Positions 1 to 64,000 of a stretch of DNA of 64,000 nucleotides are shown piece by piece; positions within the stretch are counted from its first letter, which is position 1; every line of letters starts with the position of its first letter. The translations under genes were made by a program, and so were the position numbers. Below the pieces are notes generated by a model, which saw only the letters and a program-made list of their open reading frames with translations, had not been told where the DNA came from and did no database searches. Location: NCBI RefSeq assembly GCF_023660105.1, contig NZ_JAMHGA010000038.1, positions 124,001 through 188,000 on the forward strand, in the 5' to 3' direction. This stretch comes from Desulfovibrio aminophilus. Its GTDB lineage: Bacteria > Desulfobacterota > Desulfovibrionia > Desulfovibrionales > Desulfovibrionaceae.

Positions 1-35
1 AAGGTGGTGTCGAAGACAAAGATGCGCTCAGCCAT
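1..35 (-). CDS. leuA: 2-isopropylmalate synthase, N-terminal fragment (runs off the window)
   Basis: The window opens inside a minus-strand gene whose first eleven codons read MAERIFVFDTT. This matches the opening of 2-isopropylmalate synthase, in which FDTTLRDGEQ binds the divalent metal and 2-oxoisovalerate; the enzyme commits carbon to leucine. A GGAGG Shine-Dalgarno lies 7 bases before the ATG. The gene follows psd and pssA on the same strand, an order I recall from Desulfovibrio genomes and which supports the call. Related homocitrate or citramalate synthases open in a similar way and cannot be excluded from eleven residues. Confidence 0.7.
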   Translation of the reverse strand, partial: MAERIFVFDTT

Positions 36-54
36 TTTCTTTCCTCCACTGACG

Positions 55-70
55 CCCATCGTCCGATGGG
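55..70 (-). other. small hairpin in the leuA leader
   Basis: CCCATC and GATGGG form a 6-bp stem with a GGAC loop, ending about 8 bases upstream of the leuA Shine-Dalgarno. It could influence ribosome access, but no leader peptide rich in leucine codons or T-box element is visible in the 132 bases between pssA and leuA. Confidence 0.3.
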
Positions 71-167
71 TTTACTCTTGTCGATGCGTAAGGGCAACAC
101 GCCGCGGCCGGGCCCTGGCCCGAATCCGTCGGCGACTGGTGACAGGTCGCGGAAAGCGGAAGTCAGG

Positions 168-929
168 CTAGGATAGCTTGGGGGTCTCCCGTAGGAGCTT
201 GGAGCCCCTGCGGGAAAGATAGAAGAGGGTGTAGAGAACGCCGGAGGCGATGTAGCCGAGGAAAAGCAGGAAGCCCAGCGCGCGCGGCCGGGAGGCCACG
301 AGCACGAACAGCAGGATGGCGGTGACCATCGAGCTGAAGGGATGCGCCTTGAGGAAGCCGTATTCCTTGAAGGAGGCGAAGCGGATGGTGCTGACCATGA
401 GGAAGGAGAGCATGTAGGTCAGGGTCAGGACCGTCAGGGCCAGCGGTCTGCCGCTCCAGGCCTCGGGGATGTATGGGGTGAAGAGGACCAGGGTGGCCAG
501 GGTGCAGGCCTGGGCCGGGATGGGCAGGCCGATGAAGAACTTCTTGGAGATCACCTTGGTCTGGACGTTGAAGCGGGCCAGCCGGAGCGCGCCGCAGGCC
601 ACGATGAGGAAGGCGGCCATGAGCCCGAGGCGGCCGAACTGCTGGAGTTTCCAGAAATAGACGAGCATGGCCGGGGTCACGCCGAAGGCCACGAGATCGG
701 CCAGGGAATCGTACTGCACCCCGAATTCGCTGCTGGTGCCCGTGAGCCGGGCGACCTTGCCGTCCAGTCCGTCCAGGAGCCCGCTGCCCAGGATCGCCAG
801 GGCGCACATCTCGAAACGGCCCTGCACGGCCCAGAGAATGCCCAGGAACCCCACGAACAGGCTGGCCGTGGTGAACAGGTTGGGCAGGATGTACACGCCC
901 TTGTGGCGCGGCAGCGGTCTCTCGCTCAT
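168..929 (-). CDS. pssA: CDP-diacylglycerol--serine O-phosphatidyltransferase
   Basis: Integral membrane enzyme that transfers phosphatidate from CDP-diacylglycerol to serine, giving phosphatidylserine. The 253-residue protein carries the full CDP-alcohol phosphotransferase signature D-G-x2-A-R-x8-G-x3-D-x3-D at about residues 56-78 (DG..AR, G70, D74, D78), followed by several hydrophobic helices, as expected of the PssA subclass. It lies 25 bases downstream of psd on the same strand, so the product is passed to the decarboxylase encoded by its neighbour. The Shine-Dalgarno is weak (GACGAGAAA before the ATG), so some translational coupling to psd is plausible. Confidence 0.95.
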   Translation of the reverse strand: MSERPLPRHKGVYILPNLFTTASLFVGFLGILWAVQGRFEMCALAILGSGLLDGLDGKVARLTGTSSEFGVQYDSLADLVAFGVTPAMLVYFWKLQQFGRLGLMAAFLIVACGALRLARFNVQTKVISKKFFIGLPIPAQACTLATLVLFTPYIPEAWSGRPLALTVLTLTYMLSFLMVSTIRFASFKEYGFLKAHPFSSMVTAILLFVLVASRPRALGFLLFLGYIASGVLYTLFYLSRRGSKLLRETPKLS

Positions 930-954
930 TTTCTCGTCACAGGCCCCGAGGAGG

Positions 955-1596
955 CTAACGCTTCACGGCGACCACGGTCTGGCCGGCGAACACCTGATCG
1001 CCGACGTACACGCTGCAATCGTAACCATCGGGCAGGTAAAGGTCAACTCGCGAGCCGAACTTGATCAGGCCGAACCGCTCGGCGCGCTTGAGCTTGTCGC
1101 CCTTCTCGGCCCAGCAGACGATGCGCCGGGCGATGAGCCCCGCGATCTGGACCACGGTGAAGCGCTGGTTGCCCTTGCCCACGATCTCCACCACGTTGCG
1201 CTCGTTGTCCTTGCTGGCCTTGTCCAGGGAGGCGTTGAAGAACTTGCCGGGGTGGTAGTGCAGGGCCTGGATGGTCCCGGACACGGGCATGCGGTTCACG
1301 TGCACGTCGAAGATGTTCATGAACACGCAGATGACCTGGCGGGCCTCGCCGGACACGGGGTCGGTCTCGCGGCCGATCTTGACGATCTTGCCGTCGGCCG
1401 GGGAGACCACGGCCTCGGCGTCCTCGGGCTGCACCCGCTCGGGATCACGGAAGAAGTTCAGGGCCAGCGCGGTCAAGACGAGCATGAGCACGGTCGGAAA
1501 CCACCACTCAAGGAGGGCGAAGACCAGGGTGCAGAAGGCCGCGAAAAAGATGTGGGGCAATCCCTCCAGGCTGACGCCCGCCGATGGCTTGAGCAT
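955..1596 (-). CDS. psd: phosphatidylserine decarboxylase (short, archaeal-type)
   Basis: Pyruvoyl enzyme that decarboxylates phosphatidylserine to phosphatidylethanolamine. The 213-residue protein is the compact form of the family. Two hydrophobic segments near residues 15-48 anchor it, and the C-terminal KFGSRVDLYLP contains the Gly181-Ser182 bond at which autocleavage would make the small alpha chain and its pyruvoyl group. The SPADGK stretch near residue 65 and the NIFDVHVNR stretch near residue 94 are further family landmarks. A strong GGAGGAG ribosome site supports the ATG at 1596. It is the first gene of the psd-pssA-leuA series. Confidence 0.95.
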   Translation of the reverse strand: MLKPSAGVSLEGLPHIFFAAFCTLVFALLEWWFPTVLMLVLTALALNFFRDPERVQPEDAEAVVSPADGKIVKIGRETDPVSGEARQVICVFMNIFDVHVNRMPVSGTIQALHYHPGKFFNASLDKASKDNERNVVEIVGKGNQRFTVVQIAGLIARRIVCWAEKGDKLKRAERFGLIKFGSRVDLYLPDGYDCSVYVGDQVFAGQTVVAVKR

Positions 1597-1695
1597 TGAC
1601 TCCTCCGCGCGATCGTTTCCGCATCCCTAACCGTGGCGGGCCGCGAGGTCAACAACCCCCTTCCAGGGCCGCCGCTTCTCGGGTATTCCCGGGGC

Positions 1696-2697
1696 ATGGA
1701 TCCGGTGACCCACGCCGCAACGGGCCTGCTCGCGGCCCAGGCCGTCCGGCGCGCCCTGCCCGGCGTGCGCCTGCTCCTGCCCGCCTGCCTGGCGGCGGCC
1801 CTGCTCCCGGACCTGGACAATTTCACCGGCGGCGACCCGGAACACTACCTGCTCTATCACCGGGCCCTGTCCCACTCCCTGCTCGCCGCGCCCCTCCTGG
1901 CCGCGATCCTGGCCGGGGCCTGGAAGCTCCTGGCCCGGGACGCGCCGCCCCTGAAGGCCTGGCTGCTCATGCTCGGCCTGGTGCTCGGGCACCTCTGGCT
2001 GGACTACGTGACCTCCTACGGCACGCAGCTCCTGGCCCCATACGACTCCGCCCGCTTCACCCTGGAGTCCGTGTTCATCGTGGACCCGGTGTTCACGGCC
2101 GGAATGCTCCTGGCGGCCCTGGCGGCCCGGCGGCTGCCCGCGCGGCGCGCGTCCCTGGCCCTGGCCGGGCTGGCCTGGGTCCTGGCCTACCCCCTGGCCT
2201 GCTGGTCCTGCCGTCTGGCCCTGGAATACCGACTGGAGGAGGCCCTGCACCGCGAGGGACGGCCCTTCGCCTCGCTGCGCCTGAGCCCCGAGGCGTTCAC
2301 GCCCTGGTACTGGAAGGCCGTGGTGGACCGGGGCGGGACGTACGAACTCTCCCTGGTCCGGCTCACGGCCCCGGACACCCTGCCGCCCGGCAGGGTCTAC
2401 GCCAAGGCCGACAAGGCTCTGCTGGACGGATTGGGCCGGGAGGCGGGGGTGTTCAAGACCTATGAATGGTTCAGCCGGTATCCGGCCGTGGCCCGCAATC
2501 GCGAGGGCGACCGCGAGACCCTGATCTTCCAGGACCTGCGCTTCGTCAGTCTGCACCCCCTGGTGCGGGCCGTCACCGGCGGCGACCGCGAGCCGTTCTT
2601 CACCCTCACGGCGGTGCTCGACGCGCGCGACGGGCGGCTGCTGGAATACCGCCTGCGCCAGGGCGGTGGCCGACCCTCTACCAGCGCCGCGAGATGA
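1696..2697 (+). CDS. membrane-bound metal-dependent hydrolase, YdjM/LexA-binding family (PF04307)
   Basis: A 333-residue membrane protein opening MDPVTHAATGLL, the metal-ligand histidine motif of the YdjM/YfhO-type putative hydrolases. It continues with LLPDLDN and with YHRALSHSLL, which supply further acidic and histidine ligands. About four hydrophobic helices follow in the first 200 residues, and the C-terminal 130 residues are soluble. Members are assumed to be zinc-dependent membrane hydrolases of unknown substrate. An upstream in-frame ATG at 1633 is less likely because the family motif begins at the internal methionine. The last 20 bases overlap the convergent methyltransferase-like gene. 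Confidence 0.8.
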   Translation: MDPVTHAATGLLAAQAVRRALPGVRLLLPACLAAALLPDLDNFTGGDPEHYLLYHRALSHSLLAAPLLAAILAGAWKLLARDAPPLKAWLLMLGLVLGHLWLDYVTSYGTQLLAPYDSARFTLESVFIVDPVFTAGMLLAALAARRLPARRASLALAGLAWVLAYPLACWSCRLALEYRLEEALHREGRPFASLRLSPEAFTPWYWKAVVDRGGTYELSLVRLTAPDTLPPGRVYAKADKALLDGLGREAGVFKTYEWFSRYPAVARNREGDRETLIFQDLRFVSLHPLVRAVTGGDREPFFTLTAVLDARDGRLLEYRLRQGGGRPSTSAAR

Positions 2698-3664
2698 GCG
2701 ATCGCCCCATCTGCGTGAGATAGGGCAGAAATTCCTCGCCCAGCTGATGCAGCGGCACCACCCGTCCCTCGATGAACAGGCCCTGGGGATAGAAGTCCAG
2801 GGTCTCGTACTCCGGGGTTCCCTGGAATCCGTTGATCCGCGAGAGCATGACCGAGACGTTCATCTCCTTGTTGTAGACGATGAGCCCCTCGGGAAAGAAG
2901 ACCGTGTGTTTGAGCCGGCCCTTGCAGGCGTCGAACAGGGCGTAGAAGATCTTCACGAAGTGCTCGCGCCGCAGGCGTTGGTGCGTGGCCGAGACGGTCT
3001 CGTTGGAGACGAAGCTCAGGTCCTTGCCCGCGATGAGCGAGTAGGTGGACACGTAGCGGGCGTCGGCGAAGACCACCTCGCCGGTGCCCAGGTCCTCGGT
3101 GAGACGCCCGGAGCGCTCGGCCACCGGACGATCATATTCCAGCCCCAATATCTCGGGCTCGTCGAAGCCGTTGCGCCGGGCCTGAATCCGGGCCGCCAGC
3201 ATGAGGATGCCCGTGCCCGTGCCGATGTCCAGGCCCACGTAGGGCCGTTCCAGGACCTCCGGCGGCAGGCGGCGCAGGGCCACGGAGCGCAGGATGTGCG
3301 CGGTCTTGGGCAGATCGGCCAGCATGCGCAGGGCGAAGGACCACTGCCGCAGGCTGTTCATGACCTCCACGTCGTCCCCGTCCTCGTTGAGGCTTTGGTG
3401 GCGGCTGAACTGTTCGAAGAGCCGGGTGATCTCCGGCAGGGGCACCACCGCGCGGTGCGCGCCCTCGTAAACGTAGGCGAAGAAATATTTCGCGGCCACA
3501 TTGACGAAGAGCACGTCCTCGGCCGGACGGCGCGGATCGCAGAGGCGGTCCAGGTCGGCGGTGAGCGGCGTGCGCAGGTAGTGTTCAGGCAGAATGACGG
3601 AGGCGGCGCCGGCATCCCGAGTGGGGACGGGTCGTTTCGCGGTGGCGGCGGCGAACAGCGGCAT
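2678..3664 (-). CDS. SAM-dependent methyltransferase-like protein
   Basis: A 328-residue soluble protein with a clear Rossmann SAM-binding loop, LDIGTGTGILML, at residues 145-156, and an acidic strand end, LGLEYDRP, about 30 residues later, as in class I methyltransferases. The N-terminal 140 residues and the C-terminal 100 residues, which are rich in aromatics and strands, have no family I recognise, so the substrate is unknown. The protein begins MPLFAAATAKRP after a GGGAG site. The gene stands alone, convergent with the membrane hydrolase and separated from the HxlR regulator by about 100 bases. Confidence 0.7.
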   Translation of the reverse strand: MPLFAAATAKRPVPTRDAGAASVILPEHYLRTPLTADLDRLCDPRRPAEDVLFVNVAAKYFFAYVYEGAHRAVVPLPEITRLFEQFSRHQSLNEDGDDVEVMNSLRQWSFALRMLADLPKTAHILRSVALRRLPPEVLERPYVGLDIGTGTGILMLAARIQARRNGFDEPEILGLEYDRPVAERSGRLTEDLGTGEVVFADARYVSTYSLIAGKDLSFVSNETVSATHQRLRREHFVKIFYALFDACKGRLKHTVFFPEGLIVYNKEMNVSVMLSRINGFQGTPEYETLDFYPQGLFIEGRVVPLHQLGEEFLPYLTQMGRSLISRRW

Positions 3665-3768
3665 GGAGGACGGCTCCCTCGGTTCGGTTGGTGGTCGGGG
3701 GCATTATTTTCCCCTTCGCGCCACCTTGCAGGGACCGTACCGGCCGCGACCGGATCGCTCGAAGGAAC

Positions 3769-4170
3769 TCAGGCGGCCTGTTCCGAGGCCTCGCGCTCCT
3801 TGAGCAGCTTCTCGTAGTGCCCGCCCCAGCGGCAAAGTTCCTTGAGCACCGGCATGACGCTCTCGCCCAAATCGGTGAGGGAGTATTCCACCTTCGGCGG
3901 GACCTGGGCGTGCACCTCGCGGCGCACCATGCCGTCAGCCTCCAGCTCGCGCAGCTGCTGGGTGAGCATCTTCTGGGTGATGCTCGGCATGGCCTTGCGC
4001 ACCTGCCCGAAGCGCAGGGTTCCCCGACGACCCAGGTGGTAAAGGATCACCGGCTTCCACTTGCCGCCGATGACCTGCAGCGTCAACTCCACGGAGCAGC
4101 AGTATTCCTTGCCGCACAGACGCTTCACGGCGCAGCCGTGGGATTCCTGCTCAGCCTTGTTCTTCTTCAT
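3769..4170 (-). CDS. HxlR-family transcriptional regulator with extra N-terminal cysteines
   Basis: A 133-residue winged-helix regulator of the HxlR/MarR-like class. The family core IGGKWKPVILYHL and the recognition region ITQKMLTQQLRELEADG are intact, and the wing ends at YSLTDLGESV. HxlR regulators often sense quinones, aldehydes or thiol-reactive compounds through one N-terminal cysteine; this one has four (C13, C19, C24, C25) just before the DNA-binding domain. It is divergent from a four-gene flavoenzyme operon with about 100 bases between, so it probably represses that operon. The start at 4170 was chosen for its GAGGAAACCA ribosome site. Confidence 0.92.
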   Translation of the reverse strand: MKKNKAEQESHGCAVKRLCGKEYCCSVELTLQVIGGKWKPVILYHLGRRGTLRFGQVRKAMPSITQKMLTQQLRELEADGMVRREVHAQVPPKVEYSLTDLGESVMPVLKELCRWGGHYEKLLKEREASEQAA

Positions 4171-4274
4171 TGGTTTCCTCAAGGGTACTATATGACTTTC
4201 AGGTGCCTGCTTGCCTTTTTGTGCATACTGCATGAAACAGTGGGCAGTGTAAACCGGAAACCAAAGGAGCCGTC

Positions 4275-4784
4275 ATGGAACTTTTCGAAGCCATCCATAC
4301 CCGGCGCAGCATCCGCAAGTTCGAGGACGCGCCCGTGTCCGACGAGACCGTGCGGGAGATCCTGGAAGCGGCCATGAGCGCCCCCAGCGCGGGCAACGCC
4401 CAGCCCTGGCACTTCGTGGTCGTCCGCGACCGGGTTCTGCGCGAGGCCGTCCCCTCCTTCAGCCCCTATGCGGGCATGGTCGCCCACGCCCCCCTGGGCA
4501 TCCTGGTCTGCGCCGAGCTGCCCCTGGAGAAGTACCCCGGCTATTGGGTGCAGGACTGTTCGGCCGCCACCCAGAACCTGCTCCTGGCGGCCCACGGCAA
4601 GGGCCTGGGCGCGGTCTGGACCGGCGTGCATCCCATGCGCGACCGCGAGGAAGGCTTCCGCAAGCTCCTCGGCTTGCCGGAAACCGTCATGCCCCTGGCC
4701 TTCGTGGTCCTGGGCCATCCAGCCCAGGAATCCGGCCGCCGCGACCGCTTCCGGCCGGAACGCATCCACACCGACCGCTGGTGA
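4275..4784 (+). CDS. nitroreductase family FMN oxidoreductase
   Basis: A 169-residue nitroreductase-fold flavoprotein. The N-terminal TRRSIRKFED is the FMN-phosphate-binding motif, SAPSAGNAQPWHF forms the flavin pocket, and the GLGAVWTGVHP stretch is the usual C-terminal FMN contact. The family reduces nitroaromatics, quinones or enones with NAD(P)H; the substrate cannot be read from the sequence. It is the first gene of an operon with a flavin reductase-like protein, a ferredoxin-nitroreductase fusion and a flavodoxin-like protein, divergent from the HxlR gene. The ATG follows an AAGGAG site. Confidence 0.92.
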   Translation: MELFEAIHTRRSIRKFEDAPVSDETVREILEAAMSAPSAGNAQPWHFVVVRDRVLREAVPSFSPYAGMVAHAPLGILVCAELPLEKYPGYWVQDCSAATQNLLLAAHGKGLGAVWTGVHPMRDREEGFRKLLGLPETVMPLAFVVLGHPAQESGRRDRFRPERIHTDRW

Positions 4785-4799
4785 ACGGGAGGAACAACC

Positions 4800-5375
4800 A
4801 TGCACACCGACCTCGGCCCGATTCTCGCCCTATACCCCACGCTGACGACCATCGTGGGGGCGCATTGCGGCGGACGGCCCAACTTCCTGGCGGTGGCCCA
4901 TCTCAGCCCCATGAACCACGGACGGCCCCAGTACCTGGCCATCGGCCTGAACCAGTCGCACCACACCAATGCGGGCATCGTGGAGAACGGCCAGTTCAGC
5001 ATCTGCATTCCGAGCCAGGATCTCCTTGAAAAAACGGACTACGTGGGCCTCGTCTCCGGCAAAACCACGGACAAGTCCAGGCTGTTCGACATCTTCCACG
5101 GCCGGCTCCCGGCGGCCCCGCTCATCCGGGAGTGCCCGGTGTGCATGGAGTGCCGCCTGCACCAGACCCTGGTTCTCGGCACCCACGACATCTTCATCGG
5201 CGAACTGGTGGCCACCCACGCCGACCCCTCGGTGCTCACCGGGGGCGCGATCGACTTCGCCAAGGTCCGCCCCATGCTCTTCGACATGCCTCTCAAGAAA
5301 TACAGGGCCTTGGGCCCCGTGCTCGGCGACTGCTGGAGCGCGGGAAAGGCCCTCAAAAGAAAGGACAAGCAATGA
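4800..5375 (+). CDS. flavin reductase / flavoredoxin-like FMN-binding protein
   Basis: A 191-residue protein of the flavin reductase-like split-barrel class, which also includes Desulfovibrio flavoredoxin. Visible features are the N-terminal YPTLTTIVGAH strand, the NQSHHTNAGI and FSICIPS strands around the expected FMN site, and a central CPVCMEC cysteine group that could hold a metal or a disulfide. It probably binds FMN and passes electrons from NAD(P)H or ferredoxin to its operon partners. The start is 15 bases after the nitroreductase stop, and its TGA overlaps the ATG of the next gene, so the two are translationally coupled. Confidence 0.85.
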   Translation: MHTDLGPILALYPTLTTIVGAHCGGRPNFLAVAHLSPMNHGRPQYLAIGLNQSHHTNAGIVENGQFSICIPSQDLLEKTDYVGLVSGKTTDKSRLFDIFHGRLPAAPLIRECPVCMECRLHQTLVLGTHDIFIGELVATHADPSVLTGGAIDFAKVRPMLFDMPLKKYRALGPVLGDCWSAGKALKRKDKQ

Positions 5376-6178
5376 ACGGTGATGTCCGCCTGGACGTTGA
5401 TTTCGATCTCTGCGCGCGCGACGGGCTCTGCGCCCGGGAATGCCCCTTCGGGCTCATCGAGGTGGACGCCGAGGGCCTGCCCTCCATGCGCCGCGCGGCG
5501 GAAAAACTCTGCATCGGCTGCGGCCACTGCGTGGCCATCTGCCCCCGCGCCGCGCTCAGCCTGAACGGCGTCCCGGCCCGTTCGCTTCCGGCCGTGGAAC
5601 GCCACGCCCTGCCCGAGCCGGAGCAGGTCGCCCTGCTCTTCAAGTCCCGGCGCTCCATCCGGGCCTACAAGTCCGAGCCCCTGGACCGGCGGGAGATCGA
5701 GGCCCTGCTGGATGTGGCCCGCTTCGCGCCTTCGGCCGTGAACTCCCAGCCCGTGCACTGGGCCGCGAGCCTCTCTCCGGCGCGCACCCGGGAGTTGGCC
5801 GGACTGGCGGTGGACTGGATGCGCAGCGTGCCGGACATGCCCTACAAGGGCTGGATCACGGCCTGGGACGAGGGACGGGACAAGATCCTGCACGGCGCGC
5901 CGCACGTGGTCCTGGCCCACGCCCCGGACGATGCCCGCTGGGGCCAGGTGGACTGCACCACGGCCGCGGCCTGGATGGAGCTTCTGGCCGCGGCGAACGG
6001 CCTGGGCACCTGCTGGGCCGGAATCTTCACCCGCGCCGCCCAGCAGTGGGCCCCGCTCCAGGAGGCCCTGAACCTGCCCGCCGGACACACGGTCCAGGCC
6101 GGGCTCATGCTCGGACGACCCGCAGTGCGCTACGCCCGCGTGCCGGAACGGCATGCCCTCCGGCTGCAATGGCTCTGA
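5372..6178 (+). CDS. nitroreductase with N-terminal 2[4Fe-4S] ferredoxin domain
   Basis: A 268-residue fusion. Residues 1-65 form a bacterial ferredoxin domain with two clusters, CARDGLCARECP and CIGCGHCVAICP. Residues about 85-268 form a nitroreductase domain with the FMN motif RRSIRAYKSEPL, the pocket APSAVNSQPVHW and GLGTCWAGIF. The ferredoxin would deliver low-potential electrons directly to the flavin, so the enzyme need not use NAD(P)H. The first cluster has an unusually spaced first half (C-x5-C-x3-CP), so one cluster may be atypical. The start at 5372 overlaps the preceding stop as ATGA. Confidence 0.93.
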   Translation: MNGDVRLDVDFDLCARDGLCARECPFGLIEVDAEGLPSMRRAAEKLCIGCGHCVAICPRAALSLNGVPARSLPAVERHALPEPEQVALLFKSRRSIRAYKSEPLDRREIEALLDVARFAPSAVNSQPVHWAASLSPARTRELAGLAVDWMRSVPDMPYKGWITAWDEGRDKILHGAPHVVLAHAPDDARWGQVDCTTAAAWMELLAAANGLGTCWAGIFTRAAQQWAPLQEALNLPAGHTVQAGLMLGRPAVRYARVPERHALRLQWL

Positions 6179-6210
6179 GACACCCCCGAACAGGCAAGGG
6201 AGCGAGGACG

Positions 6211-6864
6211 ATGAAAGCCTTGGCCGTCAACGGCAGCCCGAGAAAGAAATGGAACACCGCGATGCTTCTGGAGCGGGCCTTGGCCGGGGCCGAGTCCAAG
6301 GGCGCGCGGTGCGAGATGGTCCACCTCTACGACCTGGCCTACACCGGCTGCCGCAGCTGCTTCTCCTGCAAGCTGCTCAACGGCAAGAACTACGGGCGCT
6401 GCGCCGTGCGGGACGGCCTCACCCCTGCCCTGGAACGCGCCGCCGAGTCCGACGTCCTGATCCTCGGCTCGCCGGTCTACTTCGGCACCGAGACCGGGAT
6501 GATGCGCTCGTTCATGGAACGCCTGCTGTTCCCCTTCGTGACCTACACCCCGGGCTATGCGAGCATCTTCCCGGGCAGGCTCCGAAGCGCCCTGGTGTAC
6601 TCCATGAACATCGGCGAGGAGGCCCTGGCCGCCACCGGCCAGGACCGGCGCATCGAGCACTCGCGTTCGTTCATGACGCGCACCTTCGGCAACTGCGAGA
6701 CGCTGGTCGTCTGCGACACCTTCCAATTCCAGGACTACTCCAAGTATCTGTCCACGGTCTGGGACGCGGAAGCCAAGGCGAAACGCCGCGAGGAGGTCTT
6801 CCCCCGGGACCTGGAACGGGCCTTTGGCCTGGGCGCGCGGCTGGCCGAAGCGGCCGGTGCCTGA
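6211..6864 (+). CDS. NADPH-dependent FMN reductase / iron-sulfur flavoprotein-like protein
   Basis: A 217-residue flavodoxin-fold protein. NGSPRKKWNTAML at the N terminus is the FMN-phosphate loop of the NADPH-dependent FMN reductase and Isf families. GCRSCFSCKLL, with a further Cys at GRC, resembles the compact cysteine motif that holds the [4Fe-4S] cluster in iron-sulfur flavoproteins. GSPVYFGTETGMMRSFMERL is the expected second flavin loop. It closes the flavoenzyme operon that begins at 4275 and is followed at once by a hairpin terminator. Its role is probably electron transfer or quinone/xenobiotic reduction. Confidence 0.88.
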   Translation: MKALAVNGSPRKKWNTAMLLERALAGAESKGARCEMVHLYDLAYTGCRSCFSCKLLNGKNYGRCAVRDGLTPALERAAESDVLILGSPVYFGTETGMMRSFMERLLFPFVTYTPGYASIFPGRLRSALVYSMNIGEEALAATGQDRRIEHSRSFMTRTFGNCETLVVCDTFQFQDYSKYLSTVWDAEAKAKRREEVFPRDLERAFGLGARLAEAAGA

Positions 6865-6885
6865 ACCGCCGGAGAAACCAACGAA

Positions 6886-6913
6886 AAAGGCCGGTCCCTT
6901 GGGACCGGCCTTT
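6886..6913. terminator. bidirectional rho-independent terminator
   Basis: AAAGGCCGGTCCC and its exact complement form a 13-bp stem with a two-base centre. A T-containing run follows on the plus strand and a run of five T on the minus strand, so the element can end both the flavoenzyme operon and the tRNA-Gly transcript. Confidence 0.85.
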
Positions 6914-6920
6914 CACTTTC

Positions 6921-6995
<75 letters not shown>

Positions 6996-7168
6996 TCTCA
7001 AAGGGAAGCTCGTCTTACCCGCGTAGCCCGAAGCTGTCAAGATTTCATGCCGCCCTTTTTTTCCTTTTCCGCCCCGCCACCCGGAATCCGCTTGCCGGAC
7101 AAGGATTCTCCGCCGCAATCCCGCGCCCGGCCCCGCCGCCCGCCTGCCCCCCCATCGCGTCATGTTCT

Positions 7169-7185
7169 ATATTCGCAATGAATAT
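7169..7185. promoter_or_regulatory. AT-rich inverted repeat upstream of dksA
   Basis: ATATTC and GAATAT are separated by five bases in the otherwise feature-poor 335-base gap between tRNA-Gly and dksA. The repeat lies about 145 bases before the dksA start in the most AT-rich part of the gap. It could be an operator or lie near a dksA promoter; I found no convincing -35/-10 pair in the rest of the gap. Confidence 0.3.
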
Positions 7186-7330
7186 CAATATATTGGCTCC
7201 GATTTCCAGGCCAGAGCCCAGGGCTTTACTTCAACATGTATTTTAGATTAAAGACAGCATTTCACTTTCCACCGAGATACCGCCGTCGGACTTCCGGCGG
7301 CGGACTTCGTTCCCAAACGAGGTGCTATTG

Positions 7331-7693
7331 ATGGATGCCAAGGATCTCGAGTACTTCCGTGAGGTACTGACCAACTCGCTCAACGACATCCTGCAGAACA
7401 GCCAGGCCACCATCGAGGACATGACCGAGTCCGTGGAGGTCTACGCCGACCCGGCCGACCGGGCCACCGCAGAGTCCGACCGGGCCTTCACCCTGCGCCT
7501 GCGCGACCGCGAGCGCAAACTGATCAAGAAGATTCAGCAGGCCCTGCAGCGCATCGAGGACGGCGAGTTCGGCATTTGCCAGGAATGCGGCGAGGAAATC
7601 GGCGTGGCCCGACTCAAGGCCAGGCCCATGACCACGCTCTGCATCGCCTGCAAGAGCAAGCAGGAAGCCGACGAGCATATCCGGGGCGACTAG
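7331..7693 (+). CDS. dksA: DksA/TraR-family RNA polymerase-binding zinc-finger protein
   Basis: A 120-residue regulator that binds the RNA polymerase secondary channel and, with ppGpp, adjusts rRNA and amino-acid promoters. The N-terminal half is helical (coiled-coil), and its tip region VYADPADRATAESDR holds acidic residues as in DksA. The C-terminal C4 zinc finger is complete, with spacing C-x2-C-x17-C-x2-C. The start at 7331 is preferred over an in-frame GTG at 7322 because GAGGTG lies at proper spacing before the ATG. The stop is followed by the NFACT gene after 36 bases, so the two may share a transcript. Confidence 0.93.
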   Translation: MDAKDLEYFREVLTNSLNDILQNSQATIEDMTESVEVYADPADRATAESDRAFTLRLRDRERKLIKKIQQALQRIEDGEFGICQECGEEIGVARLKARPMTTLCIACKSKQEADEHIRGD

Positions 7694-7729
7694 CCCCGAC
7701 GACCGGCCCGGGGAGGGGCGCAGGCGCAC

Positions 7730-9232
7730 ATGGAGGCGAGTTTTTTCCGCCATCTCGCCGCCGAGCTGGCCGCTTTGCTGCCGGGACGCCGCGTGGGCAA
7801 GGTATTCGCCCCCGCCGACGGCGCCCTGACCCTGGAAGTTCCGGCTCCCGGAGACCGCAGACATCTTCTGTTCCGGCCCGCCAAACAGGCGGGCCTTCTT
7901 TTCCTCTCCGCCATCAAACCATTGAACCCCGCCACCCCGCCCGCCCGGGTGATGTGGCTGCGCAAGCGCCTCTCCGGCCGCCGCCTCCTGGAGGCGCGCG
8001 TGGACTGGCCCGGCCTGCGCCTGGCCTTCGCGCTCTCGCCCGGCGAGGGACGCCACCTGCTCTTCAATCTGCGCCAGGACCTGAGCCTGGTCGAGGACCT
8101 GCCCGAGGGCTTCGGCCGCGAGCCGGAATGGCCTGGACTGGACGCGGTGCTGAACGATTCCGGGGTCTGGCGGGAGCACCCCCAGATTTCCCCGCCGCTG
8201 CGCCGCTTCCTGGGCGGCCTGGGCGCGGGGGCCGCATCCGCCTATGAGGCCGTCCGCGCGGGGCAGGCCCCGGCCTTCTTCCTCAACGAAACCGACCCGC
8301 CCCTGGCCTGGGATCCCGGCGGGGAGCGCCGCGAGTTCGCGACAGCCCTGGAGGCCGCCACGGCCCACGGCGAGCGGCTGCTCTTCCCGCACCTGGAGCG
8401 TCTGAACGACAGCGAGGAACGCGACCGGCTCAAGACCGCGCGCAAGCGCCTGACCCGCAACCTGGCCAAGCTGGACCAGGAGGAAGGGCGGCTGCGCGGC
8501 ATGCTCGGCAACAAGGCGGCCGCCGAGGCGCTGCGGGCCAACCTCTGGCGTCTCAAGGACGCCGAGGGACTGGCCGAGGCCGAGCTGGAGGGCCCGGACC
8601 AGGGCGTCCTGCGCCTGTCCCTGGACCCGCGCCTCTCTCCGTCCGAGAACATGGCCCGCCTGTTCAAGCTGGCGTCCAAGGCCGAACGCGGCCTGGAACA
8701 CCTGGAGCGCCGCCGGACCCAGCTGTTGGCCGAGCTGGAGGACCTGGGCCGCGCCACGGCCCCGGGCCCGGCTCCGGCCGCCGCGCATCAGGCCCAGGCC
8801 CAGCCCGCGCCCCTGCCCCGGCGCTGCCGGGACATCGCGGCCCAGGCCTTCCGCTCCTCGGACGGCTTCTGGCTCCTGCGCGGCAAGAACAAGGCGGCCA
8901 ACCACGCCCTGGTGACCAAGGCCGCCAGCCCCTTCGACCTCTGGTTCCACGTCCAGGGCGGCCCGGGTTCGCACGTGCTTCTCAAGCGCGACTTCCCCAA
9001 CCAGGAGGTGCCGCGCCGCAGCCTGGAGGAGGCCGCGATCCTGGCCGCGCTCAAGAGCTGGCGTTCCGAGGACGCGCGGGCCGACGTGATCTGCGCCCTG
9101 GCCCGGGACGTGCGGCCGGTGAAGGGCGCGCCCCCCGGGCAGGTGCAGGTGGACACGATCCACGAGACCCTGCGCGTGGACCTGGACCGCGACCTGGAGC
9201 GCCGCCTGGGCGAGGCCGTCCCGGAGCCATGA
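7730..9232 (+). CDS. NFACT-family protein (RqcH/FbpA/Rqc2-like)
   Basis: A 500-residue member of the NFACT family, whose best-studied members bind 60S/50S subunits carrying stalled nascent chains (Rqc2, RqcH) or act as fibronectin-binding proteins. The N-terminal NFACT-N domain, a charged helical middle (about residues 225-340) and the C-terminal NFACT-R/DUF814 domain with LWFHVQGGPGSHV (about residue 400) are all visible. The usual Asp-Arg pair of the NFACT-N domain (GLDRI in typical members) appears here as PGLRL, so alanine-tailing competence is uncertain. The gene ends in a clean hairpin terminator. Confidence 0.88.
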   Translation: MEASFFRHLAAELAALLPGRRVGKVFAPADGALTLEVPAPGDRRHLLFRPAKQAGLLFLSAIKPLNPATPPARVMWLRKRLSGRRLLEARVDWPGLRLAFALSPGEGRHLLFNLRQDLSLVEDLPEGFGREPEWPGLDAVLNDSGVWREHPQISPPLRRFLGGLGAGAASAYEAVRAGQAPAFFLNETDPPLAWDPGGERREFATALEAATAHGERLLFPHLERLNDSEERDRLKTARKRLTRNLAKLDQEEGRLRGMLGNKAAAEALRANLWRLKDAEGLAEAELEGPDQGVLRLSLDPRLSPSENMARLFKLASKAERGLEHLERRRTQLLAELEDLGRATAPGPAPAAAHQAQAQPAPLPRRCRDIAAQAFRSSDGFWLLRGKNKAANHALVTKAASPFDLWFHVQGGPGSHVLLKRDFPNQEVPRRSLEEAAILAALKSWRSEDARADVICALARDVRPVKGAPPGQVQVDTIHETLRVDLDRDLERRLGEAVPEP

Positions 9233-9234
9233 AA

Positions 9235-9256
9235 AAAGGGCGCCGAAGCGCCCTTT
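9235..9256. terminator. rho-independent terminator between convergent genes
   Basis: AAAGGGCGC, a CGAA tetraloop and GCGCCCTTT form a 9-bp stem flanked by an A run and a T run. It immediately follows the NFACT stop and precedes the convergent lysozyme-like gene, so it can serve both directions. Confidence 0.85.
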
Positions 9257-9279
9257 CTCCCGTCCCTCTCCGAAAAGAC

Positions 9280-10263
9280 TCAGACGATCTTGCGCACCTG
9301 GGCGCCCTCGAGCATGGCCAGGGCCATGCTCCGCTCCTCGCGCAGCCGGTTGCGCACGCTCTTGCGCACCGCCTCCGTGGAGGAGGTGAACTGCTTCTGA
9401 CGGTCGGAATAGATGCCGTCGATGATGTGCCGCCCCGCCGCATCCCCGGCGTCCTTGTCCAGAACCTCGCCGATGACCCGGTTGAAGATGCGCGCCGCGC
9501 CGCCGGCCCCGTGCTGCACCGAGGTGCTCCAGAGGACCTCGCGCAGGGCCGCGGGCCCGGCCTCGATGTCCACGCCAGTGGCTTCCAGGATGCGGTCCCG
9601 CGCGGGCAGGTAGTGCTCGTTGCGCACGAAGTCGTGCTGGAGCTGCTCGAAGCGCGCGGGGTTCTCCTGGGCTATCTTGCGCCAGGCCCGGGGCATGGCC
9701 CCCTCGGGCGATCCCGTGTCGGCCGGTCCGGCCTGGCGCAGACGCGCGGACCATTGGGGCTCATTATCGCGCAGAAAATCGATGAACCGGCTCATGGTTC
9801 CGGCCTTGGAAGACAGCTGGTACTTGCCGTAGGACGTTCCGCCCACCCGGTCGTAGCCGATGGCCGCCACGCCCTCGGCGCCGGATTCGAAGCGGGCCGA
9901 CAGGCCGCCCAGGCCGTTGTCCGCGATGGCGGCGCGCTTGCCCTTTCCGGCCGAGAGCCCGGCATCGCGCCGCAGGTCCTCGGAGGATTCGCGGGCCAGA
10001 CGGGCGATGGTGCGCAGGGCGTCGAGCATGAGCGAATCGTTGAGCATCCCGGGGTCCACGCTGAAGCGGCGTTCGGACTCGTCCCCCCCGGGCTCGTCCG
10101 CCACCTGCCGCACGGCGGCCATCTGGGTCTGGAAGGCCATGCGGCGGGCCGCGTCCAGGGCCGGGGCTCCGGCGCTTCGGGCCCCGCGCCCCTCGCCGTT
10201 GAGCTTCTTTTCCGCCTCGACCAGGGAGCGTACCCCGCCAAGGGAGTTCGTGTCGTAAGCCAT
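9280..10263 (-). CDS. putative lysozyme-like peptidoglycan-active protein
   Basis: A 327-residue protein without signal peptide or membrane helix. The C-terminal half has the pattern YDRVGGTSYGKYQLSS followed by RFIDFL, which resembles lysozyme/chitosanase-fold domains seen in phage and secretion-associated muramidases, where S-Y-G-x-Y-Q lies beside the active-site cleft. A second block, LWSTSVQHGAGGAARIF, would continue that fold. The N-terminal 120 residues are helical and of low complexity. I cannot name the substrate; a structural or flagellar role is also possible. The gene is single, with terminator-like sequence beyond its 3' end. Confidence 0.5.
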   Translation of the reverse strand: MAYDTNSLGGVRSLVEAEKKLNGEGRGARSAGAPALDAARRMAFQTQMAAVRQVADEPGGDESERRFSVDPGMLNDSLMLDALRTIARLARESSEDLRRDAGLSAGKGKRAAIADNGLGGLSARFESGAEGVAAIGYDRVGGTSYGKYQLSSKAGTMSRFIDFLRDNEPQWSARLRQAGPADTGSPEGAMPRAWRKIAQENPARFEQLQHDFVRNEHYLPARDRILEATGVDIEAGPAALREVLWSTSVQHGAGGAARIFNRVIGEVLDKDAGDAAGRHIIDGIYSDRQKQFTSSTEAVRKSVRNRLREERSMALAMLEGAQVRKIV

Positions 10264-10339
10264 GCGCGACTCCTCTGCCTGTCAGAATTCCGAGTATCCC
10301 GACAGGGGGTGAGCAAAAAACATGCCCAGCGGGGAAAAG

Positions 10340-11449
10340 TCAGCTGCGCGCCAGGAATTCCTTCAGGCGGGGATCGTCCAGGACAAAGGAGATGACCCGG
10401 CGGTGGCCCGCCGGAAAGGCGTAACGGGACAGTTCGCCGGGGGTCACGAAACGGCCGTCCACGGCCTCGTTCATGCGCGGCGCGGCCGGGCCGCCCGCGT
10501 CGGCGCAATAGAAGGCGTGCATGGTCACGCGGTACCTGGTGTAGCTGTAGCGGACCTCCACGGCCGGAGCCAGGGGCCGCACGTCCAGCTCCACCTCCTC
10601 GCGGAACTCCCGGGCCAGGGCCTGTTCCGGGCTCTCGCCCTCCTCCAGCACCCCGCCGGGAAACTCCCAGAGCCCGGGCCAGACGTCATCCGGGCGGCGT
10701 TTCTGGATGTAGAGGCGGCCGTCGCGCAGGAGCAGCCCCGAGGCCATTCGCAACCGGACCACCTCCTTGGGCGGCCCGGCCAAGGGGCGCAGCTCGGCCA
10801 CTCCCAGGCTCCTGGCCACGCAGAACCCGGCCAGGGGGCACTCCGGGCAGCGCGGCGTCCGGGGCAGGCAGACCAGCGCCCCCAGTTCCATGAGGGCCTG
10901 GTTGAAGTCCCTGGCCCGGCCCTCGGGAATGAGGCCGCGCGCGGTCTCGCGCAAAAATTCCTTGGCCCGGGGATCGCGCGCGGGCAACTCCAGGTTGGTC
11001 AGCCGCGCCAGCACGCGCTCCACGTTGGCGTCCACCGCCGGTTCCGGCAGGTTGAAGGCCACGCTGCGCACGGCTCCGGCGGTGTAGGGCCCCACCCCGG
11101 GCAGGGTCAGCAGGGTCTCGCGGTCGTCCGGCACCGCGCCGCCATGTTCCCGGACCAGAACCCCGGCGGCGGCCAGCAGGGAACGGCCACGGCTGTAGTA
11201 GCCCAGGCCCTCCCACAGGCGCAGGACCTCGTCCTCCGAGGCCCGGGCCAGGCTCTCCAGGTCCGGGAAGCGGTCCATCCAGCGCAGGAAGTACGGCACC
11301 ACCCGCTCCATCTGGGTCTGCTGGAGCATGACCTCGGAGACGAGCACGTGGTAGGGATCGTAAGTCCGCCGCCAGGGCAGGTCGCGCCGGGCCGAGGCGA
11401 ACCAGTCCAGCAGGCGCTCGGCCACGGCCCGTTGGTCCATGCCCGCCAT
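10340..11449 (-). CDS. mutY: A/G-specific adenine DNA glycosylase with C-terminal Nudix domain
   Basis: Removes adenine mispaired with 8-oxoguanine. The catalytic domain shows the helix-hairpin-helix LTLPGVGPYTAGAV followed by the catalytic Asp in PAVDANVERV, and the [4Fe-4S] ligands C-x6-C-x2-C-x5-C near residues 200-216. Unusually, the C-terminal domain holds a nearly complete Nudix box, G-x5-E-x7-REFREE, where most MutY proteins keep only a degenerate MutT-like fold. The start is ambiguous between ATG at 11449 and ATG at 11440; both fall just after the gpmA stop. It runs in the gpmA direction, 32-41 bases downstream. Confidence 0.93.
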   Translation of the reverse strand: MAGMDQRAVAERLLDWFASARRDLPWRRTYDPYHVLVSEVMLQQTQMERVVPYFLRWMDRFPDLESLARASEDEVLRLWEGLGYYSRGRSLLAAAGVLVREHGGAVPDDRETLLTLPGVGPYTAGAVRSVAFNLPEPAVDANVERVLARLTNLELPARDPRAKEFLRETARGLIPEGRARDFNQALMELGALVCLPRTPRCPECPLAGFCVARSLGVAELRPLAGPPKEVVRLRMASGLLLRDGRLYIQKRRPDDVWPGLWEFPGGVLEEGESPEQALAREFREEVELDVRPLAPAVEVRYSYTRYRVTMHAFYCADAGGPAAPRMNEAVDGRFVTPGELSRYAFPAGHRRVISFVLDDPRLKEFLARS

Positions 11450-11481
11450 GTCGGGAACGTGGCGCGCGTTGTCCGCCCGGC

Positions 11482-12225
11482 TCACGCCTTGCCCTGGGCC
11501 GCCACGGCCTTGGCCGCGCGCTCCACGGCCTCGGGATCGCCGAGGTAGAACCGCCGGAGCGCGCGCAGTTCGTCGTCCAGTTCGTAGACCAGGGGCACGC
11601 CGGTGGGAATGTTCAGGCCGGTCACGGCCTTCTCGTCCATGCCGTCCAGGTACTTCACCAGTCCGCGCAGGGAATTGCCGTGGGCCGCCACGAGCAGCCG
11701 GCGTCCCTGGCGGATCTGCGGGGCCAGGACGTCGTGCCAGTAGGGCATGGTTCGGGCGATGGTGTCCTTGAGGCTCTCGCACAGCGGCAGCTCGGCGGCC
11801 GTCAGGTCGGCGTAGCGCGGGTCGCGGCCGGGGTGACGCGGATCGTCCGGCTCCAGGGCCGGAGGGGGCGTGTCGAAGCTGCGCCGCCAGACGAAGACCT
11901 GCTCCTCGCCGTACCTGGCCGCGGTCTCGGACTTGTTCAGGCCCTGCAGGGCGCCGTAGTGCCGCTCATTGAGCCGCCAGGTCTTGAACACGGGCAGCCA
12001 CATGGCGTCCATCTCCTCCTGCACGATCCAGAGGGTGCGGATGGCGCGCTTGAGCAGCGAGGTGTGGCAGGCGTCGAAGCCGTAGCCGCCCTCGCGCAGG
12101 AGGCGGGCGGCCTCGTGGGCCTCCGCCTCGCCCTGGGGCGTGAGGTCCACGTCGGTCCAGCCCGTGAAGCGGTTCTCCAGGTTCCAGGCGCTCTGGCCGT
12201 GGCGGATGAGCACGAGGGTGTGCAT
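11482..12225 (-). CDS. gpmA: 2,3-bisphosphoglycerate-dependent phosphoglycerate mutase
   Basis: Glycolytic and gluconeogenic enzyme that interconverts 3- and 2-phosphoglycerate through a phosphohistidine. The 247-residue protein begins [15 protein letters not shown], in which RHG carries the catalytic histidine. [22 protein letters not shown] and the second catalytic histidine in [14 protein letters not shown] match the cofactor-dependent type. The ATG at 12225 was chosen because it follows GGAGGAGA; an upstream ATG lacks one. The gene lies between mutY and the large repeat protein on the same strand. Confidence 0.96.
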
Positions 12226-12290
12226 GGCGTCTCTCCTCCGGGGCATGGCCCCCTTTCCTCATGCTCGATGGGAGGGGCCGCCCGCGTCCA

Positions 12291-15050
12291 TTATTTTCCC
12301 TTGGGTCCGGCCTTGGCCGGAGGCTTGGCGGGAGCCTTGGCCGGAGGTTTGGCTCCGGCCTGGGCCTTGCCGCCGCCCGGCCCCGCGCTCTTCATGGCCG
12401 CCCGCCGGGCCTGCACGCGATCCTGGAACTCCTGTTCCTTGCGCTCGAAGAGCAGACGCTTGCGCTTCTCGAAGGAGAAGGCGGTCTTGACCGCGGCCAG
12501 GCCCAGGGCCAGGACCGAAAGGATGATCACCAGCCCCTTCTGGAACTCCCACTTCTGCTCCAGGATGAGATTCACCAGCCAGTTTCCGGGCGCGTGCCGG
12601 GTCATGTAGATGAGCAGCGGAATGGTCACCAGGGCCAGGCCCAGGCCGATGATCTCCAGCCAGATGAAGGTGCGGCCCAGGAGCAGGACGAAGAGCGTGC
12701 TGTCGCGCACGATGCGCAGCGTCACCAGCCGCTTCTGGAGCCTGCCGATGCGGTCCTCGATCTCGTCCAGGAAGCGCAGGGTCTTGCGGAAATTCTCGGC
12801 CACCTTGAGGTGCTGGTCCCGCATCCAGTTCATCTTCTCGACGCAGTAGTTGAAGTCCTTGTTGAATTCCAGAAGCAGCTTGGGGAACGGGAACCATGCC
12901 GCCTCGCGCTGGATGTCGCGCAGGCGGTCGTAGTAGTGCTCGGCCCGGGCCCGGATGCGCTTGATGTCCGCCTCCACCTGGGCGTTCATCTCGTCCGCGA
13001 ACTGGTCCACCCCGCTCACCAGGGAGCGGTAGGCCACGTAGTTGCGCCGCTCGGTGAGCCGCCGCATGCGCTCCAGGCGCTCCTGGGCGGTCTCGAAGAA
13101 GGCGTGGCCGTCCTCGAAGCGCTGGGCCACCTCGGAGGAAAGCGTGGCCACCAGGGCCTTCTCCTCCTCGCACTTGGCCTCGGCGTCGCGCCAGAGTCCG
13201 TGGAGCGCGCCCATGATCTGCATCCGCCCCCGGTCGAGCTCCAGGTCGAGCAGGACGCGGTTGAATATGTTCGGGTCACGCTCGATGAGCCGCTCCAGGA
13301 TGTCCATGCCCTGGCCGGTGAAGCCCATCTTCACGAGGCAGACGGCCTCTCGGTAGGCCGGATCGAGCCAGTCCGGCGAGGCCGCGGCGGCGCGCTTGAA
13401 GAGCGCCGAGGCCTCCTTGAACTCGCCCTGCATCTCCTGGGCGCGGCCCTGCAGGTACAGGAAATAGCTCTGCTGCAACGGCGTGTAGCTCAGGCGCTCG
13501 GCCTCCTGCCAGTAGAACGCGGCCTGGTGCGCGTCGCCCTTCTCCAGGGCCACGAAGCCCAGCAAGGACGGCGGCTGGTAGCTGCGCATGTACTTCAGGC
13601 TGGCCTGCTTGAGCATGGTCTCGGCCCGCTCCAGCTCGCCGCCGCGCAGGGCGTCCAGCGAGGCCCAGGCGTAGGGCGCGTCCTCCGGCGCCAGCTGGGT
13701 CTGGCTCGAGGACCAGTCCTTGCCCCGGCTGCGCCAGACCATCTGCAGCGTGCGCAACTGGCTCGAGGCGTTGATTTCGAACACCGCGCGGGCCAGCAGG
13801 TTCGACGTCTTGTCCCCGCCGGCGGCCAGCTGCTCAAGGGACGCCGACACCCGGGACGGCTCCAGGCCCTGATCCAGGGTTTGGAGCCCGGACACCAGAT
13901 CGTCCATGTTCACGGCCGCCAGCTTGCTCCAGACCTCCGGGGCGAGCCGGGTCTGGGCCCGGGTGGGGCAGGTGGCGGCCGTATGGTCCTTGAGGCCGCA
14001 GTAGAAACAGCCCTGCCCCTCGCCGATGGTCAGCTTGCGCGGCAGGGGGACGTCCAGGCTGCCCTCTCCGGCCTCTCCCTCCTCGCTCTTCAGGCTCACG
14101 CCGCACCAGGTCTCCAGCCCCTCCTGCTCCGCGCCCTGGCGGATCTCGTTGATCTTGAACCACTCGGTCAGGGGAAAGGCGTCGCGGTACTGTAGGTGCG
14201 GATAGTCCGGGCCCAGACGGTTCCAGTCCAGGGGCACCTTCTTGGGCAGCTCGGCGCTGAAGGTCAGGCCCTTCTGCGGGATCGCGGCCATGACGCAGGG
14301 CCAATACTCGCGGCCGCCCGCCTTCACCGAGCGCACCAGGCCGAGCATCTCCTGGCACCAGGCGCGCAGAAGGCGGACGCTGCCCAGGGGGAAGATGACG
14401 TAGCCCTCGCGCACGTCGGAGATGTATTTTAGGTCCATGCGCTGCAGCACGGCCTGGATTTCCGTGAAGAAGCCGCGCCAGCCGAGGATGCTCTCCTTGT
14501 CGCCCATCCGGCCCAGGGGCTTGATGACGAAGAACCAGCCCAGGGTGGTCTCGTAGTCCAGGCCCTGGTCGGCGTGGAACTGGAGCCACTGCACCGAGCT
14601 GGCGAAGCCCGTGACCCCGTGGCCGGACTTGAGATCCAGGCCCGGGATGCTCTCCACCATCTCCTTGAGCTTGGGATGGACCCAGACGGCGAACTCCTGT
14701 CCGGGGTTGGCCTGCTGGCCGGTCAGCTCCGGCGAAAGCGAGAGGGAGAACGAGAAATCGTAACCAACCAGGAAGGTGGCCGGAACCACCTGGCAGAGCA
14801 TGGGCATGGAGTTGAGCCGGGACCAGATCTGGAGCCGGGCCACGGCCCGGAAGACCTCCGGGCCGGGAAAGAACCAGAGGGCCTGGCCCGTGTCCTGGGC
14901 CATGAGCACGCCGCCGTAGTCCTTCAGCGTGTGGGCCATGGCCGTGTTGGGCGCGCCGGACCAGGACAGCCAAGCCGCGCAGCCGGAGCCCACCAGCCGC
15001 GACTGCTGGATATGCGGGAGGCTTTGCAACAGGACGGAGAGGTTGTACAT
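12291..15050 (-). CDS. large repeat-containing membrane protein with CCHC zinc knuckle
   Basis: A 919-residue protein of unknown function. The N-terminal 330 residues are globular. Near residue 355 is a CCHC motif, C-x2-C-x4-H-x4-C (CFYCGLKDHTAATC), the spacing of retroviral-type zinc knuckles. Residues about 440-620 look like tetratricopeptide repeats (alternating helices such as ERAETMLKQASLKYM and KEASALFKRAAAASPDWLDPA). A long charged coiled-coil follows, then two hydrophobic helices near residues 805-870 and a low-complexity Ala/Lys/Pro tail. It is divergent from the MoaE-like gene with only 38 bases between. An envelope scaffold is one guess. Confidence 0.7.
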   Translation of the reverse strand: MYNLSVLLQSLPHIQQSRLVGSGCAAWLSWSGAPNTAMAHTLKDYGGVLMAQDTGQALWFFPGPEVFRAVARLQIWSRLNSMPMLCQVVPATFLVGYDFSFSLSLSPELTGQQANPGQEFAVWVHPKLKEMVESIPGLDLKSGHGVTGFASSVQWLQFHADQGLDYETTLGWFFVIKPLGRMGDKESILGWRGFFTEIQAVLQRMDLKYISDVREGYVIFPLGSVRLLRAWCQEMLGLVRSVKAGGREYWPCVMAAIPQKGLTFSAELPKKVPLDWNRLGPDYPHLQYRDAFPLTEWFKINEIRQGAEQEGLETWCGVSLKSEEGEAGEGSLDVPLPRKLTIGEGQGCFYCGLKDHTAATCPTRAQTRLAPEVWSKLAAVNMDDLVSGLQTLDQGLEPSRVSASLEQLAAGGDKTSNLLARAVFEINASSQLRTLQMVWRSRGKDWSSSQTQLAPEDAPYAWASLDALRGGELERAETMLKQASLKYMRSYQPPSLLGFVALEKGDAHQAAFYWQEAERLSYTPLQQSYFLYLQGRAQEMQGEFKEASALFKRAAAASPDWLDPAYREAVCLVKMGFTGQGMDILERLIERDPNIFNRVLLDLELDRGRMQIMGALHGLWRDAEAKCEEEKALVATLSSEVAQRFEDGHAFFETAQERLERMRRLTERRNYVAYRSLVSGVDQFADEMNAQVEADIKRIRARAEHYYDRLRDIQREAAWFPFPKLLLEFNKDFNYCVEKMNWMRDQHLKVAENFRKTLRFLDEIEDRIGRLQKRLVTLRIVRDSTLFVLLLGRTFIWLEIIGLGLALVTIPLLIYMTRHAPGNWLVNLILEQKWEFQKGLVIILSVLALGLAAVKTAFSFEKRKRLLFERKEQEFQDRVQARRAAMKSAGPGGGKAQAGAKPPAKAPAKPPAKAGPKGK

Positions 15051-15088
15051 TGTCACTCCCGATCAATCAGTGCCCAAGGAGCCCAGAC

Positions 15089-15451
15089 ATGGACATATCA
15101 GCAGCCATCGCAAAACTCAAAACCGAACCAGGCTTCACCGAAAACGTCGGCATGATCCTGGTGCACAACGGCGTGGTCCGGGGCTGGTCGCGCGCCAACC
15201 GGGAAAACGTCGTGGCCGTGGACATCACCTCGGACGAGGAGCGGATGAACGCCCTCTGCGAGGAGATCCAGAAACGCCCGGGCATCTTCCGCGTCCTGGC
15301 CGAATGCCGCTCCGGCCTGCTCAAGCCCGGCGACGACGTGCTCTTCCTGATCGTGGCCGGGGACATCCGCGAAAACGTGAAGCCCGCCCTGGCCGACCTC
15401 CTGGACCGCATCAAGGCCGAGGCCGTGACCAAACGCGAAATCATGGGCTAG
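15089..15451 (+). CDS. MoaE-like molybdopterin synthase large-subunit homologue
   Basis: A 120-residue protein related to MoaE, which with thiocarboxylated MoaD adds the dithiolene sulfurs to cyclic pyranopterin. Family-like segments are VGMILVHNGVVRGWSR and the strand-rich DVLFLIVAGDIRENV, and two lysines near the C terminus (KAEAVTKREI) lie where MoaE active-site lysines are found. It is shorter than E. coli MoaE. The ATG follows AAGGAG. Neighbours are unrelated, but the window has several molybdenum-cofactor genes. It could instead be a MoaE-derived protein with another role. Confidence 0.72.
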   Translation: MDISAAIAKLKTEPGFTENVGMILVHNGVVRGWSRANRENVVAVDITSDEERMNALCEEIQKRPGIFRVLAECRSGLLKPGDDVLFLIVAGDIRENVKPALADLLDRIKAEAVTKREIMG

Positions 15452-15588
15452 GCATCCTCCCGTCATTTCGGCAGGTTCCGCGATTCCCTATATGGGAATC
15501 CGCGAAAAAAGTCCCTCGTCGCGCGCGGTTGCGGCCGATGCCCGGCGCTGTCATAATCCCAGCCCGGGGATCGCCCCGAGGGAGACGC

Positions 15589-16698
15589 ATGAACATCGTC
15601 CAGGTCATCAACGTCCGCTGGTACAACGCCACGGCCTGGTACGCCCTGTACCTGGGCCGTCTGCTCAAGGACGCCGGTCACGGCGTGCTCATGGTGGTCC
15701 AGCCCGGCACCGAGCCGGAACGCAAGGCCCGCGAGCTCGGCCTGCCCGTGCTGCCCCTGGACCTGAACGGCAACAACCCGCTGACCCTGATCCGCTCGGC
15801 GCGCGAGGCCGCCCGGATGCTGCGGGAGTTCCAGCCCCGGATCGTCAACTGCCACCGGGGCGAGGGATTCTTCCTCTGGGCGCTCTTCAAGCGCCTGGGC
15901 TGCGACTTCAAGCTCGTGCGCACCCGGGGCGACCAGCGCCCCCCCCGGCACGACGCCCTGAACCGCTGGCTGCACGCCGGCGTGGCCGACGCCGTGGTGG
16001 TGACCAACAAGGCCATGGCGCGCCACTTCCTGACCCGGATGAAGACCCCGGAACGCTCGGTCTGGGTCATTCCCGGCGGCGTGGACACCACGACCTACCG
16101 CTTCGACCCCGAGGGCCGCGAGCGGGTGCGCCGGGAGTTCGGCTTCGGCCCTTCCGACGTGGTGCTGGGTCTGGTGGGCCGCTTCGACCGGGTCAAGGGC
16201 CAGAAGGAGTGCATCGAGGCCGTGGCCATGCTGCGCGGCGAGATGGGGCTGTCCCAGGCGCGACTGTTCCTGATCGGCTTCGACTCCGCCACCCGGACCC
16301 GCGAGGTGGAGGAATGGCTCGAAGCCTCGGGCCTGGCCGGCAGCGCCAGGATCAGCGGCCGCCGCGAGGACATCGCGGCCTGCCTCTCGGCCCTGGACGT
16401 GGGCGTGGTGGCCTCCCTGTGGTCCGAGACCATCGCCAGGGCGGCCCTGGAGATCATGGTCACCGGCCGTCCGCTCGTCTCCACGGACGTGGGCGTCATG
16501 CCCGATCTGGTCAGCCGCCGGGCCCTGGTCCCGCCGGGAGACGCGAGGGCCCTGGCCCTCAAGCTGCGCGAGGCGGTGGAGAGCCCGTCGTTCCGGGAAT
16601 CCCTGGCCGCCGAACAGCGCCTGGTCATCTCCCAGCTCACGGGCAGGGACTTCCTGACCCGCACCCTGAGCCTCTACGAAGGCCTGCTCTCGGCCTGA
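15589..16698 (+). CDS. glycosyltransferase, group 1 / GT4 family
   Basis: A 369-residue GT-B glycosyltransferase. The N-terminal Rossmann domain begins MNIVQVINVRWYN and holds the NCHRGEGFFLW acceptor-side region. The donor domain has VIPGGVDTTTY, the VGRFDRVKGQ strand-loop and the SETIARAALEIM helix, whose Glu residues correspond to the E-x7-E motif of GT4 enzymes. It probably acts in lipopolysaccharide or capsule assembly, transferring an NDP-sugar in the cytoplasm. The ATG follows GAGGGAG. The gene stands alone and ends one base from the convergent MltB-like gene. The acceptor cannot be inferred. Confidence 0.9.
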   Translation: MNIVQVINVRWYNATAWYALYLGRLLKDAGHGVLMVVQPGTEPERKARELGLPVLPLDLNGNNPLTLIRSAREAARMLREFQPRIVNCHRGEGFFLWALFKRLGCDFKLVRTRGDQRPPRHDALNRWLHAGVADAVVVTNKAMARHFLTRMKTPERSVWVIPGGVDTTTYRFDPEGRERVRREFGFGPSDVVLGLVGRFDRVKGQKECIEAVAMLRGEMGLSQARLFLIGFDSATRTREVEEWLEASGLAGSARISGRREDIAACLSALDVGVVASLWSETIARAALEIMVTGRPLVSTDVGVMPDLVSRRALVPPGDARALALKLREAVESPSFRESLAAEQRLVISQLTGRDFLTRTLSLYEGLLSA

Positions 16699-16699
16699 G

Positions 16700-17623
16700 T
16701 CAGCCGCCCGCGCCGAAGGTCCGGCCGATGCGGGTCAGGCTGTCGGCCACGGCCAGCACGGTGCGCGTGTAGCTCGCGGAGTGGTTGTAGCGATAGATGA
16801 CGCGGGAGCGCCCCTTCTCGTCCAGGCCGTCCTTCCAGCCGTGCTCCTTGAGAAAACGGGCCATGCTCGCCAGGGCGTCGGCCTTGTCGAAGAGGTCCAC
16901 GCGGCCGTCGCCGTCGCCGTCCTCGCCGTAGGCCAGGGCATTGGTGGGCATGAACTGGCACTGGCCGATGGCCCCGTAGACCGAACCCGGGATGTCCAGG
17001 GGATCGCGGCCCAGGGCCTCGGCATAGCGCAGCAGCGCCTCCAGCTCCTCATAGGCCCAGTCCGACTTCTGGCGGGTGCGCTCGTCGAGCCAGGCGCGGA
17101 TTTCCGGGTCCAGGTCCGAGCGGGACAGGTAGGGTTCGATGTCCGGCAGGCCGCGCGCCAGGGCCATGTTGGCCAGGGCCCAGGCCGCCTTGGCCGTGCC
17201 GGTGTTCAGCCCGAGCTTGGTCTCCACCAGGAGCAGGGCCACCAGAATCTCCTCCGGCACCCCGTACTTTTCGCGCAGCCCGCGCAGCAGGTCCTTGTTC
17301 TCGCGCAGATAGCCGTAGGCCCCGGCCAGGAGGATGGGATTGAGGTAGCGCGCGTCCACCTCCGGCTCGGCGGCCGGAGCCTCGGGCGGGGCCAGCTTGG
17401 CCTCCAGGATCGGGTTCATCTTGCGGGCCATGACCTGAGGGTCGTAGACCATGACGGGATCCGAGAACAGGCGTTTCAGTCCGCCGGGCTCGAAGCCGTC
17501 GGCCACGAGCCGCTCGGCCAGGGGGGCCCAGACCTCGTAGCCCGAGCGCTGGTCGCCGGAAGCCCACGCCTCCGTGAGCAGCAGGCAGAAAAAAAGGGCC
17601 AGGGCCGCCAGGCCCCGGCCCAT
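16700..17623 (-). CDS. lytic murein transglycosylase, MltB-like
   Basis: A 307-residue exported enzyme that cleaves peptidoglycan glycan strands to 1,6-anhydromuropeptides. A signal peptide is evident (MGRGLAALALFFCLLLTEAWA). VPEEILVALLLVETKLGLNTG contains the catalytic glutamate in the E-T setting of MltB (SLT family 2). GAIGQCQFMPTNALAY is the conserved GxxQFMP substrate-groove motif, and GEDGDGDGRVDL resembles the EF-hand-like calcium site of MltB. The start at 17623 was chosen for the signal peptide. The next gene upstream is the Trm112-like protein, 22 bases away. Confidence 0.9.
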   Translation of the reverse strand: MGRGLAALALFFCLLLTEAWASGDQRSGYEVWAPLAERLVADGFEPGGLKRLFSDPVMVYDPQVMARKMNPILEAKLAPPEAPAAEPEVDARYLNPILLAGAYGYLRENKDLLRGLREKYGVPEEILVALLLVETKLGLNTGTAKAAWALANMALARGLPDIEPYLSRSDLDPEIRAWLDERTRQKSDWAYEELEALLRYAEALGRDPLDIPGSVYGAIGQCQFMPTNALAYGEDGDGDGRVDLFDKADALASMARFLKEHGWKDGLDEKGRSRVIYRYNHSASYTRTVLAVADSLTRIGRTFGAGG

Positions 17624-17645
17624 GCGAGGCGTTCGCCCCAAAGAC

Positions 17646-17840
17646 TCAGAGTCGATCCAGAGGAACAAGGGCCACTTCCTCCTCAAAGGCGTCGTCCAGA
17701 AGCGCGGCGAATTGGCGCACCGGGTAGCGCGCGCCGCACTCGGCGCAGACCAGCGCGACCTCACGGCAACCGCGCACGGGATGCAGGCGGCCCCGACAGG
17801 CGGGGCAGGACAGGGACGGGCTCCCCTGCCGCGTCTCCAT
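17646..17840 (-). CDS. Trm112-like zinc-ribbon protein
   Basis: A 64-residue protein with a four-cysteine zinc ribbon, CPAC near residue 12 and CAEC near residue 33, followed by ARYPVRQFAALLDD. This is the layout of the bacterial Trm112-like (YcaR) family, thought to be small partners of methyltransferases or lipid-A enzymes. It lies between TolC-like and MltB-like genes, only 3 bases after the former, so it belongs to that transcript. No methyltransferase is adjacent. Confidence 0.75.
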   Translation of the reverse strand: METRQGSPSLSCPACRGRLHPVRGCREVALVCAECGARYPVRQFAALLDDAFEEEVALVPLDRL

Positions 17841-17843
17841 GCT

Positions 17844-19223
17844 CTACTCGATGGCCAGGCCGAGGTTCTTCTGGCCCATGGACACGTACAGGTTGGACAG
17901 GGCCTTGGCGTAGTCGGCCAGGGCGCCGTTCAGCTCGGCCTCGCTCTTGGTCACGTCGGACTGGGCGGTGAGCAGATCGGTGTTGGTGCCCACCTGGGCC
18001 TGGTAGCGGGCCAGGGCCATGCGGTAGGATTCCCGGGCGGCCTCAACGGACTTGCGGGCCACGCCGATGCGGTCGGCGGCCTCCTGCATGCTGAGCAGAC
18101 CGCTCTTGACCTCGAAGCCCGCGTTGAGCCGGGTCTTGTCCAGCTCGGCGCGGATCTGCTTCACGGTCTCCTGGCTCTGGTCGTGGGCATAGTAGGTGCT
18201 GCCCCACTGCCACATCTTCCACTGGACGTTGAGGCCGGCGTTCCAGTTCTCGCGGCTGGAGTCGCTCAAATGCTTGCTGTCGTCCGCCAGGGGGTCGTCG
18301 CCCGCGCGGTTGTAGTTGTAGTTGGCGGACACCTGGGGATAGTAGGCGCTGGCCGTGATGGTCGAATCCTTCTCGGCCATCTGCACGCTCTTCTCGCCGA
18401 TGCGCAGGTCGGGACGGCCCTTGTAGGCCTGCTCCAGGCACTGCTCCAGGCTCCGGCTGAAGGGGGCGTAGTTCAGCTCGCCCACATAGTCCACGCCGGC
18501 CTCCAGGGGCAGGTCCAGCAGGGTGTTCAGCTGGGCGGTCTGCGTGTCCACGGCGTTCTGGGCCTTGAGCAGCTCCTGCTGGGCCGTGGCCAGCTGCACC
18601 TCGGCCTGGAGCACGTCCAGGCGGGGCTTCAGTCCGACCTCGAAAAACGCCTGGGTGACCTGCAGTTGGGACTTGAGGCGCTCCACGGAGTCCTGGGCGC
18701 TCTTCACGTCCATGCGGGCCTGCAGCAGGCTCAAAAAGGCGGTCTGGATGCTCTGGATCAGACTCAGTTCGGCCTGATAGAGCTTGTCCTCGTTCTGCTC
18801 CTTGCCCAGCCGCGCCTTTTGGTAAGTGGACAGGAGGCGGAAGCCGGTGAACAGGGGCTGGTTCAGATTGAACTGGTAGGCCCAGGAGTCCTGGTCGCCC
18901 ACGCGGACACCGGCCTGCCGGGGCACGCGGTCCTCATGGGTCCAGCCGTAGTTCGAACTGGCCGTGGGGAAGAAGTCCGCCAGCGCGGACTTGCGGCCGG
19001 ACTCGGAACCCAGCAGGGCGTGCCGGGCCGCGACGATGGACGGGTTGGCGTCCAGGCCGCGCTGCACGGCCGCGCGCATGTCCAGCTTGGTTCCTGCCGG
19101 AACGGGCGCGGGCTTGACGGGTTCGGCCATCGTGTCCGCGGCTTCCTGGCTCCACGCGGGAGCGGCCAGCAAAAGGAAAAGCAACGGCAGGGCCACGAAA
19201 ATTCTTTTGGATTTCAGCGTCAT
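17844..19223 (-). CDS. TolC-family outer membrane efflux protein
   Basis: A 459-residue outer membrane channel protein. It has a signal peptide ending at APAWSQ, then two tandem repeats of long alpha-hairpins with short strands, as in TolC. Typical pieces are LDMRAAVQRGLDANPSI near the N terminus and LFTGFRLLSTYQKAR before the first hairpin. It would dock with an inner-membrane pump for drug or protein export; no pump or adaptor gene is next to it. Its promoter region carries a near-perfect AT-rich inverted repeat. The ATG at 19223 is preceded by GGAG. Confidence 0.9.
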   Translation of the reverse strand: MTLKSKRIFVALPLLFLLLAAPAWSQEAADTMAEPVKPAPVPAGTKLDMRAAVQRGLDANPSIVAARHALLGSESGRKSALADFFPTASSNYGWTHEDRVPRQAGVRVGDQDSWAYQFNLNQPLFTGFRLLSTYQKARLGKEQNEDKLYQAELSLIQSIQTAFLSLLQARMDVKSAQDSVERLKSQLQVTQAFFEVGLKPRLDVLQAEVQLATAQQELLKAQNAVDTQTAQLNTLLDLPLEAGVDYVGELNYAPFSRSLEQCLEQAYKGRPDLRIGEKSVQMAEKDSTITASAYYPQVSANYNYNRAGDDPLADDSKHLSDSSRENWNAGLNVQWKMWQWGSTYYAHDQSQETVKQIRAELDKTRLNAGFEVKSGLLSMQEAADRIGVARKSVEAARESYRMALARYQAQVGTNTDLLTAQSDVTKSEAELNGALADYAKALSNLYVSMGQKNLGLAIE

Positions 19224-19250
19224 GCGGACTCCGTGACTGGTTCGCGCCCA

Positions 19251-19270
19251 AATTAAACAAACATTTAATT
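19251..19270. promoter_or_regulatory. inverted repeat, probable operator of the TolC-like gene
   Basis: AATTAAA and TTTAATT flank a six-base centre. The element is markedly AT-rich among GC-rich neighbours and overlaps the -10 box and start region of the proposed minus-strand promoter. Repressors of efflux genes of the TetR and MarR types use similar sites; no such regulator gene is adjacent. Confidence 0.5.
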
Positions 19271-19291
19271 CGTTGGACAGACTTGCTCCAA
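19263..19291 (-). promoter_or_regulatory. candidate sigma-70 promoter of the TolC-like gene
   Basis: On the minus strand TTGGAG and TTAAAT are 17 bases apart, and transcription would start about 30 bases before the ribosome site. The -10 box lies in the inverted repeat, which fits repression by steric block. Confidence 0.45.
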
Positions 19292-19342
19292 CTACCAAGT
19301 TTCTTTACCGGATGCAAGACTCCGCGCCCATTGCAGGGCGGA

Positions 19343-20116
19343 TCAGGCGGGGGCGCCGCACTCGGCGGGATCGCCCTGGAGCTTGTCCAGGGTGTGCCCC
19401 AGGGCGGGAAGCAGCGGCTCCAGGCACTCGCGCACGGCCTTGGGACTGCCCGGAAGATTCACCACCAGACTCTGCCCCAGGGTTCCGGCGACGGCCCGGG
19501 AGACCGCGCCGAACGGGGTTTTGACCAGGCTCGCCGCAGTCATGGCCCGCTCGAAGCCGGGAAGACGCTTCTCGATCACCGCCAGGGTCGCCTCCGGGGT
19601 CACGTCGCGCGGAGCCACGCCCGTGCCGCCCGTGGTCAGGATGAGGTCGAAGCCCTGGACCAGGGCCAGGTCCTCGATGAGCGCGCGCAGAGCCCGCTCG
19701 TCATCGGGCAGTACGAACCCCCGCGCCAGTCCCAGGGGCAGGGCGGCGCGCACCAGCTCCTCGATGAGCGGCCCGGAGGCGTCGGCCCGCAGACCCGCCG
19801 CGCCCTTGTCGCTCAAGGTGATCCAGGCCAGGGCCCGACCCCGGCGCTCGCGGCCGAAGGCCGTCTCGCCGGGCCGCAGCCCGGCCAGCGTTTCCAGAAC
19901 CCAGACCCGCCGCGAGGGGTTGCCCGGCCACCAGGACGCGGACTCCACGCGCGCGAACGGCTCGCCGTCGCGGGTGAGGACGTCTCCCGCGCGCAGGGCC
20001 GGGACGTTCCGTCCGGCCAAGGCGGGCCAATGCGCCGCGTCGATGCCGCCCTCAGACAGCAGGAGGCGCTGTCCGGCGGGAATGTCCCTGTCCACGAGGA
20101 TGATCGGTCCGCTCAT
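19343..20116 (-). CDS. MoaB/Mog-family molybdopterin adenylyltransferase-like protein
   Basis: A 257-residue two-part protein. Residues about 100-257 form a MoaB/Mog domain with TTGGTGVAPRDVTPEAT and NLPGSPKA, the motifs that bind molybdopterin and the adenylyl group. The first 95 residues are a separate strand-rich domain I do not recognise, giving a longer protein than stand-alone MogA. It would activate molybdopterin with ATP before metal insertion. The ATG follows GGGGAGGAGG and overlaps the stop of the DUF523 gene as ATGA, so expression is coupled to a protein with no known link to molybdenum. Confidence 0.88.
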   Translation of the reverse strand: MSGPIILVDRDIPAGQRLLLSEGGIDAAHWPALAGRNVPALRAGDVLTRDGEPFARVESASWWPGNPSRRVWVLETLAGLRPGETAFGRERRGRALAWITLSDKGAAGLRADASGPLIEELVRAALPLGLARGFVLPDDERALRALIEDLALVQGFDLILTTGGTGVAPRDVTPEATLAVIEKRLPGFERAMTAASLVKTPFGAVSRAVAGTLGQSLVVNLPGSPKAVRECLEPLLPALGHTLDKLQGDPAECGAPA

Positions 20117-20646
20117 GCCCCTCCTCCCCGCCGCCGATGACAGCGGCGCACGTCCGCCAGGAACGCGGTCCAGCCGGAATGGTCGGCCAGCACCCGCTCG
20201 TCGGCCACCGGCGCCCAGGGGAACCGTTCCCGGAAGGCCCGGGCGAAAAGTCCCAGGGACCGTCCGCGCGTCCGGCCGAGGTCGTCGAACACGGGCACCA
20301 TCGTGACGGCCGCGCAACTCGGCGATCCGCTCTTGAAGACGTAGCCCGCGAGCGGGGTGCGCGCCAGCTCGTCCAGCCGGGCCACGATCCGGCCCATGAG
20401 CCGAAAGGTGTGGTCCTCCAGGCTGCGGTTGCCCACGAAACGCGGCTCCAGGGGCGAGCCGCCCACGTGCGCGGGCTCGCGCGGGACGGGCATGCCCGCC
20501 TCGACCTCCGGGCAGAACGGCACGAGCAGGCAATGCGCGGCCAGGGCCGCCACCCGGGGGGAAAACTTGTCGCGCCCGTCATAGCGCACGCGCTGGCCCA
20601 GCAGGCAGCGGCTCACGCCGACCAGGGGAAGGGAAGCATCATTCAT
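20113..20646 (-). CDS. DUF523 domain protein
   Basis: A 177-residue cytosolic protein whose N terminus, VGVSRCLLGQRVRYDG, is the hallmark of DUF523. Also conserved are CPEVEAGMPVPREP and YVFKSGSPSC, so at least three cysteines (in CLLG, CPE and PSC) are placed as in the family and may bind metal or form a thiol site. The function is unknown. It overlaps its neighbours on both sides by ATGA, placing it mid-operon between the DUF1614 membrane protein and the MoaB/Mog-like enzyme. Confidence 0.88.
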   Translation of the reverse strand: MNDASLPLVGVSRCLLGQRVRYDGRDKFSPRVAALAAHCLLVPFCPEVEAGMPVPREPAHVGGSPLEPRFVGNRSLEDHTFRLMGRIVARLDELARTPLAGYVFKSGSPSCAAVTMVPVFDDLGRTRGRSLGLFARAFRERFPWAPVADERVLADHSGWTAFLADVRRCHRRRGGGA

Positions 20647-21374
20647 GAGAGGAGCACCGAGAGGATTCCCGCCAGGAAGACGCCGCCGAAGGTCCCGGCC
20701 CCACCCACGGAGAGCACGGGCGCGTCCAGGCGGTTCATGGAGCGGGGGTCGAGGTAGTGGAGCACGTTGCCGCCCAGCAGCGCGCCCAGGGTCCCGGCCG
20801 CGTAGGCCACGCCGGGGGCCAGGTTCACGGGCGCGAACATGGCCGCCGTGACCACCGTGGCCACGGGCGGCACCCAGAAAGGCAGGCGCATGCCGAAATG
20901 CGGCACCACCCGGGCGGCCGCGAAGGACGCCGCGGCCACCAGCCCCAGGCAGAGCCAGAACCAGGGCGAGGCGGCCAGGACGCCGCCGTCGCGCGCCAGA
21001 AGGTAGCCGGAGAGCAGCACGGGGATGAGGCAGCCGCCCACGTTCACGGCCACGGTCTGGTCCCGCAGTTCGGCCAGCAGGGCCTCGGGCCGGTCCGGGC
21101 GGCTCAGGGGCGAAACGCAGAGAAAGGGCCCCAGCATGGTCACGCCGAAATGGCGCACCAGCCGTCCGGTGCGGAACAAGGGGATGTCCGTGGTCCGGCC
21201 CAGCAGGGTCAGGACGAACACGAGCAGACCCTGCAGCGGGGTCAGGCCGAGCTTGGCGAAGGCCCCGGCGGCCAGGCTCACGGGCAGGAAGATGAACAGG
21301 AAGAGGAGCCCGGCCAGGAAGGTCAGCATCAGGAACACGGCCCACAGGCCGGAAAACATCGGTGGTCCGAACAT
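20643..21374 (-). CDS. DUF1614 multi-pass membrane protein
   Basis: A 243-residue protein with about seven hydrophobic segments and the VAVNVGGCLIPVLLSGYLL segment typical of DUF1614. Function is unknown; the family is found mainly in archaea and anaerobic bacteria. The start could be ATG 21374 or the in-frame ATG at 21359; neither has a strong ribosome site. It heads the minus-strand DUF1614-DUF523-MoaB/Mog operon and is divergent from rfbA with about 150 bases between. Confidence 0.8.
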   Translation of the reverse strand: MFGPPMFSGLWAVFLMLTFLAGLLFLFIFLPVSLAAGAFAKLGLTPLQGLLVFVLTLLGRTTDIPLFRTGRLVRHFGVTMLGPFLCVSPLSRPDRPEALLAELRDQTVAVNVGGCLIPVLLSGYLLARDGGVLAASPWFWLCLGLVAAASFAAARVVPHFGMRLPFWVPPVATVVTAAMFAPVNLAPGVAYAAGTLGALLGGNVLHYLDPRSMNRLDAPVLSVGGAGTFGGVFLAGILSVLLS

Positions 21375-21528
21375 GCGCTCGCCCGAGTCGGCGCGCGATC
21401 ATCGCGCCGGTTGCCATCGGAGGCCCGGAAAGATACCTTCGCCTCCGTCTGACCCTGGCTGATAGCGTAGCTCCCTGCGAATGTAAAACGAAACACCGGG
21501 CCCGCCGCCCGGAGAAAGCGAGGGGTCC

Positions 21529-22410
21529 ATGAAAGGCATCATCCTGGCCGGAGGCTCTGGCACCCGGCTCCAGCCCCTGACCCGCGTGGTGAGCAAGCAG
21601 CTCCTGCCCGTGTTCGACAAGCCGATGATCTACTATCCCATGTCCGTGCTCATGCTGGCGGGCATCCGGGAAATCCTCATCATCTCCACCCCCGAGGACC
21701 TGCCGCGCTTCCGGGCCATGCTCGGGGACGGCTCCCGCCTGGGGCTCTCGCTCTCCTATGCCGAGCAGCCCACGCCCGGCGGACTGGCCCAGGCCTTCCT
21801 CATCGGCGCGGACTTCATCGGCCAAGACTCCGTCTGCCTCGTGCTCGGGGACAACCTCTACTACGGCCAGGGGCTCATCGCCCTGCTCCAGGGCTGCGCC
21901 AAGCTCGACCGGGGCGGCGTGGTCCTGGCCTACCCGGTCAAGGACCCCGAGCGCTACGGCGTGGTCCAGTTCGACGCCTCGGGCCGGGCCATGTGCATCG
22001 AGGAGAAGCCTCGCGAGCCCAAGTCCAAATACGCCGTCACCGGGCTCTACTTCTACGACAACAGCGTGGTGGAGATCGCCCGGAGCCTCAAGCCCTCGCC
22101 CCGGGGGGAGATGGAGATCACGGACGTGAACAACGTCTACCTCGAGCGGGGCGAACTGCGCGTGGAGGTCATGGGCCGGGGCTTCGCCTGGCTGGACATG
22201 GGGACCCACGAGTCCCTCCTGCGGGCGGCCAACTTCGTGAGCGCCATCCAGGAACGCCAGGGGTTCATCGTGGCCTGCCTGGAGGAGATCGCCTTCCGCA
22301 TGGGCCTCATCGACGCGGACCGGCTGGAAGCCCTCGGCATGGAGATGAAGCAGAACGACTACGGCCGGTATCTCATCGAAATCGCGCGGGAAGCAAAAAA
22401 GGCCGATTGA
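21529..22410 (+). CDS. rfbA: glucose-1-phosphate thymidylyltransferase
   Basis: Makes dTDP-glucose from glucose-1-phosphate and dTTP, the first step to dTDP-rhamnose for surface polysaccharide. The 293-residue protein has the nucleotidyltransferase signature [11 protein letters not shown], then [12 protein letters not shown], the Mg-binding LGDNLYYG, the substrate-site [10 protein letters not shown] and [13 protein letters not shown], all as in RmlA/RfbA. The ATG follows GAGGGG. The rest of the rhamnose genes are not in this window, and a strong hairpin follows at once, so it is transcribed alone. Confidence 0.96.
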
Positions 22411-22432
22411 AACGGCGGCCGACGAAAATGAA

Positions 22433-22473
22433 AAGGCGGATGCCGTCTCCCTGGAGGAGACGGCATCCGCCTT
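22433..22473. terminator. strong bidirectional terminator
   Basis: An 18-bp perfect stem (AAGGCGGATGCCGTCTCC and its complement) encloses a five-base loop. It lies just after rfbA and about 50 bases beyond the stop of the small membrane protein gene, so it can end both transcripts. Confidence 0.85.
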
Positions 22474-22524
22474 CCGCTTCCGAAATCCCGCCCGCGCGGA
22501 ACGATGCCCGCGCCCCGGAAGGGT

Positions 22525-22668
22525 CTAGTGATGCTCTTCCTTCTTGCCCTGCTGGATGCGGATGAAGGCCACGGAGACGATCCAGGCCAGGTAGATGAAG
22601 ATGAGGGAAACGCCGATCATGCCCTGGGTCGTGCTGTGGGCCATGTCAGAAATAAGTTCGCCGATCAT
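22525..22668 (-). CDS. 47-residue single-pass membrane protein
   Basis: A short gene that is easy to overlook. A perfect AAGGAGG ribosome site sits 6 bases before the ATG. The protein begins MIGELISDMAHST, has one hydrophobic helix (about residues 17-36, GMIGVSLIFIYLAWIVSVAF) and ends in a charged, histidine-bearing tail, GKKEEHH. The positive-inside rule puts the tail in the cytoplasm. Small proteins of this form often act as accessory subunits of transporters or respiratory complexes, but no such partner is adjacent. Its own terminator and strong start argue that it is real. Confidence 0.72.
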   Translation of the reverse strand: MIGELISDMAHSTTQGMIGVSLIFIYLAWIVSVAFIRIQQGKKEEHH

Positions 22669-22866
22669 GTCGAGGCCTCCTTGTGAATCGCTTGCCTTCC
22701 GCGCGGAAGGGCTTTTCCTCTCTGTCCCGGAAAACGGAAAAAGTCAAGGGGCATGGCGGCCCGGAACCGGTTCTCCTCAGTCCCCGCGCGCGGCCCGCTC
22801 GAACTTGATTTTTTGATCCCGAGCGCTTAGGGCGGTATCATCGCACCCAGAATCCGGGGGGTTGCC

Positions 22867-23580
22867 GTGTTCAAGCGCCTGTTCGCACCCGTGTGGGACG
22901 CCCTGCTCAGCGTTCTGCGGCCGAAGAAGAAAGCTCCGAGCGCCCCGAAGAAAAAGGTTTCCACACCCAAGAAACCGGCGGCGAAGAAGCCCGCTCCGGC
23001 TTCGACCGCGCCCGCTCCGTTCGCCTTCAGTTACAAGGCCGACCCGGCCAAGGCCAAGCCCACGACGACGCCGCCCGCCACGCAGCCGACGGCCGACGAG
23101 GAGGCCCGGGGCCCCGGCGACCTGCCCCTGGCCATCAACGACGAGGCGAAAGGTGAGAAACGAAAGGCCTTCCGGGTGAGCGTGCGCGGCCTCGACGTGG
23201 CTTGCCCGGAGCTGGGCAGCGTCTATCCCACCACGGACATTTCGGCCACGGGACTCGGCTTCCGGTTCCAGGGCCCGCGCGTCAAGGGCGGCACGGCCCT
23301 CACCCTGACCCTGCGGTACGGCGGCAAGGCCCTGGCCCAGGGAATCCCGGGCAAGGTCATGCGCCACGAAGGCGGCGTGGTGGGCTGCGCCTTCCTGGAG
23401 TTGAGCCGGACCCAGGAGGACGCGATCTACAAGATCGTGCTGGCGGCCCAGCGCGCGGCCAAACCCCAACAGGGCAAACCCCAGCAGACCAAGCCCGGGG
23501 CGAAGCCGGGAGCCAAGGCTCCGGCGGCGAAACCCGCGGCGTCCGGCGGCGGGGCTAAGCCCGGCGCACCTCGTCGATGA
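22867..23580 (+). CDS. PilZ-domain c-di-GMP receptor with low-complexity tails
   Basis: A 237-residue protein. Residues about 96-195 form a PilZ domain: KRKAFRVSV supplies the R-x3-R motif and DISATGLGF the D-x-S-x2-G motif, so both c-di-GMP-binding sequences are present. The N-terminal 90 residues and the C-terminal 40 are Ala/Lys/Pro-rich and probably disordered. The start is GTG at 22867 after a GGGGGG run; no better ATG exists. The 3' end overlaps a convergent gene by 26 bases. It may read the c-di-GMP made by the GGDEF protein and degraded by the HD-GYP protein a few kilobases away. Confidence 0.88.
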   Translation: MFKRLFAPVWDALLSVLRPKKKAPSAPKKKVSTPKKPAAKKPAPASTAPAPFAFSYKADPAKAKPTTTPPATQPTADEEARGPGDLPLAINDEAKGEKRKAFRVSVRGLDVACPELGSVYPTTDISATGLGFRFQGPRVKGGTALTLTLRYGGKALAQGIPGKVMRHEGGVVGCAFLELSRTQEDAIYKIVLAAQRAAKPQQGKPQQTKPGAKPGAKAPAAKPAASGGGAKPGAPRR

Positions 23581-23926
23581 AGTTCTCCAGGTCGTTCTTG
23601 GCCCCCTCCACATAGTCTTCCGGGTAGAGCAGCGCGGACATGTAGAACACGCTCTTCACCCGCAGGGAGTTGGCCGCGCCGCGCGAAAACGCCTTGAGCC
23701 GCCGGGCCAGGGCCTCGGCTCTCCCGGCGTCCAGGCCCTCCAGCAGGGGCGCGGCGTCCTCGGCCAGGGCGGCCAACAGCTCCGCCTTCCGGCGCATCGC
23801 CTCCTCATAGCCCTTCTGGTCGCCGCCGCCGTGCAGCAGACCGGCGGCCTCGGACTCCAGGCCGCGCACCAGGGCGGCCCGCTCCTCCAAAAACGCGGCC
23901 AGCCGCTCCAGGGATTCCGTGTTCAC
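23555..23926 (-). CDS. conserved helical hypothetical protein
   Basis: A 123-residue protein predicted to be almost wholly helical, with heptad-like runs (ESLERLAAFLEERAALVRGL) and an aromatic C-terminal patch (VFYMSALLYPEDYVEGAKND). No known domain is recognised. It starts after an AGGAGG site and converges on the PilZ gene with a 26-base overlap of coding ends. Codon use fits its neighbours, so I regard it as a genuine gene. Confidence 0.6.
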   Translation of the reverse strand: MNTESLERLAAFLEERAALVRGLESEAAGLLHGGGDQKGYEEAMRRKAELLAALAEDAAPLLEGLDAGRAEALARRLKAFSRGAANSLRVKSVFYMSALLYPEDYVEGAKNDLENFIDEVRRA

Positions 23927-24066
23927 GAACGCCTCCTCTTTTCAACGGTTTTTCCGAGCATAGGCCAAGGAAGGGGCGTGCTCAAGCCCGGTCCCGGGCT
24001 GGACAACCGGAGCGTTTGCCTTTACCCAGGGGGGCAACCGGCCGCCCCGGCCGCCAGGAGGTCTTC

Positions 24067-24681
24067 GTGAGCTTTCTTTCATCCAGCGTCGGCCTGACCC
24101 GCTACCGCATCGTGGAGGACGTGCCGGACACCCTGTTCCAGGCCGTCCCGGACCGGCTCAAGGAATGGGCCTTCCGCGACATCGACGCCACCGCCGACGA
24201 GCGCTCCTTCGGCTGGGCCAACATCGACGACATGCTCGACGTCCGCTGGGCCGCCTCGCCGCCGGAAAAGGCCCACTACCTGGCCTTCTCCCTGCGGCTG
24301 GAGACGCGCCGCGTGCAGCCCGCCGTGTTCAAGAAGCATTACCAACTGGCCCTCAACGCCGAGCTGGCCAAGGCCAAGGAGCAGGGCAAAAACTTCCTCT
24401 CCCGCGACCGCAAACGCGAGCTCAAGGAGCAGGTCCAGCTCAAGCTCATGGCCCGTTCCCTGCCCGTTCCGGCCGTATTCGGCGCGCTCTGGAACACCCA
24501 GACCAACCACGTCTGGCTGGACACCACCAACTCCAAGGTCCGGGCCCTGTTCGAGGACCTCTTCGCCATGGCCTTCGAGCTGCACCTGGAGCCGCTCTCG
24601 CCCTTCTTCCTGGCCCTGGAGATGCTCGGCGAGGACGCGGCAGCCTCCCTGGAACACCTCGAACCCACCCTTTTCGTCTAG
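24067..24681 (+). CDS. RdgC-like protein, N-terminal half (split gene)
   Basis: A 204-residue protein like the N-terminal and central parts of RdgC, a ring-forming DNA-binding protein that modulates RecA. The central block has the charged helix NFLSRDRKRELKEQVQLKLM followed by strand segments HVWLDTTNSKVRALFEDL, as RdgC has around its DNA-contacting region. RdgC is normally about 300 residues; this gene stops with TAG where the C-terminal domain should begin, and that domain seems to be encoded by the next gene in the same frame. The GTG start follows AGGAGG at ideal spacing. Confidence 0.7.
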   Translation: MSFLSSSVGLTRYRIVEDVPDTLFQAVPDRLKEWAFRDIDATADERSFGWANIDDMLDVRWAASPPEKAHYLAFSLRLETRRVQPAVFKKHYQLALNAELAKAKEQGKNFLSRDRKRELKEQVQLKLMARSLPVPAVFGALWNTQTNHVWLDTTNSKVRALFEDLFAMAFELHLEPLSPFFLALEMLGEDAAASLEHLEPTLFV

Positions 24682-24690
24682 GAGCCCGGC

Positions 24691-25215
24691 ATGGATCTCA
24701 CCCTGGTGCAACGCGAAAACACCATCCTGGGACAGGATTTCCTCACTTGGCTCTGGTACGCCTCGGAAAAGCGCGACGGCATGTTCACCACCAAGACCGG
24801 CCAGTCCTTCGCCCTGCACCTGGAACAGAAGGTCTCGGTCCAGGGCGGCGAGGGCGAGAGCCTGGAGACCGCCTCGGTGAGCAGCCCGCGCGGCGAGCTG
24901 GCCGAGGCCAAGACCGGCCTGCGCACCGGCAAGAAGGTCCACAAGACCCAGTTGCGCCTGGAAATCGACCAGGACGCCTGGCAGGTCACGCTCAAGGCCG
25001 ACGACTTCGGCATTTCGGGCCTGAAGACGCCCAAGGTGGACCTGCGCGACCAGGAGGACGAGGACCCGGACTCCAAGTTCCTGGAGAAGATCTACCTCCT
25101 GGAGAAATGCGTGGAGCTGCTGGACTCCGTGTTCGCCGAATTCCTCAAGCTCCGCCTGTCCGCCGAATGGCCCAAGGCGGCCAAGGCCGTGGGCCAGTGG
25201 ATGAACCAGGAGTGA
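24691..25215 (+). CDS. RdgC-like protein, C-terminal half (split gene)
   Basis: A 174-residue protein in the same frame as the preceding gene, starting 9 bases after its stop, with a GGAG ribosome site that overlaps that stop. Its middle (GELAEAKTGLRTGKKVHKTQ, then a strand and DFGISGLKTPKVDLRDQEDE) resembles, from memory, the C-terminal region of RdgC (IEAGK.VTKLALDW, then LKRLKF.D and an acidic linker). A helical tail follows. I infer that the two genes make two chains of one RdgC-type protein; if not, this is a hypothetical gene co-expressed with an RdgC relative. Confidence 0.6.
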   Translation: MDLTLVQRENTILGQDFLTWLWYASEKRDGMFTTKTGQSFALHLEQKVSVQGGEGESLETASVSSPRGELAEAKTGLRTGKKVHKTQLRLEIDQDAWQVTLKADDFGISGLKTPKVDLRDQEDEDPDSKFLEKIYLLEKCVELLDSVFAEFLKLRLSAEWPKAAKAVGQWMNQE

Positions 25216-25219
25216 GCCG

Positions 25220-25780
25220 GTGGCCCTGCAACGCCTGGCCTGTTTCGGCGACAGTCTCTTCGCCGGATACGGCCTGCCCGCCGCCCGCGCCCTGCCCACC
25301 CGCCTGGAGGCGCTGCTGCGCGCCGACGGCCGGGAAATCCGCGCCCTGAACCTCGGCGTCTCCGGCGAGACCTCGGCCGACGGCCTGCGCCGCCTGGACG
25401 AGGTCCTGGCCGCCGCCCCGCGCGCCACGCTGCTCGAATTCGGGGCCAACGACTGCCACCTGCTGACGCCCCCGGAGAAGACCGAGGCCAATCTGGAGGC
25501 CATGGCGAGCGCCCTGCTCCAGGCGGGCTCGGCCGTGCTCCTGGTGGGCGTGCGCGCCCTGCCCTGGGTGGACGCGGAGCACGGCCGGAAGTTCCAGGCC
25601 GTCTTTCCGCGCCTCGCGGCCCGGCTCGGCCTGCCGCTCTACCCCGACATCCTGGCGCCCTATTTCGGCGACCCGGCCCTGTGCCTGCCGGACGGCCTGC
25701 ACCCCAACGCGCCGGGGGTGGAGGCCATGGCCGCGAGCCTCCTGCCCTGGGTCGAGGCCCTGCTCGACGGCCCGGCCTGA
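25220..25780 (+). CDS. GDSL/SGNH-type esterase or lysophospholipase (TesA-like)
   Basis: A 186-residue SGNH hydrolase. All four blocks are present: CFGDSLFAG with the nucleophile Ser, GVSGETSADG with the oxyanion Gly, FGANDCHL with the Asn, and DGLHPN with the catalytic Asp and His. The substrate may be a lysophospholipid, acyl-CoA or short ester. There is no obvious signal peptide, unlike E. coli TesA. The start is GTG at 25220, four bases after the preceding stop and preceded by AGGAG, so it may be co-translated with the RdgC-like pair. Confidence 0.9.
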   Translation: MALQRLACFGDSLFAGYGLPAARALPTRLEALLRADGREIRALNLGVSGETSADGLRRLDEVLAAAPRATLLEFGANDCHLLTPPEKTEANLEAMASALLQAGSAVLLVGVRALPWVDAEHGRKFQAVFPRLAARLGLPLYPDILAPYFGDPALCLPDGLHPNAPGVEAMAASLLPWVEALLDGPA

Positions 25781-25793
25781 TCGCCCGGCCGCG

Positions 25794-25822
25794 TTGACGC
25801 AGGCTCCCCAGGCATTTATAGC
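25794..25822 (+). promoter_or_regulatory. candidate sigma-70 promoter
   Basis: TTGACG and TATAGC are separated by 17 bases in the short gap after the esterase gene. A start point about 20 bases before the GTG of the next gene would give a compact leader with an AGGGAG site. Confidence 0.6.
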
Positions 25823-25849
25823 TCGACCATTCAGCGCAGGGAGCCGCTC

Positions 25850-26464
25850 GTGGACCTTCGGGACCGCCTTTTCCTCCGCTTCGCCGCCAGCCCAGGCCTC
25901 AAGGCCCTGGCCTACGTCCTGTTCCTGGCCGGGGGGCTGCTCCTGTTCCAGGGCCCGGGCGCGGTCCTGCTCGCCGTCCCGCTGCTGGCCGACGCCTACG
26001 GCGCGCGGCTCATCCGCGCCCTCTACGACGGCTTCCGCGAAGACCTCCTGGAGCTGCTGGAGGACGAGGCCCGCCGGGAGTGCGGCTTGGCTCCGGACGA
26101 AGAGGGCTTTCCCGTCTGGGAGTACGACGGCTGCGTGCGCCACTGGCTGGTGAAGGGCCTGCCGGATCGCGTGATCCTGACGCTCATGGCCCCGCGCCAG
26201 GACTTCCTGGTGGTGGCCCGCAAGGAGGGCCGCATCTTCCCGCCGCTCTCCTATGCCCCCCTGGACTACGAGATCCTCGACGCCGGAACCCTGGACGTCT
26301 ACTACCGCGACATCACCCACGTGGAGGTCAACGGCGAAGCCGTGGTCCTGCATACCTCGGGCGGGGAGGTCATCGAATACGAGGACCATTCCGGCGGCGC
26401 CGGACAGGCGGTGCGCGAACTACGGGAACGGCTGCGCGAGCACAAGGCCAGGAGTTCGCCATGA
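25850..26464 (+). CDS. hypothetical membrane-anchored protein
   Basis: A 204-residue protein with one long hydrophobic stretch (about residues 19-52, enough for one or two helices) and a soluble C-terminal domain rich in strands (VILTLMAPRQDFLVVARKEG, LDVYYRDITHVEVNGEAVVL). I do not recognise the family. It starts at GTG 25850 after AGGGAG, has its own promoter, and overlaps the next gene, a diguanylate cyclase, by ATGA. That coupling suggests a signalling or membrane-sensing role with the cyclase. Confidence 0.6.
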   Translation: MDLRDRLFLRFAASPGLKALAYVLFLAGGLLLFQGPGAVLLAVPLLADAYGARLIRALYDGFREDLLELLEDEARRECGLAPDEEGFPVWEYDGCVRHWLVKGLPDRVILTLMAPRQDFLVVARKEGRIFPPLSYAPLDYEILDAGTLDVYYRDITHVEVNGEAVVLHTSGGEVIEYEDHSGGAGQAVRELRERLREHKARSSP

Positions 26465-27396
26465 ACGGGGACCGCGCCGGCCGCCTGCTCTTCCAGACCC
26501 AGCACATCCAGGGTCTGTTGCGGCTCTGCGGCTGGAGCCTGCTCCTGACGCCGACCCTGGTGGCCGTCGTGGCGCTGGTCGCCGTGGGCGAGGGGCTGCC
26601 CCTGGGCTGGGCCCTGCTGCTCATCCTCTCGGGCCTGGCCCTGGCCCTGCTGGCGGCGCTGTTCCTGGCCCGCCTCCTGGGGCGGCGCATCATCGAGCCC
26701 CTGGGACGCCTGCTGCGCGCGGCCCAGGACATCCGCGAGGGCCATTACGGGACCACGGTGGACCCAACCACTTTCCAGGATTCCCCGCTGGAGTTCCGGC
26801 TCCTGGGACAGAGCTTCAACCGCATGTCCGAGACCACGCGCGAACACATCGAGGCCCTGGAACGGGCCACGATCACGGACCAGCTCACCGGGGTGAGCAA
26901 CCGGCGCTTCCTGGTCACCGAGGGCCCCCGGCTGCTGCGGGTCGCCCTGCGCTCCGGGGCCGCCTTTTCCTGCCTGATGATCGACATCGACCACTTCAAG
27001 CGGGTCAACGACCAGCACGGCCATCTCGTGGGCGACCGCTTCCTGGCGCACCTGACCCGGGTGGTGAGCGCCACCATCCGCACCTCCGACCTCCTGGCCC
27101 GGGCCGGGGGCGAGGAGTTCGTGGTCCTGGCCCCCAACTCCGGCACGGAAGAGGCCCGGCTCCTGGCCGAGCGCATCCGCCTGGCCGTGGTCCGCACCCC
27201 TTACGTGGACGGCGAGACGCGCATCGACAACAGCGTGAGCATCGGCGTGGCCGAGCATGCCGCCGCCCCGCTCTTCGGCTCCAACGACTTCGAGGACATG
27301 CTCGAACGCGCCGACCGGGCGCTCTACCGGGCCAAGCAGATGGGCCGCAACCGGGTTGTGGCCTGGGGCGACGAGGAACCGGACCAGGACCTCTGA
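26461..27396 (+). CDS. membrane diguanylate cyclase (HAMP-like linker and GGDEF)
   Basis: Makes c-di-GMP from two GTP. The 311-residue protein has two membrane helices (about residues 20-44 and 49-73) with a very short periplasmic loop, then a HAMP-like linker, then a GGDEF domain from about residue 140. The signature is GGEEF (ARAGGEEFVVL), an active variant. ITDQLTGVSNRRF and MIDIDHFKRVND supply the metal and guanine contacts. I see no RxxD inhibitory site in the expected position five residues before GGEEF. It overlaps the preceding membrane-protein gene by ATGA. Confidence 0.93.
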   Translation: MNGDRAGRLLFQTQHIQGLLRLCGWSLLLTPTLVAVVALVAVGEGLPLGWALLLILSGLALALLAALFLARLLGRRIIEPLGRLLRAAQDIREGHYGTTVDPTTFQDSPLEFRLLGQSFNRMSETTREHIEALERATITDQLTGVSNRRFLVTEGPRLLRVALRSGAAFSCLMIDIDHFKRVNDQHGHLVGDRFLAHLTRVVSATIRTSDLLARAGGEEFVVLAPNSGTEEARLLAERIRLAVVRTPYVDGETRIDNSVSIGVAEHAAAPLFGSNDFEDMLERADRALYRAKQMGRNRVVAWGDEEPDQDL

Positions 27397-27482
27397 GCCC
27401 GGCCGGACTTGAATCCCCAACGGGCTTGGCCTATCGTCCCGGCCGGGCGCGCCGCCCGCCGAACCGACAACGAGGAACACGC

Positions 27483-29183
27483 ATGCGCTACGAACTGCGG
27501 CTGATGGACAACGTCGCCGGAGTGGGCTGCTTCATGGCCCATCCCGCCCAGAACCTGAGCTTCAACGACATGCTGGACTACCTGCGGGAGCATCCCCTGG
27601 ACGACTTCATGCACCAGTTCCTGCTCCAGGGCATGAGCGGCCACCGCACCCGCAAACTGGAAAAGCTCATCGACGAGGTGACCACGGGCGAACGCAAGGG
27701 CGATCTCGTGCTGGCCGCGCTCCTGCGCGAGACCTGCCTGGCCCACGAACGTTTCGCCCACCTCCTGCCCCGGCTGGAGGGCCTCGATCCCCGGGAGCTG
27801 GCCGCGCACACCCCGCTCATCCATATCCGTTCGAGCCTCGTGCCGGACCAGGACCTGCACCGCCAGTGGGTCCGGCTGTTCCAGGCCAACCTCGCGGTCC
27901 ACGCGCCCCTGCCCGCCCCCGACGAGGCGGGACTGGCCATGCCCTTCGCGCCCGAGGACCTGCCCGCCGGACCGGCCGTGACCGCGGCCCGGACCCGCGA
28001 CCGCCTGCGCGCCGAAGGCCGCCTGCCCGGGCCCCGCGAGCGCCGCACCCTGGAGGAGACCATCGCCCTGGCCTCGGAACGGCTGGAGAAGGTCGGCTGC
28101 ATCCTGACCCGGGAGATGGCCCACAAGGCGTCCCTGAGCCCTTTCTCCCTGCTGCGCTCCTGGCTGGCGCGCTTCCGCGCGGACAACGGCCGCCAGGACG
28201 TCCAGTTCCAGGGCATGCAGACCGCCTACGGCCGGGGCCTGAGCATGGAGGCCGCCCGGGCGTCCTATCTCATGGAGATGTGCGAGCGCTATTCCTCCTA
28301 CGCGAGTTTCGACGCAAGCGGCATCCGGGGCTATGCCCGGGACTATCCCCTGGTCCACGGCAGCCACGCCGAGGTGTCCGCCCGGGCCGAGGCCCTGGAC
28401 CCCAACCTGCTGCGCCTGGAGGCCCCCTACACCGGCCAGAAGCTCTGGTGGATGGCGGCCGAGATGGCGGACGCCAAGGGCCGCCGCCCGATCCTCATTC
28501 CGGCCCAGCTGGTCTTCCTCTTCTGCAACCTGGACGAGCCCGCCCTGTTCAGCGCCCTGGGCTCCACCGGGCTGGCCTCCGGCAACACCCTGGAGGAGGC
28601 GCGGCTGGCCGGGCTCTGCGAGGTCCTGGAGCGCGACGCCGAGGCCGTGCGGCCCTTCGACCCGGCGCGCTGCTTTCGCCTGGAGACGGACGATCCCCAG
28701 GTGGGCAAGCTCCTTGATGACTACGCCGCCTGCGGCATCGCGCCCTGGATCCTGGACACGACCCCGGAGTTCGGCGTGCCCTGCTGGAAGTCCATCGTCC
28801 TGGGCCGCCGGGGCGACGTGAACAAGGGCATGGGCTGCGGCCTCTCCGGCCGCCGGGCCCTGGTCTCGGGCATGACCGAGACGCCCTATCCCTTCCCGGG
28901 TCCGGCCGGATCGCCCGCGCCCGAGGGGCTGCCCGCGCGCCGCCTGGAGGACCTGCCGGAGATCGGCACCGGCAGCCCGGAAGGCGACCTGCTCGTGCTG
29001 GAGGAGACCCTCATCGCCAACGGCTATCCGGTGATTCACGCGGACCTGACCCGCAAGGACCTGGGCATCCCGGTGGCCCGGGCCATCGTGCCGGGGCTGG
29101 AGATCGTGGCCGACTTCGACCAGTTCTCGCGCCTGAGCCCGAGGCTCTTCGCCAATTATCTGCGGATGTTCGAGGGGAAATGA
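27483..29183 (+). CDS. YcaO-domain protein
   Basis: A 566-residue protein whose C-terminal two thirds are a YcaO domain. STGLASGNTLEEARLAGLCE followed by VLERDA is the family's ATP/Mg-binding helix, and RGLSMEAARASYLMEMCERY is the preceding conserved helix. YcaO enzymes activate peptide amides with ATP to make azolines or thioamides, or assist ribosomal protein S12 methylthiolation. The N-terminal 200 residues form an extra domain of unknown type. No precursor peptide, dehydrogenase or maturation partner is adjacent, so the substrate is open. The ATG follows GAGGAAC. Confidence 0.88.
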   Translation: MRYELRLMDNVAGVGCFMAHPAQNLSFNDMLDYLREHPLDDFMHQFLLQGMSGHRTRKLEKLIDEVTTGERKGDLVLAALLRETCLAHERFAHLLPRLEGLDPRELAAHTPLIHIRSSLVPDQDLHRQWVRLFQANLAVHAPLPAPDEAGLAMPFAPEDLPAGPAVTAARTRDRLRAEGRLPGPRERRTLEETIALASERLEKVGCILTREMAHKASLSPFSLLRSWLARFRADNGRQDVQFQGMQTAYGRGLSMEAARASYLMEMCERYSSYASFDASGIRGYARDYPLVHGSHAEVSARAEALDPNLLRLEAPYTGQKLWWMAAEMADAKGRRPILIPAQLVFLFCNLDEPALFSALGSTGLASGNTLEEARLAGLCEVLERDAEAVRPFDPARCFRLETDDPQVGKLLDDYAACGIAPWILDTTPEFGVPCWKSIVLGRRGDVNKGMGCGLSGRRALVSGMTETPYPFPGPAGSPAPEGLPARRLEDLPEIGTGSPEGDLLVLEETLIANGYPVIHADLTRKDLGIPVARAIVPGLEIVADFDQFSRLSPRLFANYLRMFEGK

Positions 29184-29205
29184 CGGCGGCCGGAAGGCCG
29201 TCGGC

Positions 29206-30402
29206 TCAGGGGAAGAAGAGTTCCGTGTTCAGGTGGTAGTCCTTGGGGTGCAGCCCCAGTTCCACCACCCTCGCGCCGCCGTTGCCCTGGGCCGTGTCCA
29301 CGGTCACCGGGCGCATGGGCCGCAGGCGCTTGTCGAAGACCACCTTGACCCGGGGCGCCTCGGGCCGGTCCTCGTGGAAATCCGTGACCAGGCCGTAGCA
29401 GCCGTCGGCCAGGCGCACGAAGCTGCCCACCGGATAGATGCCGATGAAGCGGATGAAGGCCGCCAGGTGCGGCGCGCTGAAGCGCGTCTCGCGGTTGGCG
29501 TAGAGGAACTTCAGGGCCTGGAACGGCGTCAGGGCCCGGCGGTAGGTGCGGTAGCTGATGAGGGCGTCGTAGACGTCCAGGATGCTCAGGTAGTTGGCGA
29601 AGGGGTTGATTTCGTGGCCCATTTTGCCGTTGGGATAGCCTGTGCCGTCGCAGGACTCGTGGTGGTCGAGGACCGCATCCAGGACGTCCCGCGAAAAGAG
29701 GTGCTGACCGGCCAGCAGCTCGCGCCCAGCCTGGGTGTGGCGCTTGATCAGGGCGTACTCCTCGGGCGTGAGTTTGCCGGGCTTGTTCAGCACGGCGTCG
29801 GGCAGCAGGGCCTTGCCCACGTCGTGCAGCAGGGCGGCCAGGGTCAGGGTGCGTAGGTGGGACTCGGGCAGGGACAGCCGCACGCCCAGGGCGGCCGCCA
29901 GGAAGGCCACGTTGACGCTATGGTTGGTCACGTAGCCGTGGCTGCGGGTGATGGAAATGCTGCTGGCGGCCTTGTGGTTGCGGGCCGCGCTGGATCCGAT
30001 CTCCCCGGCCAACTGCTCGGCCTCGGCCACGCTGGCGCCCCGGCCCAGCTTCACGTCCCGCAGGAAGCGGCTCATGAAGTCCAGGGAATTGTTGTAGACC
30101 TTGCGGGCCACGCGCAGTTCCTCGGCCAGGGAGATCATGGGCTCCGGGCCGAGCGTGCCGCGCGGGAGGAACGGGGGGATGGAGGAAAGCCCTTCGGGCT
30201 CGGATGGGGAGGCGTCCGGGACGATGCGGCTCAGGGCCGTGTCGACCATGGCCTCCTTGCTCTCCCGGCGCACGGCTTCCACGTCGGCCGGGGATTCCAG
30301 CTGGCGGCCCAGGCGGACATGGGGGCGGTCGAACGAACCGTCGCCATACTCCACGACGAACATCCCCACCCGCAGGTTTTGGGACGGTATTCGCTTGAGC
30401 AT
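29206..30402 (-). CDS. HD-GYP domain c-di-GMP phosphodiesterase
   Basis: A 398-residue cytosolic protein. The N-terminal 120 residues match the DUF3391-type domain often found before HD-GYP (LKRIPSQNLRVGMFVVEYGD). The HD-GYP domain has LLHDVGKALLP (HD) and DHHESCDGTGYPNG, which is the HHE-x2-DG-x-GYP signature in full, so hydrolysis of c-di-GMP to GMP is expected. With the GGDEF and PilZ proteins nearby it makes a small c-di-GMP group. The ATG follows CGGAG. The large gap beyond its start separates it from the Rnf operon. Confidence 0.93.
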   Translation of the reverse strand: MLKRIPSQNLRVGMFVVEYGDGSFDRPHVRLGRQLESPADVEAVRRESKEAMVDTALSRIVPDASPSEPEGLSSIPPFLPRGTLGPEPMISLAEELRVARKVYNNSLDFMSRFLRDVKLGRGASVAEAEQLAGEIGSSAARNHKAASSISITRSHGYVTNHSVNVAFLAAALGVRLSLPESHLRTLTLAALLHDVGKALLPDAVLNKPGKLTPEEYALIKRHTQAGRELLAGQHLFSRDVLDAVLDHHESCDGTGYPNGKMGHEINPFANYLSILDVYDALISYRTYRRALTPFQALKFLYANRETRFSAPHLAAFIRFIGIYPVGSFVRLADGCYGLVTDFHEDRPEAPRVKVVFDKRLRPMRPVTVDTAQGNGGARVVELGLHPKDYHLNTELFFP

Positions 30403-30666
30403 GCCGACTCCGTTCTACAGTTTTTCTAAATGTGGATTTTCCTACCGCCTCGCGCGGCAAAAGGCAAGACCCGGTTCCGGGCCCGCGCCTGGCGGACGAT
30501 CCGTTCCGGCCGCGCCGACGCCTCCCTGAAACCAGTCGTTTTCGGTCCCGGATTCGGTGTCTGGGAAATAAAACATACATTCTTCGAGAAAAATGGCCTT
30601 CGCACCTCAAGAAGCCCCCCTGGCTGCCCGGATTCCGTGAGCGGGAGGCCCCGCGGCCTTGCCAGA

Positions 30667-30686
30667 AGAAGCGGGCAACCGCTTCT
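30667..30686. other. stem-loop with GNRA tetraloop
   Basis: AGAAGCGG, a GCAA tetraloop and CCGCTTCT form a perfect 8-bp hairpin in the Rnf upstream region. No T run follows on either strand, so it is not a canonical terminator. It may be part of a leader or a small RNA. Confidence 0.4.
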
Positions 30687-30971
30687 AGAAAATCCCCCAA
30701 TAAGCCCGCATGTTGCCTCCGCCCAAAAAAGAAAGGATTGCTCGCGCCCTCTCCAGGCGGCGGATCAGCGGCGAGGAATCGTGCAGCTTTTATGGCAAAC
30801 ACATCGCAAAACGCCCCCAAGATTCTCGCAAACAAAACTCGCAAAGGCGACGCCACCAGCGGCAACAAGCAAACATTATTGATTTTAGTAAAAAGCCAGC
30901 ACCCTTCAAACCTCTTGGTACGCCTGTTGCTACCGGGAGCCGATTGCTGAATCAGTCCCGCCCCGAATGTC

Positions 30972-30980
30972 TGGTATAAG
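30972..30980 (+). promoter_or_regulatory. extended -10 element upstream of the Rnf operon
   Basis: TGGTATAAG fits the TGnTATAAT extended -10 pattern and lies about 38 bases before the cytochrome start. No good -35 is visible, which is tolerated when the extended -10 is present. Confidence 0.5.
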
Positions 30981-31018
30981 GACTATGGAGCGGCAACGTC
31001 GGACCAAGGCAAGGCACC

Positions 31019-31504
31019 ATGAGCAAACGGTACTATCCCATCGCCGCCATCACGGCGGTCCTGTGCCTGGTGGCCGTTTTCGGCTACCTGCACATCGCCC
31101 CGGCCCAGGGCACGCCCCCGCGCATCGTCCTGGACAACGCCGGAGGCCGAGTCCTCTTCAGCCACGGGCACCATGCCGACGATCTCGGCCTGGCCTGCGG
31201 CGACTGTCACCACGACGGAGCGGACCCGGCGAACCCCGAGGCCTGCGGCGCATGCCACCCGGCCGCGTTCGACGCCACCTTCAAGGCGACCCACCGGACC
31301 GCCTTCAAGAGCATCGACGCCTGCACCCGCTGCCACGCCTCGCCGCCCAAGCCCGACCAGACCGTGACCGACCGGCCCGACGTCTCCGGCATCCCCCTGC
31401 GCGCCGACGCCTTCCATGCCCAGTGCATGAACTGCCACGAGAACATGAGCGCGGGGCCGTTCGGCAAGGAAAGCTGCAACGCCTGCCATCTGCAAAGGAA
31501 ATGA
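31019..31504 (+). CDS. multihaem cytochrome c of the Rnf operon
   Basis: A 161-residue exported cytochrome with an N-terminal signal/anchor (AAITAVLCLVAVFGYLHIA) and five CxxCH haem sites (CGDCH, CGACH, CTRCH, CMNCH, CNACH). Extra histidines, for example HGHHADD before the first site, could be axial ligands as in class III cytochromes c3, which usually have four haems. In Desulfovibrio the Rnf complex is preceded by such a cytochrome, which probably links the periplasmic cytochrome c3 pool to the complex. Its stop overlaps a possible rnfC start. Confidence 0.92.
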   Translation: MSKRYYPIAAITAVLCLVAVFGYLHIAPAQGTPPRIVLDNAGGRVLFSHGHHADDLGLACGDCHHDGADPANPEACGACHPAAFDATFKATHRTAFKSIDACTRCHASPPKPDQTVTDRPDVSGIPLRADAFHAQCMNCHENMSAGPFGKESCNACHLQRK

Positions 31505-31506
31505 GC

Positions 31507-32658
31507 ATGCGCAAGCCAACGTTTTCGCTGCACAGCCCCCTGTCCGCCGAGATCATCGACATCCCGGCCCCGGACTGGCTGAACCTCTATGTCTGCGGCT
31601 ACGACATCCAGGTCCAGCGCGGCCAGAAGCTGGCCGAGGGCGCGGGACTGGCCAAGCACCCCAAGCCCCTGGGCGGCATCGTACACGCGCCCATGAGCGG
31701 CGTGGTGGACAAGGCCGACTTCGCCTACGTGACCATGAAGGCGTCGCCCACGATCGAGCCGCTGCCGCCCGTGGAGCTGCCCGAGGACGCCGACGGCCTG
31801 CGCGAGGCCCTGCGGACCCTCGGGGTGCGCATGGACCGCTTCATGCAGAGCCGCGAGGTCCTGGTCGTCAACGGGGTCAACCCCGAGCCCACGGTGTCCG
31901 TGGCCGAGCAGCTCATGCGAGACGCCCAGCCCACGCTGCTGCGCGGGCTGGAGGCCGTGCGCAGGCTCATCCAGCCCAAGCGCACCGTCCTGGTCACCGC
32001 CACCCAGGACCAGACCCTGCCGGACTGCGAGACGGTGCGGGTCAAACCGGTCTATCCCAACTCCCTGGCCGACCTGACGGTGCTCGCCGCCACGGGCCGG
32101 GAGAAGCCGGAGAACGCCATCGCGGTGAGCGTGATGAAGCTCTGGTTCATCGGCCGGATCATGGAAACCGGCCGTCCGGTGACGGACACGGTGTTCACCC
32201 TGGCGGGCAAGAACTACCGCGCCATCCTCGGCACGCCGCTGTCCTACATCCTGGAGTTCGCGGGCGTGCCCATCAACGCGGGCGACCGCCTGGTGATCGG
32301 CGGCCCCATGCGCGGCTACACGGTCTACGACGTGGACCACGGCCTGGAGAAGGGCGCCTACGCCGTGACCGTGGTGCCCAAGGACGCCTTTCCCCCAATG
32401 GTCGGCGATCCCTGCATCAACTGCAGCGAGTGCGTCCTGCACTGTCCGGCGCGCATCCGGCCGGACATGATCGGCCGCTACGCCGAGTACGGCCAGTTCG
32501 AGAAGACCCTGGCCTACGGCCTGGCCTCCTGCATGGAGTGCGGCCAGTGCTCCTACTGGTGCACGGCGCGCCGCCCCCTGCTGCACTACATCCGCTTCGC
32601 CCGCAAGGAGCTGGCCGACGCGGCCAACCCCTGGCCCATGAACGGAGTGGTCCATTGA
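31507..32658 (+). CDS. rnfC: Rnf electron transport complex subunit C
   Basis: The NADH- or ferredoxin-side peripheral subunit of the Rnf complex, with FMN and two [4Fe-4S] clusters. The 383-residue protein carries CINCSECVLHCP and CMECGQCSYWC near residues 300-345, which are the cluster ligands, and the NuoF-like middle domain. The N terminus is shorter than in many RnfC proteins and the glycine-rich NADH loop is not clear, so the electron donor may be different, for example the RnfB-fused flavin domain. Start 31507 is preferred because AAAGGA has correct spacing; ATG 31501 would be too close. Confidence 0.92.
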   Translation: MRKPTFSLHSPLSAEIIDIPAPDWLNLYVCGYDIQVQRGQKLAEGAGLAKHPKPLGGIVHAPMSGVVDKADFAYVTMKASPTIEPLPPVELPEDADGLREALRTLGVRMDRFMQSREVLVVNGVNPEPTVSVAEQLMRDAQPTLLRGLEAVRRLIQPKRTVLVTATQDQTLPDCETVRVKPVYPNSLADLTVLAATGREKPENAIAVSVMKLWFIGRIMETGRPVTDTVFTLAGKNYRAILGTPLSYILEFAGVPINAGDRLVIGGPMRGYTVYDVDHGLEKGAYAVTVVPKDAFPPMVGDPCINCSECVLHCPARIRPDMIGRYAEYGQFEKTLAYGLASCMECGQCSYWCTARRPLLHYIRFARKELADAANPWPMNGVVH

Positions 32659-32686
32659 ACGCCCAACGGATGAACGAGGAGTTCGC

Positions 32687-33667
32687 ATGGCTGCCCTTGT
32701 CGTAAAACCACACGCCATCACCCAGATCCGCCTCACGGTCGGTCCGCCGTCCCACTGGCGCTGCGGCCGGACCCTGGGGTCGCTCATGGCCCTCTCCTGC
32801 CTGGCCCTGCTCCCGGCCCTGGGCATGGGCGTCTGGCGCTACGGCCTGGACGCCGCCCGCGTGGCGGCCCTGGCCGGCGCAGTGGCCGTGATCAGCGAAA
32901 TCCTGCTGGAGAAGCTGGCCGGACGCGAGGTGGACGTGGACAACGGCACGGCCCTCTTCCACGGCCTGCTCCTGGCCATGCTCCTGCCCGCCACGGCCCC
33001 CTGGTGGCTCGTGGTCGCGGGCGGCTTCTGCACCATCGCCCTGGGGCGCACGGTCTTCGGCGGCTTCGGCTCCAACCCCTTCTGCCCGCCGCTCATCGGC
33101 TGGGCCGTGTGCGAGGTCTCCTGGCCCAAATACATGGACCTCGACCTCATGCTCGCCCACTGGCCCACCCCGGACCCGCTGGCCCAGCTCAAGTACCTGG
33201 GCGCCGCGGCCGTCGACCACCTGCCCCTGGCCGACCTCTTCCTGGGCAACCAGTTGGGCGCGCTCGGCGCTGCCCAGGGGGCGGCCCTGCTGGCGGGCGG
33301 CCTGTTCCTGATCGCCTCCGGCCGCCTGCGGCCGCACATCCCCCTGGCCTTCCTGACCGGCGTGGCGGCCATGGCCGCCGTGTTCCACGGCCTGGACCCC
33401 CTGGCCCAGGCGGGCCCCCTGTTCCACCTCTGCACCGGCTCGGTGCTGCTAGGCGCCTTCTTCCTGGCCCCGGACCCCGGCTCCTCGCCCTCGGGCCACT
33501 GGGCCATGCTCCTCTACGGCTTCCTGGCCGGAGTCCTGGTCCTGGTCATCCGCCAGTGGGGCATCTATCCGGACGGCGCGCCCTTCGCCATCCTGCTGGC
33601 CAACCTCCTGGCCCCGCTCCTGGACCGCATCCGGCCGAAGTTCTTCGGAGGCAGACGCCATGCGTGA
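32687..33667 (+). CDS. rnfD: Rnf complex subunit D, apparently lacking the flavinylation threonine
   Basis: A 326-residue membrane subunit with about nine helices, related to NqrB. Family segments VFGGFGSNPFCPPLIGWA and ADLFLGNQLGALG are intact. In RnfD/NqrB the covalent FMN is attached to a Thr in a motif like SGAT-PL just before that second segment; here the corresponding site reads WPTPDPLAQL (residues 159-168), with Asp163 where the Thr should be. It therefore may not carry covalent FMN, although RnfG does and ApbE is present. The TGA lies within the start of rnfG (8-base overlap). Confidence 0.9.
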   Translation: MAALVVKPHAITQIRLTVGPPSHWRCGRTLGSLMALSCLALLPALGMGVWRYGLDAARVAALAGAVAVISEILLEKLAGREVDVDNGTALFHGLLLAMLLPATAPWWLVVAGGFCTIALGRTVFGGFGSNPFCPPLIGWAVCEVSWPKYMDLDLMLAHWPTPDPLAQLKYLGAAAVDHLPLADLFLGNQLGALGAAQGAALLAGGLFLIASGRLRPHIPLAFLTGVAAMAAVFHGLDPLAQAGPLFHLCTGSVLLGAFFLAPDPGSSPSGHWAMLLYGFLAGVLVLVIRQWGIYPDGAPFAILLANLLAPLLDRIRPKFFGGRRHA

Positions 33668-34241
33668 AATCATCAAGATGATCGTGGTCCTGTCGCTCAT
33701 CGGCACGGCCTCGGGCTTCACCCTGGCCTCGCTCAAGGAGGCCACCCGGACCCGGATCGAGGAACAGGTGCTGACCTTCGTGCAGGGGCCGGCCCTGGCC
33801 GCCGTGCTCCCCGAGCATGAGAACAACCCCATCGCCGACCGCCGCAAGATGGCCCTGCCCGACGGCTCGCAGGTCACGGTCTATCCGGCGCTCTCCGGCG
33901 GCAAGCTGGTGGCCCTGGGCATCGAGGGCCACGGCCCGGGCTACGGTGGCAACGTCGGCGTGATGGTCTCCTTCGATCCGGGCCGCGACGTGGTCCAGGC
34001 CATCGGCGTGACCACCCATTCCGAGACCCCGGGACTGGGCACCCGCGTGTTCCAGCCCGCGGTGACCGCCCGCTACAAGGACCACGCCCTGACCGGACTC
34101 GACCTCAAGAACAAGGGCGGCGACATCGACGCCGTGTCCGGGGCGACCTACTCCTCCACGGGCATGGTCATGGCCGTGCGCAAGGCCGCCGAGGCATACA
34201 CCGCAATCAAGCCGGGCGCCCTGGCCGCCTGGCCGCGCTGA
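33660..34241 (+). CDS. rnfG: Rnf complex subunit G, FMN-binding
   Basis: A 193-residue subunit with one N-terminal membrane helix (IIKMIVVLSLIGTASGFTL) and a periplasmic FMN-binding domain. DAVSGATYSS holds the flavinylation threonine, T163, to which ApbE attaches FMN by a phosphoester bond. HSETPGLGTRV is also a family motif. It would take electrons from the membrane core and exchange them with the cytochrome. The start overlaps rnfD by 8 bases. Confidence 0.95.
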   Translation: MREIIKMIVVLSLIGTASGFTLASLKEATRTRIEEQVLTFVQGPALAAVLPEHENNPIADRRKMALPDGSQVTVYPALSGGKLVALGIEGHGPGYGGNVGVMVSFDPGRDVVQAIGVTTHSETPGLGTRVFQPAVTARYKDHALTGLDLKNKGGDIDAVSGATYSSTGMVMAVRKAAEAYTAIKPGALAAWPR

Positions 34242-34254
34242 CAGGGAGGGCCGC

Positions 34255-34938
34255 ATGGGACGCGCCGTCAAGGAATTCACCAAGGGACTGTGGCGGGAAC
34301 TGCCGCCGTTCCGCATCGTGCTCGGCCTCTGTCCGACCCTGGCCGTGACCACCAGCGCCAAGAACGGCCTGGGCATGGGTTGCGCGGTGATCTTCGTGCT
34401 CGTGGTCTCCAACTTCCTGGTGGCCCTGCTGCGCAAGGTCATCCCCTCGAAGGTCCGCATCGCCTGCTTCATCCTCGTCGCGGCCACGGTGGTGGTGGCG
34501 GTGGAGCTGCTCATGCAGGCGTACACCTACCCGCTCTATCTTGAGCTCGGCATCTTCGTGCCGCTCATCGTGGTCAACTGCATCATCCTGGGCCGCGCCG
34601 AGGCCTTCGCCTCGCGCAACCCGATCTTCCTCTCGGTGTTGGACGGGCTCGGAATGGGCCTGGGCTTCACCATGTCGCTGACCTTCCTGGGCGGCCTGCG
34701 CGAGCTCATCGGAGCGGGCACCATCTTCGGCAAGATCGTGACCTGGTCGAGCTTCGAGCCCATGACCATCCTGGTCAAGGCGCCCGGCGCGTTCATCTGC
34801 CTGGGCCTCATCCTGGCCGGAATGAACGCGCTCAACCGCTGGAACGCCAAGCGCCACGAGAACGAGCCGCCGCGGGCCCTGGAGGCCGTCAGCTCGTGCT
34901 CGACCTGCGGCAGCTGCAAGTTGTGCTCCCGGGACTAG
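34255..34938 (+). CDS. rnfE: Rnf complex subunit E
   Basis: A 227-residue membrane subunit homologous to NqrD, with six helices and LGLCPTLAVTTSAKNGLGMG at the N terminus, where the conserved Cys is one of the ligands of the intramembrane iron-sulfur centre shared with RnfA. VNCIILGRAEAFASRN supplies the second. The C-terminal tail has a further cysteine cluster, CSTCGSCKLC, which is not usual for RnfE and could bind a metal in the cytoplasm. It lies in the rnfCDGEAB order. Confidence 0.95.
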   Translation: MGRAVKEFTKGLWRELPPFRIVLGLCPTLAVTTSAKNGLGMGCAVIFVLVVSNFLVALLRKVIPSKVRIACFILVAATVVVAVELLMQAYTYPLYLELGIFVPLIVVNCIILGRAEAFASRNPIFLSVLDGLGMGLGFTMSLTFLGGLRELIGAGTIFGKIVTWSSFEPMTILVKAPGAFICLGLILAGMNALNRWNAKRHENEPPRALEAVSSCSTCGSCKLCSRD

Positions 34939-34959
34939 CGGGCGCGGAGGAGACGAATC

Positions 34960-35535
34960 ATGGAATACTTCCTGCTCATCATCTCGGCGGTGTTCATCAA
35001 CAACATCGTCCTGGTGCAATACCTCGGAACCTGCCCCTTCCTCGGCACCTCCAAGTCCACGGACGTGGCCCTGGGCATGGGCGGGGCGGTGATCTTCGTC
35101 ACCGGCATGGCCGTGGCCCTGACCTGGCCGATCCAGAAGATGCTCCTGGAGCCCTACGGCCTGGACTATCTCCGCACCATCGTCTTCATCCTGGTCATCG
35201 CCTCCCTGGTGCAGTTCGTGGAAATGTTCCTGAAGAAGATGGTCCCGCCCCTGTATCGGGCCCTGGGCCTCTACCTCCCGCTCATCACCACCAACTGCGC
35301 GGTGCTCGGCTCGGCCCTGCTGGTGCAGAAGAACTCCTACGGCTTCACCAAGTCCGTGGTCTTCGGCCTGGCCACCGGCGTGGGCTTCACCCTGGCCCTG
35401 GTGATCATCTCGTCCATCCGCGAGCGGTTCGACATCTCCCCCATCCCCCACGTCTTCCGGGGAGTGCCCATCGCGCTCATCACGGCGGGTCTCATGTCGC
35501 TCGCCTTCCTGGCCTTCACCGGCATGGCTTCGTAA
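34960..35535 (+). CDS. rnfA: Rnf complex subunit A
   Basis: A 191-residue membrane subunit homologous to NqrE. FINNIVLVQYLGTCPFLGTS and PLITTNCAVLGSALL carry the inverted-topology Cys pair that, with RnfE, holds the membrane iron-sulfur centre. Six hydrophobic helices are evident. It is 21 bases downstream of rnfE and 10 bases upstream of rnfB. Confidence 0.96.
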   Translation: MEYFLLIISAVFINNIVLVQYLGTCPFLGTSKSTDVALGMGGAVIFVTGMAVALTWPIQKMLLEPYGLDYLRTIVFILVIASLVQFVEMFLKKMVPPLYRALGLYLPLITTNCAVLGSALLVQKNSYGFTKSVVFGLATGVGFTLALVIISSIRERFDISPIPHVFRGVPIALITAGLMSLAFLAFTGMAS

Positions 35536-35545
35536 GGGAGTAATC

Positions 35546-37678
35546 ATGGTCACCACTTCGGTTCTGGTCGTGTTCGGTCTCAGTCTGGCGGCGGCCCTGC
35601 TCCTGGCCGCGGCCTCCAAGATATTCTCGGTCAAGGAAGACCCGCGCGTGGCCGAGGTCGAGGGCGTGATGCCCGGGGCCAACTGCGGCGGCTGCGGCTA
35701 TCCCGGCTGCTCAGCGGCGGCCGCCGCCGTGGTGGCGGGCGAGGCCCCGCCCGAGGTCTGCGTGGCGGGCGGCATGGACGTGGCCGAGGCCATCGCCAAG
35801 GTCATGGGTCTGGCCGTGGCCTACAAGGAGCCCAAGGTCGCCTCGCTCATCTGCTCCGGCGGCGACCGGGCGCGCCAGATGTTCGCCTACGAGGGCGTGC
35901 GCGACTGCCGCGCCGAGGCCATGCTCTACGGCGGCGAGAAGACCTGCGGCATGGGCTGCATCGGCATGGGCTCCTGCGTCCGGGCCTGCCCCTTCGGGGC
36001 CGTGCGCCTCGGCGAGGAAGGCCTGCCCATCGTGAACAAGGCGCTCTGCCGTTCCTGCGGCAAATGCGCCGAGGTCTGCCCCACCGGAGCCATCCGCATC
36101 ACGAGCTTCTCGGCCAGCCTGCTGCACGTGAACAAGCTCGACGACTGCCTGGCCCCCTGCATGCAGAAGTGCCCGGTGCAGCTCGACGTGCGGACCTTCA
36201 TCCAACAGATCAAGAGCGGCGACTACCGGGCCGCCCTGCTGACGCTCAAGAACCGCAACCCGCTGCCGGCCATCGTGGGCCGCGTCTGCCCCCACCCCTG
36301 CGAAGACATCTGCCGCCGCAAGCTGGTGGACGAGGGCGTGGCCATCAACACCTTGGAGCGGTTCGTGTCCGACTGGGAGATGCACTCCGGCCAGCGCGTG
36401 CCCATCCACTGCGGCCCGGACACCGGGATCAAGATCGCCATCGTGGGCGGCGGCCCCTCGGGCCTGTCCTGCGCCTACTTCCTGCGCCGCCTGGGCCACC
36501 ACCCGGTGATCTTCGAATCCCGGGCCGAGGCGGGCGGCCTGCTGCGCTACGCCGTGCCGGAGTTCCGCCTGCCCCGCCACGTGGTGGACTGGGAGGTCCA
36601 GGGCATCCTGGACCTGGGCGTGGAGTTGCGCACCTACATGACCCTGGGCCGCGAGTTCACGCTCCAGGATTTGGAGGACCAAGACTTCAAGGCCGTGTTC
36701 CTGGCCACCGGCGCCTGGACCACCCCGCTCCTGGACATCCCCGGCGCGGACGCCCGCAACATCCAGGGCGGCGTGGAGTTCCTCACCGGCATCGGCTCGC
36801 TCTGGTCCTCGCTGCGCAACCAGAGCGTGGTCATCATCGGCGATACGAACACGGCCCTGGACTGCGCCCGCGCCGTGGCCCGCATGGGCGCGCGCCGCAC
36901 CGTGGTCCTCTCACCGAACATCCAGCGCAAGATGGCCGCCAACAAGGAAGAGGTCGAGCGGGCCAAGGAGATCGGGGCCGAGGTGCTCTTCCAGACCCTG
37001 CCCGTGTCCATCGTCACCGACGGCTCGGGCCGAGGCACCAAGGTCTGGTTCCAACGCTGCCGCTACAAGGACCAGGAAAAGGCCGCCGGCGACATCATCC
37101 CCCTGCCGGACACCGACGAGATCATCGAGGACGTGGACCTCATCATCGCGGCCACGGACCGCAAGCCCGACCTGACCCCCTACGGCGAGGCCAGCGGATT
37201 GGAGGGTCTGAAACGCAGCCGCTCCGGCACCCTGGAAGGCGACGACACGACCATGGGGACCAACCTGCCGAACGTCTTCGTGGGCGGCGAGCTGCGCCGG
37301 GGCCGCTCCATCGTGATGGAGGCCGTGACCGACGGCCGCCGGGCCGCCCGCTCCATCCATCTCTTCGTGACCAGCGGCGATGTGGCCCGCCCGGTGGAAC
37401 CCCAGGTCCGCGTCATCCCCGAGAGCATCCTCAAGGACATGCGCGTGAAATACACCATCCCCCGCGTCATCGCCCCGGAAATCCCCGTGGACATGCGGCG
37501 GCAGCACTTCACCATGGAGGTGCGCCGGGGCATCCAGGAGCGCGAGGCGATCAAGGAGTCCAGCCGCTGCCTGCGCTGCGGCCTGACCTGCTATGACGCC
37601 GAGGCCGGATTCGAATTCGCCGGAGACCGGGACGTGAAGCCCCATCCCGGCTCCCGCAAGGAGCAAGGCAATGCCTGA
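35546..37678 (+). CDS. rnfB: Rnf subunit B fused to a GltD-like FAD/NAD(P) oxidoreductase
   Basis: A 710-residue fusion. Residues 1-30 are a membrane helix and residues 40-75 hold the RnfB [4Fe-4S] motif (C47, C50, C55, C72). Residues about 128-190 form a 2[4Fe-4S] ferredoxin (CGMGCIGMGSC and CRSCGKCAEVCP). From about residue 195 the protein becomes like the small subunit of glutamate synthase: a cysteine domain (CLAPCMQKCP, CPHPCEDICRRK), an FAD loop (AIVGGGPSGLSCAYFLR) and a second nucleotide-binding region (VVIIGDTNTALDCARAVARM). Ordinary RnfB proteins end after the ferredoxins. The extra flavin module may bring NAD(P)H to the complex. Its end overlaps apbE by 8 bases. Confidence 0.93.
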   Translation: MVTTSVLVVFGLSLAAALLLAAASKIFSVKEDPRVAEVEGVMPGANCGGCGYPGCSAAAAAVVAGEAPPEVCVAGGMDVAEAIAKVMGLAVAYKEPKVASLICSGGDRARQMFAYEGVRDCRAEAMLYGGEKTCGMGCIGMGSCVRACPFGAVRLGEEGLPIVNKALCRSCGKCAEVCPTGAIRITSFSASLLHVNKLDDCLAPCMQKCPVQLDVRTFIQQIKSGDYRAALLTLKNRNPLPAIVGRVCPHPCEDICRRKLVDEGVAINTLERFVSDWEMHSGQRVPIHCGPDTGIKIAIVGGGPSGLSCAYFLRRLGHHPVIFESRAEAGGLLRYAVPEFRLPRHVVDWEVQGILDLGVELRTYMTLGREFTLQDLEDQDFKAVFLATGAWTTPLLDIPGADARNIQGGVEFLTGIGSLWSSLRNQSVVIIGDTNTALDCARAVARMGARRTVVLSPNIQRKMAANKEEVERAKEIGAEVLFQTLPVSIVTDGSGRGTKVWFQRCRYKDQEKAAGDIIPLPDTDEIIEDVDLIIAATDRKPDLTPYGEASGLEGLKRSRSGTLEGDDTTMGTNLPNVFVGGELRRGRSIVMEAVTDGRRAARSIHLFVTSGDVARPVEPQVRVIPESILKDMRVKYTIPRVIAPEIPVDMRRQHFTMEVRRGIQEREAIKESSRCLRCGLTCYDAEAGFEFAGDRDVKPHPGSRKEQGNA

Positions 37679-38705
37679 CGCCATCCTCACCCGCCGTCAG
37701 TTCCTCCGCGCCGGAGGCCTCCTGGGCCTGGGCCTGACCCTGGCCCCGACCCTGGCCGCGGCCGAAATCGCCGCAACCGAACGCCTGCGCGTGGAGCGGA
37801 CCCGTTTTCTCATGGGCACCTTCGTGACCATGACCGTCGTGAACCCATCGCAGGACCGGGCCGAAGAGGCCATCGAGGCGGCCTTCGCCGAGATGGAGCG
37901 CCTCCGCGGCATCCTGGATCGCCACCGCGACGACACCCCCCTGTCCCACCTGAACCGGCATGGATCGCTCCGGGACGCCCCCCCGGAGCTGTCGTTCCTG
38001 GTGGAACGGGCGTTGCGGACGCGCGACGTCGCCCAGGGAGCATTCGACCCTACGGTGCTCCCGCTGGTGACCCTGCTCAAGGACCGGGCCGGCCGAGCCC
38101 CCGGCGATCCCGGTCCCTCCCGCGCCGAAATCCGCGAGGTCCTCGATCTCGTGGACGCCGGGGCGGTCGGTCTCGATTCCGGGACCGTTCGCCTCGGCCG
38201 GCAGGGCATGAGCCTGACCCTGGACGGCATCGCCAAGGGCTACATCGTGGACCGCGCTTCGGAGACCCTGCGGCGCTTCGGCGCGGCGGATCATCTCGTC
38301 AACGCCGGCGGCGACATCCGGGCCTCCGGCGGGCCGAAGCCCGGCCGCCCCTGGAGCGTGGCCGTGGAGGATCCCGAGCGGCGCGGCCGCTACCCCTCGG
38401 TCATCCTCCTGCGCGAGGGTGCGGTGGCCACCTCGGGCAGCTACGAGGCTCCCATCGGCCCCTCCGGCAAGCTCCACCACATCGTGGACCCGCGCACCGG
38501 CGGCTGTCCCCGACAGATCACCAGCGTCTCCGTGGCCGCCCCCTCGGCCATGGAGGCCGACGCCCTGGCCACGGCCCTCTTCGTCCTGCCCCCGGGACAG
38601 GCCCTGGCCACGGCGGACGCCCTCCCCGGGCGGGCCTGCCTCCTGATCTCCTCCTCGGGAGCTCAGGCCCGTTCTCGGGATTGGGCCGCCTTTGAGAAGG
38701 CCTGA
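37671..38705 (+). CDS. apbE: FAD:protein FMN transferase (ApbE), Tat-exported
   Basis: Attaches FMN to threonines of RnfG/RnfD-type proteins outside the membrane. The 344-residue protein has a twin-arginine signal, LTRRQFLRAGG, so it is exported folded. FLMGTFVTMTV, QGAFDPTVLPLV, DGIAKGYIVDRA and NAGGDIRASG are ApbE family motifs, and the Mg-binding aspartates lie in the C-terminal part. It is the last gene of the operon and is followed by a terminator. It is sometimes named rnfF in Desulfovibrio. Confidence 0.95.
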   Translation: MPDAILTRRQFLRAGGLLGLGLTLAPTLAAAEIAATERLRVERTRFLMGTFVTMTVVNPSQDRAEEAIEAAFAEMERLRGILDRHRDDTPLSHLNRHGSLRDAPPELSFLVERALRTRDVAQGAFDPTVLPLVTLLKDRAGRAPGDPGPSRAEIREVLDLVDAGAVGLDSGTVRLGRQGMSLTLDGIAKGYIVDRASETLRRFGAADHLVNAGGDIRASGGPKPGRPWSVAVEDPERRGRYPSVILLREGAVATSGSYEAPIGPSGKLHHIVDPRTGGCPRQITSVSVAAPSAMEADALATALFVLPPGQALATADALPGRACLLISSSGAQARSRDWAAFEKA

Positions 38706-38747
38706 CGGCGGGCGAAACATCCCGCCGCCACGGCCCGACCATGCCCT

Positions 38748-38800
38748 GAGGCCGGCTCCCGCGCGATGCGCAAGCGTCGCCGGAGCCGGCCTCGCCTTTT
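38748..38800 (+). terminator. terminator of the Rnf operon
   Basis: GAGGCCGGCTCC and its exact complement form a 12-bp stem around a 22-base loop, followed by GCCTTTTCCC. It lies about 40 bases after apbE. Confidence 0.75.
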
Positions 38801-38837
38801 CCCGCTCCGAGAAGCCGTCTTCCGCGCGGGACCCGCG

Positions 38838-38867
38838 TTGACACCTCCCTCCCTTTGCGCCTAATTC
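38838..38867 (+). promoter_or_regulatory. candidate promoter giving a leaderless transcript
   Basis: A consensus -35, TTGACA, is followed 17-18 bases later by a weak -10 (CTAATTC). A start 6-10 bases further falls at or next to the ATG at 38877. No Shine-Dalgarno precedes that ATG. Confidence 0.45.
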
Positions 38868-38876
38868 CAGTGTGTC

Positions 38877-40850
38877 ATGGCCCAACTCTTCAGGACCAAG
38901 CGGCTTTTCAAGTCGCCCTACTTCCCTGGCATCCTCCGCGCCGTGTCCGTGGCCCTGCTGGCGTTGGGCGTCTATTACCTTCTGGAAGGGCCGCAGAACC
39001 CCACGGAAAACCCGAGCCACGTGCTCATGTGGCTCTTCTGGTGGCCCCTGTTCATCGTCCAGTACCTGCTCCTGGGCCGTTTCTGGTGCGCGGTCTGCCC
39101 CTTCGGCTGCCTGGGCGACGGGCTGCGCGCGAGCTGCGGCCTGAACCTGCCCGTGCCCAACTGGATCAAGAAATACGGCCCGCTCATCATCGGCTTCTGC
39201 CTGCTGCTCATCGTCTGGGCCGAGGAGGCCTTCGTCATTCCCTCCGATCCGAAGGCCACGGCCATCCTGCTTCTGGTCGTGATCGGCTGCGTGCTGGCGG
39301 CCTCGGCGGTGTTCGAGCGCCGGGCCTGGTGCCGCTACATGTGTCCCCTGGGCGGCATGGGCGTGGCCTACGCCCGGGTCGGCATGCTCCAAATCCGAGG
39401 CAACCCGGACAAGTGCCGCACGTGCAACGCCGCCATCTGCTACTACGGCAACAGCCAGGTGGCGGGCTGCCCGATGAACGAATTCCCGCGCATCAAGGAG
39501 ACCAACGCCTACTGCATCTTCTGCGGCAACTGCGTGAAGTCCTGCCCCAAGGACTCGGCCAAGGTGGAGCTCCGGCTGCCCTCCCGCGAGCTCTGGCTCC
39601 TCCGCAAGCCCGGGCTCATGGAGGCGATCCTCTCCGTGCTCCTGGGCGGAATCATCTCGGCCACCCAGTTCCAGCACGCCTTCCCCGAGGTGATCGACCT
39701 GCTCACCCGGCACTTCGGCTTCCGCACCGGCTTCACCTTCTTCTTCCTGGCCTGGCAGTTCCTCTTCCTCGCGGGTCTGGCCCTGGCCAGCCAGGCGGCC
39801 ACCCTGCTCAACGGCGTGTCCGTGAAGATGAACTTCTCGGTCTTCAGCTACGCCATCATCCCGCTCATCCTGGGCGCGCACCTGGCCCAGGGCCTGCACC
39901 TCTTCGCCCGGGGCAGCGCGGTGCTGCAATGGATGGCGAAGCAGCGCTACGGCCTGGACCTGCCCCTGGGCATGTCCCCCGACGCCACGCTCCTGCATGT
40001 GGTCCAATATCTCTCGCTGGTCATCGGCCTGTCCCTCTCCCTGGCCGCCGTGCGCTACGCCGCGGGGACGTTCTTCAGCCGCCAGCACAAGATCTGGGCC
40101 TCCATCGCGCCCTTCGCCGCCACCTTCATCGTCCTCTTCGGGGTCTTCGCCTGGATTCTGAGCCGTTCCCCCCGGGAGAACCTCGCCCCGCTGCCCAGCG
40201 ACATGGAGGTCGGCGCGCCGGGCCTGGAGCCGCTCTGGTGGTTCCTCGGCTTCACGGTCGTGGTCATCGTCGCGGCGCGCCTCTGCGAACCTCTGATCCG
40301 CCGCCGCCAAGCCAAACGCCCGGGCCAGGCCGAGCCGGCCAGGAAGCTGAGCCTGGTGGTCAAGAACGAGGCCAGCGAGATCGTCACCGCCGAGCGCGCC
40401 CTCACCCGCCTGGCCCAGGCGGCGGGCATCGGGGTGAAGCCCATCTTCGACGCCTGCACGGCCCTGGAAGAGCTCATGACCTACGCCCTGCTGCGTCACC
40501 TGGAGCATGAGAACGACCAGCGGGCGGCGGTGGAGTCGTATGGCACGCGGGCCCTGGCCCGCCTGCTCGACGGCCGCCGCCCGGAGCTGGAGCTGGCCTT
40601 CACGGTGCTGCCCCAGGCCATCATCATCGAGATGGCCGAGGATGGCCCACCGGACGACCCCCTGGCCTCCCTGGGGCCCGACACGGAGGAGGCCCTGACC
40701 ACGGGCTCCCGCGCGGACCGGCAAATATACCGGCTCCGCAGATACATGTCCGCCCTGAGCTACGACCGCCGCAACGGCAAGAACGTGCTCACCGTCGTCT
40801 GCAACTTCGAGAACGGCGAAGACCCCAAGAATCTGTCCCGCCTCCGCTGA
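38877..40850 (+). CDS. NapH-like Fe-S membrane protein fused to an anti-sigma-kinase-like domain
   Basis: A 657-residue fusion. Residues 1-480 form a polytopic protein with NapH/CcoG-type cysteine motifs (CAVCPFGCLGDG, CRYMCPLGGMG) and a ferredoxin part (CRTCNAAIC, CIFCGNCVKSCP), between at least ten hydrophobic helices. Residues about 490-657 resemble the RsbW/HATPase_c_2 domain of anti-sigma kinases: SLVVKNEASEIVTAERAL at the start, FDACTALEELMTYALLRH at the N-box, EDGPPDDPLASL at the G1 box and NGKNVLTVV at the end. The N-box Asn is replaced by Tyr and the G2 glycines are missing, so kinase activity is doubtful. It may pass a redox signal to a partner-switching system. Confidence 0.85.
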   Translation: MAQLFRTKRLFKSPYFPGILRAVSVALLALGVYYLLEGPQNPTENPSHVLMWLFWWPLFIVQYLLLGRFWCAVCPFGCLGDGLRASCGLNLPVPNWIKKYGPLIIGFCLLLIVWAEEAFVIPSDPKATAILLLVVIGCVLAASAVFERRAWCRYMCPLGGMGVAYARVGMLQIRGNPDKCRTCNAAICYYGNSQVAGCPMNEFPRIKETNAYCIFCGNCVKSCPKDSAKVELRLPSRELWLLRKPGLMEAILSVLLGGIISATQFQHAFPEVIDLLTRHFGFRTGFTFFFLAWQFLFLAGLALASQAATLLNGVSVKMNFSVFSYAIIPLILGAHLAQGLHLFARGSAVLQWMAKQRYGLDLPLGMSPDATLLHVVQYLSLVIGLSLSLAAVRYAAGTFFSRQHKIWASIAPFAATFIVLFGVFAWILSRSPRENLAPLPSDMEVGAPGLEPLWWFLGFTVVVIVAARLCEPLIRRRQAKRPGQAEPARKLSLVVKNEASEIVTAERALTRLAQAAGIGVKPIFDACTALEELMTYALLRHLEHENDQRAAVESYGTRALARLLDGRRPELELAFTVLPQAIIIEMAEDGPPDDPLASLGPDTEEALTTGSRADRQIYRLRRYMSALSYDRRNGKNVLTVVCNFENGEDPKNLSRLR

Positions 40851-41069
40851 CCCGCGGTGTCCCCTGCCCACCCCTCCCAATGCGGATGCTCACACACGTT
40901 TCCGGCTTCATTATGCTCTGTTTAACACATTGAAATGACAGCAGGATCGACTCTTTTGGTTTGACTCTTATGTCGAGCCTGGCGTAAGAAAAAGTCACGG
41001 AATATCCGCTGTCCGTGCCGCCATCGATTCCCTGGCCGGGCAAGCGGAACATCCTGGAGGAGCAGCGTC

Positions 41070-42110
41070 ATGCGCCCCACAAAGGGCATGAAGACGATCC
41101 CGGTCCAGGAAGCAGTGGGCACCGTACTGGGCCACGACATCACCCGCATCGTTCCGGGCCAGTGCAAGGGTCCGGCCTTCCGCAAGGGCCATGTCATCCG
41201 GCAGGAGGACATCCTCGGCCTGCTGCGGATCGGCAAGGAAAACCTCTATGTCTTCGACCTCCAGCAGGGCTTCGTCCACGAGGACGAGGCCGCGCGCCGC
41301 GTGGCCGCCGCGGCCACGGGCCCCGGCATCCGGCTGTCCGAGCCCTCCGAGGGCAAGATCACCCTCACGGCCGCCCATGACGGCCTGCTGGCGGTGGACG
41401 TCTCGGCCCTGAACGAATTGAACGCCGTGGACGACATGGTCTTCGCCACCCTGCACGGCAACCAGACCGTGCGCGCGGGCCAGGCCGTGGCCGGAACCCG
41501 GGTGGTGCCCCTGGTGATCGAGGAGGAAAAGCTCAAACGCGCCGAGGCCGTCTGCGCCCGGGGCGCGGTCATCCAGGTGAAGCCTTTCCGCTGCCTGCGC
41601 GTGGGCATGGTGACCACGGGCAGCGAGGTCTACCACGGCCGCATCCAGGACGGCTTCGGCCCGGTGGTGCGCAAGAAGTTCAGCGACCTGGGCAGCGAGG
41701 TCGTCCGCCAGATCCTGGTTTCCGACGACGAGGCCATGACCGCCGGGGCCATCCGGGAGCTGCTCGACGAGGGCGCGGAGATGATCGTGGTCACCGGCGG
41801 CATGTCCGTGGACCCCGACGACCGCACGCCCTCGGCCATCCGCTCCGCCGGAGCCCGGGTCGTCACCTACGGCGCGCCGGTGCTGCCCGGAGCCATGTTC
41901 CTGCTGGCCTTCATCGGCGAGGCGCCGGTGCTCGGCCTGCCGGGCTGCGTCATGTACCACAAGGCCAGCATCTTCGACCTCATCGTGCCCCGGCTGCTGG
42001 CCGGAGACACCGTGACCAAACAGGACATCGTGGCCCTGGGCCACGGCGGCTTCTGCTCCGGCTGCGCGCAGTGCCGCTATCCCATCTGCCCATTCGGCAA
42101 GGGCCGCTGA
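41070..42110 (+). CDS. MoeA/MogA-like molybdopterin-binding protein
   Basis: A 346-residue protein with a molybdopterin-binding (MoCF) domain in its C-terminal half: VGMVTTGSEVYHGRIQDG, VTGGMSVDPDDRTPSAIR and VLGLPGCVMYHKASIFD match that fold. The first 170 residues resemble the MoeA N-terminal region. The tail has a cysteine motif, CSGCAQCRYPICPFGKGR, not found in ordinary MoeA. It stands directly before the aldehyde oxidoreductase gene and probably serves metal insertion or delivery of molybdopterin cytosine dinucleotide to it. The ATG follows GGAGGAG. Confidence 0.88.
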   Translation: MRPTKGMKTIPVQEAVGTVLGHDITRIVPGQCKGPAFRKGHVIRQEDILGLLRIGKENLYVFDLQQGFVHEDEAARRVAAAATGPGIRLSEPSEGKITLTAAHDGLLAVDVSALNELNAVDDMVFATLHGNQTVRAGQAVAGTRVVPLVIEEEKLKRAEAVCARGAVIQVKPFRCLRVGMVTTGSEVYHGRIQDGFGPVVRKKFSDLGSEVVRQILVSDDEAMTAGAIRELLDEGAEMIVVTGGMSVDPDDRTPSAIRSAGARVVTYGAPVLPGAMFLLAFIGEAPVLGLPGCVMYHKASIFDLIVPRLLAGDTVTKQDIVALGHGGFCSGCAQCRYPICPFGKGR

Positions 42111-42186
42111 CCGCCGGGGTGGCGGGGCGTTCCGAGCCGCGGACGAGAAAAACGCCAAAGACCTTCAAACGGCAAGGAGGCAGCGA

Positions 42187-44907
42187 ATGATCAAGTTGAA
42201 CCTGACCGTCAACGGGGTCCCGAAGACCCTGGTTGTCGATCCCGAGGAGAGCCTGGCGGACGTGCTGCGCAAGCAGATGCTGCTCACCGGGGTCAAGGTC
42301 GGCTGCGGCCAGGGCCAGTGCGGCGCGTGCAGCGTGATCCTGGACGGCAAGCTCGTGCGCTCGTGCGTGACCAAGATGAAGCGCGTGGCCGACGGCGCCA
42401 GCGTGACCACCGTGGAGGGCATCGGCACGCCCGACAACCTCCATCCCATCCAGGAGTCCTGGATGGCCCACGGCGGCGCGCAGTGCGGCTTCTGCACCCC
42501 GGGCTTCATCGTCTCGGCCAAGGCCCTGCTGGACGAGAACTCCCGGCCCACCCGCGAGGACGTCCGCGACTGGTTCCAGAAGCACCGCAACGCCTGCCGC
42601 TGCACCGGCTACAAGCAGCTCACCGACGCGGTCATGGACGCGGCCAAGATCCTGCGCGGCGAGATGCGCGTGGCCGACGTGCGCTACAAGCTGCCCGCCG
42701 ACGGCCGTGTCTGGGGCACGAACCTGCCCCGCCCCAGCGCCGTGGCCAAGGTCACCGGCACCTGGGACTTCGGCGCGGACCTCGGCCTGAAGATGCCCGA
42801 GGGCACCCTGCACCTGGCCCTGGTCCAGGCCACGGTCTCCCACGCCAACATCAAGGGCATCGACACCTCCGAGGCCGAGAAGATGCCCGGCGTGTACAAG
42901 GTCGTGACCCACAAGGACGTCAAGGGCAAGAACCGAATCACCGGCCTGATCACCTTCCCCACCAACAAGGGCGACGGCTGGGACCGGCCCATCCTCTGTG
43001 ACGAGAAGGTCTTCCAGTACGGCGACGCCATCGCCATCGTCTGCGCCGAGACCGAGAAGCAGGCCAAGGCGGCCGCCGAGAAGGTCAAGGTGGACCTGGA
43101 GCAGCTGCCCGAATACATGAGCGCGCCCGCGGCCATGGCCGAGGACGCCATCGAAATCCACCCCGGCACGCCCAACGTCTACTACATCCAGAAGATCGCC
43201 AAGGGGCCGGAGACCAAGCCCCTGTTCGACAAGGCTCCCGTGGTGGTGGAGGGCGACTTCTACACCTCCCGTCAGCCGCACCTGCCCATCGAGCCGGACG
43301 TCGGGTGCGCCTACATGAACGAGCAGGGCCAGCTGGTCATCCACTCCAAGTCCATCGGCCTGCACCTGCACCTGTACATGATCGCCCCCGGCATCGGGCT
43401 GGAGGCGGACAAGATCGTCATGGTCCAGAACCCCACGGGCGGCACCTTCGGCTACAAGTTCAGCCCGACCATGGAGGCCCTGCTGGGCGTGGCCGCCATG
43501 GCCACCGGACGCCCGGTGTACCTGAACTACACCTATCACCAGCAGCAGACCTACACCGGCAAGCGTTCGCCCCAGTTCACCACCGTACGCTTCGCCGCCG
43601 AGAAGGACGGCAAGCTCCTGGCCATGGAGACCGACTGGACCGTGGACCACGGCCCCTACTCCGAGTTCGGCGACCTGCTGACCCTGCGCGGAGCCCAGTT
43701 CATCGGCGCGGGCTACGACATCCCGAGCATCCGAGGCGAGGGCCGCACGGTCTGCACGAACCACGCCTGGGGCGCGGCCTTCCGCGGCTACGGCGGGCCG
43801 GAGAGCGAGTTCGGCTCCGAGCTGCTCATGGACGATCTGGCCGAGAAGCTCGGCATGGACCCCCTGGAGCTGCGCTACAAGAACGTCTACCGCAAGGGCT
43901 CGACCACGCCCACGGGCCAGGACCCCGAAGTCTACAGCCTGCCCGAGATGATCGACATCCTGCGGCCCAAGTACCAGGAGGCCCTCAAGCGGGCCAAGGC
44001 GAACTCCACGGCCGAGGTCAAGCGCGGCGTGGGCGTCTGCGTGGGCGTGTACGGCGCGGGCCTGGACGGCCCGGACTCCTCCGAGGTCTTCGTGGAGCTG
44101 AACGAGGACAACGGGGTCACCGTGTACTCCTGCTGGGAGGACCACGGCCAGGGCGCGGACGCCGGTTCCCTGGGCACGGCCCACGAGGCCCTGCGCCCCC
44201 TGGGCCTGTCCCCGGACAAGATCCGCCTGGTCATGAACGACACGAGCAAGGCCCCCAACTCCGGCCCGGCCGGCGGCAGCCGCTCCCAGGTCATGACCGG
44301 CAACGCCATCAAGGCCGGCTGTGAACTCCTGCTGGCCTCCATGCGCAAGGCCGACAAGAGCTACCGGACCCATGCCGAGATGGTGGCCGAGAAGATCCCC
44401 ACCAAGATCAGCGGCAAGTGGACCGCCCCGGCCACCAACTGCGACGAGAACGGCCAGGGCAAGCCCTTCTGCTGCTACATGTACGGCCTGTTCATGTCCG
44501 AGGTGGCCGTGGAGCTGGCCACGGGCAAGACCACCATGGAGAAGATCACCATGGTGGCCGACATCGGCAAGGTGAACAACCGCCTCGTGGTGGACGGCCA
44601 GATGTACGGCGGCCTGGCCCAGGGCATCGGCCTGGCCCTGACCGAGGACTACGAGGACATCAAGAAGCACTCCACCCTGGCGGGTGCGGGCTTCCCGTAC
44701 ATCAAGCAGATCCCGGACAACATGGAGGTCATCTACGTGGAGTCCGAGCGCCCGGACGGCCCCTTCGGAGCCTCCGGCGCGGGCGAGATCCCGCTGACCT
44801 GCCCGCACGCCTCGGTGATCAACGCCATCTACAACGCCTGCGGCGTGCGCATCACCAAGCTCCCGGCCCTGCCCGAGAAGGTCCTGGCCGGACTCAAGGC
44901 GAAGTAG
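42187..44907 (+). CDS. mop: molybdenum-containing aldehyde oxidoreductase
   Basis: A 906-residue member of the xanthine oxidase family that oxidises aldehydes to carboxylates. It is colinear with the D. gigas enzyme. The first [2Fe-2S] cluster has Cys40, 45, 48 and 60 (CGQGQCGAC then C60); the second has Cys100, 103, 137 and 139 (CGFC, CRC). There is no FAD domain, as in D. gigas. FGASGAGEIPLT near the C terminus contains the catalytic glutamate, about residue 867. The cofactor is molybdopterin cytosine dinucleotide, whose maturation proteins appear in the operon downstream. The ATG follows AAGGAGG. A terminator follows. Confidence 0.97.
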   Translation: MIKLNLTVNGVPKTLVVDPEESLADVLRKQMLLTGVKVGCGQGQCGACSVILDGKLVRSCVTKMKRVADGASVTTVEGIGTPDNLHPIQESWMAHGGAQCGFCTPGFIVSAKALLDENSRPTREDVRDWFQKHRNACRCTGYKQLTDAVMDAAKILRGEMRVADVRYKLPADGRVWGTNLPRPSAVAKVTGTWDFGADLGLKMPEGTLHLALVQATVSHANIKGIDTSEAEKMPGVYKVVTHKDVKGKNRITGLITFPTNKGDGWDRPILCDEKVFQYGDAIAIVCAETEKQAKAAAEKVKVDLEQLPEYMSAPAAMAEDAIEIHPGTPNVYYIQKIAKGPETKPLFDKAPVVVEGDFYTSRQPHLPIEPDVGCAYMNEQGQLVIHSKSIGLHLHLYMIAPGIGLEADKIVMVQNPTGGTFGYKFSPTMEALLGVAAMATGRPVYLNYTYHQQQTYTGKRSPQFTTVRFAAEKDGKLLAMETDWTVDHGPYSEFGDLLTLRGAQFIGAGYDIPSIRGEGRTVCTNHAWGAAFRGYGGPESEFGSELLMDDLAEKLGMDPLELRYKNVYRKGSTTPTGQDPEVYSLPEMIDILRPKYQEALKRAKANSTAEVKRGVGVCVGVYGAGLDGPDSSEVFVELNEDNGVTVYSCWEDHGQGADAGSLGTAHEALRPLGLSPDKIRLVMNDTSKAPNSGPAGGSRSQVMTGNAIKAGCELLLASMRKADKSYRTHAEMVAEKIPTKISGKWTAPATNCDENGQGKPFCCYMYGLFMSEVAVELATGKTTMEKITMVADIGKVNNRLVVDGQMYGGLAQGIGLALTEDYEDIKKHSTLAGAGFPYIKQIPDNMEVIYVESERPDGPFGASGAGEIPLTCPHASVINAIYNACGVRITKLPALPEKVLAGLKAK

Positions 44908-44933
44908 ACGTCTGACGGCCTCTTGACGCCATC

Positions 44934-44976
44934 GGGGCGGGCGCGGAAAAGTGTCCGCGTCCGCCCCTTTCTTTTC
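44934..44976 (+). terminator. terminator after the aldehyde oxidoreductase gene
   Basis: A 14-bp stem with one G-T pair (GGGGCGGGCGCGGA with its partner) and an AAAGTG loop is followed by TTTCTTTT. It lies directly before the ribosome site of the next gene, so it may separate or attenuate the downstream genes. Confidence 0.75.
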
Positions 44977-44990
44977 CGCGAGGTGAGAAC

Positions 44991-47495
44991 ATGGAGCAAC
45001 AGGAACTGAGGGCCTGGGAACAGCGCTGCATCCAGGAGGAATTGCCCTGGTGCCAGGCGGCCTGCCCGCTGCACGTGGACGTGCGCGCGTTTCTGGAGCG
45101 CATGGCCAAGGGCGACCCGGCCGGGGCCCGCAAGGTGCTGGAGCGGAGCCTGCCCCTGTCCGGCGTCCTTGGAAGGCTCTGCGAGCATCCCTGCGAAACG
45201 GTCTGCAAGCGCGCCGAGGCGGGCGACGCCCTGGCCGTCGGCGACCTGGAGCGGGCCTGCGTGGGCTCCGCTCCCGCCGGGGCCAGACCCACGGTCCTGC
45301 CCTCCCGGGGCAAGCGCGCCGCCGTGCTCGGCGGCGGACTCGCCGCCCTGGTCTGCGCCTGGGATCTGTTGCGCAAGGGCTACGGCGTGACCTTCCTCGT
45401 CGCCGACGACGCCCTCGGCGGCCGCCTGCGCGGCCTGCCCGAATCCCGGCTCCCCAAGGCCGCCCTGGAGGAGGAGCTTGCCCGCGTCCTGGCCCTCAAG
45501 CCCGAGGTCCGCGCCGGGCAATCCCTGGACGCGGCCCTGCTGGACCAAGCCCTGTCCGAATTCGCGGCCGTGTTCGCGGACCTCTCCGAGGCCCCCGGTC
45601 TGGCCCGGGACGAGCGCTCGGCCGTGGATCCCGTGACCCTGGCCGGGGACCGTTCCGGCCTCTTCCTGGGCGGGTTCTCCGCGCCCAACGGCGTGTCCTT
45701 CATCGACCAGGCCGCCGACGGCCGCCGCGCCGCCTCGTCCATGGACCGGCACATGAGCGGCGTCTCGCTCACCGCCGCCCGCGAGAAAGAAGGCCCATGC
45801 GGGACGCGCCTGTTCACGAACCTCGCCGGGGTCGCGCCCCTGTCCCGGGTGGCCCCGGCGGCTCCCGAAAACGGCTACGCCCCGGAGGAGGCCGCCCAGG
45901 AGGCCGCGCGCTGCCTGAACTGTCAGTGTCTGGACTGCGTGCGGGCCTGCGCCTTCCTGGAGCGCTACAAGGGCTACCCCAAGAAATACGCCCGCCAAGT
46001 CTACAACAACGCGGCCATCGTCAAGGGCCTGCACGAGGCCAACCGCCTGATCAATTCCTGCAGCCTCTGCGGCCTGTGCGCGGAGGTCTGCCCCGAGGGC
46101 TTCGCCATGGCCGACCTCTGCCTGGAGGCCCGGCGCGACATGGTGGCCCGGGGCAAGATGCCGCCCTCGGCCCACGAATTCGCCCTGGAGGACATGGCCT
46201 TCAACAACGGCCCGGACTTCGCCCTGACCCTGCCCGGGCCGGACGGCGCGTGCGCCCACGTCTTCTTCCCCGGTTGCCAGCTGGCGGCCTCGCACCCGCA
46301 CCACGTGCGCTCGGTCTTCGAACACCTGCGCGCCGCACTCTCCGGCGGCGTGGGGCTCATGTTGCGCTGCTGCGGCATCCCGGCCCACTGGGCCGGGCGC
46401 GAGGACCTCTTCACCGAGGCCCAGGCCGCGTTCCGGGCCCAGTGGGAGGGCCTGGGGCGGCCGCGCATCGTGGCGGCCTGCTCCTCCTGCCTGGACATCC
46501 TCCGTCGCCGCTCGCCGGACCTGCCCGCGGTTTCGCTCTGGGAGGTCCTGGCCGAAACCGGCCTGCCCGAAACGCCGGGCGCGCCCGCGCCGAACGCCCC
46601 CCTGGCCGTGCACGACCCCTGCACCACGCGCCACGACGAGACCGCGCGCGCGGCCGTGCGCGGCCTGCTGGACAGTTGCGGCGTGGCCCGCGAGGAACTG
46701 CCCCTGTCCGGCCGCCTCACCGAATGCTGCGGCTACGGCGGGCTCATGTCCAACGTGGACCCGGACCTGGCCCACGAGGTGGCCGCCCGGCGCGCGGCCG
46801 CGAGCCCCTTGGATTACGTGGCCTCCTGCGCCATGTGCCGCGACCGGCTGGCCGCCGAGGGCAAGCGGGCCTACCACGTCCTGGATTTCATCTTCCCCGG
46901 CGGACCGGATGACCCGGCGGCCGCGCCTTCTCCGGGATTCTCGGCCCGCCACGCGGCCCGCGCCGGGCTGCGGCGCGAACTGGCCCGGGAATACCTCGGC
47001 CAGGCCGGGGAGGCGGAACCCGGCCCGGAACTGCGCATCGCGCCCGAGGTCCTGGCCCGCATGGAGGAGCGGCACATCCTGGTGGAGGACGTCCGCCGCG
47101 CGCTGGCCCACGCCGAGACCTCGGGACGCGTGTTCCGCGAGGCCGGAGGCGAACGCCTCCTCGCGCCCCACCGGCCGCGCAACGTGACCTACTGGCTGGA
47201 ATACGCCCGCGAGGGCGGCGCCTTCCGCGTCCTGGGGGCCTGGCGCCACCGCATGGAGGTGCGGCCGGGCGCGGGCGCGGCCGGGCTCAAGGTGGACCAG
47301 ACCTACACTCCGGACTCGGGCCGATGGTCCTGCGGCCACGACGCCCTGGAGCCCCGGCCGGTGGAGGCGACCTATCTCGGCAGCTCCTTCAACATCTCGC
47401 TCCTGGCCTGCCCGGAGTGCGGACTCTGCCTCGTGCCCGAGTCCCTGGCCCTGGGCCGCATGGCCGAGGTGGAGCGCCTGCTGGAGGACAAGTGA
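44991..47495 (+). CDS. multi-domain Fe-S redox protein (GltD-like, ferredoxin, CCG domains)
   Basis: An 834-residue fusion. Residues about 15-75 are a GltD-type cysteine domain (CQAACPLHVDVRAF, CEHPCETVCKR). Residues 108-260 keep a Rossmann loop (AAVLGGGLAALVCAW) but are too short for full FAD and NAD domains. Residues about 300-375 hold two cluster motifs (CLNCQCLDCVRAC, CSLCGLCAEVCP). Residues 420-640 form two CCG-type domains like those of HdrB/GlpC (FFPGCQ, LRCCGIPAHW; AVHDPC, TECCGYGG). The last 200 residues include CGHD and CPECGLC, resembling a small redox protein encoded separately in D. vulgaris. It probably feeds or drains electrons for the aldehyde oxidoreductase or its maturation. 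Confidence 0.82.
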   Translation: MEQQELRAWEQRCIQEELPWCQAACPLHVDVRAFLERMAKGDPAGARKVLERSLPLSGVLGRLCEHPCETVCKRAEAGDALAVGDLERACVGSAPAGARPTVLPSRGKRAAVLGGGLAALVCAWDLLRKGYGVTFLVADDALGGRLRGLPESRLPKAALEEELARVLALKPEVRAGQSLDAALLDQALSEFAAVFADLSEAPGLARDERSAVDPVTLAGDRSGLFLGGFSAPNGVSFIDQAADGRRAASSMDRHMSGVSLTAAREKEGPCGTRLFTNLAGVAPLSRVAPAAPENGYAPEEAAQEAARCLNCQCLDCVRACAFLERYKGYPKKYARQVYNNAAIVKGLHEANRLINSCSLCGLCAEVCPEGFAMADLCLEARRDMVARGKMPPSAHEFALEDMAFNNGPDFALTLPGPDGACAHVFFPGCQLAASHPHHVRSVFEHLRAALSGGVGLMLRCCGIPAHWAGREDLFTEAQAAFRAQWEGLGRPRIVAACSSCLDILRRRSPDLPAVSLWEVLAETGLPETPGAPAPNAPLAVHDPCTTRHDETARAAVRGLLDSCGVAREELPLSGRLTECCGYGGLMSNVDPDLAHEVAARRAAASPLDYVASCAMCRDRLAAEGKRAYHVLDFIFPGGPDDPAAAPSPGFSARHAARAGLRRELAREYLGQAGEAEPGPELRIAPEVLARMEERHILVEDVRRALAHAETSGRVFREAGGERLLAPHRPRNVTYWLEYAREGGAFRVLGAWRHRMEVRPGAGAAGLKVDQTYTPDSGRWSCGHDALEPRPVEATYLGSSFNISLLACPECGLCLVPESLALGRMAEVERLLEDK

Positions 47496-48187
47496 GCGAG
47501 GCCGTCCGGCCCCTGTACGAACACCCGGCCTTCCAGAAGGCCAGCGGCCCGGCCCTGCGTCCCGGAGGCGCGGAACTCACCGCGCGCGGCCTGGATTTGT
47601 GCGGCTTCGGCTCCGGGGACCGGGTGGCGGACCTGGGCTGCGGCCTGGGCGCGACCCTCGGCCTGCTCACCGGCCGGGGCCTGCGCGCCCTGGGCCTGGA
47701 CGCCTCGGCGGAATTCCTCGCCAGGGCCCGCGCCGAACTGCCCGGAACGCCCCTGCTGCGGGCGCGGGTGGAGGCCCTGCCCCTGGCCGACGGCGGCCTG
47801 GACGGCCTGTGCTGCGAATGCGTGCTCTCGACCCTGGCCGACCCCGGCCCGGTCCTGGCCGAGATGGCCCGGACGCTGCGCTCCGGCGGCCGCCTGCTCC
47901 TCAGCGACCTCTACGTCCGCCGCCCCGGCGCGGCGGGCGGCATCGCGGGCTGCGCCGCCGGAGCCCGCCCCCTGGAGGACATGGAAGACCTCCTGCGGCG
48001 GCACGGCCTGCGGCCGCTCCACGTGGAGGACCACAGCCGGGCCCTGAGCGAACTGGCCGGACGGCTCATCTTCCAACACGGTTCCCTGGACGCCCTGCGG
48101 AACCTGACCGGAGGCGGCGGATGCGGCCGCCGCGATCCCCGCGACCTGGGCTACTGCCTCATCATCGCCGCAAAGGAGGCCTCATGA
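47492..48187 (+). CDS. class I SAM methyltransferase (DVU_1556-like)
   Basis: A 231-residue methyltransferase with the SAM loop VADLGCGLGATLGLL, an acidic second strand LGLDASAEFL, and the motif LRSGGRLLLSDLYV. A short CCEC motif follows the post-II region. From memory it matches a curated family named after a D. vulgaris gene in the same cluster. The substrate is unknown; small-molecule or metalloid methylation is possible given the thiol-rich neighbours. The GTG start at 47492 overlaps the preceding stop (GTGA), and the stop overlaps the next ATG (ATGA), so it is fully coupled. Confidence 0.8.
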   Translation: MSEAVRPLYEHPAFQKASGPALRPGGAELTARGLDLCGFGSGDRVADLGCGLGATLGLLTGRGLRALGLDASAEFLARARAELPGTPLLRARVEALPLADGGLDGLCCECVLSTLADPGPVLAEMARTLRSGGRLLLSDLYVRRPGAAGGIAGCAAGARPLEDMEDLLRRHGLRPLHVEDHSRALSELAGRLIFQHGSLDALRNLTGGGGCGRRDPRDLGYCLIIAAKEAS

Positions 48188-48636
48188 GCGACATCCTTCT
48201 CGACATCCTGCCCCTGGCGGGCAAGGGCTACTGCTGCAGCCAAATTCTCGGCCTCCTGGCCCTGCGCGCCCAGGGCCGCGAAAACCCGGACCTCATCCGC
48301 TCCCTGAGCGGCCTGTGCCACGGCATGGGCCAGAGCGGCGGCACCTGCGGCATCCTCAGCGGCGGCTGCTGCGTGCTCGGACTCTACCTGGGCAAGGGAT
48401 CGGACGACGAAGCGCCCCTGGAGCAGGCCGAACTGGCGGTCGCCACCTTCGTGGACTGGTTCACCGAGCGCGCCGTGCCGCAATACGGCGGCATCACCTG
48501 CGCGGCCATCCTGGGCGACGACGGCGGCAAGCCGGACGTCTCCCGCTGCGGCCAACTCCTGGCCGACGCCTGGGCCCGCATCCTCCTGCTTCTGACCGAA
48601 CAGGGCCTGGACCCGGCCGTGCCCAGGGAGGAATGA
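48184..48636 (+). CDS. C-GCAxxG-C-C family protein (DVU_1555-like)
   Basis: A 150-residue helical protein of the C_GCAxxG_C_C family, which has a redox- or metal-active cysteine set. KGYCCSQIL gives two adjacent cysteines (C17, C18), LCHGMGQSGGTCGILSGGCC gives four more including the GxCGxxxGG signature, and GGITCAAI and VSRCGQLL add two. The family occurs beside redox enzymes but has no assigned reaction. Coupling by ATGA to both neighbours, a methyltransferase and a radical SAM protein, implies a shared pathway, perhaps as a sulfur or metal carrier. Confidence 0.85.
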   Translation: MSDILLDILPLAGKGYCCSQILGLLALRAQGRENPDLIRSLSGLCHGMGQSGGTCGILSGGCCVLGLYLGKGSDDEAPLEQAELAVATFVDWFTERAVPQYGGITCAAILGDDGGKPDVSRCGQLLADAWARILLLLTEQGLDPAVPREE

Positions 48637-49973
48637 TGGCCGAAATCCTCGGCCGCACGGAAAGCCTCTGTCCGGTCTGCCTGAAGCGCCTGCCCGCCGT
48701 GCGCATCCTGGAGGACGGCACGGTGTTCCTCGCCCGGACCTGCCCGGAGCACGGCGAATTCAAGGTCGCGGTCTGGCGCGGCGAGCCGGGCCTGGACCGC
48801 TGGCATCGGCCCAAGACGCCCTCCCGGCCGGAACGCCCGCAGACGCCCGCGAACCAAGGCTGCCCCCTGGATTGCGGACTCTGCCCGGAACACGGCCAGC
48901 ACACCTGCACGGCCCTGGTGGAGATCACCCAGGCCTGCGACCTGGGCTGCCCGGTCTGCTTCGCGTCCTCGGGCGCGGCGAACGCGCCGGAGCCCACGCT
49001 GGAGGCCCTGGCCGCCCGGCTGGCGGCCCTGCGCCGGGTGGCCGGGCGCTGCAACGTCCAGATTTCCGGCGGCGAACCCGCCACCCGCGACGACCTGCCC
49101 GCCATCGTGGCCGCCGCCCGGAGCGCGGACTTCGCCCTGGTCCAGATCAACAGCAACGGCCTGCGCCTCGCCCGGGAGCCGGAATTCGCCCGCGCCCTGG
49201 CCGACGCCGGGCTGGACTCGGTCTTCCTCCAGTTCGACGGCTCGGACGCGGCCGGCACGGCCTTGCGCGGCCGTCCGCTCCTGGCGGAAAAGCTCCGGGC
49301 CATCGACGCCTGCGCCAGGGCCGGGCTGGGCGTGGTCCTGGTGCCCACCCTGATCCCGGGCGTCAACGACGCCGAACTGGGCGGCATCCTGGATCTGGGC
49401 CTGTCCCGCAGCCCCACGGTGCGGGGCGTGCACTTCCAGCCCGCCGCCAGCTTCGGCCGCTTCCCCTGGCCCCCGGAGCGGCCGCGCCTGACCCTGCCCG
49501 AGGTGCTCACGGCGCTGGTGGCCCAATCTCACGGCCTGCTCCGGGCCGAGGACTTCCATCCGCCCTGCTGCGAGCACGAGATGTGCTCCTTCAGCGCCCA
49601 GTTCCGGCTGGAGAACGGGCGGCTCGTTCCCCTGGCCCAGGGCGGCTCCTGCTGCTCCCCGGACCGGCCCCTGGAAGCCCGCGACGGCGCGATGCAGTCC
49701 CGCTCGATCACGGCCCGCCAGTGGGCCGCGCCGGACCAGCCCCGCGCTCCCCGGCCCGGGGCCGACGACTTCGAACGCTTCCTGGCCGGATTCTCCACCC
49801 GCGACCGCTTCAGCGTCTCCTGCATGGCCTTCCAGGACGCCTGGACCGTGGACCTGGAGCGGGTGCGCGGCTGCTGCATCCACGTGGCCGAGGCCGACGG
49901 GCGGCGCATCCCCTTCTGCCTCTACAACCTCACCTCGGCCGAGGGCCGGACGCTCTACCGGGGGCGCTGCTGA
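48633..49973 (+). CDS. radical SAM enzyme with N-terminal zinc-ribbon-like region
   Basis: A 446-residue radical SAM protein. The N-terminal 90 residues hold paired cysteines (CPVCLKRL, TCPEHGEF, CPLDCGLCPEHG) like those of the MJ0619/tetraether-synthase relatives. CDLGCPVC is the C-x3-C-x2-C cluster motif and SGGEPATRDDLP the GGE motif. The C-terminal half has more cysteines (PPCCEHEMCSF, GSCCS, GCCIHV), possibly for auxiliary clusters. From memory the curated name for this cluster member is TrsS, a radical SAM (seleno)protein; no Sec codon is seen here. ATG 48636 has better ribosome-site spacing than 48633. Substrate unknown. Confidence 0.82.
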   Translation: MMAEILGRTESLCPVCLKRLPAVRILEDGTVFLARTCPEHGEFKVAVWRGEPGLDRWHRPKTPSRPERPQTPANQGCPLDCGLCPEHGQHTCTALVEITQACDLGCPVCFASSGAANAPEPTLEALAARLAALRRVAGRCNVQISGGEPATRDDLPAIVAAARSADFALVQINSNGLRLAREPEFARALADAGLDSVFLQFDGSDAAGTALRGRPLLAEKLRAIDACARAGLGVVLVPTLIPGVNDAELGGILDLGLSRSPTVRGVHFQPAASFGRFPWPPERPRLTLPEVLTALVAQSHGLLRAEDFHPPCCEHEMCSFSAQFRLENGRLVPLAQGGSCCSPDRPLEARDGAMQSRSITARQWAAPDQPRAPRPGADDFERFLAGFSTRDRFSVSCMAFQDAWTVDLERVRGCCIHVAEADGRRIPFCLYNLTSAEGRTLYRGRC

Positions 49974-51040
49974 TGCGGCGCACGCCTTTGGACGCCTGGA
50001 TCGCCGCCTGCCTGGGCCTCCCGGACCTCGCCCCCGAGGCCGTGGAGGCCCGGCAATTGGAAGCCTTGCGGCGAACGCTGGCCCACGCCGCGCGCCACAG
50101 CCCCTTTCACCGGCAACGGCTGGCCGACCTGCCGCCCGGGTTCCCGGCCCGGCGCGCGGACATGGCCGCCCTGCCCCTGACCACGGCGGAGGACCTGGCC
50201 GCGCGCGGCGAGGCCATGCTCTGCGTCTCCGGCGGCGAAATCGCCCGGGTGGTCACGCTGGAAACCTCGGGCACCAGCGGCCCGCCCAAGCGCCTCTTCT
50301 TCACCCCGGAGGACATCGAGGCCACGCTGGACTTCTTCGCCGTGGGCATGTCCACCCTCGCCGGAGCCGGGGACGCGGTCCTCGTGCTCCTGCCGGGCCG
50401 CCGCCCGGACGGGGTGGCCGACCTGCTGGCCCGCGCCCTGCCGCGCATCGCGGCCCGGGCCGTGCTTCCGCCGGAGTCCTGGACCGCCGGGGATCTGGTC
50501 CGGCTCATGAAACGCGAGGGCGTGACGCGCATGGTGGCCGCGCCCAGCCAACTGCGGGGACTCCTCGATGATGCCGCATTCTCCCGGGCCGCCCGGGCGC
50601 GGCTCGCGGCCCTGCTCTCCAGCGCCGAACCCCTGGACGCGGGTCTGCGCGCGGACCTGGAACGCGCCTGGGGCTGCGAGGTCTTCGACCACTGGGGCAT
50701 GACCGAGACGGGCTGGGGTGGAGGGGTGGAATGCGCGGCCCATGCGGGCTATCATCCGCGCATGGCCGACCTCTTCCTGGAAGTGATCGATCCGCTCACG
50801 GCCGCGCCCCTGCCGCTTGGCGCACCGGGCGAGCTGGTGCTGAGCACCCTGAACCGGCGCGGCATGCCGCTCATCCGCTACCGCACCGGCGACGCGGCGC
50901 GGCTGCTGCCCGGACCCTGTCCCTGCGGCTGCCCCCTGCCCCGGCTGGAGACCGTGCCGGGGCGCATCGAACCGCATGGCGCCGGGTGGCGCACGGTCCA
51001 CCCGCGCAAAGGAAAAAGATGCATATGCAACGACTTTTGA
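49973..51040 (+). CDS. AMP-forming CoA ligase-like adenylating enzyme (DVU_1553-like)
   Basis: A 355-residue ANL-superfamily protein similar in layout to phenylacetate-CoA ligase. ETSGTSGPPKRLFFTPEDIE is the phosphate-binding loop, DHWGMTETGWGGG the adenine motif, and IRYRTGDAA the hinge-side motif. It stops soon after, so the usual C-terminal lid domain with its catalytic lysine is absent or much reduced. It may form an acyl-adenylate for transfer to a thiol partner instead of CoA. The start overlaps the preceding stop (TGATG), and the end overlaps the XdhC-like gene by 22 bases. Confidence 0.82.
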   Translation: MRRTPLDAWIAACLGLPDLAPEAVEARQLEALRRTLAHAARHSPFHRQRLADLPPGFPARRADMAALPLTTAEDLAARGEAMLCVSGGEIARVVTLETSGTSGPPKRLFFTPEDIEATLDFFAVGMSTLAGAGDAVLVLLPGRRPDGVADLLARALPRIAARAVLPPESWTAGDLVRLMKREGVTRMVAAPSQLRGLLDDAAFSRAARARLAALLSSAEPLDAGLRADLERAWGCEVFDHWGMTETGWGGGVECAAHAGYHPRMADLFLEVIDPLTAAPLPLGAPGELVLSTLNRRGMPLIRYRTGDAARLLPGPCPCGCPLPRLETVPGRIEPHGAGWRTVHPRKGKRCICNDF

Positions 51041-52044
51041 GTATTCTGAACCAGCGGCTCGCGGCCGGAGAACCCGTGGTTTCGGCCACCATCGCCACGC
51101 ATGAGGGGTCCACGCCCCGTTCGGCGGGCTCCAAGATGCTCCGCTTCGCGGACGGCGGCATGGCCGGAACCGTGGGCGGCGGACTGGTGGAGGCCCAGGT
51201 CCTGGAGGCCATGCGCGAGGTCATGGCCGGCGGCGCGCCCGCGCTGCTCTCCTTCGAGCTCACCGGCGAGATGGCCGCCGGGGCGGACATGGTCTGCGGC
51301 GGCAGGCTGCGGGTCTTCCTGGAACGCATCGCGCCGGAGGACGCCCCGCTGTTCACGGAACTGGAGGCGCATCTGGCGCGGGGCGAACGCTGCCTGCTGC
51401 TCACCGCCGACAACGACGGCGCGCGCAGTCTGCTCCTCCCGGACGGGACGCGGGGCGCGGCCTTGCCCGAAGACGCCGCGCGCCAAGCCCGCGAGCGCGG
51501 GTCGTGCATCCTGGCCCCGGTGCTGCTGGAATGCGGGGACGCGGCCTGGTTCCTGGAACCCTGGGCCGCGCCCTCCGTCCTGCTCATCGTCGGCGCGGGA
51601 CACGTCTCCCGGCCCACGGCCCAGGTGGCGGCCCTGGCGGGCTTCCAGGTCACGATCCTGGACGACCGGCCGGAGTTCGCCAACCGCGAACGCTTTCCCT
51701 GGGCCCGGGAGATCGCCGTGCTGGACGGCTTCGAGAACTGCTTCGCGGGCCGCGCGCCCGGGCCGGACGCCTCGGTGGTCATCGTCACGCGCGGGCACCT
51801 CTTCGACAAGACCGCGCTCGGACAGGCCCTGCGCACCCCGGCGGGCTACATCGGCATGATCGGCTCGCGCCGCAAGCGCCGGGCCGTGTACGACCAGCTC
51901 CTGTCCGAGGGCTTCACCCCGGCCGACCTGGAGCGCGTGCACTGCCCCATCGGCCTGTCCATCGAGGCCGAAACCCCGGAGGAGATCGCCGTGAGCATCG
52001 TGGCCGAACTCATCCAGGCCCGGGCCGCGCGGAGGGAGGCCTGA
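51019..52044 (+). CDS. XdhC-like aldehyde oxidoreductase maturation factor
   Basis: A 341-residue XdhC/CoxI protein. XdhC binds molybdenum cofactor, stabilises it during sulfuration of the Mo centre and hands it to xanthine-oxidase-type enzymes. The N-terminal domain shows HEGSTPRSAGSKML, GTVGGGLVEAQVL and VCGGRLRVF; the C-terminal Rossmann domain shows LIVGAGHVSRPTAQVA and IGMIGSRRKRR. It surely serves the aldehyde oxidoreductase encoded 6 kb upstream. AAAGGA precedes the ATG, and its stop overlaps the next ATG. Confidence 0.93.
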   Translation: MHMQRLLSILNQRLAAGEPVVSATIATHEGSTPRSAGSKMLRFADGGMAGTVGGGLVEAQVLEAMREVMAGGAPALLSFELTGEMAAGADMVCGGRLRVFLERIAPEDAPLFTELEAHLARGERCLLLTADNDGARSLLLPDGTRGAALPEDAARQARERGSCILAPVLLECGDAAWFLEPWAAPSVLLIVGAGHVSRPTAQVAALAGFQVTILDDRPEFANRERFPWAREIAVLDGFENCFAGRAPGPDASVVIVTRGHLFDKTALGQALRTPAGYIGMIGSRRKRRAVYDQLLSEGFTPADLERVHCPIGLSIEAETPEEIAVSIVAELIQARAARREA

Positions 52045-53162
52045 TGCGCTTGGCCGCCCTGGTCCTGGCCGCCGGGCTGTCCTCGCGCATGGGCCGCCTC
52101 AAGCCCCTGCTGCCCCTGGGGGACGCGAGCCTCCTGGGCCGCGCGGCACGGCTCTTCCGCGCCGCCGGAATCGCGGACATCCTGGCCGTGACCGGACACC
52201 GCGCCGACGAGGTGCGCGGGGAGGCCGGACGCCTGGGACTGCGGAGCGTGCACAACCCGGATTTCGAGACCGGCATGTTCTCCTCGGTCCAGGCGGGCCT
52301 GAAGGCCCTGCCGCCGGGCCTGGACGGCGTGTTCGTCCTGCCGGTGGACATCCCCCTGGTCCGGCCCGCCACGGTGCGCCGCCTCGTCGAACGGCTGCCG
52401 GAATCCACGGCCCAGGTGCTGGTCCCCGCCTTCGACGGTAAGCCCGGGCATCCGCCCCTGCTCCGCCCGGCGGCCGTGGACGCGGCCCTGGCCGGGACCG
52501 GCGCGGGCAGCCTGCGCGCGGCCCTGGCCGCCCTGGACACGGAGTTGCTGGAGGTGGCCGACGCGGGCGTGCTCTTCGACCTGGACACGCCCGAGGCCTA
52601 CGCCGAGGCGCTGCGTCGCTGGGAACGGCGGGACGCGCCGACCCGGGCCGAGGCCCTGGCCCTGCTCCGGCTGCACCAGGCCGGAGAGCGCGGCCTGGCC
52701 CATGCCCGGGGCGTGGCCCGCGCGGCCCTGGCCCTGGGCCGGGCGCTCGCGGCTGCCGGGCTGTCCCTGGATTTCGAACTGCTGGAGGTGGCGGCCCTGC
52801 TGCACGACATCGCCAAGGGCTCGCCGGAGCACGAGAAGGCGGGCGGCCTGCTTCTGGCCGACCTGGGCTACGCGCCCGTGGCCGAAATCGTGGCCGCGCA
52901 CCGGGACATCGACCCCGCCGGGATGGAACGGCCCGGGGAGCGCGAACTCGTCTATTTGGCCGACAAGCTTGTGCGCGGCCGGGAACGCGTGAACGTGGAG
53001 CAGCGCTTCCAGGAAAAACTGGACCGCTTCGCCGGAGACCCCGAGGCCGTGGCCGCCATCACCCGGCGGCGAGAGCACGCCCTGGGCATGCGGGCCCTGC
53101 TGGAGCGCGTCGCGGGCCGAAGCCTGGACGCCATCCTGGACGGGGAGGGACCGTGGGACTGA
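52044..53162 (+). CDS. MocA-like molybdenum cofactor cytidylyltransferase fused to an HD domain
   Basis: A 372-residue fusion. Residues 1-195 are a MobA/MocA-type nucleotidyltransferase with VLAAGLSSRMGRLKPLLPLG and VLPVDIPLVRP, which would convert molybdopterin to the cytosine dinucleotide form needed by the aldehyde oxidoreductase. Residues about 225-350 form an HD hydrolase domain (AALLHDIAKGSPEHEKAGG, then AAHRDID), a fusion that may remove phosphate or a nucleotide. From memory this is the family named DVU_1551 NTP transferase. It overlaps XdhC by one base and the phosphatase gene by 10. Confidence 0.88.
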   Translation: MRLAALVLAAGLSSRMGRLKPLLPLGDASLLGRAARLFRAAGIADILAVTGHRADEVRGEAGRLGLRSVHNPDFETGMFSSVQAGLKALPPGLDGVFVLPVDIPLVRPATVRRLVERLPESTAQVLVPAFDGKPGHPPLLRPAAVDAALAGTGAGSLRAALAALDTELLEVADAGVLFDLDTPEAYAEALRRWERRDAPTRAEALALLRLHQAGERGLAHARGVARAALALGRALAAAGLSLDFELLEVAALLHDIAKGSPEHEKAGGLLLADLGYAPVAEIVAAHRDIDPAGMERPGERELVYLADKLVRGRERVNVEQRFQEKLDRFAGDPEAVAAITRRREHALGMRALLERVAGRSLDAILDGEGPWD

Positions 53163-53761
53163 CCGTTCACCTCCTGCGCCACGGCGCGGTGGAACCGGAA
53201 ACGCCCTGGCGCTTCCTGGGCCGTCGCGAAGTTCCCCTCTCGGCCGAGGGCCTGACTCAGGCCCGGTTCTGGCGCGAGGCCCTGGCGGACGTTCCCTTCC
53301 AGGCGGCCTGGTGCTCGGACCTGGGTCGCTGCCGCGAAACCGCGTCCATCATCCTTGCGGACCGAAAAGTCACGACCGAGCCCGTGCCGGGCCTGGGCGA
53401 GATCGACCTGGGCCGGTGGGACGGCCTGAGCCGCGAGGAGGTGCGGCAGCGCTTCCCGGGCCAGTACGAGGCCCGGGGCCGCGACCTGGCCGCTTTCCGG
53501 CCGCCCGGCGGCGAGAGCTTCCAGGACCTCCAGGACAGGGCCTGGACCGCGCTGGCCCCCCTGCTGGATCGGGCCTTGGGACACGTGCTCGTGATCGCCC
53601 ACGCCGGAACCAACCGGGTGTTGCTCTGCCGGATTCTCGGCATGCCCCTGGATCATATCTTTCGTCTGGGCCAGGATTCCGGCTGCCGCAACCTGATCGA
53701 CTGGCGATCGGATGGCCCGCGCCTCGTGCTGCTCAACCAGCCGCCCGCATCCCGTTCTTGA
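53153..53761 (+). CDS. histidine phosphatase family protein (alpha-ribazole phosphatase-like)
   Basis: A 202-residue phosphatase. LLRHGAVE holds the catalytic RHG, SDLGRCRETA supplies the phosphate-binding Arg, and VIAHAGTNRVLLC the second catalytic His. The layout resembles CobC-type alpha-ribazole phosphatases. Because it overlaps the NTP transferase gene by 10 bases, its real substrate may be a phosphorylated intermediate of the molybdopterin pathway or of the radical SAM pathway, not a cobalamin precursor; no cobalamin genes are nearby. The GTG start follows GGGAGGG. Confidence 0.87.
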   Translation: MGLTVHLLRHGAVEPETPWRFLGRREVPLSAEGLTQARFWREALADVPFQAAWCSDLGRCRETASIILADRKVTTEPVPGLGEIDLGRWDGLSREEVRQRFPGQYEARGRDLAAFRPPGGESFQDLQDRAWTALAPLLDRALGHVLVIAHAGTNRVLLCRILGMPLDHIFRLGQDSGCRNLIDWRSDGPRLVLLNQPPASRS

Positions 53762-53792
53762 GAAAACCCCGCGCCGCGCGTAGAGAGGGAAC

Positions 53793-55172
53793 GTGCGACT
53801 CTGGAAGGGCATCCACCACATGACGGCCTTGGGCGCGGACACGCTGCTGGACAAGCTGCCCTTCGCCACGGCCGTGATCACCCCGGGACGCCGCGTCCTC
53901 TTCCTCAACCGAGCCATGGAGGCGCTCACGGGGTTCTCCCGCGACGAGGCCCTGGGCCTGCGTTGCGACTGCGTGCTGCGTTGCAGCGCCTGCCTGGACG
54001 ACTGCCCCCTGGCCGAGGCCGGGGAGCAGGACAAGCCCCTGTCCCTGGAAGGCGACGTGATCAACCGCGACCGCAGGCGATTGCCGGTGCGCCTGAGCCT
54101 CTCCGCCGTGCCCGACGAAACCGGCGCGCCCGCCTTCTACCTCGAGACGCTGGAAGAGCGGCCCGGGGGCATCCGCCCGGCCCTGGAGGGCGGCCCCATG
54201 AGCTTTTCGCGCATCATCGGCCGCTCCCCGGCCATGGAGCGCCTGTTCGAAACCCTGCCCGCCGTGGCCCAGACCGACTCTTCCCTGCTCATCACCGGCG
54301 AGACCGGCACGGGCAAGGACGTGCTGGCCGAGGCCATCCACCAAGCCTCGCCCCGCTCCAAGGGCCCGTTCATCAAGGTGAACTGCGGAGCCTTGCCGGA
54401 ATCCCTGCTGGAAAGCGAGCTTTTCGGCCACCGCAAGGGCGCGTTCACCGGCGCGGTGAAGGACAAGCCGGGCCGCATCCAGCTGGCCGAGGGCGGCACC
54501 CTCTTCCTCACCGAGGTGGGCGACCTGCCCCTGCCCCTGCAGGTGAAGCTCCTGAGCTTCCTGGACGACCGCGTGGTCTACCCCCTGGGCGGCACATCGG
54601 GCGTGGTGACCAACGTGCGGCTCATCGCGGCCACGCATCACGACCTGGAGGCCGCCGTGGCGGCCGGGCGCTTCCGCCAGGACCTCATGTTCCGGCTCAA
54701 CGTCATCCGCCTGCACCTGCCGCCGTTGCGCGACCGGGGCGTGGACGTGCGCCTGCTCCTGGACCACTTCCTGAACGTCTGCTCGGCCCAGCTGGGCAAG
54801 AACGTGCGGGGCCTGGACGAGCGGGCCCTGGCCACGCTCATGGGCCACCCCTACCCCGGCAACGTGCGCGAGTTGCGCAACATCGTGGAATACGCCTGCA
54901 CCATGTGCCGGGGCGAACAGGTCACGGCTTCGGACCTGCCCGCCTACCTGAAGCCCCAGTCGTCCGCCCCGGACGCGGCCCGCGCCGCCGAGCAGGAGCA
55001 GCACGCCGCGCCCCAGGCCGACTACGCCGAACTGGAGCGCGGCCGGATGCTCAAGGCCCTGCTGGAGGCCGGGGGGCGCAAGGGCAAGGCGGCCCAGGCC
55101 CTGGGCCTGTCGCGCACGACCTTCTGGCGCAAGCTGAAAAGCCACGGCCTCGCCGGGGAGGAGAAGCCGTGA
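53793..55172 (+). CDS. sigma-54-dependent activator with cysteine-cluster PAS domain
   Basis: A 459-residue enhancer-binding protein. Residues about 15-120 form a PAS domain with an embedded cysteine group (C58, C60, C64, C67, C71). Residues about 145-385 are the AAA+ domain: ITGETGTGKDVLAEAIH (Walker A), GAFTGA contact loop, GGTLFLTEVGDLPL (Walker B region). The C-terminal Fis-type helix-turn-helix is GKAAQALGLSRTTFWRKLKS. The cysteines suggest an iron-sulfur or thiol redox sensor. A palindrome and a sigma-54 promoter stand just downstream, so the transporter at 55773 is the likely target. The GTG at 53793 follows AGAGAGGG; ATG 53820 is an alternative. Confidence 0.93.
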   Translation: MRLWKGIHHMTALGADTLLDKLPFATAVITPGRRVLFLNRAMEALTGFSRDEALGLRCDCVLRCSACLDDCPLAEAGEQDKPLSLEGDVINRDRRRLPVRLSLSAVPDETGAPAFYLETLEERPGGIRPALEGGPMSFSRIIGRSPAMERLFETLPAVAQTDSSLLITGETGTGKDVLAEAIHQASPRSKGPFIKVNCGALPESLLESELFGHRKGAFTGAVKDKPGRIQLAEGGTLFLTEVGDLPLPLQVKLLSFLDDRVVYPLGGTSGVVTNVRLIAATHHDLEAAVAAGRFRQDLMFRLNVIRLHLPPLRDRGVDVRLLLDHFLNVCSAQLGKNVRGLDERALATLMGHPYPGNVRELRNIVEYACTMCRGEQVTASDLPAYLKPQSSAPDAARAAEQEQHAAPQADYAELERGRMLKALLEAGGRKGKAAQALGLSRTTFWRKLKSHGLAGEEKP

Positions 55173-55549
55173 ACCCCAAGCTCCTGATCGCCATCCGCGA
55201 CAACGACGTGGCGGCCCGCCTGGACCAGTGCCTGGAAGTGCTCATCGTGCAGCTCGACGGCAAGGGCCGCCCGCTCTCGCGTAAGAACCTCGTGCTGGCC
55301 AAGCCCTCGGACAAGGAGATCTGCCGCATCGCCCAGGCCGAGGGCGTGGGCGCGGTGATCTGCGGCGCCGTGGACGAAGAGATATCCCTCTACCTGACCT
55401 GGAAATCCGTGCAGGTCATCGACGACGTCATCGGGCCGGTGGAGGAGGTGCTGCGCCTCTTCGCCCAGGGCCGTCTGGTCCGCTCGACCATCATCCCGGA
55501 CGAGACCGCCAAGCGAATGATTCAAAATGTTTCAAATGAAACATTTTGA
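55169..55549 (+). CDS. NifX/NifB-type dinitrogenase iron-molybdenum cofactor-binding-like protein
   Basis: A 126-residue single-domain protein of the DiNase_FeMo-co family: a beta-strand start (KLLIAIRDNDVAARLDQC), a central EGVGAVICGAVDE loop and the VIGPVEEVLRLFAQGRL helix. Such proteins carry iron- and molybdenum-containing clusters, but many members work outside nitrogen fixation. It overlaps the sigma-54 activator gene by GTGA, so it may be a metal-cluster sensor or carrier for that regulator. The last codons lie inside the palindrome, which gives the unusual AT-rich C terminus MIQNVSNETF. Confidence 0.8.
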   Translation: MNPKLLIAIRDNDVAARLDQCLEVLIVQLDGKGRPLSRKNLVLAKPSDKEICRIAQAEGVGAVICGAVDEEISLYLTWKSVQVIDDVIGPVEEVLRLFAQGRLVRSTIIPDETAKRMIQNVSNETF

Positions 55550-55554
55550 ATCAT
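55517..55554. promoter_or_regulatory. 38-base palindrome, probable activator-binding site
   Basis: Two 18-base arms are perfectly complementary around an AA centre; the core is TGTTTCAAATGAAACA. The element overlaps the end of the NifX-like gene and lies about 85 bases upstream of the sigma-54 promoter, a typical distance for an enhancer. A T run follows it, so it may also work as a terminator of the upstream operon. Confidence 0.75.
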
Positions 55555-55638
55555 ATTTTTGTTTCGATTTGTTTCTCACCTCGCGCCACACTCCCGATCT
55601 TCCATAGCATCTACGGCAAATAACTATACTTTTCAATC

Positions 55639-55654
55639 TGGCCCAGTCCTTGCT
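55639..55654 (+). promoter_or_regulatory. sigma-54 (RpoN) promoter
   Basis: TGGCCCAGTCCTTGCT fits the consensus TGGCAC-N5-TTGCW at all but one position, with GG and GC exactly 10 bases apart. It would start transcription about 108 bases before the transporter gene. Confidence 0.8.
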
Positions 55655-55772
55655 TTCTTCCGGGTGATTGTTCCATCCGGCACATAATCGTGTTTCACGC
55701 GCCGGGGGGCGACCGACACCAAGCCGTTGTCGGCCGGAAGGCCGCGAAATCGAATCACGAGGAGCGAGGACC

Positions 55773-57245
55773 ATGAGCACCGCAGAAGCCGTCGAACCGC
55801 AGAAGCTCGATCTCAAGAGAATCTTCTTCATCCTCCTGGGAGTGGCGCTGTTCGTCACCGTCTACTTCTCCCCGTCCTGGCCCGACGCCGTGGACCCCCT
55901 GGGCAAGCACTTCGCCCTGTCCCGCGAGGGCAAGGGCGCGCTGGCCGTGTTCCTCCTGGCGGGCGTCTGGTGGGTCTTCGAGGTGGTGCCCATCGGCGTG
56001 ACCTCGCTCATGATCGGCATCCTGCAGGCCCTCTTCTTCATCCGCCAGCCCGCGGCGGCCTTCAAGGACTTCATGGACCCCTCGGTGCTCTTCATCTTCG
56101 GCTCCATCGTCATCGGCCTAGTCTTCACCAAGACCGGCCTGACCAAGCGCATGGCCTACAAGATGCTCATGATCGTGGGCGAGCGGACGAGCATGATCAT
56201 GCTCGGCTGCTTCCTCGTCACCGTGTTCCTCACCCACCTCATGGCCCACACCGCCGTGGCGGCGACCATGTTCCCCCTGTTCATGACCATCTACTCCCTC
56301 TACGACGAGGAGATGAAGCCCTCGCGCTTCGGCAAGGGCATGTTCATCGGCCTGGCCTACGTCTGCGGCGCGGGCTCGATCATCACCCTGCTCGGCGCGG
56401 CGCGCGGCATCGTGGCCCTGGGCTTCTACAAGGAGCTGGCGGGCAAGGAAGTGAGCTTCTTCGAATTCACCTACTACTTCGCGCCCATCGGCTGGGTCAT
56501 GACCTTCCTGCTCTGGGGCTTCTTCATGGTCCTCTTCAAGCCCGAGAAGCCGGTGATCCACGGCCTGCGGGAAAAGGCCGCCACCCTCTACAAGGCCCTG
56601 GGCCCGGTCAGCGCCAAGGAGATCACCGCCGCCCTGCTCATCGGCGGAGTCATCGTCTTCATGTCCCTGCAGTCCTTCATCCCGGCCATCAAGCCCCTGA
56701 ACAAGTCGGCGATCATGCTCGTCTGCACGGTGCTCTTCTTCGTCTTCAACATCCTGGACATCAAGGACCTGGAAGAGATCCCCTGGAACATCATCCTGCT
56801 CTTCAGCGGCGCCATGAGCATCGGCTTCTGCCTCTGGGAGACCGAGGCCGCCAAGTGGCTGGCCGTGAACTGGCTGGCCATGTTCAAGGAGGCCAACTGG
56901 TTCATCTTCGTCATGGGCGTGGCCTTCTTCGTCCTGGTCATGACCAACTTCATCATGAACGTGGCGGCCATCGCCATCTCCCTGCCCGTGGCCCTGGTGC
57001 TCTGCCCCTACCTGGGCGTGGCCCCGGAGGTCATTCTCTATTCCTCCCTGGTCTGCGCGGGCATGCCCTTCCTGCTCCTGGTGGGCGCGGCGCCCAACGC
57101 CATCGCCTACAACTCGCGGCTCTTCACCAGCGGCGAGTTCTTCCGCTACGGCCTCATCGCCAGCGTTCTGCTCCTGGCGGTCCTGGCCCTGTTCATCACC
57201 GTGATCTGGCCCATCATGGGCATGCCCGTGACTCTGGCCAAGTAG
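55773..57245 (+). CDS. SLC13/DASS-family anion:sodium symporter
   Basis: A 490-residue inner membrane transporter with about twelve helices. The two inverted halves each contain a hairpin and a substrate loop: LTHLMAHTAVAATMFPLFM in the first and TNFIMNVAAIAISLPVAL in the second, the positions of the S-N-T-type motifs of DASS carriers. Substrates of the family are dicarboxylates, sulfate, molybdate or similar anions. Regulation by sigma-54 and the neighbouring activator suggests supply of a carbon source, an oxyanion or an aldehyde-derived acid. The ATG follows GAGGAGCGAGGA. Confidence 0.9.
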   Translation: MSTAEAVEPQKLDLKRIFFILLGVALFVTVYFSPSWPDAVDPLGKHFALSREGKGALAVFLLAGVWWVFEVVPIGVTSLMIGILQALFFIRQPAAAFKDFMDPSVLFIFGSIVIGLVFTKTGLTKRMAYKMLMIVGERTSMIMLGCFLVTVFLTHLMAHTAVAATMFPLFMTIYSLYDEEMKPSRFGKGMFIGLAYVCGAGSIITLLGAARGIVALGFYKELAGKEVSFFEFTYYFAPIGWVMTFLLWGFFMVLFKPEKPVIHGLREKAATLYKALGPVSAKEITAALLIGGVIVFMSLQSFIPAIKPLNKSAIMLVCTVLFFVFNILDIKDLEEIPWNIILLFSGAMSIGFCLWETEAAKWLAVNWLAMFKEANWFIFVMGVAFFVLVMTNFIMNVAAIAISLPVALVLCPYLGVAPEVILYSSLVCAGMPFLLLVGAAPNAIAYNSRLFTSGEFFRYGLIASVLLLAVLALFITVIWPIMGMPVTLAK

Positions 57246-57506
57246 AGGGGGAGCACGCGATGACCACGCCCGCCATGACGACCCGCGCCTCATCGGCCGG
57301 GGCCCGGGAGTACCCGGGCCCCGGCGGCGCGGACGCCGCAACGGGCGCTTTCCGGGGAGTCGTGCGGACGAAGGCGTCCGCCCCCAGTCCCCGGCGGGAC
57401 GGACAGGGACCGTTTTTGACCCTGCTTCCGCCCGTGGTGTACACCTGGAACAGACGCCAGGCGTGGCGCACCTGACCCTTTACGAGGCCCGGAACCGGAG
57501 GTCGTC
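57246..57506. other. 261-base gap before the sensor kinase
   Basis: No gene is seen. A 10-bp all-GC hairpin (GGGGCCCGGG with its complement, 57300-57323) lacks a T run and may be a weak terminator of the transporter transcript. TTGACC at 57416 with TACACC 18 bases later is a poor candidate promoter for the kinase operon. Confidence 0.4.
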
Positions 57507-59273
<1,767 letters not shown>

Positions 59274-59276
59274 CAT

Positions 59277-59708
59277 ATGACCATGGCCAAGGTTTTGCTC
59301 ATCGACGACGAGGCCGGTTTTCTCGACGTGCTCTCCAAGCGTCTGGAAACGCGCAATCTGTCCATCGTCACGGCCCTGAGCGGCGAGGCCGGTCTCAAGG
59401 CCCTGGCCAAGGACCACGCCCTGGACGTGGTCATCCTGGACGTGAAGATGCCCGGCCTGGACGGCATCCAGACGCTGCAGATGATCAAGAAGGACTTCCC
59501 CCTGGCCGAGGTGATCATGCTCACGGGCCACGCAACGGTGGAGACCGCCATCGAGGGCATGAAGCTCGGGGCCTTCGACTACCTCATGAAGCCCTGCGAC
59601 ATCGACCTGCTCGTGCAGAAGGTCCAGGAGGCCAAGGAGAAGAAGGCCAAGCACGAAGAGAAGATCGTGCAGGCCCAGTTGAAGGAGATCACGAGCCGCA
59701 TGGCCTAG
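59277..59708 (+). CDS. receiver-only response regulator
   Basis: A 143-residue CheY-like protein. LLIDDEAGF supplies the acidic pocket, VVILDVKMPG the phosphoacceptor Asp55, MLTGHATVET the Thr and MKPCD the Lys. A basic helical tail of about 25 residues (EKKAKHEEKIVQAQLKEI) follows the receiver, but there is no DNA-binding or enzyme output domain. It starts 3 bases after the kinase gene behind AAAGGAG. It may work as a phosphorelay intermediate or bind a target protein directly. Confidence 0.93.
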   Translation: MTMAKVLLIDDEAGFLDVLSKRLETRNLSIVTALSGEAGLKALAKDHALDVVILDVKMPGLDGIQTLQMIKKDFPLAEVIMLTGHATVETAIEGMKLGAFDYLMKPCDIDLLVQKVQEAKEKKAKHEEKIVQAQLKEITSRMA

Positions 59709-59709
59709 G

Positions 59710-60126
59710 ATGGATCGGGAAATGGACCGGACGTCTCCCGTCAGCGTGATCCTCGTGGACGACGAGGTTTCCTTCGTCACCGTGCTGGCGAAGCGCCTGG
59801 CCTTGCGCGGCCTGGACTCCCTGGCCACCACCAGCGGGCCGGAGGCCATCCAGGCCCTGCGCAGCCGCGACTTCGACGTGGCCGTGCTGGACCTGAAGAT
59901 GGACCGCATGGACGGCATGGAGGTGCTGCGCCTCTTCCGGCAGATGCTGCCCTCCATGCGGGTCATCATGCTCACCGGCCACGGCGGCGAGACCGAGGCC
60001 CGCCAGGCCATCATGGCCGGGGCCTACGACTACATCATCAAGCCCTGCGAATTCGAGGACCTTCTGGCCAAGATCGAGAAGGCGGCCGACGCGGCCCGCC
60101 GGACCCGAGACGAGAACACGTCCTGA
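59710..60126 (+). CDS. second receiver-only response regulator
   Basis: A 138-residue CheY-like protein with ILVDDEVSF, the phosphoacceptor Asp61 in AVLDLKMDRMDG, MLTGHGGETE and IIKPCEF. Like its neighbour it has no output domain. The two differ enough in sequence to have separate targets. It starts one base after the first regulator's stop. Two receivers after one kinase suggest a branched or competing phosphotransfer. Confidence 0.92.
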   Translation: MDREMDRTSPVSVILVDDEVSFVTVLAKRLALRGLDSLATTSGPEAIQALRSRDFDVAVLDLKMDRMDGMEVLRLFRQMLPSMRVIMLTGHGGETEARQAIMAGAYDYIIKPCEFEDLLAKIEKAADAARRTRDENTS

Positions 60127-60153
60127 GCGCCCGACGCGCCGAGGAGCCGCAGC

Positions 60154-61590
60154 ATGCTGCAACTTCAGCGACTGACCGAGAGCATCGTCGCCCGCATCAA
60201 CGTCAACCTGCGCAAGCACGGCTTCGACGCGGGCAAGTCCCTGCGGGACCAGATCCGCATGGACCAGTTCACCAACTTCTACGCCTTCTACGGGCTGACC
60301 TCCGAACACCCGCTCCTGTTCCGCTTCGAGCGCTCCAGCCTCTCGGGCAGCTACCTCCTGGGCAAGTGCGTGGTGCTCGACTCCATCGTCTACAAGAGCG
60401 ACGTGCGCGGCGACGAACTCAAGCGCCGCAACGGCCGCTTCGAGGTGGCGGGCATGCCCGTGCCCATGCACACGGACGAGAGCATCCACATCCGCGACAG
60501 CTACCTCATCAAGACCCTGGTGCACAACTTCTCCCACGATCCCATGTACCCGGAGAGCTTCCCGATCCACAACACGGCCTCGATGTTCTACGCCAACATC
60601 CACGGCTCGCCCTCCGAGGGCTGCTTCATGGGGGCCTTCTCCACCGTGGACCTGACCACGGTGCGCAACTGCGTCATCGGGGACTTCGCCTACGTGCAGA
60701 CCGGCGAGCTGTTCGGCGCGGAGGTCGAGCCCGGGCACATCTGGATCCGCTCGGAGGGGAACTTCGACTTCAGCTACAGGCACTCGAAAAGCGTGCTCAA
60801 GCGCTACGTTGGCTCCGAGCCGGGCAAACGCCCGGACGGGGTGTTCATGAAGTTCCTGGACCAGCGCAAGCCGGACTACGAGCGGGTCTTCGGCTATCTC
60901 TACGCCACGGAGCCGGAGCACACGGCCAAGGGCAGCTTCGTCAGCCGGTACAGCGTGGTCAAGGGCAAGAGCCACATCGGCGAGAACGCCCTGGTGGCGC
61001 AGCGGGCCTACGTCGAGGAGTCCTGGCTCGGCAAGGGGGCCAACGCCCAGGAGAACTGCTACATCCTGCACTCCCGGCTCGACGGCCTGGACGTGACCGC
61101 CCACGGCGGCAAGGTCATCCACACCCGCCTGGGCCGCAAGGTCTTCGTGGGCTTCAACGCCTTCCTGCGCGGCACGCCGGAGTTCAAGCTCAAGATCGGC
61201 GAGGGCTCCATCGTCATGCCCCACACCATCATCGACCTGCGGGAGCCCCTGGAGATTCCCCCGGCCACCCTGGTCTGGGGCTACGTGCGCAACGTCGAGG
61301 ACCTCAAGCGCAACAGCATCTCCATCGAGAACCTGCGCAAGGTGCGCGGCCGGATCAAAATCGGCGGGATGACCTTCACGGGGGAAGGCGAGGCGTTCGT
61401 CACCGGCTTCGCCGGACGCATCGAGCACATCCTGGAGGCCAACGGGGCCTTCTACGACGGCTTCGACAACGCGGGCCACGCCCAGATGACCCAGAACATC
61501 AAGTACAACATCATCCAGCCGTATTCCGACACGGACCTCATGGGCATCTATCCGAGCATGCGCATCTACCCCATGGAGTACCAGACCTGA
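60154..61590 (+). CDS. DUF4954-like left-handed beta-helix protein
   Basis: A 478-residue protein of the DUF4954 type. The middle and C-terminal parts show hexapeptide-like repeats of a left-handed beta-helix (TTVRNCVIGDFAYVQTGELF, HIGENALVAQRAYVEESWLG, KVFVGFNAFLRGTPEFKL), as in acyl- and nucleotidyltransferases, but no catalytic motif is evident. The N terminus is helical and basic. It ends the kinase-receiver operon and might be its effector, for example a sugar-nucleotide-binding or polysaccharide enzyme. Its 3' end is 16 bases from the convergent nifV-like gene. Confidence 0.8.
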   Translation: MLQLQRLTESIVARINVNLRKHGFDAGKSLRDQIRMDQFTNFYAFYGLTSEHPLLFRFERSSLSGSYLLGKCVVLDSIVYKSDVRGDELKRRNGRFEVAGMPVPMHTDESIHIRDSYLIKTLVHNFSHDPMYPESFPIHNTASMFYANIHGSPSEGCFMGAFSTVDLTTVRNCVIGDFAYVQTGELFGAEVEPGHIWIRSEGNFDFSYRHSKSVLKRYVGSEPGKRPDGVFMKFLDQRKPDYERVFGYLYATEPEHTAKGSFVSRYSVVKGKSHIGENALVAQRAYVEESWLGKGANAQENCYILHSRLDGLDVTAHGGKVIHTRLGRKVFVGFNAFLRGTPEFKLKIGEGSIVMPHTIIDLREPLEIPPATLVWGYVRNVEDLKRNSISIENLRKVRGRIKIGGMTFTGEGEAFVTGFAGRIEHILEANGAFYDGFDNAGHAQMTQNIKYNIIQPYSDTDLMGIYPSMRIYPMEYQT

Positions 61591-61606
61591 ACCGTTCCGC
61601 GCCGCC

Positions 61607-63824
<2,218 letters not shown>

Positions 63825-63862
63825 GCGCGCCCCGCACCCCCCAACCGAGAGGAGAAACGCAG

Positions 63863-64000
63863 ATGATCATGATTCGAGCCATCGTCCGGCCGGAAAAGAC
63901 CGACGCGGTGCTGGCGGCCCTTCTGGACGCCGGTTTCCCGGCCGTGACCAAGTTCGGCGTGGCCGGGCGCGGCAAGCAGCGGGGCATCAAGATCGGCGAG
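63863..64000 (+). CDS. nifI1: nitrogen regulatory PII-like protein NifI1 (cut by the window end)
   Basis: The first 46 codons of a PII-family protein (MIMIRAIVRPEKTDAVLA, then VAGRGKQRG). A glnB-like gene directly after nifH is the nifI1 arrangement of archaea and anaerobic bacteria, in which NifI1 and NifI2 inhibit nitrogenase when ammonia is available. GKQRG instead of the usual GxQKG start of the T-loop agrees with NifI1. GAGAGGAG precedes the ATG. The rest of the gene lies outside the window. Confidence 0.93.
   Translation, partial: MIMIRAIVRPEKTDAVLAALLDAGFPAVTKFGVAGRGKQRGIKIGE

Follow-up and report, generated by a model that had tools for sequence, protein, structure and literature searches.

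The fusion gene described here raises the question of what a domain resembling the anti-sigma kinase RsbW does at the end of a membrane iron-sulfur protein. The gene lies in a 64,000-nucleotide stretch of a Desulfovibrio aminophilus contig (the window), from a genome assembly of 3.54 Mb, and its reading frame has the strand, coordinates and length given in the original prediction (Table 1). The first possible start is ATG 38877, preceded by an in-frame TAA at 38862, and the same start is found in three species. The ortholog of Desulfovibrio sp. UBA4079 (genome G002, loci L005/L033) is 73% identical to the protein of the window. The reverse-strand frame of the ORF is also open; its composition is odd, and it was taken to be a shadow frame.

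Table 1. The fusion gene, its protein features and the elements upstream of it, in window coordinates
Feature	Position	Strand	Basis
apbE (flavin transferase), last gene of the upstream rnf cluster	37671..38705	+	PF02424, E 1.9e-67
Intrinsic-terminator-like stem-loop with CCTTTT tail, between apbE and the fusion gene	38748..38800	+	Fold -42.5 kcal/mol, z -4.6
Promoter-like TTGACA-N16-CCTAAT	38838..38865	+	Hexamers identical in 3 species; 11 bases before ATG
CDS, membrane Fe-S module and degenerate RsbW-like domain	38877..40850	+	657 aa (657 codons and stop)
Membrane module, residues 1-470	38877..40286	+	Predicted model, hydropathy, homology to rows of alignments A1/A5
First membrane Cys motif, C71-x2-C74-P75	39087..39101	+	Both Cys and Pro invariant, 23 rows
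Second membrane Cys motif, C152-x3-C156-P157	39330..39347	+	Both Cys invariant in 23 rows, Pro in at least 90%
Two [4Fe-4S] motifs, C180/C183/C188/C198/C213/C216/C219/C223	39414..39545	+	Eight Cys invariant in 23 rows; Fer4 families
Last helix, residues 451-469, fusion orthologs only	40227..40283	+	Hydrophobic-stretch comparison
RsbW/SpoIIAB-fold domain, residues 487-645	40335..40811	+	Pfam PF13581, model, fold match
Degenerate N-box, E532-L-M-T-Y536	40470..40484	+	Alignment A3
Altered G1 box, E588-D-G-P-P-D-D-P-L596	40638..40664	+	Alignment A3
Lost G2 box site, A613-D-R-Q616	40713..40724	+	Alignment A3; relatives have GGLG or similar

The membrane iron-sulfur module

The proposal that the gene encodes a NapH-like polytopic Fe-S protein is borne out by Pfam matches to Fer4_5 (PF12801, E 5.6e-8) and Fer4_10 (E 1.5e-5) and by 12 Cys residues that are invariant across 23 aligned rows. 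The NCBIfam family NapH/MauN (TIGR02163) is matched at E 7.8e-10 over residues 134-230 only, and at 38.7 bits the protein remains far below the family cut-off of 213.05. The likeness is to the NapH/NosR type in the wide sense, as the protein combines two membrane C-x2/3-C-P motifs with two [4Fe-4S] motifs. The eight Cys residues of the latter would, by ferredoxin logic, be divided between two clusters. A mixed alignment (A4) misplaced RsbW-like rows against the N-terminus, and alignment A5 was built without those rows.

Passages of PMC5928378 describe a membrane module shared by NapH and NosR, comprising two CX3CP motifs and two 4Fe-4S motifs, and mention quinol oxidation as a proposed function of the membrane part of NapH (see also PMC8238504). 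In passages of PMC8238504, NapH-like proteins are treated as modular electron-transfer parts. Like NapH, NosR and PceC (RdhC), as these passages portray them, the fusion protein has membrane helices with two Cys-Pro motifs, and it shares the two [4Fe-4S] motifs with NapH and NosR. Unlike these proteins, its first motif is CX2CP, it has about ten helices rather than four to six, and it carries a C-terminal RsbW-like domain. It also differs in having neither an FMN-binding domain nor a NapG neighbor: FMN_bind is absent from the Pfam families listed for the protein at E up to 1, which sets it apart from NosR/RdhC, and NapG is absent among the nine neighboring proteins scanned with Pfam and NCBIfam.

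The full-length model features ten membrane-type helices (residues 18-37, 46-66, 95-118, 125-145, 247-268, 282-312, 316-358, 371-399, 403-428 and 451-469), in a prediction of only moderate confidence (pLDDT 74, pTM 0.67) from which no domain-domain contact is readable. The last helix distinguishes the fusion proteins from their relatives. All three orthologs possess a second hydrophobic stretch after residue 399; 19 of the 20 other rows have a single stretch there, ending within 29-42 residues, and L009 is cut by the end of its locus. Hydrophobic segment 456-474 is followed by six Lys/Arg residues within 15 positions, and Lys/Arg residues also occur near the N-terminus. From the helix count and this charge pattern we infer that the C-terminal domain is cytosolic, the extra last helix bringing the C-terminus inside, and that the Fe-S loop (helices 4-5) is likewise cytosolic in the predicted topology. 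A PDB search with a profile of the membrane half returned only ferredoxin-type matches, at E 7.8e-5 or weaker. The membrane part of the full-length model gave no convincing structural match, and the Foldseek rows with E <0.1 were RsbW-fold proteins; this lack of a match is weak evidence.

The degenerate RsbW-like domain and its relatives

The C-terminal domain matches HATPase_c_2 (PF13581) over residues 498-641 with E 2.4e-6, scoring 28.0 bits against a cut-off of 27.4. In the orthologs the same family scores 25.4 bits for L004, under the cut-off, and is unlisted for L005 at E up to 0.01. A profile built without the fusion, from nine canonical RsbW-like singles, matches the domain of the window at E 4.2e-9. 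When the domain alone was compared with solved structures by phmmer, no related structure was found, the one row returned having E 0.68; the match of the alignment A3 profile to solved structures says little on the window domain, because canonical relatives supply 11 of its 14 rows.

A domain model from 14 sequences, with the 11 canonical relatives included as alignment rows, reached a pLDDT of 81.8 and a pTM of 0.77, and its best Foldseek match is RsbW (E 6.4e-7). The structural Z-score is 14.7 for RsbW (2.3 A over 115 residues), 13.8 for UsfX, 13.4 for SiaB and 13.1-13.2 for SpoIIAB, with aligned spans of 105-133 residues across the RsbW/SpoIIAB/UsfX folds. The next structural class, the histidine kinases, reaches at most 7.5 (DesK kinase, 7.5), and ChpT (4fmt) scores 6.7. 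The full-length model, for which only three orthologs were aligned over this domain, also gives RsbW, with a Z of 12.9. Structure prediction thus assigns the domain to the RsbW/SpoIIAB fold, as had been proposed from the protein sequence, and not to an unrelated fold.

In fold and sequence kinship the domain is like the anti-sigma serine kinases RsbW, SpoIIAB and UsfX; unlike them, it is membrane-tethered, has no adjacent STAS or sigma gene, and is altered in all three ATP-binding boxes. The original prediction had noted an Asn-to-Tyr change in the N-box and the loss of the second glycine box, and both hold throughout the orthologs. In alignment A3 the N-box position is Tyr (Tyr536) in 3/3 orthologs and Asn in 11/11 RsbW-like relatives, and the place of G2 is occupied by ADRQ (AGRQ in L005) in the orthologs and by a glycine box in every one of the 11 relatives. 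The DGPP-DPLA box, thought to be retained, survives only in part: the Gly following in G1 is kept in the fusion domain (it is Ala in relatives L142 and L149), but the G1 Asp, which all 11 relatives keep, aligns with Glu588 in each of the three orthologs. Asp593 of the orthologs aligns with Phe/Tyr of the relatives, and Glu532 is invariant throughout the alignment. Judged from these residues, the ATP site is more damaged than was originally stated. With the N-box, G1 and G2 all lost, phosphorylation is unlikely and protein binding likely; the suggestion that the domain acts by binding rather than by phosphorylation has thereby become the more likely one, given the lost ATP motifs together with the RsbW fold.

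By simple counting, dN/dS is 0.12 (G001) and 0.34 (G002) for the domain, and 0.20 (G001) and 0.43 (G002) for the membrane half. As the domain is conserved by this measure, it looks like a maintained pseudo-enzyme rather than a product of decay, and the loss of its ATP boxes under purifying selection suggests that it is probably a nucleotide-independent binding domain. In UBA4079 the stretch around and between G1 and G2 is shortened and its identity is 0.42-0.44, which fits a partly relaxed constraint there. Spo0B and ChpT have the GHKL fold and act through protein binding, with no use of ATP; they differ from the fusion domain in being phosphotransferases of two-component relays.

The distribution of the domain points to its source. 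A profile of the domain matched 13 of 247 genomes of the family at E up to 1e-4, yielding three fusions, all from one genus, and ten RsbW-like ORFs of 137-385 aa. A STAS ORF adjoins nine of these ten singles, as detected with a STAS profile built from the seven STAS matches of the D. aminophilus genome, and a partner-switch ancestry is therefore likely. By sequence comparison, the closest relatives found are small Desulfovibrionaceae RsbW proteins beside STAS genes (L141-L147, L149, L150), which unlike the fusion have no membrane part and retain G2 as well as the Asn of the N-box and the Asp of G1. The profile of the singles was searched against 14 chosen genomes and matched 13, which is not a frequency because most were picked for having a match. 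In the three genomes of the genus, a search for the single-gene subfamily gave best scores of 91-97 bits, in a 791 aa frame that in the D. aminophilus genome is SpoIIE-RsbW; true RsbW-like singles score 172-208 bits against the same profile. Genome G001 has an additional, weaker frame of 149 aa (61.9 bits).

A search for STAS domains (PF01740) encoded elsewhere gave seven places in the D. aminophilus genome. None is linked to the fusion gene, the only one on this contig lying ~54 kb upstream, and no STAS or sigma gene adjoins the fusion gene itself. One of the seven (C44, 230189-230491) is a single-domain protein that has an SSAG site; beside it no RsbW-like ORF was seen. The genome also encodes five Sigma70_r2 proteins and two SpoIIE-type phosphatases, of which one (C23) carries an intact RsbW domain as a fusion.

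AAA+ fusions of the membrane module

Relatives of the membrane module are not confined to this genus. When 395 genomes of the phylum were searched with a profile of the membrane half, 75 gave a match at E up to 1e-20; the search, scoring up to four candidates per genome, gave 30 loci. Forty stretches were sampled, of which 38 came from 37 of these 75 genomes, picked for their scores rather than randomly, and the others from G001 and G016. Some of the relatives are standalone proteins of ~455 aa, a few of whose neighbors, judged by eye, looked like housekeeping genes, and two further module proteins carry YHS or cytochrome c domains. Others possess an N-terminal sigma-54-type AAA+ domain with its lid (L098-L106, L110-L112, L118, L006-L008).

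Sixteen rows were labeled AAA by the position of the module; nine of these were scanned with Pfam, and 14 were examined for motifs, the incomplete fusions L006 and L112 being omitted from the count. Six of the nine scanned proteins have cNMP domains, one of them together with GAF domains and another with FHA; the remaining three (L006, L111, L112) are incomplete upstream. No DNA-binding family was listed in the AAA+ fusions scanned with Pfam. New here is that the membrane module of this phylum is also fused to cNMP/GAF/FHA and sigma-54-type AAA+ domains.

These AAA+ domains are themselves degenerate. The Walker-B Asp-Glu pair is absent in all 14 fusions examined and GAFTGA occurs in none of them, L118 keeping a loose-form GSFSFA; Walker A (GxxGxGK) is kept in 11, L104 among them. 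The control comprised the best 30 of the 35 sigma-54 AAA+ domains of the D. aminophilus genome, a set biased to intact motifs because these are the best-scoring domains: 29 have DE, 20 have an exact GAFTGA, and all 30 have the form G[AS][FY][TS]xA. In a tree of 42 modules (L114, L116 and L120 are missing, as the greedy ORF calls contained no module gene for them), the RsbW fusions form one clade (100/100) that lies outside every supported AAA+ clade. Standalone L133 is nearest to the RsbW fusion by tree path, in a tree whose deep order is not resolved. At least two unrelated regulatory ATPase domains with degenerate motifs have thus been joined to one kind of membrane module. The two arrangements resemble each other in their homologous membrane modules and degenerate regulatory ATPases, and differ in that the AAA+ domain is N-terminal and mostly keeps Walker A, whereas the GHKL domain of the RsbW fusion is C-terminal. 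Fusion to degenerate ATPases may be a more general means by which regulation is wired to electron flow. Passages of PMC10710835 present regulatory domains fused to membrane transporters as an established theme. Judged by titles and the starts of abstracts in the open-licence PMC literature, neither kind of fusion, NapH-type/RsbW or cNMP-AAA+-NapH, was the subject of any paper found.

Gene context and the role of the fused domain

The fusion gene was placed just after Rnf by the original prediction, which is correct as to position: the upstream order is rnfC-D-G-E-A, a long rnfB and apbE, spanning 30967-38705, and rnf genes and apbE precede the fusion gene in 3/3 species of the genus. Downstream lie a MoCF_biosynth gene and then a molybdenum aldehyde oxidoreductase. 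However, a terminator-like stem intervenes in two of the three species, its counterpart in G001 having a z of -4.0. A consensus scan missed this stem because of its loop limit of 3-8, and it missed the promoter-like site because it demands A at position 2 of the -10 element. TTGACA-N16-CCTAAT is the sole match in the window at up to one mismatch, in a search whose pattern was taken from the site itself, so that only conservation counts: the first ten spacer bases mostly differ in UBA4079, with the hexamers unchanged. In UBA4079, 34 bases separate the end of apbE (Pfam E 4.9e-62) from the gene, the apbE stop codon falls inside TTGACA, and the stem is absent, there being no room for it. If the promoter-like site is used, the transcript would be near-leaderless, and independent, near-leaderless transcription seems likely in two species. 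Among 41 neighborhoods, with flanks of 6-7 kb at best and several stopped by contig ends, only two, both from this genus, contained rnf genes or apbE at E up to 1e-8. The suggested link to electron flow through Rnf thus retains the synteny of all three species but is weak, owing to the terminator-like stem in two of them and to the promoter-like site.

We propose, with a probability of about 0.5, that the dead RsbW-fold domain controls or docks the electron-transfer module. The gene product would be a membrane electron-transfer protein of the NapH/NosR kind with two [4Fe-4S] motifs on a cytosolic loop, and in one genus a further helix and an RsbW-fold domain in the cytosol would have been added to this module. 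With all three nucleotide boxes lost, the domain would act as a nucleotide-independent docking domain that binds a soluble partner, be it a STAS protein or a second copy of the domain; such binding would tie the electron-transfer module to its partner, resulting in gating or positioning. We infer the membrane sidedness, the cofactors and the partner binding of this scheme, as well as the direction of control, which by analogy would run from partner to electron flow and not the reverse. In the sister AAA+ fusions the attached domains read ligands (cNMP, GAF, FHA), and the residues required for sigma-54 output have for the most part disappeared. Both traits fit a domain that controls or docks the module; by analogy, regulation of the membrane module is at least as well indicated as an output function. 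Gating or docking by the dead domain would amount to a direct post-translational link from partner-switch or second-messenger signaling to membrane electron transfer in anaerobes, replacing the usual route through transcription.

Several details run the other way. Counting against this direction, the relatives from which it is drawn belong to other families and bear their fused domains at the opposite end of the protein, L118 among them keeps GSFSFA, and the control set was biased to intact motifs. Counting against docking or gating are the distance of the nearest STAS place on the contig and the shortened G1-G2 region of UBA4079.

A broader and more tentative possibility is an undescribed class of membrane Fe-S conduits controlled by fused, catalytically dead signaling ATPases, either AAA+ domains, in several lineages of the phylum, or an independently acquired RsbW. 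The AAA+ domains that read cNMP, GAF or FHA inputs may bind ATP and should not hydrolyze it, and the dead RsbW would read a partner-switch protein. Were this so, domains that once controlled transcription would now serve as direct valves on the electron flow of respiration. As all 14 of the AAA+ fusions examined lack the Walker-B acidic pair, the question whether an attached domain alters electron transfer is testable in several unrelated proteins.

The docking or gating role competes with a sensor, in which electron flow would alter the hold of the dead RsbW domain on a STAS or sigma protein, and the freed partner would change gene expression. The RsbW fold and the STAS-linked ancestry are consistent with such a sensor, and the single-domain STAS protein and the two SpoIIE-type phosphatases indicate that the genome contains partner-switch proteins for it to tap. 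We nevertheless consider it less likely: the fusion gene adjoins no STAS or sigma gene, the Sigma70_r2 proteins of the genome number only five, and the sister AAA+ fusions are without the motifs needed for transcriptional output. NosR provides a warning in this respect, for passages of PMC5928378 relate that it was first called a regulator and later reinterpreted as an activation and electron-transfer factor.

Less probable again is a structural leftover, in which the RsbW fold would have no partner of its own and would be kept only for dimerization or stability of the membrane protein. Both RsbW and SpoIIAB form dimers, the ATP motifs of the fusion domain are lost, and its linker and G2 loop vary among species, as might be expected of such a leftover. 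However, KPIFDACTALEELMTYALLR and RRNGKNVLTVV are identical in 3/3 orthologs and the dN/dS of the domain is as low as that of the membrane half, which suggests a specific surface; moreover, the extra helix seems to have been gained so that the domain stays in the cytosol. That the domain is still an ATP-dependent kinase using unusual residues is very improbable, for although Glu532 remains and HATPase_c_2 is just over the Pfam cut-off, the N-box Asn, the G1 Asp and the G2 glycines are replaced in all three species.

Candidate partner and relatives of the membrane module

The single-domain STAS protein encoded elsewhere in the D. aminophilus genome is a candidate partner for the RsbW-like domain of the window protein, and no RsbW-like ORF was seen adjoining its gene. 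Among homologues of the membrane Fe-S module, those fused to a sigma-54-type AAA+ domain lacked both the Walker-B DE and GAFTGA in all 14 fusions whose motifs were examined, the loop GSFSFA of one (locus L118) being a loose form of the latter; no HTH family was among the Pfam matches of the nine fusions scanned. Neighborhood clustering also placed two homologous modules a few kilobases apart in each of three loci (L108, L109, and L113).

The standalone module closest by tree path to the window protein is preceded by a gene whose small product is probably exported and contains a His/Met/Asp-rich stretch; we take this product to be FixH/YtkA-like, and this neighbor hints at a metal-linked role.

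Coordinates of features in the window and at homologous loci
Feature	Location	Context
STAS protein, single-domain, SSAG site	L186:4109-4507 (G000:C44)	own genome
AAA+ (sigma-54-type)-membrane Fe-S fusions	L098-L106, L110-L112, L118, L006-L008
Modules with fused YHS or cytochrome c domains	L113:5247-7430, L115:5182-7398	family scan
Nearest standalone module	L133:712-2822
161 aa ORF, five CxxCH motifs	window 31019-31504	directly 5' of rnfC
834 aa protein	window 44991-47492	directly 3' of molybdenum aldehyde oxidoreductase
Long ORF	window 26253-29183

The rnf cluster and other window genes

Judged by its sequence, the 161 aa ORF encodes a multihaem cytochrome of small size. As listed, rnfC overlaps this ORF in a different frame, and its start at 30967 is probably too early. 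Within the same cluster, RnfB and an NAD(P)H oxidoreductase domain resembling GltD form one 710 aa protein (35546-37678; families Fer4_20 and Pyr_redox_2), a fusion also present in Desulfovibrio sp. UBA4079 (L033). The C-terminal part of the long ORF is presumably similar to a YcaO-type protein, and the family scan assigned Fer4_20, 4Fe-4S dicluster, CCG, and DUF7479 domains to the 834 aa protein.
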